64,000 nt of DNA from Aurantiochytrium sp. KH105 (taxonomy: Eukaryota; Sar; Bigyra; Thraustochytrida; Thraustochytriidae): NCBI GenBank assembly GCA_003116975.1, contig BGKB01000008.1:594561-658560 (forward strand). Reading direction: 5' to 3'. A program made the position numbers and the translations under genes. Positions 1-64,000 of this stretch are shown here, in pieces. The notes beneath the pieces are model-generated. The model had not been told where the DNA came from. It did not search any database and was given only the letters and a program-made list of their open reading frames with translations. Numbering within the stretch: position 1 is the stretch's first letter; every line of letters begins with the position of its first letter.

Positions 1-791
1 AGCACACCGTGGACCAGCTCCCGTTTGAGAAGTCGCCGCTCGAGTACATGCACGAGGTGTTCCCCAAGGATCTGGTGACTGGCGAGGTGAACTCCGTGGA
101 CAAGATCCGCAGCATGGTGGGCCGCTTTGGCATTACCGGTGCTGCGCAAACGATGAAGATCTCGCAGCTTTCGGATGGCCAGCGCTCGCGTCTGGTGTTT
201 GCGGTGATTGCGGAGCAGCGGCCGAACTTTATCTTTTTCGATGAGCCAACCAACAACATTGATATGGAGACAATTGACTCGCTGGCCGACGCCATTAACG
301 AGTTCGAGGGCGGTGTCTGCGTGGTTTCGCATGATATCCGTCTCATTTCGCAGGTTGCGCAAGAGATTTGGCTCGTCGAGAATGGTCAGGTGATTACCTT
401 TCCGGGCGATATTGCCGACTTTAAGAAGCAGCTCGAGCGCCAGGTGCAGGAAACCGGCTCGGCCAGCAACACGCCAGTGCTGCAGGGCGACAGCTCGCGC
501 GCCAAGACCACCCCCACCGAGGCTCCCAAGGCGGCCCCGAAGCCCAAGGCCTCGATTTCTGTGGCCAAGCCTGCGAGCAATAACGCGGCGCCTAAGCCTG
601 CTTCGGAGACTCCGCCGGCGTTTGAGGGCCTGAAGCCGCTCAAGAAGAAGGACGACGACGAGGGTGGCTTGTTGCAGCCCTTGGGCGCTGACGAAAAGAA
701 GGCGGCCCTTGCCGCTGCCTCCGCGCCGTCTGAGGAGAAGAAGGCCTCTTCGCTCGAGGCTCTTCTCAAGGAGCAGGAGAAGGGTCTTTAA
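1..791 (+). CDS. ABCF2: ABCF2/ARB1-type ABC ATPase, C-terminal fragment
   Basis: This is the last part of the second ATP-binding cassette of an ABC-F protein. The frame stays open through the left edge (codons from base 3), so the real start, the first cassette and Walker A lie outside the window. Counting from base 9, it shows the signature LSDGQRSRLVFA (about 54-65), Walker B FIFFDEPTNNID (74-85) and the H-loop VVSHD (105-109). The wording SPLEYM and ADAINEFEGG is characteristic of ABCF2/yeast ARB1, cytosolic ribosome-associated ATPases used in ribosome biogenesis and export. Walker B is followed by NNID where NHLD is usual. After the cassette comes a roughly 110-residue Ala/Pro/Lys-rich tail ending in a charged helix, longer than in animal ABCF2. 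The family call is very secure; the role in this organism is inferred. Confidence 0.93.
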   Translation, partial: HTVDQLPFEKSPLEYMHEVFPKDLVTGEVNSVDKIRSMVGRFGITGAAQTMKISQLSDGQRSRLVFAVIAEQRPNFIFFDEPTNNIDMETIDSLADAINEFEGGVCVVSHDIRLISQVAQEIWLVENGQVITFPGDIADFKKQLERQVQETGSASNTPVLQGDSSRAKTTPTEAPKAAPKPKASISVAKPASNNAAPKPASETPPAFEGLKPLKKKDDDEGGLLQPLGADEKKAALAAASAPSEEKKASSLEALLKEQEKGL

Positions 792-1578
792 AGCAAAAGG
801 GAAAGAAACGAAGGGAGAACACCAACAAAAAAACAAAAAAACAAAAGCAAGTCACAGCATTGTGACGACCTGTTTCTGTAGAGGCAACCCGAGCGCGAGT
901 CTAGGTATCGACGCCTTTTTCTCCTCCTTTCATCGAGCACTTTTTCGCCTTTTGAAGTGTTTGTGCTGGCTCGCCGTAGCGTGAGCCGGTGGCGGCATTG
1001 TTGTTGTTGTTGCGCACTGCCTCGCACGGTGTAGGGCGGCTTGCCGTATCGTGTGCGCCACTTTGTTGAATGAATGAGCGAGCGAGCGAGCGAACAAACG
1101 AACGAACGAACGAACGAACGAACGCATGCATGAACTGGGGAGGAGTTATAACCAAAAATAAAAGTCAAATCAAAAAGTCAATGATCGAAGTTGAAATGTC
1201 CGTCTCTTCTCGGTGCATCAATCAACCAACAAGCTCTTTCTATAAATGAGTTCCTTCATTTGTTGTGGTCGGCCGGCCGGCCAGCCAGCAGTCAAGCTAG
1301 ATTAATTGTGCAAGTCCTAGGCTTACTTTTGTTGTTGTTGTTGTTGTTCTTGCTCGCCTGCCCAAGTTCGTTCGTGCGTCCCAAAATTTGTCCCACTCTC
1401 TTTGCTCGTTGACAGGCCGACGCCCGGTGCACCAGGCAGGCAGGCAGAGGCGGCGCGAGCGAGGAGTACACGAAGTGGCGCGAGCGACTGCCCGCCTGGA
1501 GCCCGCCCGCCTGGCACGGCGCCTCGCTGTCTCGATCGTGCTCCCGGAGCGGAAGAGGAGAGCGCGGGGCATACGACG
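792..1578. other. Intergenic, microsatellite-bearing 5' region
   Basis: I see no gene here. The stretch holds a GAGC/GAAC tetranucleotide array (1076-1124) and a GTT run (1331-1349). From about 1402 it is an open but compositionally odd extension of the next ORF with no ATG, so it is most likely 5' leader. Confidence 0.6.
1076..1124. repeat. (GAGC)n/(GAAC)n tetranucleotide microsatellite
   Basis: About four GAGC units pass directly into about eight GAAC units, followed by GCATGCATG. The array sits 3' of the ABCF2-type gene. Confidence 0.9.
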
Positions 1579-2829
1579 ATGAACCAGAGCGTGGAGGCCA
1601 GTCGGACGGCAGTGCTCGTTTGCGAGGTTCACCTCGCCAATCCAGAACTCACGCACGGAGAGGTGGCTGCTCGCGTGCGGCGGCAGCATCCAGGGGCTCG
1701 GGTGTCGGCTGCATTGGTGCAACAAACGCTAGCACGCATGGACACCGTGGAGAAGGAGAGCTTGCGCGAGATTGGCAACGAGGAGAATTGCGCGTTTAAC
1801 GTGAACTCGACGCTGCACAAGGGGTCAAACAAAATGATGAGCGAGGCTTCGGCAGACGATGCGCAAAAGCTTCGCGGAAAGCAAATCGACGATCAGATCC
1901 ACACCATTGTGCGAGCACTGGAGGATATTGAAGACAATAGCGCCATCGCCTTTGAGGATGTGGAGGAGGAAGAGGAGGTCAAGGCTGCCGACGAGGACTC
2001 GCCTCCGCCCGAGCTTGTTTGCCAGGATGAAGAGGTTTTCAATGACGAACAACCGGAAGAAAGCAAGGTTATTGCCAGAGAAGAAGAAAAGCGTGAAGTT
2101 GTGGAAGTGGTGGATTTTGTCACCAAGGAGGAAAAAGATGGGTTGCAGTACGACGTCAGGTGTTCGTGGAAGGAAGGCTCGGACGTCCGTGCCTCACTTT
2201 TTGCCCTGCTGGTATCACTGAGAGGAAATTCGGGATCCGAGGATGGAGAAGCGCCGTCGTCACCTCTTGCGACGGAGCAAAAGGCATCAGCACCTCCACT
2301 TGCAAAGGTGCAAAAGGCATCAGACGCGGAGAATGAGCTTTTGATTGCAAAGCAAGTGCTCGAAAGACCCTGCAAGATGATGGTGTCGCAGTGCAACTGG
2401 CAAGAAGGATCCGAGGCACGAGGAATGCTTTTTGCGCTTGCAGTTTTGAACAAGACAGCAACGTTTACAAGTGCAAAAGGCGACATGATGGCGGAAAAGA
2501 ATGCTGACACGGATGGCACGGAGGCATCGTGCGATGAGAACGAAGAAGACTTGCCAAGTGAGAGCGCAGCCTCTCCGGAGCAAGCGATAGAGCAAGACGT
2601 GTCGGCTGAAGAGCGTGCAGACGAAGAGGAGGAAGAGGAGGAGATAGAGGAGAGCGCATCGGCCAAATCGACGAAAAAGGTGAATTTTCAAGACAGCGAG
2701 AAAGTAGTTTACAAGGCTGCTGTGGTGAGCGGCAAAAAGGCCAGCGAGAGCGACGAAGAGGTGACGCAAGCTTTGCCCGTAGATCGCATGGATCCCACGC
2801 CAAGGGAGTGTTCGTGCGCGCTGTTGTAA
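1579..2829 (+). CDS. Unrecognised acidic protein with duplicated module and C-terminal CaaX box
   Basis: I do not recognise this 416-residue protein. The ORF is open from 1402, but the first ATG is at 1579 and the upstream codons are GC-repeat leader, so I start there. Residues 1-75 look helical. Residues 125-180 and about 365-385 are strongly acidic. A module occurs twice: CSWKEGSDVRASLFALLVSL (195-214) and CNWQEGSEARGMLFALAVLN (272-291), sharing C-x-W-x-E-G-S-x-x-R-x-x-L-F-A-L. The last four residues are CALL, preceded by ECS. A terminal C-a-a-L box is the classic substrate for geranylgeranyltransferase I, and the second cysteine two residues upstream could be palmitoylated, so a membrane-attached protein is inferred. 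It follows the ABCF2-type gene in the same direction and converges with the zinc-finger gene. Confidence 0.75.
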   Translation: MNQSVEASRTAVLVCEVHLANPELTHGEVAARVRRQHPGARVSAALVQQTLARMDTVEKESLREIGNEENCAFNVNSTLHKGSNKMMSEASADDAQKLRGKQIDDQIHTIVRALEDIEDNSAIAFEDVEEEEEVKAADEDSPPPELVCQDEEVFNDEQPEESKVIAREEEKREVVEVVDFVTKEEKDGLQYDVRCSWKEGSDVRASLFALLVSLRGNSGSEDGEAPSSPLATEQKASAPPLAKVQKASDAENELLIAKQVLERPCKMMVSQCNWQEGSEARGMLFALAVLNKTATFTSAKGDMMAEKNADTDGTEASCDENEEDLPSESAASPEQAIEQDVSAEERADEEEEEEEIEESASAKSTKKVNFQDSEKVVYKAAVVSGKKASESDEEVTQALPVDRMDPTPRECSCALL

Positions 2830-3000
2830 ATGTGTATATAACGGAAGCAAACAGAAAAGTTGGTGACTTGTGGTGAAGAGAAGAAAGATTTGTTACATGA
2901 GCACAGTTCGGAATGGGTTGGGTTGGTTGGCAGGTTGATCAGAGTTCGTTTTTTTCTATTGTTGTCGTAGCGCCGCGCGGTTCAGGCAGGTATACGACAA

Positions 3001-4566
3001 TTAGTAGCAGTTGGTGCTGATTTTATCAGCAGCAGGAAGCATGCTCTGGAGCATCTGGTCCCAAGGTGTGCTGGGCTTTGCGTCCTGCATGACGGAGAGC
3101 AAGAAGCTGGTGCGCTCGGGTGTAAGGTTGGCCGGTTTGAGAGCGCGGAAGGCATTTGCCCGGAGGAGAATTTGCTCGAGGCTGCGGTCTCCAGGGTAAA
3201 TGGACTCGTACGAGGCGGTTCCCGTGCGAAGCGCCGCGGAGGGAGCCTCGTTGCCCGGCTGGAGCGGGAAAAGGGGCGGGGTGGCGTCGGCCTGCATGGG
3301 GCTGCAGAGCCGCGGCGCGCTCGTGGACCTGCCAGAGTTCGCCATCCCGGAGGAGAACTTTTGCAGGAAGGAGCGCCCGCTGGTGCCCGGGTGGAAGGTG
3401 GTGTTGCCCGATGCGACGTGGGAGAAGAGATCTGCGTTTGTGGCCGGGGACGCGGGCGCAGATTGAGGCGAGAGCAGCGAGGAGTGCGGGTTGCTGATGC
3501 TGGATGCGACGGACTGCACCGAGTGCGTCCTCTGCATTTCGGGCGCGGAGAGGTGGCGCTGGAGGGCAAAGTCTGCCGTGGAGGAGCGGTGGAGTTTGTG
3601 GGTTTGATGTGGTGCCGCAGCTGCAGCTGCAGTGGCAGCGTCGAGCGCGCGTCCGTGCTGGTAGGATGTGTTGGAGGAAGCGCGGTTCTCGTTTGTGGAG
3701 AGGAGCGCGGGCGAGGGCGGCATGTCGTGGTTGGGCTCGGTGGCGTCGCTGCTCTCGGAGAGCTTGCGCTTGCGCTGGTGGAGGTGGGTCTTGTAGTGCG
3801 AGTTGCGGCCCGATGTCTGGGTGAAGCGCTTGTTGCAGCCCTTGAAGAGGCAAGGGTAGGGGCGGTCGCCGGAGTGTACGCGAAAGTGGGTTTGCAGGTT
3901 GGCCTTGAGGGCGAAGCGCTTGTTGCATCCTTCAAAGGTGCACACGAAGTTCTTTTCGCCGGTGTGGACGAGGTTGTGGCGCTTGAGCTTGGCGCGTTCG
4001 TAAAAGCTCTTGTGGCACCCGGGGTAAGCGCAGTGGAAGCGCTTGGGCTGGTGGGTGAGGAGGTGCTTGCGCAGGACCTTTTTCTCCTTGAAGGACTTTG
4101 TGCAGTTGGGAAAGGTGCACTTGAAGGGGCGCGGGTCCGCGCGAGCCTTGGCAATGACGGCGCCGGCCTGGCTCTCCTCGAGGTAGACCTGGAGCTCGTG
4201 CTGGCGGAAGGCTTCCTCGACGAGCTTGGAGTGGGCGGGCTCGGCGTTGCTGAGCGCGATGGTTTGCCTGTGCATCTCGGCGAGCTGTTCCCGCACCTGG
4301 TGGGATCTCGCCTGTGCTGCGGCGTGGGCGGCGACTGGGTCGACTTCGAAGCCCCGCGACGCGAGTTCCGGCTGACTCAGGACGGCGGGGAGCGGGGGCG
4401 GCGGCGGCGGCGTTGTCGTCGTCGTCGTGTGCTGGAACTGGTGCGCCTGCCTGTCGGGCAGCGCGTGCTGGTGCTGGTGCTGGTGCTGGTTGCTGCTGCT
4501 CAAGGCGAGTTGACGGAGGACGGCGGCGACCGATTCGCCCGGCACGGTGTTGGCGCTCATGGCCAT
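3001..4566 (-). CDS. YY1-like C2H2 zinc-finger transcription factor
   Basis: A 521-residue protein with four tandem C2H2 fingers at about 148-172, 178-201, 208-231 and 238-261. Each has the C-x4-C-x12-H-x3-H layout. The linkers HTGEKNF and HSGDRPYPC and the finger text FVCTFEGCNKRF closely track fingers 2-4 of YY1, so nuclear sequence-specific DNA binding is the likely role. The N-terminus has a His/Gln run (27-34), poly-Thr/poly-Pro (47-58) and a helical segment (75-140). The C-terminal half is Ser/Ala/Pro-rich and probably disordered. ATG at 4566 is followed by a second in-frame ATG at 4560 and either could start. Upstream lies a (CAG)7 tract in the sense of the transcript and then 19 kb without genes. 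YY1 family membership is likely, orthology unproven. Confidence 0.88.
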   Translation of the reverse strand: MAMSANTVPGESVAAVLRQLALSSSNQHQHQHQHALPDRQAHQFQHTTTTTTPPPPPPLPAVLSQPELASRGFEVDPVAAHAAAQARSHQVREQLAEMHRQTIALSNAEPAHSKLVEEAFRQHELQVYLEESQAGAVIAKARADPRPFKCTFPNCTKSFKEKKVLRKHLLTHQPKRFHCAYPGCHKSFYERAKLKRHNLVHTGEKNFVCTFEGCNKRFALKANLQTHFRVHSGDRPYPCLFKGCNKRFTQTSGRNSHYKTHLHQRKRKLSESSDATEPNHDMPPSPALLSTNENRASSNTSYQHGRALDAATAAAAAAPHQTHKLHRSSTADFALQRHLSAPEMQRTHSVQSVASSISNPHSSLLSPQSAPASPATNADLFSHVASGNTTFHPGTSGRSFLQKFSSGMANSGRSTSAPRLCSPMQADATPPLFPLQPGNEAPSAALRTGTASYESIYPGDRSLEQILLRANAFRALKPANLTPERTSFLLSVMQDAKPSTPWDQMLQSMLPAADKISTNCY

Positions 4567-4603
4567 GGCGACGACGGCGACGCGGCAGACGTTCGCTTCC
4601 TCG

Positions 4604-4624
4604 CTGCTGCTGCTGCTGCTGCTG
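4604..4624 (-). repeat. (CAG)7 in the leader of the YY1-like gene
   Basis: Seven CTG on the plus strand, i.e. CAG in the sense of the minus-strand transcript, about 40 nt upstream of the start codon. Confidence 0.85.
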
Positions 4625-5586
4625 CTTGGCGTGGCTTGTGCTTGGCTTGGGCTACCTCGACCTCAGCTCGACTTGACTTGGTCGACGCGAGAGAGGCGAG
4701 CTCGTACTCTGTTTGCTGTCTCGGGTCTACCTCGGCGCGCGAGTGAGCGAGCGAGTACCCTTCCTTTCTTCTTCTTCTTCCTCTCGTTTCTTCTCGCTCG
4801 GCTTCGCTTGCTTGCTTTCTTCGTGCGGCTGCGTACTTCTTTCTGCCCTACTCGCGTTGCTTGCGTGCTTGCTCGCGTGCTTGCTGCGCTTGTTCTGCTT
4901 GCTTGCGTGCGTGCGTGCGTGCGTGCTTGCGTGCGTGCGGCGCGTGCGTGCGAGCGGCAGGTTCTGGTTTTGGTTTTGCTGGCCGGCCGGCGCCGGTGCC
5001 GGGAAGCGAGCTTGAGGAAGGCAGGCGGCAGGGAGGCAGGGAGGGAGTCGGCGACAGAGAGAGAGAGAGAGGAAGGCAGGCAGGCAGGCTAGCAAGGAAA
5101 GCAACCAACGAGGCCTGACAGAGGCGGCCGAGTCGAGACAGCGCGCGCGGCTCTCCTCTGCAGGCCGGCTGGGCTGGCTGGGCTGGGCTTGGCTTGGGAG
5201 GCAGGCAGGCAGGAATGCAGGCAGGCGTGCAGGCGGGCGGGCGCGGGAGAGCTAGCGAGCGAGCAAGCGAGCGAGCGGAGAGGGCAGAGCGGCGCGGAAC
5301 GAGTGAGCGACTCGAGCTAGCCGGAGACTGAGTCGGTGGTGGATGTGAGCGCGCGATCTTCCACTTGCTTCTTTCGCCCCCCTTCGTTTCGCGCCTACTC
5401 GATCCGCGAGCCGCCGCTCTCTCTCCGCGCTCTGCCTCCCCCTTCCCTCCCTCTCTGCGCGGCGTCGCTCTGCGCCGCTCTGGGCTGGTCGCGGGAAGCG
5501 CGAGGGGGGCCAGCCGGGCGGGCGGGCGAGCGAGGCGCGACGAGCCAATCGGCTGCGCGGCCAGAGGCAGAGCGAGGGAGGAGGAC

Positions 5587-5622
5587 GGGAGGGAGGGAGG
5601 GAGGGAGGGAGGGAGGGAGGGA
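5587..5622. repeat. (GGGA)9 microsatellite
   Basis: Nine perfect GGGA units. The purine strand has regularly spaced G triplets and could form a quadruplex or triplex. Confidence 0.9.
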
Positions 5623-6290
5623 TCGAGCGCCCGAATGAAAGAGCGAAGGAAAGCCAATTTTTTTTTTATGCATAGAAAAGAAATGGGAACGAGAAGGAAA
5701 TTTTTAAAATTTAAAAAGAATTGGGAAAAGAAAAAGTGAAAGGATTGAGGGAAAAAGGAAGGGGCGGTTCGTCCGGACGCGGCGTCGCCTCGCTCGCAGG
5801 AAGGCGGCGGTGTGGGAAGGTGTGGGAGAAGGCCCCGGCTCGCTGGAAGAAGGCGCCGCGCCCGCCGGCAGGAGAGACCGTGCGAAGCGAGTGTCTGCGG
5901 GAGCCCCGACGCCGCCGAAGCGCGGAGGAAGGCGTGCGCCGCGCTGCGGGTCTACGTGCGTGCGCTGTGGGCGGTCTGCTCTGGCCGACCAGCCCGGACC
6001 AGATAGCGAGGCAGCCAGCCAAGAGAGCGAGCCGGCCCAGCACGGCCGGCTGGGCGGAGGCAGCTGCGCTGGCGGTTGGCGGACGAGCGGGGCGGGCTGG
6101 CTGCTGGGAACCCGCCGACCGCGAGTTTTTGGCCGCTGAAGGCGCGCGGCGGCGAGCAAGCGGCCGGCCCGCACGCACGCTTGGGCTGGTACCGCGAGCC
6201 CCGCGCATGGCACGTCACGATGGAGCTAGTTTGCGATGAAAGACCTCGCGAGAGAAAAGAAAAAAGAACAGAAAGAACGGACGGCGGCTG

Positions 6291-7000
6291 AAAGTACTAA
6301 CTAATGAAAACAAAAACAAAATAAAACTTTCTTTCTTTTTTCTTTTTCTTTTTTATTTCTCTGCTTGAGGAAGGGATAAGAAAGAAGAAGATTTTTTTTA
6401 CTTTTTCGTTTTTGCGTTGAATCTGGAGCGTCGTGTTTGTCCTTCTTTCTTCCCTGATCAATATTGGAATGAGAATAATAGCAGCCAAGCAGTAAGGATG
6501 CCAAGTGGAAGCAAGTTCGGCTTCGCGAAGTGCCGCCCTTCTCTCTCTGTCTCCTTGGCGAACAATACATGCATAAATTAAAAACACTGGTTGTACGAGT
6601 TGAACCTACATACGCGAGATAACAGGTCCTTTTAAAGAGGATCAAAGTTGTTGTTGCCGTGTGTGTGCCTTGGACGGACGACTTTCTGAGGTTTCGCCTC
6701 TCGCCATCTAGTCGCCAAGCCATTCACGCCCCGCCTCGCGCGTCCTCGCCAAGATCGCTGCGCGGACAAGAACGCGTGATTACCCGCCCTCGTGACGGCC
6801 TCCTTCGCCCCATGGCGAGCGCAGGAGTGGCGGTCGCCACCGTGTTGGCCATAGCCCCTCGCTCCATGCCGCGCCATTCGTCCATCCATCCCTGACTTTC
6901 CTTCTGCTTTCTTTCTCAGTGTGAACACAACATCGCGATTGGAATCTGCGAGCTCGTTTTTATAAAAGTAAAAAATAAATCTGCGAGTGTGCAAAAGCAG
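6291..7000. other. AT-richer island inside the gene-free region
   Basis: Base composition drops sharply in GC compared with both flanks. It has a TACTAAC branch-point-like heptamer near 6293 and a pyrimidine tract at about 6327-6361, but I could not place a convincing exon on either side. Confidence 0.4.
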
Positions 7001-7928
7001 CAAGCGAGCAAGCGAGGAAGCAAACCCTCGAGGACAGGATAAACAGCCACCCAAGAAGAAGGCTACGTGTGAGTGCACCGCACTCGTCTCCCTCTCCTTG
7101 CGTCGGAACTCGGTTCGCGCGAGCAATGACAGCCTTGCTGCGGTTTCTCGAAAAGCCCGTCGCACGCAGGATCCGCGGCGAGGGAGGGTCAGCCGCCGTT
7201 GGCCGTCACTATCTATCCACCTTCAAGATCATCTTGCCTCGCCTCTCCTCTCCTCCCCTCTCTTCTCCTCTCGCGGTCAACCGGCCCTAGATCTCTCGAG
7301 AGATCGATCATTCGATCGATCTACCATCCATCCAGCGCGAGGTCGCTCGATTGGGCGACGCCTTGGCGCCAACTTTGAGTTCTCGAGCCCTCGCTTGCCC
7401 GCTCCTAAAAAGGCACCTGCCGCGGGCTCTCTACCTCCCCCTTCGCTTTTGCTTTTCCCCCTCTTCTATTTCATTACCTTCGTTATTTTTTATTTCCTTT
7501 ATCTTTTTTATTTACCCCCCTTGGAGGTCGGTCGTGCGGACTCGATTGGGGGTGCCGGTCCTCCGCGCAGCCCGCTGGCTGGCCGCACCGCCGCTCTCCG
7601 TCTGTCGGTCTCTCCACTCCGCCTGACTCTCCGTCTCCGTCTCCTTCCGGGCTCTCTCCCTCCCCCTCTCGAGCGTCTTTCACCGCCAGCCTCCACTCCT
7701 GGGACGCGCGTCCCTCTCTCGCTCTCCCCCCCTCTCTGGCCGTCCGCCCGGGCCCCGGCCTCTCGCTGCCGCGCTGACAAGGGTGCGACGTGAACTGGGG
7801 GCCTCGCGCGGGCGGCTCCCAAGTCACAGCTGCCTGCCCTCCGTGGCAGGAGGCAGGGAAGGAGGGCCCAGTCGCGCGTCGAGCCGATGGCGCATGGCGC
7901 GTCAGTCCAGGGCTCGCTCGCGGCACGG

Positions 7929-7968
7929 CGATCGATCGATCGATCGATCGAACGAACGAATGAACGAT
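7929..7968. repeat. (CGAT)n/(CGAA)n microsatellite
   Basis: About five CGAT units continue into CGAA units. The CGAT part is self-complementary. Confidence 0.9.
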
Positions 7969-8061
7969 CTTGTACACGGGGAAAGCGAGTAAAAGAACGC
8001 GACGCGACGCGACTCGATCGCCGCGCCGCCAGCCCCTTGCTCTCTGCGCCGTTGACCCGTG

Positions 8062-8097
8062 GATCGATCGATCGATCGATCGATCGATCGATCGATC
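8062..8097. repeat. (GATC)9 palindromic microsatellite
   Basis: Nine perfect copies of a self-complementary tetranucleotide, so the whole array can fold on itself. Confidence 0.92.
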
Positions 8098-8892
8098 TCC
8101 CGCCCGCACTTGACATTCCGAATCAACCACGTTGATCGCGCGCCTCGGCCCCGCGCGATTTGTCTCGATTCGGCCTCTGGATCTCCAGCAGTCGGCCTCC
8201 TCGCGGCGCCGCGCTGCGAGCCTGCCTACCGCGAGACAGGCGTGGCGGCGCGCGCATGGCGTGGGGCGAGCCATAGCCGGCGGCCATGCCAAGCCGAGCC
8301 ACGCCTTGCCAGCCAGGTGGCCATGAAAGACGCGCGCGGAGGCGGGTCTTTCGTGTCCATCAACGCGCGCGCGCAGCCCCATGCTTCCTTGCTTTCTTGC
8401 TTTTTTCTTTCTTTTCCCCCTTTTCTTCTTTCCTTCTTTCATGCTTGCCTGCTGGCTTGCTTGCTCGCCTCGCCTCGCCTCGTTTCGGTCCTGCGTTATG
8501 CTGCCTTCGAGCCAGATCTTTCTTATTCTTTTCCTGTGCTGTGCTGTGCTCTGTCTTGCCTTGCCTCGCCTTGCCGGGAGGCGAGGGAGGAAGGCCGGCG
8601 GAGCTTCCCAGCCCCGGCGCACGGGCAGTCAGTCCCACGGCGCCGGCGCTGCGGAAGGGCCCCTACCTCAGCCCGAGCGCGATCGCGAGTCGGGGACCGC
8701 GCGCGCGCCGGACCCAGAGGGGACCCCCGCCGAGGATCTCGCACAGTTCATGCCGCTGCGGGAGCTCCGAGCCGCGGACCCGCGCCCTGTGAACCGCCAC
8801 AACATGCGCAGGACAGAGGGGGGGAGGGATCGACGAGGGTCGACCGTCCATTCATCACTCCATCCATCCATCCACCATGGCCATTTGTTCAG

Positions 8893-8921
8893 CCGACCGA
8901 CCGACCGACCGACCGACCGAC
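8893..8921. repeat. (CCGA)7 microsatellite
   Basis: Seven perfect tandem units. Confidence 0.9.
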
Positions 8922-11318
8922 AGGCCGGGCAAGCATGCACACAAAAGCACGCAGGCCGGAACCAGCACAGCGTCGCCATGGATTCACAGTCCGAGCAAGC
9001 AAGCTTCGCATCGCGGCGCTCCGACCGTCGGGGGCGGGACTGTCCGCTTGGGCGCGAACGTGCCCAGGAGGCGCCGCGCCATCTTGGCCGTGGCGAGCGG
9101 CCGGCCTTCTCTCCCTCCCGACGGCACGGCTGCTGCACTGCTGGAGCCAGGTCCCCGAGGTGGAGAGGGAAAGAGGACGCGCGCTGTCCCGGCGGCGTTC
9201 GTGCGCCGGAGACAGGTCTCGAGCCGTCTTGGCGGCCGAAGCTGCGCGGGCAGGCGGGCGCCTGTGAGGCGATTGTGATGTGACCAACGGAAGGCGCCGG
9301 CGGATGTGACTTGAAAAGGCGTTTTTGTGAGGTGAGGCGAGGCAAGGCGAGGCGGGGCGATGGGGGCGAGGCAGCGAGGCCGTTGCTTGAATTTGCGCTG
9401 CTTAAGTTTGTTTTTTTCTTGCGTTGCTTTCAAGTTGCTTGGCAGCGGGCTTGAGCAGGCGAGGGACGAAGATTTGTCCTGACTGCCTGCCGATTCGGAC
9501 CGAATGGCTGCTGGCGCTTCTTGGACGAGGGGAAGTTGTTCAGAGCGCGGGCGAGACTCGAATCGAGCGACGAGTCAAGTCGCTGTTGGGCTTGCTCTTG
9601 TATGGTGCTAATGATCCTGAATCTGCACAGCCAGCTCGAGTCAGTTCGTCGTGGCGACTGGCAGCCAGCATACTTAGTCAGTCTAAGAGGCGACATCCTT
9701 CGACGCTAACGAGCTGCTATTTTCTCCTCGTCTTGACGCCTTTTGTCAATTTCTCAAAGCCACCGGGGCTGGGACTAAGTTCAAACACAAGGAGAAGAAG
9801 AAGAAGTTAAGAAAGCTGCCTGCACGCGTTCAAGTCCCCGTCCAACTGCCCTTACTCCTTTGGCTCCCTTCGCCAACCAACTTGGTTGGCCGTTCTTTTT
9901 CGTCGAGCTCCGCCACTGTTTGCCTCTCTCCAGCAAGGTTGGACAGCGTGGCAAACAAGCGAGCGAACGGCCGGCCAGCGGCCAGCGGCTCGACCTCCGG
10001 ACTCGTCCCAGCGCAACCGAGTGCGCAAGGCGTACGGTGCGCGAGCCATCGCGCAAGTATGGCACGCACGGCACGGGGCGTCTCGTCTCGCCTCGTTCGT
10101 GTGGGCTTTCAGTTCCTTTTTCGTTCCCCTTTCATCCGCTTGCACCTTCTTTCCTTTCCTTTCCTTTCCTCGAACTTTTTTTTCTTTCATTTCATTTCAT
10201 TCCAATTTCTTTCGCACTGTCGCGCCAAGTCTCCCCCCCCCTTGCGACGCGCTGGCGCCCTCGACGCCGCAAGAAGCCCGATCGGCGAGGGACCGACCGA
10301 CGCACCACCTTTGCCTTGGCCCTCGCCTTTGCAGCCAGCCAGCCAGACCGCACTCCCGCTCGCGCTGCTTCCAGCCCCGCCTCATCACAGAGCGGGACGT
10401 GCTCAGCCCGACTCTCGCTCGGAGCAAGGCGGGGCTGGGCTCACCGAAGCAAGGCTTTATTAAAAGGGCAGGCAGGGCTCCTCAGAGGTCCGCGGGTCCG
10501 GCCGGGCGGGCCTCGGCGCATGCAGGAGAGGGAGGGAGGGAGGGAGGGAGGGAGGGAGGAAGCAAGGAGGGAGCGTCCGCGCGCTTGTAGCGAAGGCTGC
10601 CTCGGCCTGGGCTGCGTTGGTTAGCTCACATAAGCTTGGGGCCCGGTCTGTCGTGTTGCGGGCTCGCACGTGGTGCGTGAAAGACAGGCAGACAGACCAG
10701 GCTGGCTGTGGACAGCGTGGCGAAAGACGCGAGGGTCGAGATCGCGCAGCTGCAGCGCGCGAGGCCGCCTCGGCGCCATAACCTCCCTCCGCGCGACGCA
10801 GCGCAAGGCCGGCGAGGTCGGCCATATTCTCCGCCCCTCGCATGGTCGGCTGAGGCCCGTCGCAGCGCGAGAGAGGAGAGCGAGCGGCGGAGTCAAGGCC
10901 GTCCGGCCCGCGCAAAAGGGGGCAGGTGGGACAAGGACAGAATTCCTTCGCGCATGCACACACGCGTTCGGACATGCATGCGAGCATGCCTGCATGCATG
11001 CGAGACCGCAGCTGCGTGCTCCCTGCGTTCCTGCCGGGACCGGCCGCGCGGGCCGGCCGCATGCTGGAGCCAACCGCCGCCGGGGAGCGCCGCTGAGCAG
11101 GCGGCGCGGCGGCGGTAGGCGGCCCTGCGCGGAGGCAGTTTGGCAGGCTGGGTCAGGCTGGCACGGTCCCGTCGGTTCACACCTCCCACATCTGTCTTTC
11201 ATCGCACACACGCGGTCAATCAATCCTTCAATCAACCAATCAATCGATCAATCAACTGGCTGATCCACCCATCCATTGATTGATCAAGACCCCATCCATC
11301 ATCCATTGTTCGCCCGGT

Positions 11319-11354
11319 CAGGCAGGCAGGCAGGCAGGCAGACAGGCAGACAGG
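11319..11354. repeat. (GGCA)n/(GACA)n microsatellite
   Basis: About five GGCA units followed by alternating GACA and GGCA. Confidence 0.85.
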
Positions 11355-12287
11355 CCGCCAGCTGCGGTACCGAGTGACGAGCGTCCTCGTTCTGTGTCGC
11401 CTCGCGCCGCTCGGGTGGTTTGTGTCAGCCGCGAGAGCAGTTAGGTAGACCTGGCTGGCAGCGACAACTGCGAGTGCGTGCGGCGGCTGGAAGGATGCGC
11501 GAGCCAGCGAGAGGCGGCGCGAGAAGTCTTGCTACGACGGCGGAGGAAGGGATGGAGGGAGGGAGGGAGGAAGGAAGGAAGGAAGGAAGGAAAGGAGGGT
11601 GTGTTGGCGCGATGGCGCGATGAGCCCGGTCCCACCTCGTTTGGCCGGAGGCTGAGCAGCCAGGCTAGCTCGCCAGCCCCTCGCGGTTTGAATTCCTGCT
11701 TGCTTTGATGAAGATTTTTTGAGTTTGCTGCGTTTAGGTAGATGGCGATGGTGACTGCTGGCGAGAGAGGGGGGCAGGCAGGCATGCGGGTACGCGTACG
11801 TGCGTGCGTGCGTGCTTGACTTGAATCGCAGGAAGGACGCGGCGCACGTGGGCGAAACTCATTTTAAATCATTCATTCATTTGTTCTCTATCAACTATTC
11901 TTTCTTCTGCCTTTTTTCCCTCCCCCCCCCCCCCTCTGGCGACTTGTTTTCGTTTCTGCGAGCACTGTGTGTCCGAGCGTCGGAGCAGCGGAGCTCTCGT
12001 TGGAAGGTAGTAACCCCGCAACGACGCAGGCAAGGCCGACCGACCTAGGCTCCGGCCGTGCTTGGCCGCCAACCAGATCGGTGCCACCGTCGCAGATCGA
12101 CACGAATCGCCACCGATGCATTCGTCCCATCCTCTTCCCTCCCCTGCCCGTCCGTCGCGGCCTCGCGGTGGCGTGACGTGGCATGGCGCGGCCGTGCGGA
12201 CTGCCATGAATGAATGGCGAATAGATTAGAGTTGATTAGGGCCAGTGACCTGTTGGACCTCACTCGTGTCGATCTTACCTCCAACAC

Positions 12288-12368
12288 CACGACACGGCAC
12301 GACACGCCACGGCACGCCACAACACAACGCGACACGACACGACACGACATGTCACGACATGCCATGAC
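12288..12368. repeat. Degenerate CACGA pentanucleotide repeat
   Basis: An 80-bp run of CACGA, CACGG and CACGC variants with the same period and scattered substitutions, older-looking than the perfect arrays nearby. It is followed by a GATC run. Confidence 0.7.
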
Positions 12369-13476
12369 GTTCGATCGATCGATCGATCGATTAATTCAAC
12401 AAAGATGCGACGCGGTGATTCGTCTCGCGCCCAGCAGCCAGCCAGCCAGCTGGATAGTGCCTGGCCGCGCGGAGGCGTCGCCTCCAACCAGAAAGTCCGA
12501 AAGGCTCGCTAAAGTCATGTTTTCCCACCCCTGCGGCAACCTGTGAGCGAGCGTGAAAGCATGAGCAGCCAGCCACCACCACTGCCAGCCAGCAGGCCGG
12601 CCTCGAGCCAAATGTCAGCCCAGGTACTGGCCACTTCTGCATTAATTAATTAATAGCGGCCAAACTGAATGGCAACCGCCGCACATCGCAGGTAGCTCCG
12701 GTGCGCAGATCGACCGACTGCTCGTCCCACCCATCAGCCCTCCGCAGCCGCGCGCACTTACTCGCACTCACTTTCTCGTCCCTTCGCTGGTCGGTTGGTT
12801 GGCTCGATCCTTCGTACGTTTGCTTTGTTCGCTCCCTCCTCCCTCGCTCACTCGCGCGCTGCTGCGGCTGCGAAGCGAGGCCGGGCTTCCGACCCTCGCT
12901 TCCGCGCTTGTTCAGGCGAGAGAGGCGCGTTAACGCGTGCCCGGAACTCAAACGAGGCGACTCACTTGCGGCGGTTGGCAGCAGGCTGCTCCGAGACATT
13001 GCGTAGGTACTACGGGCTGGGCGGGCGGACCCTGAGTAGTACGGGGTTCGCTGCCGTGCGCGCATGCCTCCGAGCGTGTTTACGTGCGCGCGTTGCCACG
13101 AATGAACCAAAGGTCCGCACGAAAGAAAGAAAGAAACAAAGAAACAAAGGACGAACGGACAAAGAACCAGCCTGCGCACAAAGATATTTTTTTGTTGAAA
13201 AGTTTTTTGTTTTTTTGTAAAAAAATAAATAAAAATCCGACGTTGAACCAAGAATCGAAGGCACGAACCAACGAAGCGACGCACAGACGATCTGGCTGTG
13301 CAGCCTGTCAGTTAGCTGCTGGCTGCCCTACCATTGGCGGCCGATCGATCGATCCATCGACGCAAGGCAGCCCCGCGACACACACGCCCCACTCACTTCT
13401 CCACACGCGCACTGCACCGCGGTGATCGTGCCTGTGCGTGCCAGCCAGCTGCTGCTGCTGCCTTCCTTGCAAACCA

Positions 13477-13542
13477 GGAAGGAAGGAAGGAAGGAAGGAA
13501 GGAAGGAAGGAAGGAAGGAAGGAAGGAAGGAAGGAAGGAAGG
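13477..13542. repeat. (GGAA)16 microsatellite
   Basis: Sixteen perfect GGAA units plus GG. GGAA is the core of ETS-type binding sites in animals; nothing here shows that it is used that way. Confidence 0.93.
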
Positions 13543-14153
13543 TCGACCATGGCGCGGCGAAGTGCGAGTGAGCGCGCGAGCGAGCGAGCAGCGTGCGTGC
13601 GTGCGAGTTGCCCCGTTTCTGCGAGTAGTTGCGAGCTTCGAGGCACCCGCACGGCCAGCCGGGTCAACCGTCCATCGACGCCGCCATTTGTTTGTTTATT
13701 CGCCCCGCCGCCCGCCCGCCCGCCCGTCCGTCCGTCCGCACGCAGCCATCCGATTGGTCCGGGCGGCCTCGCGCGCGGGCAAGGCCGGAGTCCGAGACGC
13801 GGCCGCGGTCGACGTGCATGCGGGAGCGCCCTCCGGCGGCATCCCGCTGATTGCTTCGGTATTTCGGAGTGAGCCAACAAACGAACAGAGACCAGCGGCG
13901 AGGAGGAGACCCTCCCGTTCCAGAGAAGCCAAGGCGATTCCAGGCGAGGCGAGGCGAGGCGTCTTCCTCCGAGCCGTCCGGGCCCGGTCGTCGACCGGGG
14001 CATTTTTGCATTCCTGCATGCATGGATGCAGGAGTGTGCATGAAAACGGCGCTAGGGACGCCTGCCTGGCTGGTCCGCCAATTGTGGCCGATGGAATAGG
14101 TGTCGTGAGCGCCGTGGCAGTGATTCCTTTTGTTCATTCTTTTCATGGCCATG

Positions 14154-14154
14154 A

Positions 14155-14186
<32 letters not shown>

Positions 14187-14187
14187 G
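14154..14187. repeat. (AAGC)8 microsatellite
   Basis: Eight perfect AAGC units. Confidence 0.9.
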
Positions 14188-14685
14188 ACACATGAAGAAA
14201 GCAAACGACTAACCGAAAGAAATCATGGTGGATGGCGCATCGCGCGGACGCCACGATCAATCGATTGATCTACTCCAAAAACACGATCGAGCATCCTCCA
14301 ATTTTATCTGCAGCTGCCACTGCAGCTGCCGAGCAAGCAATCTATCTTTCTATCTACCACTATTTGGCCTGCTTGGCGATGGAGCGCGTCTTTCACAGTC
14401 GCAAACCTGACTTGAAGTGAAACAAATTGCAGTGGCGAATCCACGCAGCTAGCATTCGTGCCTGGAACCGTTCGTGTCTGTCCGCGGCAGCTGCAGCGCA
14501 GCGCGGAACGCAGACGGTGCTGGCTGGCTGGGGACGGACGCTCCGGTTTGGGGAAGGATGGCCAAGTGGAACCGCCCGTGAGGACACGTCTCGTCGCGAC
14601 AAGGTGCTGGTCGACTCGATCCCTCGATCTGTCGATGCGTCGGTCTCGGCGATGCTGCCTTCGTCAGCCATGTCTCCTCGCAGCG

Positions 14686-14731
14686 TCTGTTTGTTTGTCT
14701 GTCTGTCTGTCAGTCTGTCTGTCTGTCTGTC
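14686..14731. repeat. (TCTG)n/(TTTG)n microsatellite
   Basis: TTTG units pass into TCTG units with a single TCAG interruption. Confidence 0.88.
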
Positions 14732-15213
14732 CGCGTCTTCGCCCCACATTGCCTCGCCTAGCTGCGCCAGTGCTCGTGCCGCGTTCAGGCAGTCCCCGAC
14801 CGGGAGCGGGGGGAGATCAGGGGGAAAGGGAATCGAAAAGGACACGCGACCGACCGACTGGCAGGGACGGCAGCGGCCAGACAGGCCCGCAAGTGGCTGC
14901 GCGCGGCGTTCCGGCGCCGCGGCGATGCAGCTGCGATTCGAATCGTGGCTCCACTCGTGTCAGCATCGCGCTTGCTCGCTTGGGTGCTTGTGCACTTGCT
15001 TGCTCGCTTGCTGCGGCTGTCTGGCTGACTGACCTAGGTTGATCCTTGATTTTATTTGCGGCCTGCCTGCCTGTCTTTCGTACTTCGGTCCCACCTGCGC
15101 CGTGCTGTGTGAAAAATACATGTATTCACCACAGCACGTGTGCCAGCTGTGGCCCAGTCCACAGCCGTTCGACAACCCTGCCTGTCTGCCTGCCTGTCTA
15201 TCTCTGGCTGCTT

Positions 15214-15247
15214 GTTGGTTGGTTGGTTGGTTGGTTGGTTGGTTGGT
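15214..15247. repeat. (TTGG)8 microsatellite
   Basis: Eight TTGG units, perfect. Confidence 0.9.
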
Positions 15248-15572
15248 GGACCGTGGCGGACGCGCCCCGTCAGCTCAAAGAATAGCAACCAGCCCCATGG
15301 CCAGGACCCGCCGGAGGCACGGACAGCGGCGGCAGACAGCTTTGTTCGAGGAGAGTCACGCAGGCCGGGCAGACGGCACACGTCGACGGGGCGCAGCGAG
15401 GAACAGTGGCAGGCAAGGGGCGGCGATCGACGGACGGCAGCTACAGCTACCATGGCTACAGCTACTGAAAGGAGTATCCAGACGAAAAAGAAGCAAGGAA
15501 AATGGAAAGCGAAGGAAAGAACGAAAGTAGGTAGTAGGTATACTATACCTATACCGTATACAAGTAAAAAAA

Positions 15573-15610
15573 TGAAAACGAAAACGAAAACGAAATCGAA
15601 AACGAAAAGA
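15573..15610. repeat. (GAAAAC)n hexanucleotide repeat
   Basis: About six units with one GAAATC variant. Confidence 0.85.
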
Positions 15611-17337
15611 AATCAGAAAATAGAAGGAAAAGGGAATAGAAAAATAGAAAAGAACGAGAGGAAGATAAGATTGGCTGTGAAATAAAACAGGGAATCGCGC
15701 GCAGGTGCGACGCAGCAAGCGATGTGAGCGAGATGTGAACCACGCCAGCCGAGGCAGGCGTGCCGGCGGACACTGCATCGACATTTTTTGGCGGTTGTCG
15801 GCTGGATGCGGCCGGGCCGCCTCGCTTCGTCTTGCTTTGTGCGTAACGTGTCGCTCGCGTGATCACCGATCGGCCCTCGCGGCCCCAGCGAGCAGCAAGA
15901 CAGTCCATCCGCCTTCGAGCAGCCACCGCCGGATGCGGACGCGATCTCAGCCATAGACGAAGAGCAAGGTCAAATTGAATCAAGCCAAGTCAAATCAATT
16001 TGATCCAAACTAGCGTTTAAAAAAAAAAAAAAAGAATGAAAAAGCCGAGAGCTCTTTCGTTTCTGGTCGGCTGGCTGGGCGAGTGGTGGCTGCGAAGCTG
16101 TTTGAAACAACCGCCACTCGTTCTCCTCGACGAAAATCCTTTTGCCATCCCTTGCTCCCTCCGTTTTCCCCCTCCTGCGCTTTCGCGCTTTCTCTCGCCT
16201 TCTGCCTGCGAACGACCACGAGCGGCTGCTCCCGATCCCCGCTTGCTCGATGCCTCCCTCCCTCGCTCGCTCTCTTCCTCGCCGCGCCTTCGGGAAGCCC
16301 TTCGCGGGCAGAAGGAGAGGAAGAGGCTTCCCGCGCGACGTCCGCGAGGCCGTTTGTTTATGTGCGCATCGAATCTCTGACTTGCTGGCTCGCGGAGGCG
16401 GCAGCAGCGACGGACCTGGAGGCGCAGCTGGCTGCACTGCAGCGCGCAGAGAATGAGAGCAAGAGGAAAACGAGGAAGGGGCCGACTGTGAAAGACGCGC
16501 ACGGCGAGAGCACGGATGGATGATGCGATGGATGAATCGGGAAGGCAAAGGCAGCGGAGGAGGAAGACGACCAATTTGCCTGGCGATGGACGTCCGGCCG
16601 GCCGGTCGATCGCCAGTGGAAACGGGCTTCCTGTCCTACTCTACTACAACAGCACGTCACGGCAGGGCATCCGGGCTTCGTGGGCCGGACGCTTACTGTG
16701 TCGCGGAGCGACAGGTAGTTCCTAAGGTAAACACGAACAACCCCGCTAGGTGGGTCGCAGTTTTCCTGGGAAAACAAGAGCAGCTCGCGCAAGCTTGGGC
16801 TGGCGACAGGGCATTCACAACCGCCGGGCGCAGAGGCGCAGCCAAGGCGTGAGGCAAAGACGAGCTGCTGCCGCAAACGACGCACTTGTGTCGTCCTTGC
16901 GCGGTGGCCAATACCGCGCCAGTGAGTCGCAAAAGCTGTCAAATCTCGAAATTCGTCTCGTCTGAAATGGCGCAACACTATCAAAAGATCTTACAATTCG
17001 CGCAAACTCGCATGGCGCCTGCAAATTTTTTAAGAATGCACGACTTCCGCAGCTGCGACGCGGGGGCGGCCAGTTCGACGTCGCGCGGAGCTACGCTGCC
17101 CCTGCGTCCGTCTGTCTGTTTGTCTGTCTGTCGGTCTATCTGGCTGGCTCAGACCGACTGGCCGACCGACCCACCACCACGCCCAGCCCGCGCAGTTTGC
17201 AAGCAAGCGAGTCCTCTTACGCAGCAGCGAACCGCAGCAGAGAGCACGCTCGGCACAGGGTCTCTCGTCTCGTTCCGGAAGGCGCGCTCACAGTCGCGGG
17301 CCCGGGGCTTGCTGCTTGCTTGCTGCTTGCTGCTTGC

Positions 17338-17456
17338 TTGCTCTTGCTCTTGCTCTTGCTCTTGCTCTTGCTCTTGCTCTTGCTCTTGCTCTTGCTCTTG
17401 CTCTTGCTCTTGCTCTTGCTCTTGCTCTTGCTCTTGCTCTTGCTCTTGCTCTTGCT
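17338..17456. repeat. (CTCTTG)20 hexanucleotide array
   Basis: About 20 near-perfect copies over 119 bp. Frames through it read poly-Leu, Leu-Ala or Ser-Lys dipeptides, which makes several spurious long ORFs on both strands. Confidence 0.93.
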
Positions 17457-18757
17457 GGGGCTGCGCAACCTGAACGCGCTCGCATGTCGCGGAGGGTTGG
17501 TGCCCCGGAGGTCGGTCCGCGCTGCCTGCGAGGCCGTCTTCCCCACGCCCGTTGCGACCAACGGCCGGGCTCGAAGCGCTTCCCGAGGGGGCGAGGCTTC
17601 CCGGCGCGGCAGAGTGGCTGGCTGGTTTGTTCGTTCGTTCGAGCGGGCTGGGGGTAGAGTTCGTTGGTTGCCTCACAGGAGACGCGAAGCCTCGGAGCGA
17701 GCCCGTCGAACCGGCCGGCGGCGAAAGAGGAAAACTTGCTCTCTCCCTCGCGCTCGCTCGCGCCGCGTTCAACCCACCCTTGGCAAGTACGCAAGCAAGC
17801 AAGCAAGCAAGCAAAGTACAGCAAGCAAAAGCAAAGTAAATCAAGCAAGCAAGCAAGTATCACTCGGCACTTGGATTTTAAAATCAAGTTGGGAAGCCAG
17901 CGAGCTAGGAGCGAGCAAAGGCCTCGTCTCTGGGGCCTCGTCTTGGCCTGTTCGTAAATCGATCGACTGTCGTCACGATCCCTGCTTGCTTCCGTTTGCT
18001 TGCTGCGCTTCCGGGCTTGCTTCCCTTGCTTGATTCCGTTTGCTTTCGTTTGCGTGGCTTCGGCTTCCTTGATCGCTCGTGCTCACCCGTCCACACCTTT
18101 GCAATGGCAAGTGGCGCCAGGGTAAGCGAGCCTTGTATCTTTCGTTCCACTCTCGGGCTCGGTTGTGCAGAGCGCGCGCTTCGCGTCCCGGAGAAAGCCT
18201 CGGCGAGGCAGGCGAGCCACCGTTGCTGTCAGCCGCCACGGCCAGCTTTCAGCTGGCTGGCCGCAACCGGCCATCGCTGCCAAAGAGCCGCGACCACGCC
18301 CCGCCCCGCCCCTGACGATGGTGTTGTCTTGCCCTGCTAACCCTGGCTGGGACAGCTGGGACAAAAGCCTTGGCGCGCCCGCAGCCGAAAGTGCAGCTGC
18401 GGGGATGGGGATCCGCACAGCGGGGAGAGGCGGAGAGGCGAGGAGAGAGAGTGCATGGTTCTTGCCATACCGCCGCGGCGGCGAGACGAGTCCGGCCGTC
18501 AAGGTAATTCAATTCGTGCGTGGGTGTTGATCGCGGCGGCGGCTGGGAAGCGATCGCTCGATCAAATGGTTGATTGGTTGGTCGGTTGCCATTGGTTGGT
18601 TGGTTGGTTGCCAAACGTATGTCTGACGGGGGAGTGAACAGTGTGCGGAGGCGAACAGGCCGGCACAGAGGGAGAGAAAGGAGAAGAAATTCGAAATTTT
18701 GAAGTGAGGAGCAGTAAGATCAAGTGGTAGACGACGTGGCAGTGACCATGGTGAGTG

Positions 18758-18785
18758 GCATGCATGCATGCATGCATGCATGGTC

Positions 18786-18818
<33 letters not shown>
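18758..18818. repeat. (TGCA)6 followed by (GA)16
   Basis: A palindromic TGCA array (18758-18781) lies five bases from a perfect GA dinucleotide run (18787-18818). Confidence 0.88.
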
Positions 18819-18822
<4 letters not shown>

Positions 18823-19000
18823 GCCGGAGTGCTGCCTGCGGCGAGTCTGTCGGTCGCTGCGGCGAATCTGGCGGGCGGACGGTCTTCGAAAGCCACGGCT
18901 GCCGCCGTGACTGCGAGGGCGGTGAAGAACGCAGCGAAGTGGCCGGCGCTGTAGTAGGGAGGGGGAAGCAAGCGACGCACAGAAAGACAGAGAGAGACGG

Positions 19001-21000
19001 ATGATCACAAGTTTTGGATGCGGCGTGCGGCCACCTCCACTGTCCACGCACAACACGGGCAGGACGTACGTACTACGTACCTAGTACTACGTACGTACGC
19101 GCGCACGAACGTGGGCACGAAAGCCTGGGCAGCGCGCTCGAAGGCGGCACGACGACCGGGCCTCGTCAGGACGCGTTTTTGCGCAGCCACCTACATGCAT
19201 GGGTGCATGGATACATGCATGCTTACATGCATTGCGTGCATGGCCGTGCCTGCCTCTTGACGCGATTCGCGGCTACGACCTGGTCTGACCCGAGGCGAAC
19301 GCGTGCCGAGGTGGGCGGGCGGGCGGGCGAGGGAGGGAGGGAGGGGAAGGAGGGAGGGAGGGAGGGGGCAGCGAGCAAGTAGCCATGGTAGATGGATGGT
19401 TGATTGGGGGCAGGTGGATAGATGGCGGCATCCGATTGGCCAGGGCCTCTGCACAAGCCGCTGCGTCTGCTCTCCGGGCCTTGATTGACCTGAAAGACAC
19501 CGCGTTCTTTCCCGACTCCGTGCAAAGCTCTTCTTCCTCCGAGCAATTTCTTTTCTTTTCTTTTCTTTTCTTTTCTTTTCTTTTCATTTCCATTCATTTT
19601 TTAACTTAAAAAATTCTTTTATTTTTATTCTCTCGCCTTGTGTTCTTTTCCGCGTCGTCCCTCTTTCCCCTCCTTTTTTTTCTTTTTTCTTCTTTCTTTT
19701 TCTTTCTTTTCTTTCTTTTTCTTTTCTTTCACCTTTTTCTCTTTCCTCTTTTCTATTCTTTTCGATTCTTTTCGATTCTTTTTTTTCGTGCGTTCTTTGT
19801 TTGTTGCTTGCGCGTGGCAGTTCGTCTGGCAGGTGGGGGCTGGTCGGGCTCCGCGTCGCCGCTGTTCACTTGCGTCGTCTCCCTCCTCCCTCCCTCCCTC
19901 CGCACGCTCGCTCGCTCGCTAGCACGCACGCGTCCCTCGCACGCTCGCGTGCACCCGCCCCGCCCCGCCCCGCCTCGCCTCGCCGGGATCAAGTCTTCGA
20001 GGCCACCCCGTCCGGCCCGCTGCCTGTCGCTGCCCGCCGCTCGAGCCCCGGCCGCGCGCTCTCGAGCCCCGGCCGGGCCCTGGCCGGCGGCTCTTGAGCG
20101 ACTGACTACTGGCGGACGCGAAGGCGAGGCGAAGCGAGGCGCGGGATTCGTATCTTTCGCGCCCCACCTCCCCGCCGAGCCAACCAACGAACGAACGAAC
20201 GAACAAACAAACGAACGAGCGTCGTGGGAAGCGCCGGGGCAGCGCAGACCCGCGGCGATGGAGCAGAGAGCTGCGTTCCGGCTGGAGTGCTTCTCCTCGT
20301 CGGAGGGGCCGGGAGGAGGGAGCTGCAGATCCAGGGAGGGCGCGAAGGTGAACGAAGGAAACGAAAAGAAAGGGAAGGAGGAGAGAAGAAAGTGAAAAGC
20401 GGTAGGAAGAAGCGCAGGAAGCGACAGACAGGAAGAAAGAAAAGAAAGCAAATGAAAGAACGCGCGCCAAGGGAGGAAGGAAGGCAAGCACAAGAAGCAA
20501 CCAACCAAGTGACGAGACACGGGCATCGATCTTCCCTTCTTTCCTCTTTTCCTCCTTTCCTCGACTCGATCGTGCCGCGCGTGTCGCGCCGACCGGGCTC
20601 GCCCGCGCGAGGCGAGGCGAGGCGAGGCAGGCCGGTCCCACCCAGCGAGCCGCCATGCCCTGCTGCCCGCCTGCCTGCCAAATGCCTGCCAAATGCGTGC
20701 CAAATGCGAGGTGGCGCGCGGCCGCCATGACACGCACGAGCTCCGGAGGGAGGGAAGCGGCGGGAAAGGGGCTGCGCGTTGCGCGGGACGGCCTTGTCCA
20801 CGGTCTCGCGCTCCTGTCCCGGGCCTGAGGGCGCGGATCCGGGACGCGGCGCGACGCGAAGCGGAAGCGAAGCGAAGCGCGCGAGAGAGAAAGGAGAGAA
20901 GGCCAGCCAGGCCAAAGACGGGAAAAGAAAGGGCAGCGGGGAGAGAAAGAAACGGGAAAAAAGAAGCGGGCGATGCAGGAGAGGAGGAATCGAGGTGAAT
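19001..21000. other. Gene-free region with strong purine/pyrimidine strand asymmetry
   Basis: TTTTC pentamers (19547-19585) pass into about 200 nt of almost pure pyrimidine (to about 19790). About 500 nt later come purine-dominated stretches (20330-20480, 20870-21000). A GTAC-rich block lies at about 19064-19100 and a GAAC/AAAC run at 20181-20219. Long open frames here are artefacts of this skew. Confidence 0.5.
19547..19585. repeat. (TTTTC)n pentanucleotide repeat
   Basis: About seven near-perfect TTTTC units, start of a longer polypyrimidine block. Confidence 0.88.
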
Positions 21001-23601
21001 CACATTGCAGAGCAGAAAGAAAGAGCAGAAAGAGCAGTCGGAGAAAGAAAAGAAGAGCACCCACCGCGGCGTGATTCGGAGCGACGAGGTGCGGGTTGAG
21101 GGGGAGCCACGCCGGTCTTGCTTGCTCTCTCGCTTGCTTGCTTTCTTGCTTGCTTGCTTGCTTTGTTTTTTCTCTCTGCTCTGCTCTGCTCTGCTCTGCT
21201 CTGCTCTGGGTTGGTTTCTTGGTTGGAGAGAGAGCGGGTCGCTGCATCGGCCGTGCGTTCGATGCGGCTCGTGCCGGACCAGGATTGGCGGCGGCGCGTG
21301 ACGGAAAGCGAGCGAGCGAGCGAGCGAGCGAAGCCGAGGCACGCAAGAGAGGCAGGCAAGGCAAGCAGCAGGGCAGGGCGTTTGAACAGACGATCACGCG
21401 AACGACCTGTGCGGGTCTGCGCACGTCCGTGCGTACGTACGGGGGACAGGGCCGGCGAGGCCCAGGCGGAGAAGCAGGAGAGGCGAGGACGGTAGGGCTA
21501 GCTGGGGCCCGGTCGCGGTCTGAGGTATGGGCGCGCAAGAGGAGCGGCGGCGACGGGCAGCGGCCACGGCCAACTAAGGCCCGCGCCGCGTCTGCAGCTG
21601 CAGGCAGTGCAGCGCAGTGCAGCGCAGCGCAGTGCCGCGCAGGCAGCCAGGTTGGTCGTGTCGCACGTGCCGCGGGCGCACCCCACATCGGGGCGCGAGG
21701 CCGCAGCTGGGGGGCTGGGGGGCTCCACATCTGCGGCGCAGGAAGGCATACTCACTTATGGCGCCCCGGGTACCTGTAAGTTGCGGCGCAGGTAACGCCT
21801 AGAGCGCGCTGGCCTTTTCGAGTGCGCGCTTCGAGTGGCAGCGGCCGCCACAGCACGAGAGGGAAAAGCGAGGCAGAGCGGAGCACAGCAGCAGCAGCCA
21901 ATCAACAGGGCAGAATAAACAACGCAAAATGAAGCGGAATCGAGCAGAGCAGGGCGAGTATCGGGCGTCGAATTCGGGGCGGGCGGGCAGGGAGGGAGTG
22001 GCAGCAGAGCGGCCGAAGGGAGGGAGAAAAGGGGAGGGAGGGACAGAGAATGGCGAGATCGCAGGCGAGACAGCGCAGCGCGGCGAGCAGAGGTGGAGTT
22101 CGGAGGCGGACAGGGACGGCAGGCGAAGAGTCTACGGAGGAGCGCACGTGACGGCGGGGCAGGCGAGAGGTTGCGGAGTGGCAGCGGCGAATAGTGAAAT
22201 GACACAGGGGCCGTGTCGCATCAGCATCGCGTGCACTGCACGCAGCAGCTCCGGCGCGTTTACGTGCATAGTGTAAGGTCTCCCATTTTTTCCCTTGCAG
22301 TGCCCATGGCCGTGCAGATGGCGGCTCGGTTCGCTCTTGAGAGTTCGTTTCCGACTCGTTCACGGTCGGCTGGTCGAAAAGCAGACGCTCGGCGAGCCAA
22401 AGAGCTGGCGTCCCTGCCTCGCTTTCGTGCGCCCAGGGTCGTTCGGCCAGCATTGCACGCGGCAGCAGCAACGTAAATGGCAGCAAGGCCGTCCATGCGC
22501 ATGCCCGCCGCCGGAAGAAGAACTTCTACCGCAAACATCCAGCAGCTGCAGCAGCGAGGTAGTCAGCGGCCAGCGCGGAATGAGTGCGCCTCGTGTGGAA
22601 CGGCTGGGCAGACGAGATGCGCACGCGGCGGTGGCGGTTGTTGTATAGTCTTGCTGCTGTTCTGGCTGGCTGTGGCTGTTATACAGTGGACGTTGCCGTT
22701 GTCGGTGTTGTTATTGTTGTTCTTGCAGAGAGTGTTGCAGTCGCAGCTTCGGGCAGCAAGAGCGGCAGCGGAGCGTGCAAGGAAGGAAGGGGCGGCTGCG
22801 GCGCGGTCAGAGGTCCCGAGTTCTCAATCCAGCCGCGAGCGATCGGTCTCCGTTCCTCCCTCCACCTGTCGCGCCAGGGCACACGGCGAGTGGCCGGCGA
22901 CGAGCGAGGGAGCGAGCCTCGTTTGGAGCTGCCCCCCGCGACCGGCTGGCTGGCTGAATGAATGAAGGAATGAATGATGTGGCGGCAGCCAGAATGAGTA
23001 TGTGGCGACCCCTTCCAACACAAGTGAGTTGGAACGCGCCGGGCGGCCAGCCACTGCCAGCCACAGCCGACGCTTCCATCCAGGTAGCCACGACTCTAGC
23101 TGGCCAACCGTCGATCGGGCTTTGTTCGTGCGTGTGTAAGCGCAGCGCGTAAGTTAGGGGGGGGGGGGCAAGGGGGGAGAGAAGGCTAGTTAGGATGGGG
23201 GGTATTGAAGGGAGGTGGAGGGAGAGGCCTGCACGCCGCATCGACGAGCTTGATGATTGGAAAAATAAATGGAAGAAAGAAAAGAGAGAACGAGACAAAG
23301 AAAAAAAATGAATGAATGAATGAAGGGAACAAAAAAAGAGGAGCAACAAGAAGAAAAGAAAAAAGAAGAACAAAATGTGGTTGAAGGCCCAATACATGGT
23401 TTGTTCGTTCTCGTTTTCTTTTTCCCTCCAGTTCGGCAGCCAATCGCGCCATCCATGTCTCCATGACTGACAAGGTAAGGAAGGTGTACATCATCAAAAA
23501 AAAAAGATGGAACATTCTCATTTTTCCTGGCTGCAAATAGTCGTCACTTCGTCTGCGACGAACGACACGACACAACCGTCAGACAGACAGACAAACGGAC
23601 C
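21001..23601. other. Gene-free region downstream of CTR9
   Basis: Holds CTTG-type repeats (21128-21165), CTCTG pentamers (21175-21208), GAGC-type units (21308-21330) and a run of 12 G (23157-23168). The last part is the 3' flank of the minus-strand CTR9 gene. No other gene is supportable. Confidence 0.5.
21175..21208. repeat. (CTCTG)n pentanucleotide repeat
   Basis: Seven perfect units. Confidence 0.9.
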
Positions 23602-26600
23602 TTAAAAGTCGACCTCTTCCTCGCCGTCATCCTCGTCGCCAAGAACCTTGCGCTTCTTTGCCGCCGGACCCTCCGGCTCTCCACTATCATCCTTCTTTTC
23701 TCCGCCATTCGCGGCGTCCTTGCCGCCAGCATCGTCGTCATCATCATCGTCGTCATCATCATCATCACCGAAAAGTTCCTTCTCGTCATCGTCATCCTCT
23801 TGCTGTTTCTTTTTTGCAAGCTCGGCCGCATCCGCATCGGCATCGGCGCTCGCGGCAGGAGCAGCGGCCGCAGCATCCGCGTTCGCACCACCCACGCGAA
23901 GCCGCTTCTTGCCTGCACGAGGCTTCTTGCCCTTGCTCTTGGTGATGCGCTTCGACGTCACCTTCTTGCCCTTGCCGTCGAGATTCTTGCGCTTCTTGCT
24001 GGACTTCTTCGCAAGCTTCTTGCCATCCGCACCGCCCGCCTCGTCGTCGGAAGACTCCGATTCGCTCGATGACGACGAAGACGAAGAAGACGAAGAAGAC
24101 GAAGAAGAAGACGACGACGAAGACCCCTCGTTGTCGGACACGGGCGAATTGCCCGCGAGATCGTTTGTCGCCTCGGCCTTTTTGCTGCCACGCTTGCGCC
24201 CAGCCGCCTTCTTTTGCTGCTTTTGCGCCTGCTCCTCCTCGAACTTGCTCCGAATCTCCTCCAGCTTGGCAGCCTGCTCACGCAGACGCTCCGCATGCAA
24301 TCGTTCCTCTTCCTTGCGTAGCTCCGCCGCGCGCAATTGCGCCTCGCGCCGCGCCTCCTCTTGCTGCTTCATGCTCTCCTTGACCGACATGAGCTGTTTC
24401 TCTTCGTCCTCCTGACGGCCCTTCTCCAGCATCACGTACTTGCCAGAATTCGTCACAAGTTTCGCCACGGCCTTGACGCGCGTCTGCGACGAGCGCGCGC
24501 GGATCGTACCGTCGCCCCGTGGCGCGCGATCCTGCACTGGCCGCCGCCACGCCGGGACGTCGGGTCCATCTTCATGCAGGCTTTCTACGCCGCCATCTTG
24601 CTGGCCCGCATCCTCGTTCCCTCCGCCAGCAGCGGCGGCATTCTTCCAGTCCATGGCAAAGTACGCCTTGTTCTGCGCCGTGGGCTTGCCGCGACGTGGC
24701 GAATGCGGCGGCTGCAGGTACAGCTCCTTTTTCGCACCGTCCTGCTGCTGCTGCTGCTGACCCCGTGAACCGTCCTCGACACGCTCTCGCGTCAGCGCGA
24801 GCCACTTGTGAATATCATGCGCAAGCTCGAAACCAGAAACCGCACGCAGCACTCGCTGCAGAGACCGCGTCTTGGTGTCCTCGCACGTTTCCACACCGTG
24901 CTCAATCAACAGCTCCGCCATGTTGTAGCGCAGAGCGAGATTGCCCGGATCCAGATACATGGCCTTCACCAATGCAGACTGCGCATCACTATACTTGCGC
25001 GCACACATGTACGCGTTCGCAAGGTACAGCAACAACTCTGTGTCGTTGTCCAACTTGAAACGCTTCATGCACTGCTGGTACAGCGAAGCCGCCGTCTCAT
25101 ACCGCCCCTCCTCCACGGCAACGTGCGCCAAATTCACCCACACTGACGAGTTTGCCGCATCGTCCGGCTCGCGAAGCTTTTCGAGCAACGAGCGCGCCTG
25201 CTTCACATGGCCTTGCGACGCAAGAACCACAGCCATGCCATTTGCAGCATACACGCAGTTCGGATTGCCGTCCAGGATCTTCTCGTACCAGTTCTTTGCA
25301 AAGTCAACTCCCTTGCGCCAGCTCGAGGCATTCCGCTGCCGCTGGCTCGCGCCACCCACCTTGCGCAGGGCATCATTTGCAATCGAAAGCTTGGCATACA
25401 CATCATATGCGCGCTCAGACTTGGCCTCTTTGCGTTTTAGCTGGTTCAGCTTGTTAAAGGCATCCTGTGCCTTGCCATGCTCGCCTCGCTTCGTCAGCAA
25501 ACGACCCAAGAGCGCGAGCGCGTCCCCCGCTGCCGTCGTCGTCGATGCGGCCGCCTGCTCGTACAGCGAAATCGCCTCACTCCACCGACCGTGCCGTTCC
25601 GCCATCTCGCCACGCCGCAGCAATGGCTCCGACAGGCGCGGCAGCTCCTTGTGAATCTCGCGATACAGCTCGTCAGCGCCGTCGAGATCGCCCGTGCGCT
25701 CCAGCACCAATGCAAGGTTCAGACGCAGCGTCACAGAGTCCACCTTGCTCAGCTCGTCCTTGGACTCTTCGAGACCGTTGCGAAAAGCCACCAGCGCCGC
25801 ACGCACGTCGCCCAAGGCAAAGTTCAATTCGCCAACGTTGTTAAATACGTAATGCGCGAGCTGCGGCATCCCGCGCGCCGCCTTTTTGTACGCTCGCATC
25901 GCGTCCTTGAGGTCCTTGCGCTTTGGGTTATCCACCTTTTGCAACACCCGTGCCTCCTCGAGCCACGCCTCCCAGTCGCCCGGGTCGTCCTGCGTCAGCT
26001 GCCGCAGCTGCGCAAGCGCCATCTCGCGCCGCTTGCCACGGTGATGCAGCCATGCAAGCATCAGCCGCGTGTCGCGATCGTTGCGGAACTCGGGCTGGCG
26101 CAAAATCTCTTCGCCCAGCTGGATTGCCTTGTCCGGCGCATCGCGCGCATCGTCATCATCAGCACCTCGCTCCATCTGCCACACGCGCATTTGCATCTCG
26201 CCAAACATGGCCAGTGGGTACGACGGTACCATGCTGCGAGCCCGCTTGTAGCACTCGAGTGCCTCCGAGTACTTGGCCTTTTCCTGGTAGTACCGACCCA
26301 GAATGAAGAGCGACTCTGCTCGCACCTCCTTGTCACCCACGGCAGAGTGGTATGCTGTCTTTGCCAAGTTGGCCACGCGGTCCTTGGCCTGTGCCCCGCC
26401 TCCCTTGCTCGCACTCTGCTTCGCGCCCTTGCCGTCGGCCTGCTCGGTTCCATTGCCCGCGCCGCCAGCCTGCTTGCTGCTGTCCGCAGTGCTCTTGCGA
26501 AAGAAAAAGTGGTTCGCCAGGTGGTTCAGGGCCGTCGCATTGGTGTGCTGCAGCTCAAAGGCGCGCCGGATGCGCTGCATCGCGCGCTGGGAAAGGCTCA

Positions 26601-27585
26601 CATCAAAGCTCTTGCTTTGCGCCTCGCCGAGCTCCAAGACCGCCAGCGCAACCAGAGCGCTCGTGTCGTCCTCGTCCACCTCGAGCGCCCGAAGAAAACA
26701 TTCTTTGGCACGCTGCAGCTTTTTAAGCTTGTAGTAGCACAGACCCATGTTCACGCGCACCACGGAGCCACAGCCTGGGTGGTCCTCGAGCGCCTTGCGG
26801 TAGTCCTTGAGCGCAGCCTGGTAACGTTTTTCCTCCCAAGCGACGCCACCGCGACCCAGCATGGCCAGCAGGTGGCGGTTGTCAAGCTCTAGAGCGTCCT
26901 CAAAGTGGCCTGCTGCGGCATCGTATTCCTTCCACAGCAATTTGAGCACGCCTCGGATGGCAAGCGTCGACGCCGTCTCTTGGATGGTACTGGCGCGGAC
27001 AAGCAGGTCCAGAGCATCTCCATGTTGGCTCTTGCTAGCCGTGCTCTCCATCGTTTTCGGGTCCGTCGTGACGGAGATCATGAGCGCCGCGCGCGCGTTG
27101 AGCAGATTCACGCGACCCTCGCGATCATGCTCAAATTCGCGCTCCACATCTGGTCCAGTGCCGATTTCGAGGATGCGGTTGCAATCCTCCAGCCGGCCCT
27201 GCACGTAGTACGCCACTGCCACTGCTAGCCACCGGTGCAGCGCCGCGCGCTCACCGGCCAGCACGGGCAGCAGCGCGTTCGCTGGCGGCAGGTCGTTCAC
27301 TGGCACCGTTACCACCTGGTCGGTCTCGTTGCCGTCGGCGTCGCGGACGGGGATCTCTAGCACCAGGTCATTGGCGTCGTCGTCCTCGTCGTCCTCTACC
27401 GGCCCGCCTGCGGCAGCGTCCGCGGCGCGCGCGCCCGCCCTCGCGCCGCCGTTGCTCGCGGTTGTCGCGCCCGCGGCGGCGTGCTTGCCCTTGGCCGCGG
27501 CCCGCCGCACCTCCTCCTCCTCCTCCTCCTCCTCGAGGTCCGAGACCACCGCCTCCTCGCGCTCGTCGCGCGCGCCGCCGCCCAT
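23602..27585 (-). CDS. CTR9: Paf1 complex subunit CTR9 (TPR protein)
   Basis: CTR9 is the tetratricopeptide scaffold of the Paf1 complex, which travels with RNA polymerase II and supports elongation and histone modification. The protein (1327 residues from this start) follows the family order. An acidic N-terminus comes first, then an EIPVRDADGNE segment before the repeats, TPR units over most of residues 90-1030 (for example the LNHLANHFFF motif), a charged coiled-coil region rich in EEARREAQLRAAELRKEEER-type text, and a Lys/Ser/Asp-rich tail with a long serine run. It ends in a stretch of aspartates and EEEVDF. The frame is open to an ATG at 27636, but those 17 residues are Arg-Ala-Cys-Val translated from a CGCA microsatellite, so I prefer the ATG at 27585. 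The promoter region is shared with the divergent gene to the right. Confidence 0.93.
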   Translation of the reverse strand: MGGGARDEREEAVVSDLEEEEEEEEVRRAAAKGKHAAAGATTASNGGARAGARAADAAAGGPVEDDEDDDANDLVLEIPVRDADGNETDQVVTVPVNDLPPANALLPVLAGERAALHRWLAVAVAYYVQGRLEDCNRILEIGTGPDVEREFEHDREGRVNLLNARAALMISVTTDPKTMESTASKSQHGDALDLLVRASTIQETASTLAIRGVLKLLWKEYDAAAGHFEDALELDNRHLLAMLGRGGVAWEEKRYQAALKDYRKALEDHPGCGSVVRVNMGLCYYKLKKLQRAKECFLRALEVDEDDTSALVALAVLELGEAQSKSFDVSLSQRAMQRIRRAFELQHTNATALNHLANHFFFRKSTADSSKQAGGAGNGTEQADGKGAKQSASKGGGAQAKDRVANLAKTAYHSAVGDKEVRAESLFILGRYYQEKAKYSEALECYKRARSMVPSYPLAMFGEMQMRVWQMERGADDDDARDAPDKAIQLGEEILRQPEFRNDRDTRLMLAWLHHRGKRREMALAQLRQLTQDDPGDWEAWLEEARVLQKVDNPKRKDLKDAMRAYKKAARGMPQLAHYVFNNVGELNFALGDVRAALVAFRNGLEESKDELSKVDSVTLRLNLALVLERTGDLDGADELYREIHKELPRLSEPLLRRGEMAERHGRWSEAISLYEQAAASTTTAAGDALALLGRLLTKRGEHGKAQDAFNKLNQLKRKEAKSERAYDVYAKLSIANDALRKVGGASQRQRNASSWRKGVDFAKNWYEKILDGNPNCVYAANGMAVVLASQGHVKQARSLLEKLREPDDAANSSVWVNLAHVAVEEGRYETAASLYQQCMKRFKLDNDTELLLYLANAYMCARKYSDAQSALVKAMYLDPGNLALRYNMAELLIEHGVETCEDTKTRSLQRVLRAVSGFELAHDIHKWLALTRERVEDGSRGQQQQQQDGAKKELYLQPPHSPRRGKPTAQNKAYFAMDWKNAAAAGGGNEDAGQQDGGVESLHEDGPDVPAWRRPVQDRAPRGDGTIRARSSQTRVKAVAKLVTNSGKYVMLEKGRQEDEEKQLMSVKESMKQQEEARREAQLRAAELRKEEERLHAERLREQAAKLEEIRSKFEEEQAQKQQKKAAGRKRGSKKAEATNDLAGNSPVSDNEGSSSSSSSSSSSSSSSSSSSSESESSDDEAGGADGKKLAKKSSKKRKNLDGKGKKVTSKRITKSKGKKPRAGKKRLRVGGANADAAAAAPAASADADADAAELAKKKQQEDDDDEKELFGDDDDDDDDDDDDAGGKDAANGGEKKDDSGEPEGPAAKKRKVLGDEDDGEEEVDF

Positions 27586-27603
27586 CCTGCCGCCCTCGCG
27601 CGC

Positions 27604-27638
<35 letters not shown>

Positions 27639-28174
27639 CGCACGCAAGCCCGCACGCCCGCCGCGCGACGATCCTGCTCTGCCTGCTCTGCTCTGTTGCT
27701 CTGCTCTGTCTTGCGGCCGCTGGTCGCGCGGGACTAGTCGCAACTAGTTACGCAACTGTAGATTCTGTGAAGTCACACGTCAGCCGGGCGTGACGGGGCA
27801 AAGAAGAGAGAGAGAGAGAGAGGCGGGACGAGGAGGGCGAGAGATCGCGATCGTCGCTGCCGCGCGCGGGAGCTCCTGCGCTGCTGCGCTGCGCTGTGCT
27901 GCGCTGTGCTGGGCTCGGCGCGGCGGGGGAGGCGGGCGCGGAGGAGACGAGGCCGGACGCGCGACGCGGACTGCAGGTCGCGCCGTGCGGAGCGAGCCGT
28001 CCGGCTTCGTATCTTTCTATCCGTCGCTCGCATCGACCATTCTTCATCCGCGCCTTGAATCTCATCCTCATCCACCCTCCCATCCGCCCAGCCCGCGACC
28101 CGCGGTCCAGCCCGGGCGGCCTCGCCGCGCGGGAGGGCCCGAGGGGCCGCCGCCCGCCTCTGCGTCGCGGCGCG
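27586..28174. promoter_or_regulatory. Divergent intergenic region between CTR9 and the VPS9-like gene
   Basis: This 590-bp GC-rich interval must hold both leaders and promoters. It contains a CGCA array (27604-27638), CTG/CTCTG-type repeats (27672-27708) and a GA run (27808-27823). I can identify no specific factor site. Confidence 0.5.
27604..27638. repeat. (CGCA)8 microsatellite at the CTR9 5' end
   Basis: Perfect CGCA units overlapping the upstream in-frame ATG of CTR9, hence the Arg-Ala-Cys-Val repeat if translated. Confidence 0.88.
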
Positions 28175-28410
28175 ATGCCCGCCGAGGCCGCCGAGCCGCG
28201 GCCAGAGGCTGCCGCCGCGCAGGATCGCGCGCCCCATGCCGCCGCCGACGCTCAGGACGCAGCCGCGCGCCATGACGTCACGCCGCCCGAGNTCCGGCCC
28301 CGCCGCCGCCGCCGCCGCCGCCGAGCCCCGCGAGCCCGCGGCGCCCGCGCCCGCGCCCGCGAGCTCGCCGCCGTCGGGGTCGAGCTCGACCCCGACGAGC
28401 ACGACGACCT

Positions 28411-28445
<35 letters not shown>

Positions 28446-31400
28446 AGCAGGGCGGCGACAACGGACGCGGCGGCGGCGGCAGAACCGGAACGAGAGGCGG
28501 GAGACGCTGCGGAGGAGCGGACGCAGCGGGAGCGGGCGCCGGGCGCGGGCCGCGACGAGGAGCCCGCCGCGGCCGCGGCGACGCAGGGCCCAACGGGCCG
28601 CGACGAGGAGCAGCGGCGGCAGGGGAGCGAGGGGAGCAAGAGTACAGTGGCGCAGAACCGCGAGGCCGAGGACGCACGCGCGACGCGGACAGAGGAGGAC
28701 AAGCGTCCTCGCGACGAGCCCGAGCGGAGGAACCGCGAGCCAGAGGCGGACCCCTCGCCGAGCCCGCGCGAGTCCCGGTCGCAGGAGGAAAAGTCCAAGG
28801 AAGTATCCAAGGCGGAAGCAGCTCCAACGGTAGAATCCGACAGGGGCATCGCGCGCGAGCCCGCCCTTGCTCATCAAGCGCAGCAAGCGCCAGAGGCCCC
28901 AGAGGTCCTCGACGAAGCCAGTCCTCCGGTCAAGGAAACATCAAAGGCTCCCGCGTCCCAAGTGGAAGAAGCAAGTCTTCCGGTCAAGGAAACACCAAAA
29001 GCTCCCGAGTCGCAGGTCGAAACAAACACTTCCGCGAGCGCCCCTGCGCCAAGTCCTGGTGGTGAAAGCTCTGCAGAACCTCTCAGGCCTAAAGAAGAGC
29101 CAAGCGTTCCAGGTTCCTCTGAATCGCACGTTGAGAACGGACCCTCGCCAGAGTCTCACATTGAAAAAACATCGTCTGCGACGACCGAACCGCTTGAATC
29201 TGCTCATCACGAGACACCCTCTTCCAACACTCTTCCACTTGACGAACATCGAGCCGAAACTGCGCCATCGCCAGAATCTCACATCGAGAAAGCTAATACG
29301 CAACCGGCCTCCAATACGCAGCCGACCTCCAACGCGCCCAAATCTCCAGTCTCGCCCGAGTCGCTCCTTGAAGAACCTGCTCCTTCGCAGTCTGTTGACG
29401 GCACAAAGCCTGCGGCATCGGCGACAGAGCAAGCGCACAAACTTAGCGCTTCACCCAGCGAGCCCAACTCTAGTAGTGCAAAGGTACCCGAGCCGCCATC
29501 GGCGGAGAAATCGAGCGACACCTTTGTGGAAGCACGCGAGCCATCAATCGTTACCGAGTCGTTCGAGGCTCCAGCACAAGCATCGTCGCCAGCCAACCGA
29601 CTTGAAGAGTCTTCCGCACAAGCTCCAGAGGCTGTGAGTGCATCGGCAGCAGACGCGGCGGAGTCATCAAGCAATAATCTTGACCCTCGCGCCGAGATTT
29701 CAGAGGCCGCCGCAGCCAAAAGTACTCCAGGCCCGTCCGTCCAAAGTTTTGGCCCAGAAGGTTCCGTCGACGGAGGGGCAGCTGGAGTTGGAGCAGCTGA
29801 AGCTGAAGCAGGAGCAACTGGAGTTGGAGCAGCTGAAGCCGGAGCAGGAGCAGCTGGAGTTGGAGCAGCTGGAGTTGGAGCAGCTGGAGTTGGAGCAGCT
29901 GAAGCTGGAGCAGAAGCAACTGGAGTTGAAGCAACTGGAGTTGAAGCAACTGGAGTTGGAGCAGCTGAAGCTGGAGCAGGAGCAGCTGGAGTTGGAGCAG
30001 CTGGAGTTGGAGCAGGAGCACCTGGAGCTAGCTCGACAAGTGGACTGTCTGTGCCTCCACCGCCCTCATACGCTTCAATCCGTGCGGCCAAAGACGAGCA
30101 GGAGAGAAACGCGACAAATCCTGAGCTTGATCGACAGCAGCCGATTGACACTGCAGCCTCGAAAGCGCCCAACAACGCTTCAGGTCAGCAGCCTCCAGAG
30201 TTGAAGTCCTCACTTGTGGATACGACTGAAAATCCGTCAAGTAGCGATCCGGCTGCAGCAAGTAGCGACTCGGTTGCAGCAAGTAGCGAGCTAAAAAGCG
30301 GCGATCCAGTTGTAGCAAGTGGCGATCCAACAAGCGGCGATCCAGTTGCAGCAAGTAGCGACCCAGTCGCACCAAGTAGCGATCCAACAAGTGGCGATCC
30401 AGTTGCAGCAAGTAGCGAACCGATTGCAGCAAGTAGCGATCCAATAAGCGGCGATCCAGTTGCAGCAAGTAGCGACCCTGTCGCGGCAGAGACTTCCGAA
30501 ACCAATCAACCGAGTGAAGGAGACGTTGACGAGTCCGAGGAAGAAAAGAAGAGAAAGATGGAGATGGCCTCGCCCCTCGACGACTGGGGAGCACTCGGCG
30601 CAGAATCGCCCAAGAACGCCGAGACTCCCTCACCAATCGATAGCTCGATGGAGCGCAAGTCCCCCGAGCCGATCGACATGGCATCTGAGATGGGCGCCCA
30701 GTACATGTTGGAGGACCCCGTGCCACCACGCAAGACATCGATAGAGACGGAGACGGCAGCGGCCGAAACCGAGCCCGAGCATGCTGGCGTCGAGCCCGCC
30801 CCTGTAAAGGACGCTCAAGAACCGGACGGCGCGCACGAAATGCTGGACGAAATGCCTCCCGAGTCGCTCTTGCTCCTCCCGGAGAATCCACCGCGTCTTG
30901 TCCAGCTTGACGGAACGCTCATGAATGAGGTCGAGCTTCCTGACGAACAAGTAAAAAGCCCACTGGCGGAACCGACATTTCGTGCGCACGATCATATTGA
31001 TGAGAATGCTGGGCCACGAGGCTCTGATCCACTTTTTGGCATGCTGTCTGCTGAACACCACGACGAAGCCGACTCCTACGACCACTTTGTCCATAGTGAC
31101 GAGGACGACGAAGACGAGGACGGCGCCGACGAAGACCAAGGCGCCCAAGACGATGGCCGCCATGCCGCATCGTTGCCAAAGATGCCTGTTCGAAAGGAAG
31201 CCGCTGTTGCACCAGTTCCTTCAGACCTCCAGCACGCAGTCAATGTCGTCACGGCACGCTCAGCAGCCTTTCAAAAGAAAAAGGAGCAAGAGAGGCAAGA
31301 AAAAGCGAACATCGATGAGTCCCTTCTCCAAGAACTTGATGACGAGGACAGTGACGAGGGCGCTCTTGAAGTTTTTGACGAGGACGTTAATGTCGAGAAT

Positions 31401-33494
31401 AGTGCTGCTGACGAGGTTGAGATTGACTCTGGCAGTAAAGCTATGCTGCCGAACAATGACGATCAAGATGCCATGAATACCAACAACTACGACGACGATG
31501 AACTGGCAGATCTGGATGCCGATTCCGTAGGTCCGGCGGGTGAAGAAGACAGTGCGCAAGCGAAAGAACCCTCAGGTGAAAAGCTTGTAGACGACAGCTT
31601 TGCAAACGAAAGTCTTGCTCAAGAGTACTGGCGAAAGGAGTCTACGGGTGACGAGTTTCGCGACCGCATCGACTCCGTTTGCACGGATCCCGACCCAAAC
31701 CAAGGCCAACCCAAAGACCCGACCCCTTGCGAAGAAGAGAATAAAGATGGGGAAGGCGTAGATAGCCAGGGAAGTGGGATCGGCAAAAGCCCCTCCGCTG
31801 GCGGTGGTGGCAATGGCAACGGGGAGCGCGACGTGCTCGAAGAATTTAGTCTGTGGCTGGGCCTGATCAAGGATCGCTTCCATGGCCCCGCCTCGACTCT
31901 GCGCGAAGCCGCCATGAGCGCTGAGTTTGCTTCGCAGCAAACGCCATTCGAATTTGACGAGGCCGCAGGGTCGCCAGGTTACAAGGCGTTGGCCAATCCA
32001 ACGTTTCGCGAGGGTCTCTCGACGGCTGGACGACTGAGCGAGATGCGGCGTCGCGCAGAAGACATTGCCGTTCGTGCCGCCAATCGACATGCGCTTTTGC
32101 AAGACGAGAGCAAGTCGCGTATCATGGCTTCGAAGATTGCCTCGTTCGTGCAGGTCTTGCGCCTCCGCGCTGCCGCTCAGGTCGATGGCCAGGCCGATAA
32201 CTTTAGCGAAAATGTGGATTCGGAAGAAGACGAGTGTGCGCTCTTTATCGCGCAAAATGTCGTGCGCACCGGGAGCTGGGAGCCCCTTTTGGTGAGCTAT
32301 GAACTCGACAGACGCCACCCGGACGAAGCTGCCGACAAGGCAGATCGCGCGTTTACCGGCGTCTTGGAGCGCCAAAGCAAGGCACGCAGGTCCATCAACG
32401 GAGAGCTGGTGCGACAGTACCTGAATGTGGTGTTGCGCGGGCTGCCGGCGTCTCCGGCGCTGGCTGATATGGTACGACGCATTCCGAGCCAAAATGCTGC
32501 GCTCTCGTACACGGGCACTCCCGACTGCGCCTACAAGCTGGGCAAGGCCACGGCGCAGTTCAGACGCATCTTTTGTGACATGTACGAGGGACTCTTTATG
32601 CCACCATTGCCATCTCCGTCGTCGAATGGGAGACTCACCCGGAATGATGGCCAGCTGGAGGCCGCAGTGAATGATCTGAGCCAATTTATGTCGCTCCTTG
32701 TGCGTGTCATTGGGTGGCAGTATCCGGAGCTTCTTACGATTCCGGTGCGCGAGGTTGTCGGGGACACCTCGAAGGGACGCATGCAGGACTCGCGGCGCGG
32801 AGGCTGGATCCCGCGCTCGACCAAGAACCCGCAGCTCGTCGTACGCTCATGTGTCGAAGACGCTCTGGTGGATCCCTTGCTGGACAACTTGTACCTGGCG
32901 TATAATGGCATCTGTGGAGAGAAGGACGCGCGGGTGGGGCAAATGTGTCGTGAGGTGACCCAAAAGCTCAAGGAAGAAGAGCTCATGGCAGCGTGTGGGG
33001 TGCCGGCCTTTTACCGTCTCGAATATGCTCATCCCGTGGCGCGACCTGCTGGCTACCGCCGCAGCCTCGAAGCAGGAGGCCCGTCATCTCCTTACCAGAG
33101 CGCGATTGATCTCATGGTGAGCGCGTGGATCACGGCGCGATCTCCCGCGAGCAAGATTAGCGTCTTGTCGCTTGCGCACCAAGCTATCGTCGACGCCGCC
33201 ATTCTGCACTACAGTCGTCCGACCGAGACACGCGATGATGACGGCAATGTTCGAGTGCGGGCGGCTTTCAAGGATCAGCGCAAGCTCATTCCGCGGCGAC
33301 GTGAAATGCTCGCACTCTTTACACACTGCGTTATTATGTCCCTGCCCCCCAATCTCGAGACGCAGAGTCGATTGCTCTTCGATTTGGGATCGCGTCATGC
33401 CGTTGCGCATTCCGAGGTAGCAGCTCACGCGATTGCGATGCTTTGCATGATGCCTCGAAGCATCGAAGCGGTCACCGAGGCCGTGGCGTCCTGA
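28175..33494 (+). CDS. Giant low-complexity protein with C-terminal VPS9-like domain
   Basis: A roughly 1,750-residue protein. The first 900 residues or so are Ala/Glu/Ser/Pro-rich and probably disordered, with ESHIEK-type repeats (29130-29300), a Gly-Val-Gly-Ala-Ala minisatellite (29776-30030) and SSDP/SGDPVAAS repeats (30238-30495). Acidic stretches follow. The last 220 residues (about 32840-33490) resemble a VPS9 domain, the Rab5-family GEF fold: helices around VEDALVDPLLDNLYLAY, then SPASKISVLSLAHQAIVDA, then THCVIMSLPPNL. The Asp and Pro of the usual DEFLP motif are not seen (the text is RREMLALF), so activity is uncertain. The in-frame ATG is 28236, but ATG 28175 opens a better N-terminus in the frame that joins this one if the ambiguous base at 28292 is spurious, so I start at 28175. 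Confidence 0.75.
29776..30030 (+). repeat. Coding minisatellite, 15-bp units
   Basis: Variants of a GCTGGAGTTGGAGCA unit inside the VPS9-like gene. In frame they encode Ala-Gly-Val-Gly-Ala repeats. In another frame of the same strand they read as Leu-Glu-Gln coiled-coil text. Confidence 0.85.
30238..30495 (+). repeat. Coding repeat, SSDP/SGDPVAAS units
   Basis: About eleven variants of a 24-nt unit (AGTAGCGATCCA-GTTGCAGCA type) giving alternating Ser-Ser-Asp-Pro and Ser-Gly-Asp-Pro motifs in the disordered part of the VPS9-like protein. Confidence 0.8.
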
Positions 33495-33881
33495 GTCGTT
33501 CGAATGCGAGTGGAGTGTGGTCAGTTGGACGGCTGGCGTGCTTGCATTCTGAGAGTCTCTCGTGAGTCTCGCAGACAAGTATTCATGAAAACAATATTCA
33601 ATGCGTGACAAAATGGATGCACTTTGACGCGCTTGAGATTCAGAGCGAGCATATTCTCGCCACGAAAGAGAGAGAGAGAGAGAGAGAGAGAATAAAAGTA
33701 GAGTCTAAAGTGGGGGCGTGCGACCGCCCCAAGAAAGGAAAACAACGTTTCATGGCTACGTTACTAATTATCGATTTGTATTGATTCCTTTCAACGTACA
33801 TCAAGTGGCCAACAATGCCCAAAGCTGGGGTACGAATAGTCAAAGGAACGAAAGAAACTTTCGAGCAAAAGGCCACGCGGC
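33495..33881. other. Convergent 3' intergenic interval
   Basis: Contains the 3' ends of the VPS9-like and NELF-A genes and a perfect GA run (33667-33690). No gene seen. Confidence 0.55.
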
Positions 33882-35081
33882 CTACTGGATCTTGTACTTT
33901 TTTCGAGTCGTTGCTCGCTTTGCGCCGTTCGTGGCATAGTCTAGCTTGAGGTTGACGTGGGTGACGAGCATATCATTACCTTCAAGTGTGCGCGTTTCGT
34001 TGAGTAGGATGGCCATGACGCCCTGTTTAGGTCGATTTGGGTTGTTCTTGTCTGTGTAGAACTTGATCACCTTTTGGCGTGCACTGTCATCGAGCTTGGT
34101 GTTTTCTGGATCGAGCAGGATCTTGCGCATGCCTTCTGGAACCTCTGACGGGAAATCGAGAGATGGAGGAGCAGCTGTTGGTGCTGTTGTAGTCTGTGTT
34201 GTTGGAGTCTGTGTTGTTGGAGTCTGTGTTGGAGTCTGTGACTGTGCGCGGGCAGCTTCTTGTTTCTTTTCTTGCTTTTGCTGTTTCAGTAGTCGCTCTT
34301 GCTCTTGTTGCTGCTGACGAGCACGGGCGTTTTCCTCCTCGAGCTGTTTTTGTTGCTGGAGCCTCTGCTTTTCGATCCGTTGCAGAACTTCGTCTTCACT
34401 GGCGGCCGGCTTGAAGTGACGATTGTGATCTTCAATGTCAATGTCTTGTGGCAAGAGGTGGGAGGAGAGGAAGGGCCATTCAAGGGGCACAAACTCTGGA
34501 TTCATGCGGGGTCTGGACTCGACGTCGCCCGGCCGTGGCCATGAGGTATTGGGCGTCTCGACCTCAAGGGCGATGGCGCGAATCGCCTCGTGCAGGAAGC
34601 GAGCGGCGGGGTCATTTTCAGTGGGGGCAAATAAATTGAGGGACCTAGCTTTGTCCTGACCATTGTTGGCAAGTTCGGTCTTGGCGAGCTTCTCAGCGGC
34701 CTTTTTGGCCTCCTCAACGACTGCGTCTTCCTTGGGCTTGGTATCGGTTTCGGACGCAGACGCTTCACCTTGGGATGCGGAGTCGATAACGTCCTTGCTT
34801 GCGGGAAGTCGCTTGCGAACGAGGGCGAGGATGACGCGTACCCACTCGTCCGAGTCGGCAGCAGCTGACTTGAGCACTTCGTCGACCTCGTCTGCAACAC
34901 TGGCGAGCTGTGAGACGGACATGGACAGCAACGAGAGGAGGACGCGCAGTCTAATGCTGAGTTCAAACGTGGAGAACTCCTTGGCCATGAAAGTGAGCCG
35001 CTCGCGCGTGAGCAGCGGGACGAACTCTGGCGCCGTCCAGTCGCCGCGCAGCTTGTTCTCCACAAGGACGCTCTCCTCCAT
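33882..35081 (-). CDS. NELFA: Negative elongation factor A (NELF-A) homologue
   Basis: NELF-A is part of the complex that, with DSIF, holds RNA polymerase II in promoter-proximal pausing. This 399-residue protein matches both conserved ends of the family. Residues 6-90 (VENKLRGDW, LSIRLRVLLSLLSMS, ADSDEWVRVILALV) align with the N-terminal NELF-A domain shared with hepatitis delta antigen-like proteins. The last 65 residues (NRPKQGVMAILLNET, LDYATNGAKR, KKYKIQ) align with the conserved C-terminus that ends in FKKYK in animals. Between them lie a Gln/Arg/Glu-rich coiled coil (about 235-280) and a Thr-Pro-Gln linker (285-315). It is shorter than the human protein (about 530 residues), losing mainly the disordered middle. 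NELF is missing from yeast and plants, so its presence in a microbe is notable. Confidence 0.85.
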   Translation of the reverse strand: MEESVLVENKLRGDWTAPEFVPLLTRERLTFMAKEFSTFELSIRLRVLLSLLSMSVSQLASVADEVDEVLKSAAADSDEWVRVILALVRKRLPASKDVIDSASQGEASASETDTKPKEDAVVEEAKKAAEKLAKTELANNGQDKARSLNLFAPTENDPAARFLHEAIRAIALEVETPNTSWPRPGDVESRPRMNPEFVPLEWPFLSSHLLPQDIDIEDHNRHFKPAASEDEVLQRIEKQRLQQQKQLEEENARARQQQQEQERLLKQQKQEKKQEAARAQSQTPTQTPTTQTPTTQTTTAPTAAPPSLDFPSEVPEGMRKILLDPENTKLDDSARQKVIKFYTDKNNPNRPKQGVMAILLNETRTLEGNDMLVTHVNLKLDYATNGAKRATTRKKYKIQ

Positions 35082-35162
35082 GGTGCTGAGCGTTGTTTCT
35101 ACTTGCTGGCGCTCGCGCTCCTCGCGGCCAGGTCTGGTCTGGTCTGGCCTGGCCTGGCTTTG

Positions 35163-35212
35163 CCCTGGCCCTGGCCCTGGCCCTGGCCCTAGCCCTAGCC
35201 CTAGCCTTGGCC
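35163..35212. repeat. (CCCTGG)n/(CCCTAG)n hexamer repeat
   Basis: About five CCCTGG units followed by about three CCCTAG units, 80 nt upstream of the NELF-A start. It differs from the CCCTAA telomere unit by one base. Confidence 0.85.
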
Positions 35213-35266
35213 CGGCCTACGCCGTGCGGCGTCTCTGCCCGCGTCCGCTGCGCAGCCGTCTCAAGT

Positions 35267-35318
35267 GATTGATTGATTGATTGATTGATCGCTTTCAATC
35301 TTTTTTTTTTTTTTTTTT
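35267..35318. repeat. (GATT)6 and oligo(T)
   Basis: Perfect GATT units followed shortly by about 19 consecutive T. Confidence 0.88.
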
Positions 35319-35905
35319 CCGAGTCGCGGCCATGCAAGCAAAGTGGATGCAAGAAAACAAGCTCCATCTCGGCCGGCGTTGCCAAGACAAAAGTAGACAG
35401 ACACGGGGCAAATACAGATGTTTTTGTTTTTGTTTTGGTGGTTGGTGTCGTTGATGCCTACGTCATGGTGATTCCATTCTATTTTCGTCAAACCGCGCGC
35501 ACATTCTTCTTTCTTCCTTTTGAAGAGTGAAGGTTGATCGTGGCGAGGCTCGCGCAAAATCGACCAGCATAGGTCATTTCCAGAGAGAAAAAAGAGAGAG
35601 AGGAAGAGAGAGAGAGAGAAGCGGCGACATGCTTGTTTTCTTGGCGAGTTTGTGTGTGTATGTGTTTGGCAACTCTTTCATGGATGTATGAATGAATAGA
35701 ATAGCCTTGCACAAGCCAGATGCCCGCGCCCGCCACGAGCTCCAAGAGCTTTGGTCCATTCGCACCTCAAAGCAAGCCCGCGTCTCTTTTCCTTGCGCAC
35801 AGAACAGAGCGATCAATAGCAGGAAACGCCTTTTGCGTCGTCACCGGCTGCGGAGCGCAAGGCGTTGGTCATTCTCGCGCCATTCCCGTCCTTTTTTTTT
35901 TGCAT

Positions 35906-36196
35906 TTAGTTCTTGTTGGTGGTGGGCACGACGGGCATAGCCGGTGGCGGAGTCTTGATCTGAGGCGTGGCGTTGGAAACGTAGGCGGTGAGCTCGCAGT
36001 CGGTGAGGTCAGGGGGCAGGATAAACTTCATCTTGGAGTAATCCTTGATGAAGTTACCGTGCTTGCTGACGAAGCCGCCCTTCCAGCCGCCCTTACCCTT
36101 GTAGTAATGCCTGTTGCCGCGCTTGGGGCTCAGCGGGCCGCGCAGCTTCTTGGCACCGCGCTCCACCGTCGTGCGCAGGGCCGCCGCGACGGTCAT
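35906..36196 (-). CDS. MRPL41: Mitochondrial large-subunit ribosomal protein mL41
   Basis: A 96-residue basic protein of the mL41 family (animal MRPL41, yeast MRPL27), a mitochondria-specific component of the large ribosomal subunit. The core is recognisable: LSPKRGNRHYYKGKGGWKGG (residues 22-41) matches the TSKRGPRSFRGRKGRG-type block of the family. It is followed by GNFIKDYSKMKFILPPDLTD, equivalent to the MVPEFVVPDLTG segment, and the short AYVS motif. The N-terminus (TVAAALRTTVERGAKKL) is amphipathic, basic and low in acid, as expected of a mitochondrial presequence. Shorter than the human protein because the C-terminal extension is missing, as in fungal forms. Single exon. It is transcribed divergently from the ARL5 gene. 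Confidence 0.9.
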   Translation of the reverse strand: MTVAAALRTTVERGAKKLRGPLSPKRGNRHYYKGKGGWKGGFVSKHGNFIKDYSKMKFILPPDLTDCELTAYVSNATPQIKTPPPAMPVVPTTNKN

Positions 36197-36773
36197 CTTC
36201 TCCTGTCCTTTCCTCGCTCGCCCTTCTCGTGCGCAAGCGCGAAGGAGTGAGTGAGTGGCCCTAGCTGGCCGCGAACCCCTTCTCTCGCCGCTGCCGCGCG
36301 CGTCCGCCAGGCCGCACGCTCGCGCGCTCCGGGTCTGCTCGCGCCGCGCCCTCGCTTCGCCTCGCCCGCCCGCCCGCCCGCCGCTCGCGCCGTCCTCGCT
36401 CGCGATCTGCGCGTCCTCGCTCGCGTTCTGCGCGTCCTCGTCGCCGCGCCTCTCCCCTCTCCCTCCGCCGCCCAGCCGCGCTTAAGGCGGGCGGGCGGCG
36501 CGCCTTACCGCGCCCGGAGGCCGCGCCGCGCGCCGAGCAGGGCCGGCGCGGGCCACCTTAATCGGCCCGCTGCGCCGCGGCGTGCGCGCGGTAGGAGGGG
36601 CTAGCGCGCGGCTAGCGCGGGCGCGGCAGGGCGGGAAGCAGGGAAGCGGGAGAGAAGGGGAAGGGGGCGAGAAGGCGCAGCAGAGCGCGAGGCAGATCGG
36701 CTTGCGAGGCGGGCGCGGGCGGCGCGGCGCGGCGGGGGCGGCGAGGGCGCGGGCGCGGCGCGGGCGCGCGAGG
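36197..36773. promoter_or_regulatory. CpG-rich divergent region between mL41 and ARL5
   Basis: An extremely GC/CpG-rich 577-bp interval with CGCCC and GCGCGG motifs and no ORF of note. It must hold both promoters. The ARL5 frame is open upstream of its ATG only because of this composition. Confidence 0.5.
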
Positions 36774-37319
36774 ATGGGCAACCTGTGGTCGCTGTGGCAG
36801 AACTTCTTCCAGGGGGAGAAGGAGGTGAAGGCGATCATCGTGGGTTTGAACAATGCCGGCAAGACGACGACGCTGTACCAGCTGCACCTGGGCCAGGTGG
36901 TGAGCACGCAGCCGACGATTGGGTCCAACGTGGAGGAGGTGCGGAGGGGCAACGTGAGGTTCCAGTGCTGGGACCTGGGCGGCCAGGAGTCGCTGCGGAA
37001 AACGTGGGAGATGTACTTCACGAACACGCAGGCGGTCCTGCTCGTGGTGGACAGCACGGAGCGCGATCGAATCGCCGTGGTGAAACATGAGCTGCAACGT
37101 CTGCTGGCCCACGAGGACCTGCAGGGCGCTGTGGTTCTCGTACTGGCTAACAAACAGGACATTAAGGGGTCGATGACGGCGGCCGAAATTTCGGATGCGC
37201 TCGAGCTCCACGGCATCAAAGGCCGCTCCTGGCACATTGAGGGGTGCTGCGCGCTCACTGGCGAGGGGCTGGCTGAGGGCATGGACTGGGTTGCACAGAC
37301 GCTGACATCTTCGTCGTGA
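36774..37319 (+). CDS. ARL5: ARL5-type Arf-like small GTPase
   Basis: A 181-residue Arf-family GTPase. Gly2 after the initiator Met and an amphipathic N-terminal helix (LWSLWQNFF) fit myristoylation and membrane attachment. Nucleotide-binding motifs: P-loop GLNNAGKT (24-31; Asn where GLDNAGKT is usual), switch PTIGSNVEE (47-55), WDLGGQES (66-73), NKQD (126-129) and CALTGEGL (159-166). The sequences SNVEE and [14 protein letters not shown] are diagnostic of ARL5, a trans-Golgi GTPase that recruits the GARP tether for endosome-to-Golgi transport in animals. The start at 36774 gives the family length, and the upstream open frame is GC-rich leader. The TRAPP subunit at 45.6 kb works in the same trafficking area but is not co-transcribed. 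Confidence 0.95.
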
Positions 37320-38310
37320 GACGATTCGTTCGGGGTTGTGCTTTCTTCCTTCCTTCCTTTCTTTCTTTCCTTCCTTCTTCCTTTTTCTCTCTGAGCTGTC
37401 CTTTCCTTGCGCAATACGCGGGAGGAGCTGAGCCAGAGAGAAAAAGCAAGAAGAGAGAGAATGGGAGGAAGGGAGGGTAAGCTTGCTGCTTGCGGTCATC
37501 GCGACTCCCTTTTCTTGCACGGAGCTAGTCTGTGCGGAGAATTCAGGCAGGCAAGCAGGCAGGCAGATCTTACAGACACAGAGAGGGAGAAAGACTGTTC
37601 GTTTGCGATCAAGTGCTTGCTGCCTTTGTTCGCTTGCCCTCCCTCAGTCCCACCTCGTTTTTACCCCTCCTTTATTGTTTGTTTGTTTCTCTACGTATGC
37701 GCACGTGAACCTTATAGATACTCTCTGCCGACCAACGATATTTTGCGCGCAACCCTGTGTGTCTGGGCGTTGCCGTATTTTCTGCAGTGCTTGGTGTTGG
37801 CTCGCCCCGGTTGCAGCAGCGGAAAGCGCGTCATACGTAACGTGAGAGCTTTTGGCGATCGATGATGGCGTTTCCGGTGCTGACTGAAAACGGTCGCCAC
37901 ACCGAGCAAAAAAGGAAAAAAAGCAAACTTGTGAAAACAAGCAAGCAAGTTTTAGCATGTACCACGTATACTCAAAGCAGAGAAAAAGCAAAAAGTCATC
38001 TTTCTTTTGTTCATTCCTTATGATCATTCACTCGTTCATTCTTTCGTTCACGCACCCTGAGAGAAAAGAAGAAAAGACAATTTGTACAAGACGCACACAT
38101 ATAAGGAACAGACTCACTGACCGACTGTCTGTGAGCCAGGAAAATGATTTGATCATCAGCACTGACTTTTAACTCACGCTCGAAAAAAGAGAAAGCTTTG
38201 GTTGGGAAAGAAACCATTACAAAAAACGACACGCCAACATCAAGGCAGGCCTAACGGCGTCACACACACTTTGTTCATTGATTCATTGCTTGATTGACTA
38301 CCTGCCTTCT
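37320..38310. other. Convergent 3' interval between ARL5 and UNC45
   Basis: Pyrimidine-rich and then AT-richer sequence holding two 3' ends. No coding or RNA gene seen. Confidence 0.55.
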
Positions 38311-40977
38311 TCAGGAAGACGCTTGTTTCGCCTCAAGTAGGACGCGCAAACATTCCTTGGCAGGACCAGCAGCAGGCGACTCTGGCGCAAGCTTGAGGAG
38401 CGCCGTAAGCGCAATATCGACCTTGGCTTCGAGCATGCGCTGAGGCCCTTTGCCCTCGGGCCACGTTTCTGTGAGGTTGAGCAAGCAAACAGCAGCGCGG
38501 TGCATGACATCGAGGTCACCGCTGGCCACAAGGGCACCGAGAGCGGCAATGGCATCCTCGTCTTGATCAGCCATGGTTTTGGCAATGCGCTCGTCAACGG
38601 TGAGATTGGCAAGAGCACCCGTGGCCGCACACGCCGTGGGCTTGTCCTCCTCGTAAGCCTGGGCAAAGAGGATCCACAAGCGCATCTTATCCTTGCGCAT
38701 GAACCACTCGAGGATCTCGTCGGCGGGAATGAGATTGTTGATGGCCTCCGTGGCGGCCCGGCGCACCATGAGATTGTCTGAATACTGCGCAAACTCAAAG
38801 GCCGGGATGGCGTTGGACTTTATCATCTTTTGCTTGGCCTCCCAGCTGACCGTGGCAATGTTCGTGAGGGCCATGCAACACTCAAAGACGACAAGGTCCG
38901 AGTCGTTGTGGCGGACCTGCCGCACGAGCGGTCCAATTGTGTCCATGAGCTGCTCGTCCTTGAGCATGTGGGGGTTGGTGGTGACAAAGATTTTGCCGAG
39001 CGCGTGCGCAGCAAATTGACGCGACTTTTCAGTCCCGCCGTCTGTGAGCTTGAAGAGGGCGCGCAGCGCGCCCTGTGTAATCATGGCGCTGCGGACCTCC
39101 TTGACGGTGGCAATGTTGCAAAAGGCGCGCGCGGCGGCCTCAATGACGCGGTCAGAGCCCGAGCCGCTGAGGACCAGCTGGCGCAATGCCGCAATGCCAT
39201 TGAGCTTGACAAAGGTCTCGATGCGAAGGGCGACCTGCTCGGGAGGATCGCGCTGGCCACTCTTTTTCGTCTGCGACTTTGTCAGCTTTTCAAACTGCTC
39301 CCACTGCTCCTCGGTGACCTCCATTTCACGCAATTTCTCGCGACGCTTGTCGTCCTCGGACATTGTAATGTTCTCAAAGATGAAGGCGAGGCCATAGGCG
39401 TAGCTCTGCTTGGCGCCGGGCTCAGCAAGGGCGATGAGACGCTGCATGACCTTGAGGCCGTCGCCGCGAATGAGCATCATTTTAACCTGCGAGTCGGAAA
39501 TAACAAAGGAGACGGCTTCGACGCCCTTGGCCTGTTCCTCGAGAGACGACTTTTCCTGCAAAAGACTTGCCACCGAGGAGAGTACAAAGACACCATTTTC
39601 GGAATCGGCGTCAAAGTCGATGGCGTTGAGCTTGGTGAGCGTGACGGCGGCCGCGGAGCGCACCGGGCCCGTGTCCGAGGTTGCGAGCAGCTTGAGAATG
39701 TCGGTGATGTCGCCCGCCAGGAGACCGCGGCCGGCCTCTGAATTGGCCATGTGCGAGAAGACGTCGGCGGCGAGAGCCTGCGCGCGGCTCGAGCCCGTGC
39801 GCGCGATGCGTGCCAGGGGCTGAAGAAGATCCTCCTCTTGCACGAGGGCGAGTCCGAGATCCTTGTTGGCGTAATAAATGGCATCGAGGGCAGCGGCGCC
39901 ACGGATTTGCTCGTGTACGCCATTTGCCAGGAGCAGTGGCTTGCAAAAGGCAACGGCGTACTCCTTGATGAGCTTGTCGTCCTCGAGAGCCGGAAGGACC
40001 TGACCAAGCACGACACTGACCTGTTGCAGGGGTTCATCGCGATTATGGTCGCGCTCGATCATGGACATGAGTGCCTCGAGACCGCCGTGTGTGAAGAAGG
40101 CCTTGGAGGCGTCCTTGTCGTCAGCACACAGGCGGACGGTGGCTTCGACGGCGACACGGCGCAGCGCCTCGTCATCTGCGCGAAGACTGGAGACGACGAG
40201 CTTGAGCGTCGGCGTCGCGTCCTTGCCTTCTTGGCGCTTGACAAAACGCCAGAGCATGTTCAGGCAGGCGGCGGCGCCCGAGTCGCCGGGAGTTTCGGCC
40301 GGGGTCTCAATGAAGCGTGTGGCTTCGTCAATGTCGACCGCTTTGAGAACAAACTCCCAGCAGGCGTCGATCTCGGCCATTTTGCTCAAAATCTTGAGCG
40401 CCAAGGCGTCCTTGGTGCGCATCGCCCAGAGCGTGGTGCAGGCGTCGCGCGTTGCCATGGAAGCGGCGAGCTGGCTGTCGTCCATGATGGAGGCGAGGAG
40501 CTTACGCAGCGTAGCTGTGCGCGCGCCGTCGTCGTTCGTGGACGCGGCGGTTTGCAGGGCCTCCATGGCTTGCGAGACGGCGGAGCCCTTGTTTTCTGCC
40601 ATTTGACGCAGCTTGAGCATGAGCGCTTGGGCCGGTTTGTTGTTGCTGTCGGCCTCGAGGAGCCTGCGCAAGTCGAGGACGGCGCCCTCGAGGTTTTCCA
40701 AGGCGGCGCGTGCCTGGGCGCGTCGGTAGAGGGCCTTGACATTGGAGGCGTCGCTCTCGAGGGCGTCGCTGCAGTCCTTTTCGCAGTCCTTGAAGCGCTC
40801 GAGCTTGAGCAGGCAGGCGGCGCGATTGCAGAGCACTGTCACGCGCAGCGATTTCGCCTCCTCAGGCCCGAGGTCCTCGCTGCCGTCATGCTTGAGGGCC
40901 TCTGCGTACGCCTCGCACGCCTCCTCGAACTTGCCCGCGGCGAAGAGCTCGTTTCCGCGCGCCTTGTGAGCCGCCAT
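38311..40977 (-). CDS. UNC45: UNC45-type myosin chaperone (TPR + UCS)
   Basis: An 888-residue protein of the UNC45 family, a co-chaperone that folds myosin heads and binds HSP90 through its TPR domain. Residues 1-115 are three TPR units beginning ARGNELFAAGKFEEACEAY, with the clamp-like NRAACLLKLERFKDCEKDC and KALYRRAQARAALEN. The remainder is a superhelix of armadillo repeats, with the C-terminal UCS region recognisable in the last 400 residues (for example FCNIATVKEVRSAMITQGA, ALTNIATVSWEAKQKMI, RRAATEAINNLIP). Length and order match animal UNC45 (about 930-945 residues) rather than the TPR-less fungal She4. Single exon. It is divergent from the methyltransferase gene. Confidence 0.92.
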   Translation of the reverse strand: MAAHKARGNELFAAGKFEEACEAYAEALKHDGSEDLGPEEAKSLRVTVLCNRAACLLKLERFKDCEKDCSDALESDASNVKALYRRAQARAALENLEGAVLDLRRLLEADSNNKPAQALMLKLRQMAENKGSAVSQAMEALQTAASTNDDGARTATLRKLLASIMDDSQLAASMATRDACTTLWAMRTKDALALKILSKMAEIDACWEFVLKAVDIDEATRFIETPAETPGDSGAAACLNMLWRFVKRQEGKDATPTLKLVVSSLRADDEALRRVAVEATVRLCADDKDASKAFFTHGGLEALMSMIERDHNRDEPLQQVSVVLGQVLPALEDDKLIKEYAVAFCKPLLLANGVHEQIRGAAALDAIYYANKDLGLALVQEEDLLQPLARIARTGSSRAQALAADVFSHMANSEAGRGLLAGDITDILKLLATSDTGPVRSAAAVTLTKLNAIDFDADSENGVFVLSSVASLLQEKSSLEEQAKGVEAVSFVISDSQVKMMLIRGDGLKVMQRLIALAEPGAKQSYAYGLAFIFENITMSEDDKRREKLREMEVTEEQWEQFEKLTKSQTKKSGQRDPPEQVALRIETFVKLNGIAALRQLVLSGSGSDRVIEAAARAFCNIATVKEVRSAMITQGALRALFKLTDGGTEKSRQFAAHALGKIFVTTNPHMLKDEQLMDTIGPLVRQVRHNDSDLVVFECCMALTNIATVSWEAKQKMIKSNAIPAFEFAQYSDNLMVRRAATEAINNLIPADEILEWFMRKDKMRLWILFAQAYEEDKPTACAATGALANLTVDERIAKTMADQDEDAIAALGALVASGDLDVMHRAAVCLLNLTETWPEGKGPQRMLEAKVDIALTALLKLAPESPAAGPAKECLRVLLEAKQASS

Positions 40978-41614
40978 CTCCTTTGCTCACGAGCGGCTGC
41001 CCTGATTCCCTCTTTGCCAGCTCCTCTGCGTGCAAGCGAGCGACCGAGCGACCGAGCGACCGAGCGTGCGTCCGTGCGGAGGCGCCGGCGAGCGTGGGAT
41101 TCTGGATTGACGCTGCTGCCAAGTCACCATCACCGTGCACCCCCTAGCTGCTGCTACTACTACTCCTACTACTAACGCGAGCGAGCGCGCGCCGCGGTAC
41201 CACTTGCTCCCGCGGAATGCAGCGGTACCGGGTACCGGTACCACGATAGGGCCTGCGTCCAACTGGACGAGAAGGGCGGTCAATCGAGGAGGGGGAGAAA
41301 CAGAGAGTGGCTTTTCCAGGCGAGGTCGGGAGGGGACATGCGGTGTGGTTGTGCACGCGCGCGGCGCGCTGCGTGGAGGACTGCGCTGCGATGGCGGCTC
41401 GGCGCAGCGATGGCGAGCGGGCGATCTTTTCTGCTCGTGGTCGGCGGCACGAGTCGGCAGAAGTGACGCCCGACGTGGCCACGTTTACGAGAATCCAAAA
41501 TGAAAATCGAGGCGGTCGATGGCGGCCAAAAAGTATCGAAAGCAGAACTCTGATTGAGCAGTTGGCGAGCGAGCAGCACGCGCCGCGGGGTACGGTCTCG
41601 CACGCGGGCGCGCG
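40978..41614. promoter_or_regulatory. Divergent region between UNC45 and LCM-family gene
   Basis: Contains CGAG(CGAC)-type repeats (41034-41070), a CTACTACTC run (41150-41175) and a GGTACC cluster (41222-41245). No gene seen. Both promoters must lie here. Confidence 0.5.
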
Positions 41615-43084
41615 ATGAGGGGCCGCGAGGGCGCGAGGGGCAGGGGCCGCGGGCGCGAGGGCCGCGAGGCGTCGAGGGAGAGGTCTCGCAGCGTGCGCGT
41701 GCGCGGGTCGAGCCCGGCGCCGCAACGACGGAGGCTGGCCTTCAAGGAGTCGAGCCCCGTAAGGTCGAGGAGGTCCAGGAGCAGCAGCTTGAGCAAGAAG
41801 AAGCAGCAACAGAGGGCCAAGAACAGGAAAAGAAATAATAACAACAACAACAATAACAGCAACCACAAGCACAAGCACAACCGCCACCACAGTACGGCGA
41901 AGATGAAGACGAAGAAGTCTCGGTCGCGGTCGCGGTCGCGGTCGCGGTCGAGCTCGTTGTCGAGCACCTCGTCGTCGTCAGCTTCGTCAGAGCTATCGTC
42001 GAGCTCGTCGGCGACGACTCTGTCCTCGGCGTCGTCGCTTTCAACAGTCGATACGTCGGCGAAACGCAAGGTGCGGCGACGCGAACGAATGCGTGCACGC
42101 ACAGCAGAACTTAAGGCAAAGCGGCAGGCACGGTGGGAGAGGAGCTGCGTGCGATGGTTTTGGATCTTGGGCCTTCCCGTGATGTTGCCGTGCGGTTTGG
42201 CCCTGTACTTTATGTCTCGCCGCGCACGAAGTGCGCACGAGTGGATCACGTGGAATGTCTACTGGGACGCCTTTTACGTGTGGTTGCTTCACGAGCTTGG
42301 ATTTCGTCAAGACGAGTCCGGTCGCGACTTGTTCATGGCGCTTCCAGGCAGCACAAGCCTCGTACTCTTTCCGCTGAAAATGTGGCTCCGTGTGGCGCGC
42401 TTTCTGAGCCGTCTATGGGTTGAACACAAGTTTTATGATGCGCCGCCGGGTCGCTTGCACCGCAGAATGAGCAAGCTTGCCTTTTTTGACAAGGCGGTCG
42501 CCCGTGACGAGATCGAGCAAGTCGTAATTCTCGGCGGCGGCTTGTCGACCTTTGGGTTCAACGAGACGTTTTTGGGCAAGCACGTGCATCGCGTCTTTGA
42601 GTACAATGCGAAAACGATAAATGCAGGCAAGCGCAAGCTGATGCGTGCTGCTGGAATTCGCGCGCGGCATGTCACGTCCTTGAACGTGCGCAAGGGGATT
42701 GGCCAAAAGGGTCGATGGCTTGTCGACTTGACGTTGGCGGGCTTTGACCCGGAAGCCACGACGCTCTTCATTGTCAATGACGATATGTGGAAATGGTCGC
42801 CCGAGGCTGGCAAGAAATTTCTGGCCGAGGTTGGCGACCTTGTGCAGGGACACCCGTTGCATCTCTTGGCTTTTCCGTATTTGGACGAGAGCCTTGTGCG
42901 ACCGCCGGGGTGGTTTTCGCGTAAACGGCAGGATGCCCCGACTTTTGGTTTGCCGGAGGGGGCGCAGCAGACAAAGTGGTTGCGCCGTGTCGCCAATCTC
43001 AAGCCTCTTGACCACGCTCGTTTTCCCGTCGAAAAGACGGGTTTCCTTCTCTGCACCTCGCCGCTCAACGTACCGACGGCTTGA
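41615..43084 (+). CDS. Membrane-anchored LCM-family (leucine carboxyl methyltransferase-like) protein
   Basis: A 489-residue protein with three parts. Residues 1-170 are Arg/Ser/Asn-rich: SR repeats (101-115, from a GGTCGC repeat), an eight-Asn run (74-81) and serine clusters. Residues about 179-200 form one hydrophobic helix (WFWILGLPVMLPCGLALYFM), a probable membrane anchor. Residues 235-489 look like the LCM class of SAM-dependent methyltransferases. There is an FYDA/FFDKAV-type segment, motif I QVVILGGGLSTFGF (303-316) where relatives read ILGAGLDTR, the acidic FEYNAKT stretch equivalent to the EVD-type motif, and a later GLP-type region. The Asp after the glycine loop is replaced by Ser. 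The target (protein C-terminus or small molecule) is unknown. Translation could also begin at the internal Met97. Confidence 0.72.
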   Translation: MRGREGARGRGRGREGREASRERSRSVRVRGSSPAPQRRRLAFKESSPVRSRRSRSSSLSKKKQQQRAKNRKRNNNNNNNNSNHKHKHNRHHSTAKMKTKKSRSRSRSRSRSSSLSSTSSSSASSELSSSSSATTLSSASSLSTVDTSAKRKVRRRERMRARTAELKAKRQARWERSCVRWFWILGLPVMLPCGLALYFMSRRARSAHEWITWNVYWDAFYVWLLHELGFRQDESGRDLFMALPGSTSLVLFPLKMWLRVARFLSRLWVEHKFYDAPPGRLHRRMSKLAFFDKAVARDEIEQVVILGGGLSTFGFNETFLGKHVHRVFEYNAKTINAGKRKLMRAAGIRARHVTSLNVRKGIGQKGRWLVDLTLAGFDPEATTLFIVNDDMWKWSPEAGKKFLAEVGDLVQGHPLHLLAFPYLDESLVRPPGWFSRKRQDAPTFGLPEGAQQTKWLRRVANLKPLDHARFPVEKTGFLLCTSPLNVPTA

Positions 43085-43386
43085 TCCTCTAGAATGAGAG
43101 GAGAGCGCAATGCGCCATTCTTCTTCTCTTTTCTCTGCGTGTGAGCCAAAGTAAAGGTTGCTATGAACGTTCCTCGATGGGGAACATCTTCGAGAAAAAT
43201 ACAAGCCAAATGGTGTGGTCTTTATGAGAAGAGGCAGAATAAAAAACCAAGAACAGTTCTAAATGACACGCTACTATACCTACATTTTGCAGCAAAAAGT
43301 CTTGGGAAATCATACGGAACCTCCACCCCTTTTTTTTTACCTTTTTGATTTGTTTGAAAAAAACGAGTGATGGACCTCTGACGCTC
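43085..43386. other. Convergent 3' interval
   Basis: About 300 bp between the LCM-family and SPCS1 stop codons, AT-richer, with a run of eight T near 43330. No gene seen. Confidence 0.55.
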
Positions 43387-43896
43387 TCATTTTTTGGCTC
43401 TTCTTTGTGCAGCCATGCGAGCACGTGTCTGCGCGAGAACTCTCTCTTGGTCTGCTTGTTGGGCGCTGCGAGCGTCTGCGCTCGCTGGCTCGCCACTGGC
43501 GTAGACTTCGGTCACGACGGTGGGCGTTCCCGTCCAGGCAATGGGATGCTTATTGTACACGGGCCAGTCGGGAATGCAGGCGAGCGCAGCCGTAACAATG
43601 CTGGTCAGCCATGCCCAAAAGGTAATATCAAAGTCTTCGAACCAGAGCCCGGCCCCGAAACCGACCATCTGTGATCAATTGTTGTCAGTCAATCTTGGGC
43701 CAGCAACTATGGCTTGCTTGAATCAAGTAAAGATACGTACTCCAATAATGAGGAAAATGAGCATGTAAATGTACTCGTTGCGTACCTGGCCTCGGTAGTC
43801 CTGTTAACGCGCACGCAGCCGGCAGGCAGCAAGCATCCTCTATCTCGTTAGTTCATGCACAAGGACAAACGTGTCGTTGCTTCGTTCACGCACCAT
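43387..43896 (-). CDS. SPCS1: Signal peptidase complex subunit 1 (SPC12), three exons
   Basis: SPCS1 is a small ER membrane subunit of the signal peptidase complex. I join three exons: 43894-43896 (only the ATG), 43741-43800 and 43387-43668. The introns are 43801-43893 (GTGCGT...AACAG) and 43669-43740 (GTACGT...CACAG), both phase 0, giving 114 residues. The product starts MDYRGQ, as SPC12 proteins do (MDYEGQ). It has two membrane helices (about 11-30 and 36-53) and then the family hallmark PDWPVYNKHPIAW (54-66) before a charged Ala/Gln/Arg-rich cytosolic tail. The frame continues open upstream of the ATG without another Met. A model using only the long ORF would start inside helix 1 and lose the MDYRGQ motif, which supports the splicing. 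Confidence 0.88.
43669..43740 (-). other. SPCS1 intron 2
   Basis: 72 nt, GTACGT donor and TCACAG acceptor, phase 0. It separates the IIG and MVGF codons inside the first membrane helix. Confidence 0.85.
43801..43893 (-). other. SPCS1 intron 1, directly after the start codon
   Basis: 93 nt, GTGCGT donor immediately following ATG and TTAACAG acceptor. Confidence 0.78.
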
Positions 43897-44358
43897 GTTT
43901 GCTCGATGAAGAGCACCGCCGAGGGTCTCTTGGATACTGTGCGGCCGCCTACACGTTGACCGGGGCGCAGAGCGCGCGCCGCACCGCCCTGTCGCAGCAC
44001 CTTTTTGTACGTTGTTGGCGCTCTGGCCCGCTACGTCGCCTCTGACGAACGAGAAAACATCATGCTCGAAAACAACTTATTTACGACAGACAGAAACTCA
44101 CATTGTGAAGAACACTGGCAACGAAAAAACAAAACAAAAAAAAAACGATGAGATGCCAGGCAGAGGCGAAGAAGCAGAGCGAAGTTCGCGCAAAAGCCGA
44201 ACAAAAGAGGCCGCGCAGAGCTCCTTCGGGGACCGGAGAGGAGCGGGCGAGGAGGCACGCGCGCACGAGTGCAGGGGCCGCGTCCAGACCAGACGAGACG
44301 AGACGAGACGAGGTAACGTGAGGGACAGTCTCGCACGCCGCACTCGAACGCTGCGAAG
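43897..44358. promoter_or_regulatory. Divergent region between SPCS1 and the PITH gene
   Basis: About 460 bp with both leaders. It contains an A-rich patch (44126-44143) and a short GAGAC/GACGA repeat (44290-44312). No other feature seen. Confidence 0.5.
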
Positions 44359-44956
44359 ATGTCGTCGCAGCAAGTTGACCTGTCGAGCTATGTGAGCAAG
44401 GCGGACTCGTACGCGCTCAATGTGGACAGCGCATTTCCGATGGAAAACCTGTACAACTCGGACGAGCGGTCCGAACTGCGGAGTGATGCCGACGACCAGC
44501 TGATTGTCCACTTTGCGTTTACGGAAAAGGTCAAGCTTACCGGGCTCAACGTTGTGGCGCCCCGGAACGAGCGGCGCCCCGAACACATCAAGGTAAGTCG
44601 ACTGTGAATGCCGTGCATGCGTGCGTGTATGGTTGAGTGACAATGAGCAAGAGGTTAACGTCGTGGTGAAAATAACGAAATTTCTGGTGCAGCTCTTCAC
44701 GAACCAAGTGAGCGTTGGCTTTGAGGACATTGAGAGTCTGCCAGCCGCCTTTGAGATGGACGTCGAAGGCGATGACGTGACCGAGGGCAAGATGATTCCG
44801 TTGCGCATGGTCAGATTTAACAACATCGACAGCGTGACTCTCTTTGTAGAGTCGAGCGAGGGCGGTGACATTGCCGCGCTCTCTAGCGTGAAATTCTTTG
44901 GCCAGGCTATTCAGGGAACCAACATGAGCGAATTGAAGAAGACCCCCGGCGCATGA
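44359..44956 (+). CDS. PITH-domain protein (TXNL1 C-terminal-like), two exons
   Basis: A 165-residue protein made of exons 44359-44592 and 44693-44956, joined over a 100-nt phase-0 intron (GTAAGT...GTGCAG). The whole protein is a PITH domain, the proteasome-interacting C-terminal domain of thioredoxin-like protein 1: ADDQLIVHFAFTEKVKLTGL, then IK|LFTNQVSVGFED across the splice, IPLRMVRFNNIDSVTLFVE, and the terminal GTNMSELKK that matches the TNMNDLKR end of the family. The splice falls inside the conserved IKLFIN motif, which confirms it. There is no N-terminal thioredoxin domain, so this is a stand-alone PITH protein comparable to PITHD1, likely cytosolic. Confidence 0.92.
44593..44692 (+). 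other. Intron of the PITH gene
   Basis: 100 nt, GTAAGT donor and CAG acceptor, phase 0. Confidence 0.9.
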
Positions 44957-45573
44957 CGAAGATAAAGTACACGGGACTGGCCAAAGACAACGAAATGAAG
45001 GCAACAAGGAGGAGAAAGGGATATCCAAGCCAGCAAAGGGAACTCGCGTGGTCGGGAACCGGTACTCGCGAAAGAACGAAGAAGAGCTCCTGCCATATTT
45101 GGTTGGAGTAGTCAGTATCTCTTTGGAGGGGGTTATCAGTTTTACCTCTTGGTTTGTATCGAAATGCGACAAGCAGATGAGAGACGGGGCCTTTTTGCAG
45201 AACGTTTTTCTTTTTCTTTTACAAAGTACAAAGAGGGGATTCTTGTGACGTGCACCACTGTGAAAATCTACATTGGTTCTCTCTACGTGGATATGCGGAG
45301 AGACTGCGGTGGTGCGCCGAAACGCCTTCCTCTCGCGCATGAATGCATAAATGAATGAATGATTACCTTGGATGCGCGGCCCCTTTTTTCTTTTCTTTTC
45401 CTTTCTTCTTCATTTTCTTGTCATTCTTTGGCCTTGAGAGTCTGGATTGACAAAAAGTAGGTTTTTTTCCGACGTCCGAAGCACACAGGCGCCTGTTCGT
45501 TTAAGATTCACAACAAAACGAACAGAACTCGTAATGCGGCTCGTGATACTGCCGTTGTTGCGGCTATAAGCTG
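44957..45573. other. Convergent 3' interval
   Basis: Downstream sequences of the PITH and sedlin genes, AT-richer, with a TTTTC-type run (45387-45415). No gene seen. Confidence 0.55.
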
Positions 45574-46002
45574 CTATAAGCCATACTTTGTCGCGCAGGA
45601 GCGTACACGTGCATCAAAGACTTCGGAGTCGATGGGCTGGTCGAGCTCGTAAAAGGGATTGAGCGCTACCTTTGTATAAAGATCATTGACCTCCTCGAAG
45701 AAGCCTCGCACGTATTCCTCGACGCGTCCTCTTCGTCCACTGTCCTCGGCGATGGTCTTGTGTAATAGCAGCAGCTTGGCGCCATTGGCCGCGACCCACG
45801 CGTGGACCTGCAAGTCGTTGAACTCGTCGACGACGCGTAGATACATGCCGCTCGTCTGCCACATGCGCTCTTCGACCATGTCCAGTGCCGAGTGCATGAC
45901 AAACTGGTGCACATGCGCCTGGTCCTGATTTCCGCTCCCCGCGGACAGCCTGCACTCGTACACGAGCTCCTTGGCGCCGACGACGGCGAACGCGAGCGCC
46001 AT
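45574..46002 (-). CDS. TRAPPC2: TRAPP complex subunit 2 (sedlin, Trs20)
   Basis: Sedlin is a core longin-fold subunit of the TRAPP complexes, tethers and Rab activators in ER-to-Golgi and later traffic. The 142-residue product has the family length (human 140). Diagnostic text: FAVVGAKELVYECRL at the N-terminus (FVIVGHHDNPVFEMEF in relatives), HVHQFVMHSALDMVEERMWQ (HLNQFIAHAALDLVDENMW), MYLRVVDEFND (MYLKTVDKFNE), LLLLHKTIAED, then DLYTKVALNPFYELDQPIDS ([20 protein letters not shown]). The frame is open 22 residues upstream to another ATG, but that extension is charged and unlike the family, and longin proteins begin at this strand, so I start at 46002. Divergent from the acyl-CoA dehydrogenase gene. 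Confidence 0.95.
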   Translation of the reverse strand: MALAFAVVGAKELVYECRLSAGSGNQDQAHVHQFVMHSALDMVEERMWQTSGMYLRVVDEFNDLQVHAWVAANGAKLLLLHKTIAEDSGRRGRVEEYVRGFFEEVNDLYTKVALNPFYELDQPIDSEVFDARVRSCATKYGL

Positions 46003-46776
46003 GGCTCGTCCCGCGGCGCGCCCCCTCTCTCTATCTATCAACCAGTCTATCAACCTCTTTCGCTTCACTCCGCCCCGCCTGGAGCGACTTGGTCCCGACG
46101 CCGGGCCTGACTCGGCCCGCCACGCCTACGTGCACGACTACGCGCGCGCGCTCGGGGCCGCGGGCTGTTTGCGCTTTCCATCGACGAAAAGATCGATCGG
46201 CAGGAGCAGAACTAGTCTAGAACTAGTGGCAGTTACTGTAGCTTCTGGTCACCTGGGACCCTTTTCTGCTCGCTTGTCGGTCGTTGCAGACGCTCCGGCG
46301 CGGCGAGAGCCCTAATGGGGAGGCATGCGGCGGCCCCGCGCGGAGGAGCGCGAGCGCCAGCCAGGTCGGTCGAGGAGGCGCGCACGCACGCATGCAGAGA
46401 TGCAAGCACGCACGCGAACAGGTATGCAGGCAGGCAGGAGCGGACTCTGGAGAAGGCGGGAAGTAAGGATGCGCGCGATTGCGGCGGAGGGCGGCGGCGC
46501 CTCACACGTCATGGCGAGGCTTGCCTGCCGCAACAAGACAAGCTTTTCCGGTTCCAGGCAGTGGTCGGTCGTGTATACTATAGTATCTTTCCGTCACAGG
46601 CGACAAACAAGCGGTTGTATGCGAAGGCGTAATAAGGAAGGGGGAGCAGGAAGAGGTCGGCGGGGGCGGATGGGACGCAGACCCCGAACCCGCGCAGGAC
46701 GCACGAAGCAAGTCAGACGGCAGCGCGCGCGCACGCAAGAAGCACTCGCAGGCGTACTCGCGCCACAAGGCTGAGG

Positions 46777-46824
<48 letters not shown>

Positions 46825-46832
46825 CAGGCGCG
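46003..46832. promoter_or_regulatory. Divergent region between sedlin and the acyl-CoA dehydrogenase
   Basis: An 830-bp GC-rich interval with ACGC/GCAGGCA-type repeats (46380-46440) and (CAG)14 (46780-46821) just before the dehydrogenase start. No gene seen. Confidence 0.5.
46780..46821 (+). repeat. (CAG)14 in the acyl-CoA dehydrogenase leader
   Basis: Fourteen perfect CAG triplets ending 11 nt before the ATG and out of frame with it, so they lie in the 5' leader. Confidence 0.9.
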
Positions 46833-48113
46833 ATGGGCGAGGAAGAAGAGGCGGTGCAGTTCGGGTCGAAGACGCCGTACGCGGAGCCTGCATGGTACAA
46901 CTCGAAGAACGAGAGCGCGCTGTACAATGAGAACCATGTGGCCTTTCGCGCCAAGATGCGCAAGTTCGTGGATGAAGAGGTGATCCCCAACGTGAGCGAG
47001 TGGGAGGCCAACGGGATCCCCAAGGAAGCGTACAAGAAAGCCGCCCAGGTGGGGCTCTTGCCCACCGTACTGGGGTGGCCCGAAGACTGCGTGAGCCAGC
47101 CGCGGCCCGAAGGCATGGACGGCCTCATGCTGCTCATTGCCATGGACGAGCTCTGCCGGTGCGCTAGCGGTGGCGTGGTCTGGGGCCTCGTCGGAGCAGC
47201 TGGTATCGGCCTTCCCCCTCTCGTGCACTACGCCTCGGACGAGATCAAGGAACGCGTCGTCAAGCCCGTGCTGGACGGCGAAAAGTTCGCAGCCCTTGCA
47301 GTCTCTGAAGCAGGCGCCGGATCTGACGTGGCAAATCTCGCCACCACGGCCGAGGAAGATGGCGATGACTACGTAATCAATGGTCTTAAAAAGTGGATCA
47401 CCGGCGGCATGTTTGCCGACTACTTTACCGTGGCTGCGCGCACCGGCGGCGAGGGCTCCGGTATGTTCGGCATCAGTCTTATTCTGGTCGAGAAGGACCG
47501 CCCGGGTGTCTCGGTGCGCGCAATGGATTGCATGGGTGTCAAGGGCTCCGGAACCGCCTTTGTCGAGTTCGACGACGTGCGCGTGCCCAAGTCAAACTAT
47601 GTTGCCGACGTGACCGCCCTCATTCGCAACTTTACCACGGAGCGACTGGGCATTGCGGTCCAGGCTAACCGCTTCGCGCGCGAGTGTCTCCGCATGTCCA
47701 TCGAGTGGACACGCCGCCGCCAGGCCTTTGGCAAGCCGCTCATCGACAACCCCGTTGTCCGCAACAAGCTTGCTGAAATGGCACGCCAAGTTGAGGCGAC
47801 CCATGCTTACATTGAGTCGGTGGCCTTTCGCATCGTGTCCCAGGAACGCCGCGGTGACGACTGGTTCCAGGGCCTCCTCACGCTCAGCCCCGACGCCGCC
47901 ATGGTCAAGGTCCAGGCCACCAAGACGTATGCCCACTGTGCATCACAGGCCGCCATGCTCCACGGCGGCAATAGCTACGTCCGCGGTGGCCAGCACGGTC
48001 GCGTAGAGAGCTTGTATCGTGATGTCCTCTCCCTTGCCATTCCTGGTGGCGCAGAAGATGTCATGATCGACTACGCCGCGCGTCTTGGCATTGCCAAGAA
48101 GTCGCCTCTTTGA
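46833..48113 (+). CDS. Acyl-CoA dehydrogenase family flavoprotein
   Basis: A 426-residue protein with the three-domain acyl-CoA dehydrogenase layout. An N-terminal helical domain (about 30-150) is followed by the FAD-contacting beta domain with LAVSEAGAGSDVANL (155-169; AMTEPGAGSD in relatives) and YVINGLKKWITGG (180-192). The C-terminal helical domain contains RQAFGKPL and ends near IPGGAEDVMIDYAARLG (399-415). The family oxidises acyl-CoA thioesters at alpha-beta. The catalytic Glu of medium-chain enzymes sits in a YEGT context in this last region; here the candidate is the Glu of GGAED. Substrate class is not clear from sequence. There is no obvious mitochondrial presequence: the start is acidic (GEEEEA). 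The last residues SPL are only a weak match to a peroxisomal PTS1. Confidence 0.9.
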   Translation: MGEEEEAVQFGSKTPYAEPAWYNSKNESALYNENHVAFRAKMRKFVDEEVIPNVSEWEANGIPKEAYKKAAQVGLLPTVLGWPEDCVSQPRPEGMDGLMLLIAMDELCRCASGGVVWGLVGAAGIGLPPLVHYASDEIKERVVKPVLDGEKFAALAVSEAGAGSDVANLATTAEEDGDDYVINGLKKWITGGMFADYFTVAARTGGEGSGMFGISLILVEKDRPGVSVRAMDCMGVKGSGTAFVEFDDVRVPKSNYVADVTALIRNFTTERLGIAVQANRFARECLRMSIEWTRRRQAFGKPLIDNPVVRNKLAEMARQVEATHAYIESVAFRIVSQERRGDDWFQGLLTLSPDAAMVKVQATKTYAHCASQAAMLHGGNSYVRGGQHGRVESLYRDVLSLAIPGGAEDVMIDYAARLGIAKKSPL

Positions 48114-48735
48114 AAACGATGATACGTTTTTTGCTTACCCCGTTTTAATTTTTTTTTATAAAAGGAAACTCCACTTGGGCCAAACTGCTTGCTCACTCGT
48201 GTAGATCAGCGGAATGATGCTTCGTCTTCTTGCTGCACGTTGAATGAAAGAGGATGACATTCCTTCGACGTACCGAAGAAATAATATTTCCGTGCGTGCA
48301 AGAATAGCAAACAAACTCACAACGAAAGTATCTTCGATTCCCAAACATTTGTGAAAGAAACAAAACAAGATGTGGTTCGTCGTTTTGGACGTGAGAGTCT
48401 TCTGTATTGAAAACGATCAGAGTCCTTCTCTCTTGCGCGCTCTCCACGTCATGGCTATGTGGTGATGCGAGGACGATCTCATGTGAAGATCAAAAACAAC
48501 GCCGTGGTGTAATCTGCGAGCATGATCGCGAGAATGACAACTGATTGGAACAACAGCTGACAAGCGCTCTGCAAAATGGACATCATCATCTTTATGATGT
48601 TGTAAAAGCGCAGAATCATTTCCACTTTCTTTTCTTTTTTCGGGCCCCACCCACAAAGAGAAAGAGAATCGAGAGAATCATCAAAGAATAACAAGCCAGA
48701 GACACGTCACCACTAAGGTACGGGTGGTGACCGAA
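48114..48735. other. Intergenic interval right of the acyl-CoA dehydrogenase gene
   Basis: AT-richer DNA holding the 3' end of the dehydrogenase gene. No gene seen. Confidence 0.5.
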
Positions 48736-48858
48736 ATCTCGTACCTGAAGCCATCGCCGACAATGTCCGGTGTAAGAAGCGGGCGGAGCTTCTTTTCAAC
48801 TTTCGCACGTACGCCTGGGTCTTGAACGCGCTCTGCCATATAGCGACGAAGCGACAAT
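48736..48858 (-). pseudogene. Tail-only relic of the LRR-kinase-RING gene family
   Basis: About 35 codons on the minus strand read RRYMAERVQDPGVRAKVEKK followed by LRPLLTPDIVGDGF. They match the last residues of the intact gene next door (REYVAKKIEDPDMRADVQNM, LRPLLTPDIVGEGF). The frame then runs past the normal stop position and nothing upstream (48860-49300) resembles the zinc clusters, so this is a decayed fragment of a third copy rather than a gene. Confidence 0.8.
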
Positions 48859-49603
48859 CGGACCGGCCGACTCGGGTGCAGCTCCGCTGTGCATGCGGTC
48901 GCCCGGCCGGGTCGACGCGTGTTTGCAGCTGCCAGACAACGAGATGAACCCCCAGCGTATAGTACAACTTGCAAAGTAGCTCGCAATTTGCGTTGCTCAG
49001 AATGCGTTGCGCAAGCAAACCACCGGACGGTGAGCGCACGAACTTCGTTTTGCAGCCTGGCAGTGAGGAAAACGAAGACAAGCGCGACGGGAGCACGTGC
49101 GCTTTCAGCTGCTCGCGTGCGGCGTGCGTCATGCGGCGCATTTCAAAAATCGAATCGTTGGAGTGTATCCAAGAACGTGTACGGTTTGTCATGGCGCGGC
49201 TACAGTGAATGGATATCCTCTTTTCCCCGTCACTTCCGACGTGTTCGTTGCCTTACTAAGAGGGAAGCCAGAGTAAGTACGCACGCACGAGAGCAGCTTG
49301 GTAACAGAGGTCGTGGCGATTAGCAAAGACTACCCAAGTCTGTCAGCTGCGAGCCCGAGCTTCAAGCAGATACGCGAACTCCATTCAACGAGAATATCCG
49401 ACCTTTGCCGTAATCTACAGTGGATTCGCTAATTCGCTACGATATTCGCCGCTCAGACTTACGTTTGTTTTGTCAATACTACCGCACCCAGTTTGGTCAT
49501 CCTCACGTACTCTGGACGTTGATAAACAGCATATTTCGAAATTCTACCCCTCTGTGCCATCGAATAGGCGAGCATGAGAAGCAAAAGCAATGTGATCTAT
49601 ATT
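48859..49603. other. Intergenic, no gene seen
   Basis: Between the relic and the stop codon of the intact receptor-like gene. Short frames only; possibly eroded sequence from the lost copy. Confidence 0.45.
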
Positions 49604-52600
49604 TTAGGAAAAAGTGAAACCTTCGCCGACAATGTCCGGCGTAAGAAGTGGACGCAACATATTCTGAACATCGGCACGCATGTCTGGGTCTTCAATTTTC
49701 TTTGCCACATACTCACGAAGACGTTGCGCTCGAAGCCGAGCCCATGCTTGCTGTACGACGGCGAAATCGCTAAAGAACGGGTCTTCTTCATCATCTGGCT
49801 TTGACGCGCATCTTGCCACGTGTTGGTGGCAAGCCTGTGACTCATCGCCTGTGTCCTGCAGACACCACGCGCAAAAGTAGCACTTGCACTTGTCATTGCC
49901 ACATTCAAGAGCACAACAGTTGTCAAAATCAGCAAAGACTGTCGAACAGCGCGGGCACGACATATTGAGAACGTCATTTTGGATCGTGAGAATGTGATTT
50001 TGCGCTGTCGGGTTCAGCCCATGTTCACGAATAGCTGCATCAATACGAAGCTGAAGCTGGCGTTCCTGCTCGGCTGCGACGTCTCGCTCGATATGCTGGC
50101 GCACAATATCAAGCAGAGCTGCAAAGTCCTCGTCTGGAACTGCGGCTGCAATGCAACGTCCAGGGATAACAAGATCACAGTCTTGCGTGACACAACACAT
50201 GTTTCCGTGCCGTAATACCTTGACGTGCGACTGAGGCTCAGTGGCAGCCCGTACCGACCTGCTCAGGCACTCTTTGCACGTAAAGTGGTCATCAGCGCAA
50301 GAGACGCCCTCACTGACGGGGTAAATGTCGAAACAAAGGGCACATGAGGCATCTTTCACGGGCTCAACCTGAAAGGCTTCGTGACGCAAGGCCTCGAGCG
50401 CAGTGGGCCGTTGATTTGGATCTTCGGACTGCAAAGACGAAATGAGCTTCGTAGTTGCGTCAGATACCTCTGTTTCCCTGAAGAGGTCCGCGAGCATCAC
50501 GCCTACAGAGAACATGTCCACTGCAGGCTCGACCTTGTCGACATTTCCGTTACGGTGCTCTGGCGCCATGAACTTGATGGTGGCCTGCATCGGCTGCGTC
50601 ATGGTTACATTGTGCGTTTGCACGCCATCAAAGTCGCCCAGCACCGGCGACAGACCCTTTGCGAGAAAGACATTTTCGGGCTTCACGTCGCAATGCACGA
50701 AGCCTTGCGCGTGCAAATCGTGAAGGCCGGATAGAAGTCCGACGGCGATGCGCCTGCGCATTGCCAGGTCTGCACGCGGATTGTTGTGAATCCAAGCAGC
50801 AAGATCACCGCCTTCGTAATATGGCATCAAAATGCAGCCCTCGCGGACATCCTGCATGAAAACGCCTTGAACGCGCACGATGTAGGCCGATCTGAACTGA
50901 GCAAGAGCTGAAACCTGACGATAGAAACGACTGCTCCACTCTTCGTCGGCGAGATGGAAAGATTTAAGCACATATTCTCGGCCGCTGAGATCGCGAACTC
51001 TATGTACGGACTTGCCAGGTTTGGAAGCAAGCTTTGCAAGCGTCTCGAAATCTCCGCGCTTTGCATTGGTCAGCCAGAGACCTAGCATGGATAGCTCCCG
51101 AGGCACGTTAGCTTTCATTCCCAAGCTCCGGATCCAATCTTGATCGCAAAGCAACTCAGGGTAATGTTCCTCCGCATGCCTCAGCACCCTTGCGCGCTCT
51201 TTGCGCAGCTCGCTATCCATTTTGTAAATACTTCCGATCTGAGCGAGTTCTTGCTCGAGGCCGGGAATTTTGGCCTGCGCTTGAGCATCTCCGTCATTGG
51301 CATCCTCGCGGGTGTGTCGAAGTTTTAGCTCAAGATCTTCACGCTTTCTTTCACTCTGGCGAATGCTCTTGATCATTTCCGTCACACGTGGTGTGTCTGG
51401 TGCTGTGAGCCCGGGAACATGCCGGGAAAGAGAACATAAGAGGTCTCTGGCGGCCGTCTGCAAGCGCGAGACTTCGTCTTTCACTGTGGAGGAGGTGTAG
51501 AAGGAGATGGTGATAGCCAACGCACGTCGCACCTCCTCTAACGGGGCGTCTATCAAAGGATCGACCTCCGTCAGGGTCCTAAGCTCCTCTTCAAATGCTT
51601 CCTGCACCTCTTTTAGCTCCCTCGCGATATCCTTTGTCTTCTCGGGATGTCTCAACGTCATAAAGGATGTCGTCTGAAAACCAAGGCGCTTGGTGCTCTC
51701 ATCCAAAGCATCGATGGCTGCTTCGGTGTGCTTGCGCGCCACGCTCGCGTCGTGTCGAGTCCCCCAGGCGTTTACGGCCTCCAGCGCGGCTTGTGTAGCT
51801 TCCTGCACTTGTTCAAAGGTCACTGGTGCGGCAACATCGTCCATGTCCACGGGTTCTTTCAAGATCTCCTTCAACAGACCATGGCAGGCGTCTACAGCGG
51901 CCTTTGTTCCTGGATCCGCCAATACCTCCTCCAGTTGACCTTCAATTCCCCCTGACAAAGCATCTCGGATACCCGCGACGAGGTCGCGTCGGATTTCGTC
52001 CCGTATAGATATCTTTTCCGAGTCTGTCTTGACAGCCTCCTGGAGCGCAGTCAGCTCTTGCGCCTTTTCGCGAAGAATCGCTTGCTGTCTATCGAAGTCT
52101 GCAAAAGATGCGACCGGGTTCTTACGCAAGAGCTGCTCGGCAAAGACCCCGAGCAGCCCCGGATGCAGAGTAGGTTTGCCTTCTCCGCGCTTCGTCCGCG
52201 CGAGAGAAACCCTTTCTGCCAATGCTTCGAGATTGATTGTCTGCCCAGAATACGCAAACAATATGAGCAATTCACGGCGATCTGGCGAATTTGATATACC
52301 CATTTGATCGAGACGAGTAGAAGTGAGATTGCGAGCTTCTTCCAGCGTTCGCACTTCCTGATCGAAAAGCTCAACAAGCTTCTCTCGCAGCGCATTGGTA
52401 CGAAATTGTGTCAGCGGTAAAGAATGTACAAAAGAAAGAAATGCAGACAGCTCCACGCGATTCTTAGAAGAAGTATACGCAAGTGCCATCTTCACTCCGA
52501 TAGACGTGCTTGAAAGGTCTGCGCTGTGCTTGAAGAGAAACTTGACAAGAAGGAGCGCATCATCTGTGTCGCTAGCTTTGCAGGCGTGGAGCAGTGGTGT

Positions 52601-52769
52601 TTGGCCGAAAATGTCGCGCACGTCGACCCGGGCCCCATCCGCTACGAGGTCTTTTACCGTCGAAACCTTGCCCTCTTTGCACGCCTGCATGAGCGGCGTC
52701 AGACTCTCTTCGTACAGAGCCCGACTGCGGTCAAGAGCAGCTTGAAAAGTAGAACTTTCGAGTCCAATG
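49604..52769 (-). other. Terminal exon: ankyrin, coiled-coil, kinase, RING and second zinc cluster
   Basis: This exon alone is a 1055-codon open frame. Read as a stand-alone ORF it extends to 52837 only through the 61-nt intron and begins at a GTG, so it is not an independent gene. The acceptor is ATATCACAG before CATTGG. Confidence 0.85.
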
Positions 52770-55087
52770 CTGTGATATGAGATTGTCAGAAGAAGGTTGT
52801 TGCCGGTTTGGTGTTCTCCTTGTGACTTACTTGACACGCTGCCGCAAATCCTCGTTCTTCACAACTGCCTTTGCCAGCGCCGTCGCGCCCTCGTCGCCGA
52901 TATTGTTGCTCTGAAGACTGCGCTCGTCATAACATGAGACGCCAGGATGAACGAAATTGCGCCAAGGGTTGCATTTCGTCGCAACCAAGGCGTGCGTGAG
53001 TGCGTACGTGAGTTGTGGTCAGCTGTTGTTGCTTTCTTCTTGGGCTTCTCGCCTCACTTTCACTTTGTCGCAATGACTTACTCTAGCGCCTGCAGCGTCT
53101 CATTGCTCGCGAGTGCGTTCGCCAGCGCCGTAGCGCCCTCGTCGCCGATATTGTTGCGATAAAGACTGCGCTCGTCATAACATGAGACGCCAAGATGAAC
53201 GAAATCGCGCCCAAGGGTTGCATCCCGCCGCATCCCATGCGTGCGTGTGTACGTGAGTTGTGGTCAGCTTTTGTTGCTTTCTTCTTGGGCTCCTGGCCCC
53301 ACTTTCACATTGTCGCAATGACTTACCTTAGCATCTGCAGCGACTCATTGCTCGCGAGTGCGTTCGCCAGCGCCGTAGCGCCCTCGTCGCCGATCTTGTT
53401 GCCGAAAAGACTGCGCTCGTCATAACATGAGACGCCAAGATGAACGAAATCGCGCCAAGGGATGCATTCCGTCGCATCCCATGTGTGCGTGCGTACGTGA
53501 GTTGTGGTCAGCTCTTGTTGCTTTCTTCTTGGGCTTCTGGCCTCACTTTCACTTTGCCGCAATGACTTACAATAGCGTCTGCAGCGACTTGTTCTTCGCG
53601 AGAGCGTTTGCCAGCGCCGTGGCGCCCTCTGCGCCGATATTGTTGTCTGCAAGACTGCGCTCGTCGAAACATAAACATGAGACGCCAAGATGAACGAAAT
53701 CGCGCCAAGGGATGCATTCCGTCGCATCCCATGTGTGCGTGCGTACGTGAGTTGTGGTCAGCTCTTGTTGCTTTCTTCTTGGGCTTCTGGCCTCACTTTC
53801 ACTTTGTCGCAATGACTTACTATAGCATCTGCAGCGACTTGTTCTTCGCGAGTGCGTTTGCTAGCGCTGTGGCGCCCTCGTCGCCGATTTTGTTGCCTTT
53901 GAGACTGCGCTCGTCATAACATGAGAAGCCAAGATGAACGAAATCGCGCCCAAGGGTTGCATTCCGTCGCATCCCATGCGTGCGTGCGAATGTGAGCTGT
54001 GGTCAGCTCTTGTTGCTTCTTGGGCTTCTGGCCCCACTTTCACTTTGTCGCAATGACTTACTCTAGCGCCTGCAGCGACTTGTTCTTTACGAGTGCGTTT
54101 GCTAGCGCTGTGGCGCCCTCGTCGCCGATTTTGTTGCCTTTGAGACTGCGCTCGTCATAACATGAGAAGCCAAGATGAACGAAATCGCGCCCGAGGGTTG
54201 CATCCCGCCGCATCCCATGCGTGCGTGCGTACGTGAGCTGTGGTCAGCTTTTGCTGCTTCTTGGGCTTCTGGCCCCACTTTCACTTTGTCGCAATGACTT
54301 ACTTTAGCGTACGCAGCGACTCATTGTTCGCGAGTGCGGTCGCCAGCGCCGTAGCGCCCTCGTCGCCGATATTGTTGCTCAAAAGACTGCGCTCGTCATA
54401 ACATGAGAAGCCAAGATGAACGAAATCGCGCCCAAGGGTTGCATCCCGCCGCACCCCATGCGTGCGTGCGTACGTGAGTTGTGGTCAGCTCTTGTTGCTT
54501 TCTTCTTGGGCTTCTGGCCTCACTTTCACTTTGTCGCAATGACTTACAATAGCATCCGCAGCGACTTGTTCTTCGCGAGAGCGTTTGCCAGCGCCGTGGC
54601 GCCCTCTGCGCCGATATTGTTGTCTGGAAAACTGCGCTCGTCGAAACATAAACATGAGACGCCAAGATGAACGAAATCGCGCCAAGGGATGCATTCCGTC
54701 GCATCCCATGTGTGCGTGCGTACGTGAGTTGTGGTCAGCTCTTGTTGCTTTCTTCTTGGGCTTCTGGCCTCACTTTCACTTTGTCGCAATGACTTACTAT
54801 AGCATCTGCAGCGACTTGTTCTTCGCGAGAGCGTTTGCCAGCGCCGTGGCGCCCTCTGCGCCGATATTGTTGGCTCCAGGACTGCGCTCGTTATAATATG
54901 AGACGCCAAGATGAACGAAATCGCGCCAAGATTTGCATTCCATCGCATCCCATGCGTGCGTGTGTACGTGAGTTGTGGTCAGCTCTTGATTTGGGAGGTC
55001 TTAGAATTTGTCATTTACGTACCTGATTTTCGTCGCGCCGTTTTTGATCGCCTCAATCGCCCTGTTGAGCTTATCATGGTCGCACAT
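49604..55087 (-). CDS. LRR-ankyrin-kinase-RING receptor-like protein, 11 exons
   Basis: I assemble 11 exons, 5' to 3': 55023-55087, 54798-54881, 54548-54631, 54303-54386, 54062-54145, 53821-53904, 53571-53654, 53327-53410, 53082-53165, 52831-52917, 49604-52769. All introns are GT-AG and phase 2, giving 1329 residues. A TAG lies in frame 12 nt before the ATG. Residues 22-275 are nine leucine-rich repeats of the ribonuclease-inhibitor type (L-x-x-N-N/K-I-G-D/A-E-G-A-T-A-L-A-N-A-L). Then come ankyrin units (298-362), helical/coiled-coil sequence (about 400-830), a kinase domain (850-1074; VLKSF, HCDVKPENV, DFDG, MAPE), a RING-like C-x2-C...C-x2-C cluster (1084-1139) and a second Cys/His cluster CPRC...CAWC...HVARC (1213-1262). 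A role in recognition, signalling and ubiquitin transfer is inferred. HCD replaces HRD, so the kinase is of the non-RD type. Confidence 0.83.
52770..52830 (-). other. Intron joining the LRR array to the ankyrin-kinase exon
   Basis: 61 nt, GTAAGT donor and TCACAG acceptor, phase 2. It has no stop in the downstream frame, which is why the ORF appears to run through it. Confidence 0.82.
52831..54881 (-). repeat. Tandem array of nine LRR exon-intron units (about 241-250 bp period)
   Basis: Eight exons are exactly 84 nt (28 codons, phase 2 in and out) and the most 3' one is 87 nt. Seven of the introns between them are 157-166 nt and nearly identical: GTAAGTCATTGCGACAAAG donor region, a central CAAGAAG/AGCTGACCACA block, an ACGTACGCACG-type run and a GACGAGCGCAG acceptor. 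The oldest-looking unit is the one next to the kinase exon. Spacing of successive exons from left: 251, 245, 244, 250, 241, 241, 245, 250. Confidence 0.9.
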
Positions 55088-58000
55088 TGCCGCAATCTAG
55101 TTGCACTCGAGAATTTTCTACGTGGCCTTCTCACAAAACGAAAAGCGCAGCACGAGACCAATGATCTGCTTGCAGCTTCGACACTGTGGACACGTCTATC
55201 TTCACAACGTCGTGATGGCAGCGTCTCACGCTTGAAGACACGAGAGCGGGAACTCACGGAAAGTTGCGAGCGTACGCAAGCGAGCAAAAGTCGCAGCGGC
55301 GCAGCAGTCAGAGGACACCTACCCGCGTGCACGAGGGCAGAACGAATCACCGTGGCTTGGGGGTTCTTGTAGAGTATACCGATGTATTTGCTGCCGGAGT
55401 CTCGTGAGATGCTGGTTTGCCCTATGTGCACAGCCATGCGCGTCGTACTGGATTATGCAGGCAAAAATGGATCGCGAGAAGTCCAGACCACAGCCAGCAT
55501 AATCGATAATAATTCATTTACGATTTGTTTACAATAGATCCGTTGGTCAGCCCTGACTGTCCATGTTGCCTGGACTCGGCCGCGGACTTGGACTTGGTCA
55601 TGATCTGTTGCTGCGCCCTTCTCGCGCGTCATATCGGGCGCGCGCCTGCTTGCTCTGTCGGTACGCCGCCCTACAGCGCGGCGCTCCGCGCGTGGGAGTC
55701 GCAGCTTTGACAATGCGGTTCTGAGGACCGTAGGCATTAGGTGTTCCTACGCTCGCGTACAGTGCGAATAGCGGGGAGAGCGTCGAGGCCAGGGGCAATT
55801 TTTTTTTCAAAGGCACAGATTAGGATGGGCCTGACATTTGGCCTACTGGCTTGCAGATAGATGCCTGTGGAGAAGTTGCGGTTCGAGAGCGCAGAAAGAG
55901 CTGCAGAGGCGAAGCGCGACGCTTTTCTGCCGCTGGATTTTTTTTTATAGCACAACTTTCTTGGGGAGTGATGAAGGTGGTCGAATTTCAATGCAGGAAC
56001 AGTCAGGGCGCGTCGGGCAGCTGCCTCACCGTGCTCTCGCGTCCGATCTTCGTTGGTGACCAGGGACTGAGAAAGATCGAGCGAGGGACAAAGCGAGATA
56101 TTTGTTTCAAAGTTGGCGAAACATCCTTTGCTGCGTACGTATAAGGTCGATGTGTCTGGTAGACAAAATATGTCCGTTGTGAAGGAAGCAACTTGCTCAG
56201 CAGACGAGCTGGCCAAGGCAGTTGATTTGGCCAGCTCGAGGGGTCTTGCGCGCTGCAGGCTCATGTTGCGTCTTGCGCCGAAGGCATGCACATGAGCGAC
56301 ATGCGCTCGGGCCAGGCGCCGAATGACCAGCCCCTCTAGTAGTCGTTGTCATCGTCGTCGTCGCCGTCGTCAACGCTGCTCCTCGTCAGGCGGGCCTCGA
56401 GAGTGTTGAAAGGCGGCCGTGACAGCGCTAGTGCTTTTTTTCCATTGACAACGATCACGTGCAAGTACTTTATCCATGCACAGCAAAGTGAGCAACTGAC
56501 TTTGGCAAGTGCACAATTCTCTTCCTGCTCCACTCAACGTACGCATTCAACGATCCTTTTCGCCTCGTTTCCGACGGTCGCAGACGATGATGCTCGGCAT
56601 TACGGAGACGTTGGGTCGCTGCGACACAGTCTGGAGACTTCCTGCCGAGCCTCGTAAGCGCGCGCGCTCTTATGTCACGAACCAAGACGGCCCGCGTGGA
56701 CGCCGCGCGGAGCAACCTGGAGATGAGCCGACGAGGATGACAAGCAAGGATGGCAAGCGCCGAGGCGCGAAGGCGCAAAGGCGCGGAAGCGAGTGCGGCC
56801 GCCGCCGGCGCGAGCAAGACGCGAGAGGAGCGGGAGCTTGAATCTGGCGAGCTGCTGCGGAGGCGTGCGCGTCGAACAGACTGTTTCACGCCGCTCGACG
56901 ACTCGACCTCGGGTGCGCGAACAAGCAAGGCGAGGAAAAAATTTCTGCAGCGTCCAAGGCCCTGGCGAGCGCTTGTGATCGAAAATGACTTGAGCGGTGC
57001 AGCGTGATTGTGCTGTGCAATGGGCTACTTGTGCGTGTGGCGGGCTTGTATTGAGATCACGTTCAAGTTAGTTGCAGCAAAGTCGATTGTTGAAGAATCG
57101 CGGCTGCTGGCGCCAATCGCTTTTTCCATGCGGCAGTTGATGGCGACGCCGGCCATCATCGCTCGTGCGAAAAGCAAAAGCATAGGCGCCATGTCGTCAA
57201 AGTCGTAGCTTGCTCCTGGGCACCATACGCGAAATCCTCGGCCGTTGAAATGGCCACAGTCGGCGAACGTGGCTGTGCTGTTGCTGTTTCGCGTAGTGAG
57301 CAAAGGCCGGAGGGCGTCGAATCCACGCGAGGAGACCTAGCTGGCGCTGTGCGATGGAGGTCTGTGTCGTTGACAATGGCTCACTGGCTGATGAACTTGG
57401 ACACTGAGCGCTCGAGATATGCTGCCGCCTGCATCGTGTGAGCTACTTGGTCGCCTACAATCTCGCTCTTTCCTTTTCTGGCGTCTCTTGGCTGAGCAGG
57501 CTAGAAGCAACGTTTGAACGCCTTTCTGCGGGTCTGTCAGATGAGCTTGCGTGTTCAGCAGACATCCTCGTCGCTGTCAGGCAAGACTGGCGCCGGCCTT
57601 GGCAAAAACTTGAACCTCGTTGACCTCATCGTGTGCCCACGCGCGAACGAAAGCATTCCCGGCCGGCTGGCTTGCTATAAATTAGCACACACGTTGCAAT
57701 AAATAACCAAAGAAGACGGGGCGCCGAGTACGGGTGCTGCTTATTAAACTGGGGAGAGTCTGAAACTGAGCCGTCGTGCTTGTCAACCAAAGCAGCTTTC
57801 AACGATGATCTCAAAGACAATACGGTAGCGAAGAATGTAGCTTGAGGTTGACTCGTGGCCGTATGGCCAAAATCAAAACGGGAATGAGAAAGGGCAAGGA
57901 CTTGCTGGTTCTAATAGTTGACTGGATTCGAAGATTTGCGTATCTTTTCGTACGCTGGCGATTATCATAGCATTTCGACTTGTAGAGACATTTCAGCCCC

Positions 58001-59694
58001 AAATTACGACACCTTTATGACCCTGGTGTCACGCAATTCGTGCTTGCACGTCACATGGTCCTGTTCTCTCTTGCTACTTGCTGTTATTCTCGCGATGCGC
58101 TGACGAAATGTCGGGCAAACGAAGCCGGCACGAGCCGGCGCGTTGGGCGCAGCGCCGACTTAGCTCTTGCCCGCATCTACAACGTAAGCATTGCTTCTGA
58201 GGTAGCATGAGACTTGGTGCTTCTCAAGGCCGGGAGTGGCGACGTGAAGGAGGCTTGGGCCATCACTTGGATCTTCGCAAGAGTAATGCCAGAAGGGAAA
58301 AAAATATTCGCCATTTGCAGCAGCACTCTCAGCTTTGCTTACTCTCGGCATCGCTCACGGTCAAACTCGTACATGCGTATCTTTGCCACAATGACGGAGT
58401 CCGCCTTGATGATCTTGTTCATGCCAGGACCAGATCGTGCAGGATTGCGCCTTTCAAATCTAATTTCGAGCAGTGCGCGGAGGGAAAGGGGAGAAGGAGG
58501 AGAGAAAGGGGATGTCCGAAGCTGCGGCACGCGCCGCGAGGGCCGCCTCGAGGATGCTGCTGCTGCTGCTGCCAGGGTCCGCATCGCGCGCTGCGCCAAA
58601 GCGGCCTGGGTGGCAGGCTGGCCGGGGGCCCAGGGCCCGAGGAGGAGACGCGCTGCCCCTGGTGGCTGCCGAGACGATGATACCTGGGAGGCGAACCGAG
58701 TGGGCTCGCGCGGGGGAGGGGGTGGAAAGGTGGTCGTGCAAGGGCAACTTCCGTGGCCGCCAAAGAGCTCGACTGAAAATCTTCATCATCATGCATCTTC
58801 TTATTCTTACTCTCGGCGAAGTGTCGCTCGGACGGTGGTTATTGCCATACGGCGGTATTAGAAGACGTTTGGCGAGAGACGGGGGCGAGACCAGCTGTGA
58901 GTTGGTTGAGCGCAAGCATTTTGTTTCCTCCTTTCATGGGATAAAAGGCATGACAGTGATAAGCACGTCTTTTCGAGCAGTGGCAAGCATTCGCCCTTGA
59001 TTCTTCTTCTCTTGGGCCAAACAGGCCTGACCAGACTGCCTCGAGCGCCACGCGTCTGGCTTTGGCGTCGGTGTCCAACTTGCCGCGCTGCAGCTGCGAG
59101 CTCGTCGATGTGGGTGCCAAGATCTACAACAGCAAAGTGTTTCATCCGTGCGCTGCAAAGTGAATCATTGGCCCGTGCAAATGAACAAACAGTCAGGCGC
59201 AATTGGCAAAGGCTTGGCGAGTCTCTCTTGTCTCATCGCCGCTGCCAACGCAGAGATGATGCCCGAAGTCGCGCGGAGACGCTAGGGCGCGCCCAGGCAG
59301 CGCGCGAACCCTAACAGAGGGCGTTGAGAGCCCGATGTGCTCAGGCGGACGCGCGCTCGTGGCAGGTCTCGCCGCAGTGCCTTGCCGCAGGGAGCGGCTT
59401 GGAGGTGGATGGATTGAGCCAACGACGATGAGCCCAACGACGAGCGAAGGCGCGAAGGCGGCGACTGCAGGCGCGGGCGTCGGCGACGTGAGCGAGAGAG
59501 CCAGGAGAGAAGCGGGGGCCTGAGAATGGTGTGCTGCGGTGGAGACGTGCAAGTAAGAAAGACCGCCTCGCGCTACCCGACGGCTCACCGTACGTACAGC
59601 AACGTGGAAGGCGAAAAAAAGGCTGCCGCAACGTCTTGGGCCTCGGCGAGCACTTCAGGTCAGGGCAAGGGCGTTTCAAACATTCTCGCAACAT
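55088..59694. other. 4.6-kb interval without a recognisable gene
   Basis: Less GC-rich and less repetitive than the left desert. Some minus-strand fragments look mildly protein-like (57025-57303, 92 codons; 58345-58470 around GMNKIIKADSVIVAKIRMYE; 58160-58330), but none has a family match, a long frame or a convincing splice partner. They may be decayed genes or exons I cannot connect. Confidence 0.4.
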
Positions 59695-61540
59695 TTACCA
59701 GTCGAACCTAAAGTTTTCGCCGACAATGTCCGGCGCAAGGAGTGGACGTAGGTTGGCCTGGACGATGGCACGTATGCCTGCATCCTGAATACGATTTGTC
59801 ATGTACTCACTGAGTCGCTGTGCTCGAAGTCGAGCCCATGCTTGCTGCACGACAGCGAAATCGCTAAAGAATGGGTCCCTTTCCCCAGCAGGCTTTGACG
59901 CACATCTCGCCACGTGTTGATGACAAGCCTGCGAGTTATTGCCTGCATCCTGGAGACACCATGCGCAGAAACGACACGGGCAAACACCGCATGACAGAGC
60001 ACAGCAGCCGTTAAAGTCGGCAAAGGCTGTTGAGCAGCGCGGGCACGACATGACGAGGACTGAATCCTGAATTGTGTGAAGGTGATTCTGCGTCGTCGGA
60101 TCCAGCCCATGTTCACGCAGAGCTGCATCGTGACGAAGCTAGAGCTGGCGCTCCTGCTCGGCTGCGGCGTCTCCCTCAAATGCTTGCGCGCAATGTTGAG
60201 CCAATTCGCAAAGTCTTTTGGGACAGCAGTTGCTATGGCATGTCCTGTGATGAGGAGTTTGCAGTCTGACGCGACACAACACATGCTGCCACCGCGCAAG
60301 AAATTCACGTGAGCATCAGGCTGAGTCGCGGCACGAACTAAGTGACCCAAGCACTCTTTGCACGTAAAGTGCCCGTCAGCGCAAGAGACGCCCTCATCGG
60401 CGGGATAAATGTCGAGGCAAATGGCACACGAGGTCTCCTTCACAGGCTCGACCTGAAAGGCCTCGTGATGCAAGGCCTCGAGTGCAGTAGGCCGCTGACG
60501 TGGATCTTCAGGCCGCAGAGACGATATTAGTGACTTGGTTGCTTCTGATATCTCTGTGTTCTCGAAGAGCTCTGCGAGAACCACGCTCACAGAGAACATG
60601 TCCACGGCAGACTCAACTTTGTCAACAACTTCGTCGCGCAGCAGCTCGGGCGCCATGTATTGCTTGGTCGTTTGCAAAGGCTGCGTCATGGTCACGTCGT
60701 GCATCTGGACGCCGTCAAAGTCCTCTAGCACTGGTGAAAGACTTGGTGCGAGGAAGATATTCTTTGGCTTGATGTCGCAATGCACGAGACCTCGCGAGTG
60801 CAAATCGTGCAAACCGTACAAAAGACCGGTGGCGATGCCCCTGCGCGTCGCCAAGTCTGCAAACGGGTTGTCTCGGATCCAGGCATCAAGGTCGCCACCC
60901 TTGTAAAAGGGCAACAAAATGCAGCCCTGATGCGCATCCTGCATGAAGGCGCCCTGAATGCGCACAATACAGGCTGATTCTTATCTGAGCAAGCACTGAC
61001 GCTTGACGGTAAAAGCGACTGCTCCGCTTTTCGTTGGCGAGATGAAAGGATTTGAGCACAAAGTCATGGCCATTTAGATCGCGTAGAAGTAGGACAAATT
61101 TGCCAGAATTGGATGAAAGCTGCGCGACAGTCTCAAAATCTCCACGCGTTGCGTTCGTCAGCCAGAGACCCAACGTGGACAGCTCGTGGGGTATGCTATT
61201 TTGTATGCGCAAGCTCTTGAGCCAATCTTGGTTTTGTATCAATTCAGAAAAATGTTCTTCCGCATGCTTCAACACCCGTGCGCGCTCTTTGCGCAGCTCG
61301 CTGTCGAGCTTGTAAACACTCCCGATCTTAGCAAGCTCATGCTCGAGGCCAGGAATTCGAGCTCGAGCTTCTGTATCTCCGTCATTGGCATCCTCGCGGG
61401 CGTAGCGAAGATCGTGTTCAAGCCGTTCACGCTTCCGCTTCGTTTTGTGCATTCTTTGCATGATCTCTTCTATGCGCGGCTCAGATAGTCCGGAAACGTG
61501 CTGAGACAGCACCTCGGTGAGCTCTTTGACGCGCTGCTGG
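59695..61540 (-). pseudogene. 5'-truncated, frameshifted copy of the kinase-RING gene
   Basis: Aligns with the intact neighbour from just before its DANDGD/RKERARVL helical segment through the kinase domain (GGDLDAWI, HCDIKPKNIFL, DFDGVQ, MAPE), the RING cluster (CAICLDIYP...CKECL) and the CPRCSTAFADF cluster, to the shared tail LRPLLAPDIVGENF. Leucine-rich and ankyrin parts are absent. It is broken by a one-base insertion near 60978, a one-base loss near 60178 and an in-frame TAG at 60139-60141. A pyrimidine tract plus CAG at about 61537-61552 precedes the first conserved codon, as if this began as a splice acceptor. Sequence between the breaks is still well conserved, so inactivation looks recent. 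Confidence 0.87.
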
Positions 61541-61555
61541 AAAAAAAAATGACGA

Positions 61556-62605
61556 AAAAACAAGAAAATGAGGTGTGGCTTTGTGGCAGGAGATCGAGAG
61601 AGCGAGGAATGGCAGAGGCAACGCAAAGGCAGGAATGGTCAGCGAAATACTGAGGCAAGAGCTGAGCGTGGTTGCTTTTGCTGTCTATGACCACGTGCGA
61701 CAGTGAAGGATGGTTCAACTTGAGCAAAAAAGACGAAATCATAATGGGAGCGAGTGCTCATGGCAGGCGTTTGCTAGGTCACGGCCACGAAAAAAGTACG
61801 CGCGTGGCAGAGCGAGGCGGCGCAGGGTAAGAGCTAGTGCTGAGGCAAGCGCTGACCTCGCCGGCACAGTCATTGTCTCTGCAGTGGATGCGAAAAGCGG
61901 CTCGTTATCGAGAGCTTAAAAAAATGGCAAGCTGGTTGGGCTTGTTCGTCGCAGATCTCGCTGGGAAGGCTGCAGATCGTCCGCGCAGGCTGTGTACAGG
62001 CTTTGACAAGATTTTGTGGCGTCACGTATGCGTTTTGGCATGGATCAGAGGCCTTGGCGGTGGTCCATGAGGCTTTTGTTTCACAGAAGAGGAGGTGTGC
62101 ACGGGCGAGCGAAGCAGCTACACAAGCTGCAGACCCGATGAGACGAGTTTGCCAAGCGGACAGGCACGAATGAGCGCTAGGCAATATGGAGAGTCGTTTT
62201 TAAGATCATTGACACAGGTTGCAGGTGTGTTTGGTGAGGAAGAGAGCCCAGAATGCATTGCACGTGCAAAGTATTGGCTTGGAGATTGGTCTTACGGATA
62301 GAAAAAGGTGCCGCATCGTCAGCGAGTGGTCAAACTTGCGTGCAAGAGCTTGTGTGAGAGCTAGGCTGAGGATCAGAGAAATACTAGCCGCGTTCGAGGT
62401 GCAAGAAGGTGAGCAAGGTAAAAGTGAACCATATGGGACAGCGTTGGCAACGCACGCGAGAGCACGCAAAGATGCGCGATTATGGCCGCAGAGATTTGGA
62501 AAGGCTAGCAAGCATGAGGCAGATCCACGAGAGCAGTTCTGACAGCGTGCTGTCTGTGCAAGTCAAGGCTAGCGTTGGGAACGAGATGTTGCTTGGCTAA
62601 GTAGA
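61556..62605. repeat. Direct repeat copy A (about 1.05 kb)
   Basis: Begins right upstream of the truncated kinase copy (AAAATGAGGTGTGGCTTTG on the plus strand) and is repeated about 1.4 kb to the right. Shared landmarks include CTGCAGATCGTCCGC, GAGGCTTTTGTTTCACAG and GATAGAAAAAGGTGCCGC. No gene is identified inside it. Confidence 0.85.
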
Positions 62606-62955
62606 TGTGCTTTGGTCCGGCCTCAGCCTGCCGGCCCTGGCGGATGATCTGCAAACGAGCTTGCCAAGACTGGTCCAAGTGAGTAGCTTGGCTCTACGAT
62701 CTTTGTTTGGATTGAGCGACTGTTGTTGGAAAGAAAAGCATGATAGTGCATTCGACCCTTTCATTTCTTGTTATTGAGCCGAGATGTTTGTTGGTTGACA
62801 CGTTGTTTGCAGAAAAGATGAGCAGCGTCGTAGGACAGAGCGACGCGTGCGATGCATAGGTCTTGCACGGAGAGGTGGCGTGGCTAGATTTCGTCGGCGT
62901 GGGCGGAGAGCTCGTGCAGGCAGCGCTGTGTGAAAAAAAATACACACACAAAAAC
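62606..62955. other. Spacer between direct repeats A and B
   Basis: About 350 bp not shared by the two copies. Its right end carries a minus-strand pyrimidine tract plus CACAG followed by codons QRCLHEL, faintly like the QRVKEL start of the truncated kinase copy. Confidence 0.45.
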
Positions 62956-64000
62956 ACGAAAACACGAAAATGAGGTGTGGCTTTGTGGCGCGAGATCAAG
63001 CGAGCGAGAGATGGCAGAGGCAAGGAAAAGACAGGAGTGGCCAGCGTAGGACTGGTGCAAGAGCTGAGCGTGGTTGCTTTTGCCATTTAAGGCCATGTGC
63101 GGCAGTGATGGCTGGCTAAACTTGGTCAAAAATCACGAACAGATAAGGAGAGAATATGGGAGCGAGTGTATATGGCAAGCTTTGGCTACGTCACGGCCAC
63201 GAAAAAGTACGCGCGTGGCAAAGCGAGGCGGTGCAGAGTAGGAGGTAGTGTTAAGGCAAGCAGTGAGCTCGTCGACAGAGTCATCGTCTCTGCATTGGAT
63301 GCGAAAAAGGCTCCTATTTAAGGAGGCAAGCTGGCTGGGCTTGTACACCGCAGATCTCGATAGGAAGGCTGCAGATCGTCCGCACAGGCTGTTCGCAGGC
63401 TTTAGCAAGATGTTGCGGCGTCATGTAAGCATTTTCGCATGGATGTAGGGCCTTGGCGGTGGCCCATGAGGCTTTTGTTTCACAGAAGAGGAGATGGACG
63501 CGGGTTCGCGACGCCGCCACGCAAGCTGCAGACCCGGCGAGACGAGTTTGCCAAGCGGATTAGCATAAATGATGATAGACATTGAATGCGATCGTTTGCA
63601 AGATGGTTGACGCCTGTTGCAGTCGTGATTGTCAAGCAAGAGAGCCTAACGTGCATTGTACGTGCAAGTATTGGCTTGGAGACTAGTCTCACGGATAGAA
63701 AAAGGTGCCGCATCGTCAGTGAGTGGTCACATTTGTGTGAGCAAGCTTGCTTGAGAGCTAGGCTACGTATAAGCTAGATATCAGCTGTGTTCGAGGTGCA
63801 AGAAGGCGAGGAAGGTAAAAACGAACAATATGGGACAACGTTGGCAACGCACACGAGAGCATGCAGCTGCAGTGCGATCATAGTCGCAGAGCTTGAGGAA
63901 GGCTGGCAGGCATGTGTCAGATCCGCGAGAGCAGTCTCGGCAGCGCGCGGCTTGTGTAAGTCAAAGGTAGCGTTGCGAGTGAGGTGTTGCTTGGCTATGT
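62956..64000. repeat. Direct repeat copy B, continuing past the window
   Basis: Collinear with copy A at an offset of about 1,397-1,402 bp with substitutions and small indels, and still matching A at the last base. Open frames are not consistently preserved between the copies. Confidence 0.83.

Follow-up and report, generated by a model that had tools for sequence, protein, structure and literature searches.

Brown algae and Tetrahymena are known to have arrays of phase-2 exons that each encode a single leucine-rich repeat (LRR), and vertebrate NLRs also contain one-LRR exons. Lamprey VLRs, which are assembled somatically, consist of interchangeable LRR modules whose concave residues vary, and Dscam-type exon arrays consist of tandem duplicate exons that are subject to mutually exclusive choice. 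According to the part of the brown algal ROCO study drawn on here (PMC11378527; Zambounis et al., 2012, as cited), these stramenopile genes carry tandem phase-2 exons of 72 bp, each encoding one 23-aa LRR, that are shuffled next to a ROC-COR GTPase, and the concave-face residues of these proposed immune receptors are under selection. In Tetrahymena, a ciliate, tandem LRR exons of fixed length (90 bp) show an extreme phase-2 bias and ectopic recombination, and in vertebrate NOD/NLRC genes one 28-aa LRR of the RI type is encoded per frame-neutral exon, with the exon border inside the beta strand (PMC6642158).

The LRR exon array analysed here and the gene that contains it occupy positions 55087-49604 on the minus strand of the window, by which we mean the whole stretch of 64,000 nucleotides from the thraustochytrid Aurantiochytrium sp. 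KH105 (Table 1). A 65-nt start exon is followed by eight 84-nt LRR exons, one 87-nt LRR exon and a 3.2-kb last exon; every junction is in phase 2, each cassette exon encodes one LRR, and the predicted splice product of 1,329 aa has no stop. Tandem Repeats Finder reported a single array at 52854-54988 (period 241, 8.7 copies, 89% matches, score 3143), the runner-up in the window scoring 359. The original prediction had placed nine one-LRR exons of 84 nt, separated by near-identical introns, between 52831 and 55087. The array is real and its nine exons, each bounded by AG and GTAAGT, do exist, but only eight have exactly this length, the range also spans the start exon, which had not been named, and the gene runs on to 49604. 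Near-identity is true for some of the eight inter-cassette introns (157-166 nt; pairwise difference 0-10.3%), but others are only about 90% alike. The last intron is an ordinary one and served as an internal control for the cassette introns.

Table 1. Coordinates of the cassette gene and its parts in the window.
Feature	Position	Strand	Remarks
Start exon, 65 nt	55023..55087	-	begins MCDHDKLNRAIEAIKNGATKI.., ends in phase 2 at GTACGT; from sequence and predicted splice product
First intron, 141 nt	54882..55022	-	GTACGT..GCGCAG; CTGAC 101 nt from 3′ end
LRR cassette exon 1, 84 nt, phase 2-2	54798..54881	-	
LRR cassette exon 2, 84 nt	54548..54631	-	
LRR cassette exon 3, 84 nt	54303..54386	-	
LRR cassette exon 4, 84 nt	54062..54145	-	
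LRR cassette exon 5, 84 nt	53821..53904	-	
LRR cassette exon 6, 84 nt	53571..53654	-	
LRR cassette exon 7, 84 nt	53327..53410	-	
LRR cassette exon 8, 84 nt	53082..53165	-	
Terminal LRR exon 9, 87 nt	52831..52917	-	adjoins protein body; in the other haplotype, only this exon has a clear ortholog
Span of eight cassette introns and exons 2 to 8	52918..54797	-	introns GTAAGT..GCGCAG, CTGAC ~98 nt before 3′ splice site, AG-poor zone
Last intron, 61 nt	52770..52830	-	unlike cassette introns in sequence; TTCTGAC, A 16 nt before 3′ splice site
Last exon, 3,166 nt	49604..52769	-	ankyrin repeats, middle region, kinase, zinc region
Ankyrin repeats	52511..52699	-	Pfam Ank_4, Ank_2, Ank, E 1.1e-7 to 2.5e-7
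Protein kinase domain	50468..51001	-	Pfam PF00069, E 6.4e-29, profile positions 18-195 of 263
Cys/His-rich zinc region	49808..50344	-	tentatively RBR-like

What is new at this locus is the ankyrin-kinase-zinc partner protein and the unusual design of the introns. The brown algal and Tetrahymena arrays differ from the present one in exon length (72 and 90 bp against 84 nt, the latter encoding a 28-aa LRR) and in lacking this kinase partner, and here alleles could be compared within one diploid genome; as they are in print, the expectation of an array type novel outside vertebrates is not supported. The cassette introns also have a putative distant branch point, of which the part of PMC11378527 consulted makes no mention for the ROCO arrays. 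The expected likeness to NOD/NLRC exons is supported by the one 28-aa LRR per exon in both (PMC6642158), the beta strand being placed here by consensus; unlike in these receptors, there is no NACHT match, cassettes and introns are far more alike, and alleles show turnover. Modules are interchangeable both here and in VLRs, but VLRs are put together somatically, and the single genome assembly read here gave no sign of somatic change. The Dscam-type arrays share tandem duplicate exons that lend themselves to alternative use; here, a single protein can contain every cassette. The range of one-LRR exon shuffling now includes thraustochytrids, in which the LRR belongs to another class and the effector is a kinase, and comparable solutions that use exons of 72, 84 or 90 nt can be set side by side.

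LRR cassettes are present at no fewer than 34 places in the assembly, and at least 317 DNA matches to them were found in this diploid assembly, this number being a lower bound. In 21 annotated loci we counted 182 exons of exactly 84 nt, all without stops and corresponding to 179 distinct sequences and 173 distinct proteins, besides two 87-nt exons and one irregular unit; a similar start exon was found by motif in 14 of these loci, including the window. Locus C122b was left out of all these counts, and an annotated exon far from its array (C128:9805), the irregular 81-nt unit of C151b and two introns longer than 200 nt (C219, 218 nt; C151b, 414 nt) were dropped beforehand. A length-free profile built from the 182 exons gave 187 matches, only two of which, the one irregular unit and one unit cut by a contig start, fell outside annotated exons. 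Every annotated cassette is frame-neutral, and the predicted symmetric phase 2 is borne out by the 84-nt exons together with the open predicted splice product. Intron lengths fall into all three residue classes modulo 3 (54/62/45, n = 161), and retention would lead to an in-frame stop in each of the 161. Intron identity is 0.892 within and 0.883 between loci; judged by sequence, the cassettes form a genome-wide pool in which mean likeness within a locus barely exceeds that between loci. The nearest neighbour nevertheless lies in the same locus for 50/182 exons (5.5% expected) and 44/161 introns, and since this exceeds random expectation, the pattern is in part due to simple duplication in tandem, as is visible in three near-identical units of locus C293. 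Some arrays lie in broken genes, because the C151a kinase is split over two frames and stops interrupt the kinase match in 4 of 54 near-full-length copies, and assembly errors are possible, because several arrays sit at contig ends.

Copy-number change at the DNA level, as had been proposed, was found between haplotypes. Locus C218 is the other haplotype of the window locus, with two collinear flanks (95% and 97%); it has 13 exons against nine, and only the terminal exon of the window has a clear ortholog in it. In a second pair, which is probably allelic, eight exons face 14, the last five being in order. Both pairs thus differ in the number and, mostly, the identity of their units, and cassette number and order appear from these alignments to be much more altered than the DNA on either side. 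The C218 array lies ~1.3 kb from the end of its contig, and the start-exon motif was not found there, but its completeness is suggested by a GTACGT donor that precedes the first LRR exon by 141 nt. With both haplotypes apparently assembled, this one genome offers ordinary heterozygosity (3-5%, two flanks) as a scale for the turnover of arrays. Loci C44 and C122 may be a further allelic pair (flank 92%, 17 exons against 8 or more, 6 differences between the most similar exons) and are not counted, because their flank is repetitive. An exchange through the array between C8 and C270 is likewise only suggestive and not claimed here: the 5′ flank of C8 is 88% identical to C270 and its gene body is closest to C218, but the C218 contig contains hardly any of the corresponding 5′ flank.

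Diversity among the 182 exons peaks at residues 2 (nucleotide diversity 0.73/0.69/0.69) and 3 (0.71/0.57/0.47) and at the split junction codon, where it is about five times that of introns (mean 0.116 over the core columns of 161 introns). In the LRR fold these residues project from the concave beta face, the junction residue being, by consensus, the x of LxL. Residues 5, 8 and 20 form a second tier of variation, of which 8 and 20 (entropy 1.95 and 1.97 bits) are not classical concave-face positions; leucine positions rarely vary, residue 14 being Leu in 182/182 exons. Introns are less variable than the hypervariable codons and also than the fourfold sites of 15 framework codons (mean diversity 0.211), and because of the latter they are not a neutral yardstick. 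Comparison of 9,453 unit pairs gave 0.625 for the eight hypervariable sites, 0.143 for the framework and 0.114 and 0.119 for the flanking introns. In seven non-overlapping close pairs, selected for at most 12 intron differences, changes were seen at 12/56 hypervariable sites, 21/532 other exon sites and 49/2230 intron sites, and two exon pairs with identical framework differ at 4/8 and 5/8 hypervariable sites. Linkage decays within ~12-25 nt (r2 0.086 at 1-3 nt and 0.018 at 12-25 nt, against 0.0072 after shuffling); as codons are saturated and units share ancestry, this decay and the Fisher P values are approximate. There is a bias to NRS at codon 3, and the junction codon is effectively NNT.

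The explanation that we favour, with a probability of roughly 75%, is that of a thraustochytrid LRR-ankyrin-kinase-zinc family with exchangeable cassettes, mixed in the germ line and under diversifying selection on exposed residues. The LRR domain would be built from interchangeable one-repeat exon cassettes, which unequal exchange and gene conversion via the shared introns and exon framework may add, lose and mix in the germ line; the differences between cassettes would be maintained by selection that favours diversity at exposed residues, and the conserved kinase/zinc region would relay the signal. The proteins are probably intracellular sensors, with recognition of microbes or non-self as their most likely putative role. 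Functionless growth and shrinkage of the arrays by slippage and exchange, with variability as mere drift, would agree with the tandem duplication at C293, the homogenised introns and the arrays within broken genes, but is improbable given 182 stop-free exons that keep their exact length although intron length drifts, the focus of variation on a few codons with an invariant Leu at residue 14, and introns that avoid AG. Lamprey VLR assembly and diversity-generating systems offer parallels for a dedicated gene-conversion or hypermutation process aimed at the junction-proximal codons. In the seven close pairs hypervariable sites had indeed changed ~10 times more than introns, and the framework-identical exon pairs and short-range linkage decay point the same way; we nonetheless consider such a process to have little chance of being correct, as diversifying selection combined with ordinary conversion explains the same data, and the NRS bias and NNT junction are expected if polar residues are selected for at exposed positions and the first T stays constant. 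That the arrays are assembly or pseudogene artefacts is hardly credible: several do lie at contig ends and some kinase copies are broken, but the contig that surrounds the window array is at least 658 kb long, the array's flanks are collinear in the other haplotype, its gene is open from end to end, and named Hondaea proteins of the family have LRR, ankyrin and kinase matches.

Alternative splicing as the main diversifier, by which exons would be skipped or randomly chosen to yield many LRR domains per gene, is a possible but rather doubtful alternative to germ-line mixing of the cassettes. It would be favoured by their frame-neutrality, and distant branch points together with near-identical 3′ splice sites would weaken exon inclusion. 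CTGAC or CTAAC is located 85-115 nt from the 3′ end in 149/161 cassette introns and within 40 nt in just one, whereas the A of the motif lies 14-20 nt from the 3′ splice site in 21/21 last introns. From CTGAC to the 3′ splice site, AG-creating changes were seen at 10/38 opportunities versus 163/214 for other changes (P 6e-9), against 17/19 for AG-creating changes in the 5′ portion of the introns; this zone thus appears to be kept AG-poor by selection. As part of the explanation that we favour, we infer from anatomy and selection that the introns are spliced and use a branch point ~98 nt from the 3′ splice site; the AG avoidance and the uninterrupted predicted product support splicing indirectly. 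The authors of a human study report, in the part of PMC1431707 used, alternative splicing for the experimental examples of exons whose branch point is distant, and LRR-exon splice variants of brown algal ROCO genes are reported in that of PMC11378527. On the other hand, YTNAY, a possible near branch point, is present within the last 40 nt of 157/161 cassette introns, a GTAAGT 5′ splice site is found in 156/161, and the intron consensus, inspected by eye, has no pyrimidine tract after CTGAC. Enforced mutual exclusion is unlikely, because in the 148 introns with CTGAC the median distance of its A to the 5′ splice site is 59 nt, above the steric limit of roughly 50 nt given in the part of PMC7969005 used, and in the ordinary last introns this distance is 45-48 nt. 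A conserved RNA structure of the introns was rejected, as folding gave a mean z of 0.00 for 27/161 introns and short helices alone in a consensus of 54 introns (-2.5 kcal/mol). The putative distant branch point and AG-poor zone allow an exon-skipping purpose to be tested directly, and as thraustochytrids are grown in culture, such tests are practical. Rather far-fetched, in our opinion, is a pool of ~300 or more exchangeable LRR cassettes acting as a rapidly self-renewing binder library, in which fast, very-short-range conversion and combinatorial splicing via distant branch points would endow every strain, and perhaps every clone, with a receptor set of its own.

As for the protein of this proposed LRR-ankyrin-kinase-zinc family, the array matches Pfam LRR_6 (E 1.8e-53), and its predicted fusion to a kinase is supported by the PF00069 match. 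The H, D and N of the catalytic loop HCDVKPEN are invariant in 16 aligned proteins; kinase activity is uncertain, because HCD replaces HRD and DFD replaces DFG in the window kinase. Most Cys and His of the zinc region are invariant in nine aligned paralogs, and this region may tentatively be RBR-like, with weak profile matches only (RNF4, E 0.003; RNF216, E 0.019), no RBR or IBR match in Pfam, and an AlphaFold2 model, made with the nine paralogs, of too low confidence to be usable (pLDDT 44.5). At E 0.01, Pfam gave only ankyrin and kinase families in the gene body, without ROC-COR, no match in the middle region of the last exon, and neither NACHT nor NB-ARC in gene body and LRR array; NCBIfam gave sub-threshold kinase and ankyrin matches and nothing else, and Rfam (gathering score) and a tRNA scan found no matches in the window. 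Among the best 120 of 443 matches of the P0012 LRR region, the top named ones outside Hondaea are NLRC3-like, those of coral reaching 57-59% over 75-78% of the query.

The cassette array is real and ordered and, judged from its sequence, most likely functional. Phase 2 is kept at every exon junction of the minus-strand gene that carries it (window 55087-49604), and the predicted splice product, 1,329 amino acids without a stop, matches the Pfam profiles for LRR_6 (E 1.8e-53), ankyrin repeats (E ~1e-7) and protein kinase (E 6.4e-29, profile positions 18-195 of 263). Since the start exon runs directly into the LRRs, a cytosolic location of this product is suggested.

Positions of the array gene's exons and of neighbouring features in the window
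Feature	Positions	Strand	Length
Start exon	55087-55023	minus	65 nt
Eight LRR exons upstream of terminal LRR exon		minus	84 nt each
Terminal LRR exon	52917-52831	minus	87 nt
Last exon	52769-49604	minus	
Second kinase/zinc copy	59695-61638	minus	
Two overlapping ORFs	48681-49252	minus	
Dispersed repeat (part of 5' flank)	~56767-58473		
Tandem repeats	29774-30488		units of 36, 57 and 66 nt
Open frame	46584-48113	plus	509 codons

Because its catalytic loop reads HCDVKPEN, with DFD at the DFG position, the predicted kinase would usually be classed as non-RD, a type associated with pathogen-recognition receptors. The Cys of HCD, which replaces HRD (window 49607-52858, minus strand), is invariant in 16 aligned proteins. 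The last 250 residues are rich in Cys and His, whose order looks faintly like that of an RBR (RING1-IBR-RING2) region; weak profile matches were to RNF4 (E 0.003) and RNF216 (E 0.019), the Pfam search gave no match for this zinc region, and an AlphaFold2 model of it gave no usable support for an RBR.

The family is widely spread in the assembly (76.0 Mb, 367 contigs; the window is 594561-658560 of contig C8). One unit used as DNA query found at least 317 matches and the intron motif 98 (reversed control, 0); the listed unit matches and the motif are spread over 32 contigs, with at least 34 cassette places among the matches listed, two each on contigs C151 and C122 and one, on C350, supported by one match alone. 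With 86 of 481 candidates scored, the kinase-zinc region gave at least 88 matches, 54 of them nearly full length (from residue 11 or earlier to 493 or later of 498), and internal stops occur in 4 of these 54. The top named relatives of the window gene are proteins of the thraustochytrid Hondaea fermentalgiana (Stramenopiles, Labyrinthulomycetes); the family member P0001 is 94.5% identical to the window product over 862 residues and 98.7% identical to the product of locus C218 over 858 residues, which makes this species or one near it the host. Several Hondaea relatives carry ankyrin repeats and a kinase without LRR matches in their Pfam annotation. By eye, the gene models of P0001 and of a second member, P0012, seem to start in or run through cassette introns, and the N-terminus of P0001 resembles translated intron sequence, which may make database LRR counts untrustworthy.

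Cassettes were read at 21 loci, the window and 20 others, where 182 exons measure exactly 84 nt; C8 and C218 additionally carry 87-nt terminal exons. The number of annotated exons per array ranges from 2 to 17, with some arrays cut by contig ends, and a profile search without length constraint gave 187 matches, 2 of them outside the annotation. The 161 cassette introns considered (none longer than 200 nt) have a mean length of 159 nt, begin with GTAAGT in 156 cases and have lengths modulo 3 distributed 54/62/45; all 161 bring an in-frame stop on retention. The reading frame survives skipping of any annotated exon and never survives retention of these introns.

That the introns are spliced is supported indirectly along four lines: exons keep their length and frame as introns drift in length; the predicted product is open throughout; codon position 3 is the most variable in exons (mean 0.30 vs 0.17 and 0.16); and AG is avoided within the introns. 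If the last 12 nt are disregarded, the AG closest to the 3' end is at a median distance of 101 nt, and in 98% of the 161 introns it is 70 nt or more away, vs 0.4% when 27 introns were shuffled. In the stretch from CTGAC to the last 12 nt, changes that create an AG occur at 10 of 38 opportunities vs 163 of 214 for other changes (Fisher P 6e-9; taken separately, P 9e-7 for transversions and P 0.017 for transitions; the P values are approximate, as introns share ancestry); in the intron's 5' part they occur at 17 of 19. An AG falls inside the AG-poor zone in 40/161 introns, nearly always within its first bases, and past the first six bases in 5/161. At 21/21 loci the last intron, of different sequence, has CTGAC or CTAAC, the A of the motif preceding the 3' splice site by 14-20 nt, and 148/161 cassette introns contain CTGAC. 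The simplest reading would make CTGAC a branch-point motif, shifted ~98 nt upstream in cassette introns; 157/161 of these also have a match to YTNAY close to their 3' end. Distant branch points have been linked with alternative splicing in a human study (PMC1431707). Splicing that enforces mutual exclusion of cassettes is unlikely: the putative branch A and the 5' splice site are a median of 59 nt apart, beyond the ~50-nt minimum proposed (PMC7969005), and 45-48 nt apart in the last introns.

Exon diversity is focused. Across the 182 exons, per-site diversity at codon positions 1-3 is 0.73/0.69/0.69 for residue 2 and 0.71/0.57/0.47 for residue 3, and the split junction codon reaches 0.65/0.49 at the two nucleotides given by each exon. 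Since 170/182 exons begin with T, the junction codon is effectively NNT. A second tier comprises residues 5 (0.39/0.19/0.66), 8 (0.39/0.46/0.50) and 20; in the codons for leucine and for most of the remaining framework, positions 1 and 2 are low in diversity. The x positions on the concave beta strand of the standard LRR (LxxLxLxxNxL) are presumably where residues 2 and 3 and the junction fall. Comparing 9,453 unit pairs gives a difference of 0.625 for the eight hypervariable sites, 0.143 for the framework, and 0.114 and 0.119 for the introns on either side. Seven close pairs that do not overlap differ at 12/56 hypervariable sites, at 21/532 sites in the remainder of the exon and at 49/2230 intron sites. 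We read this pattern, with hypervariable sites at ~5 times intron diversity, as probable diversifying selection, although a local mutational bias may lie behind it. Silent exon sites also exceed introns: mean diversity is 0.211 at fourfold sites of 15 framework codons vs 0.116 in cassette introns (including window 52918-54797). The AG-poor zone would account for only part of this low intron variability; other constraint or a conversion bias may contribute.

The original prediction of an engine generating diversity by DNA copy number is supported by exon numbers, 9 at C8 vs 13 at C218 and 8 at C183 vs 14 at C151a. Allelism was tested on two flanks of the window gene, each with a single long, collinear second match on C218 (window 46600-48600, 95%; 31000-34000, 97%, with a third match to C22 over 40 bases), which suggests that both haplotypes were kept apart in the assembly. 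The last-exon ORF proteins of C8 and C218 are 93.9% identical, and only the terminal exon is clearly paired (12 differences vs 21-30 to others), the remaining exons showing no diagonal. C183 and C151a are probably allelic: the C183 flank matches beside C151a at 97% over 1,093 bases (next best at most 89%, under 400 bases), with dispersed repeats inside and one 159-base piece inverted. They have their last five exons in common and in the same order (2, 10, 3, 5 and 4 differences), without clear pairs upstream; the C151a kinase is broken across two frames. The C183 array flank (L019:8640-9901) also holds a further dispersed repeat family, with 58 matches mostly to two stretches (query 468-851 and 862-1194). 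The nearest relative lies within the same locus for 50/182 exons (5.5% expected at random) and 44/161 introns, intron identity is 0.892 within and 0.883 between loci, and r2 (138 units, 106 sites) is 0.086 for sites 1-3 nt apart and decays with distance, to 0.041 for 6-12 nt, 0.018 for 12-25 nt and ~0.011 beyond 100 nt (shuffled baseline 0.0072). From these patterns, within-locus tandem duplication and between-locus exchange both seem active, and cassettes seem to be mosaics at short range.

Comparable designs are described for brown algal ROCO genes, whose 72-bp phase-2 one-LRR exons are shuffled, give rise to splice variants and are under selection at the concave face (PMC11378527), for Tetrahymena, with LRR genes by the thousand and phase-2 exons of 90 bp (PMC6564038), and for NOD and NLRC genes, with a single 28-aa LRR per exon and exon borders that fall within the beta strand (PMC6642158). 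Among the best 120 of 443 matches to the P0012 LRR region, the best named ones outside Hondaea are NLRC3-like, an unnamed protein scoring higher. Among the titles listed in searches of a largely open-access literature collection, none concerns such arrays in thraustochytrids, and LRR proteins appear just as domain counts in the accessible part of PMC8917795.

Family members seem to lie in tandem at this locus. The second kinase/zinc copy, upstream of the array, is split over several frames with one stop and is probably a broken paralog; no cassette exon is annotated from there to the window end. The two overlapping ORFs, one containing LRPLLTPDIVGDGFRYE, resemble what is left of the C-terminus of a third member. 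About 40 matches to the dispersed repeat, many of them located on small contigs, share 66-81% identity with it. The tandem repeats look like Glu/Gln/Leu-rich coding sequence, and the open frame, in a flank with only two genome matches, is presumably acyl-CoA dehydrogenase-like.
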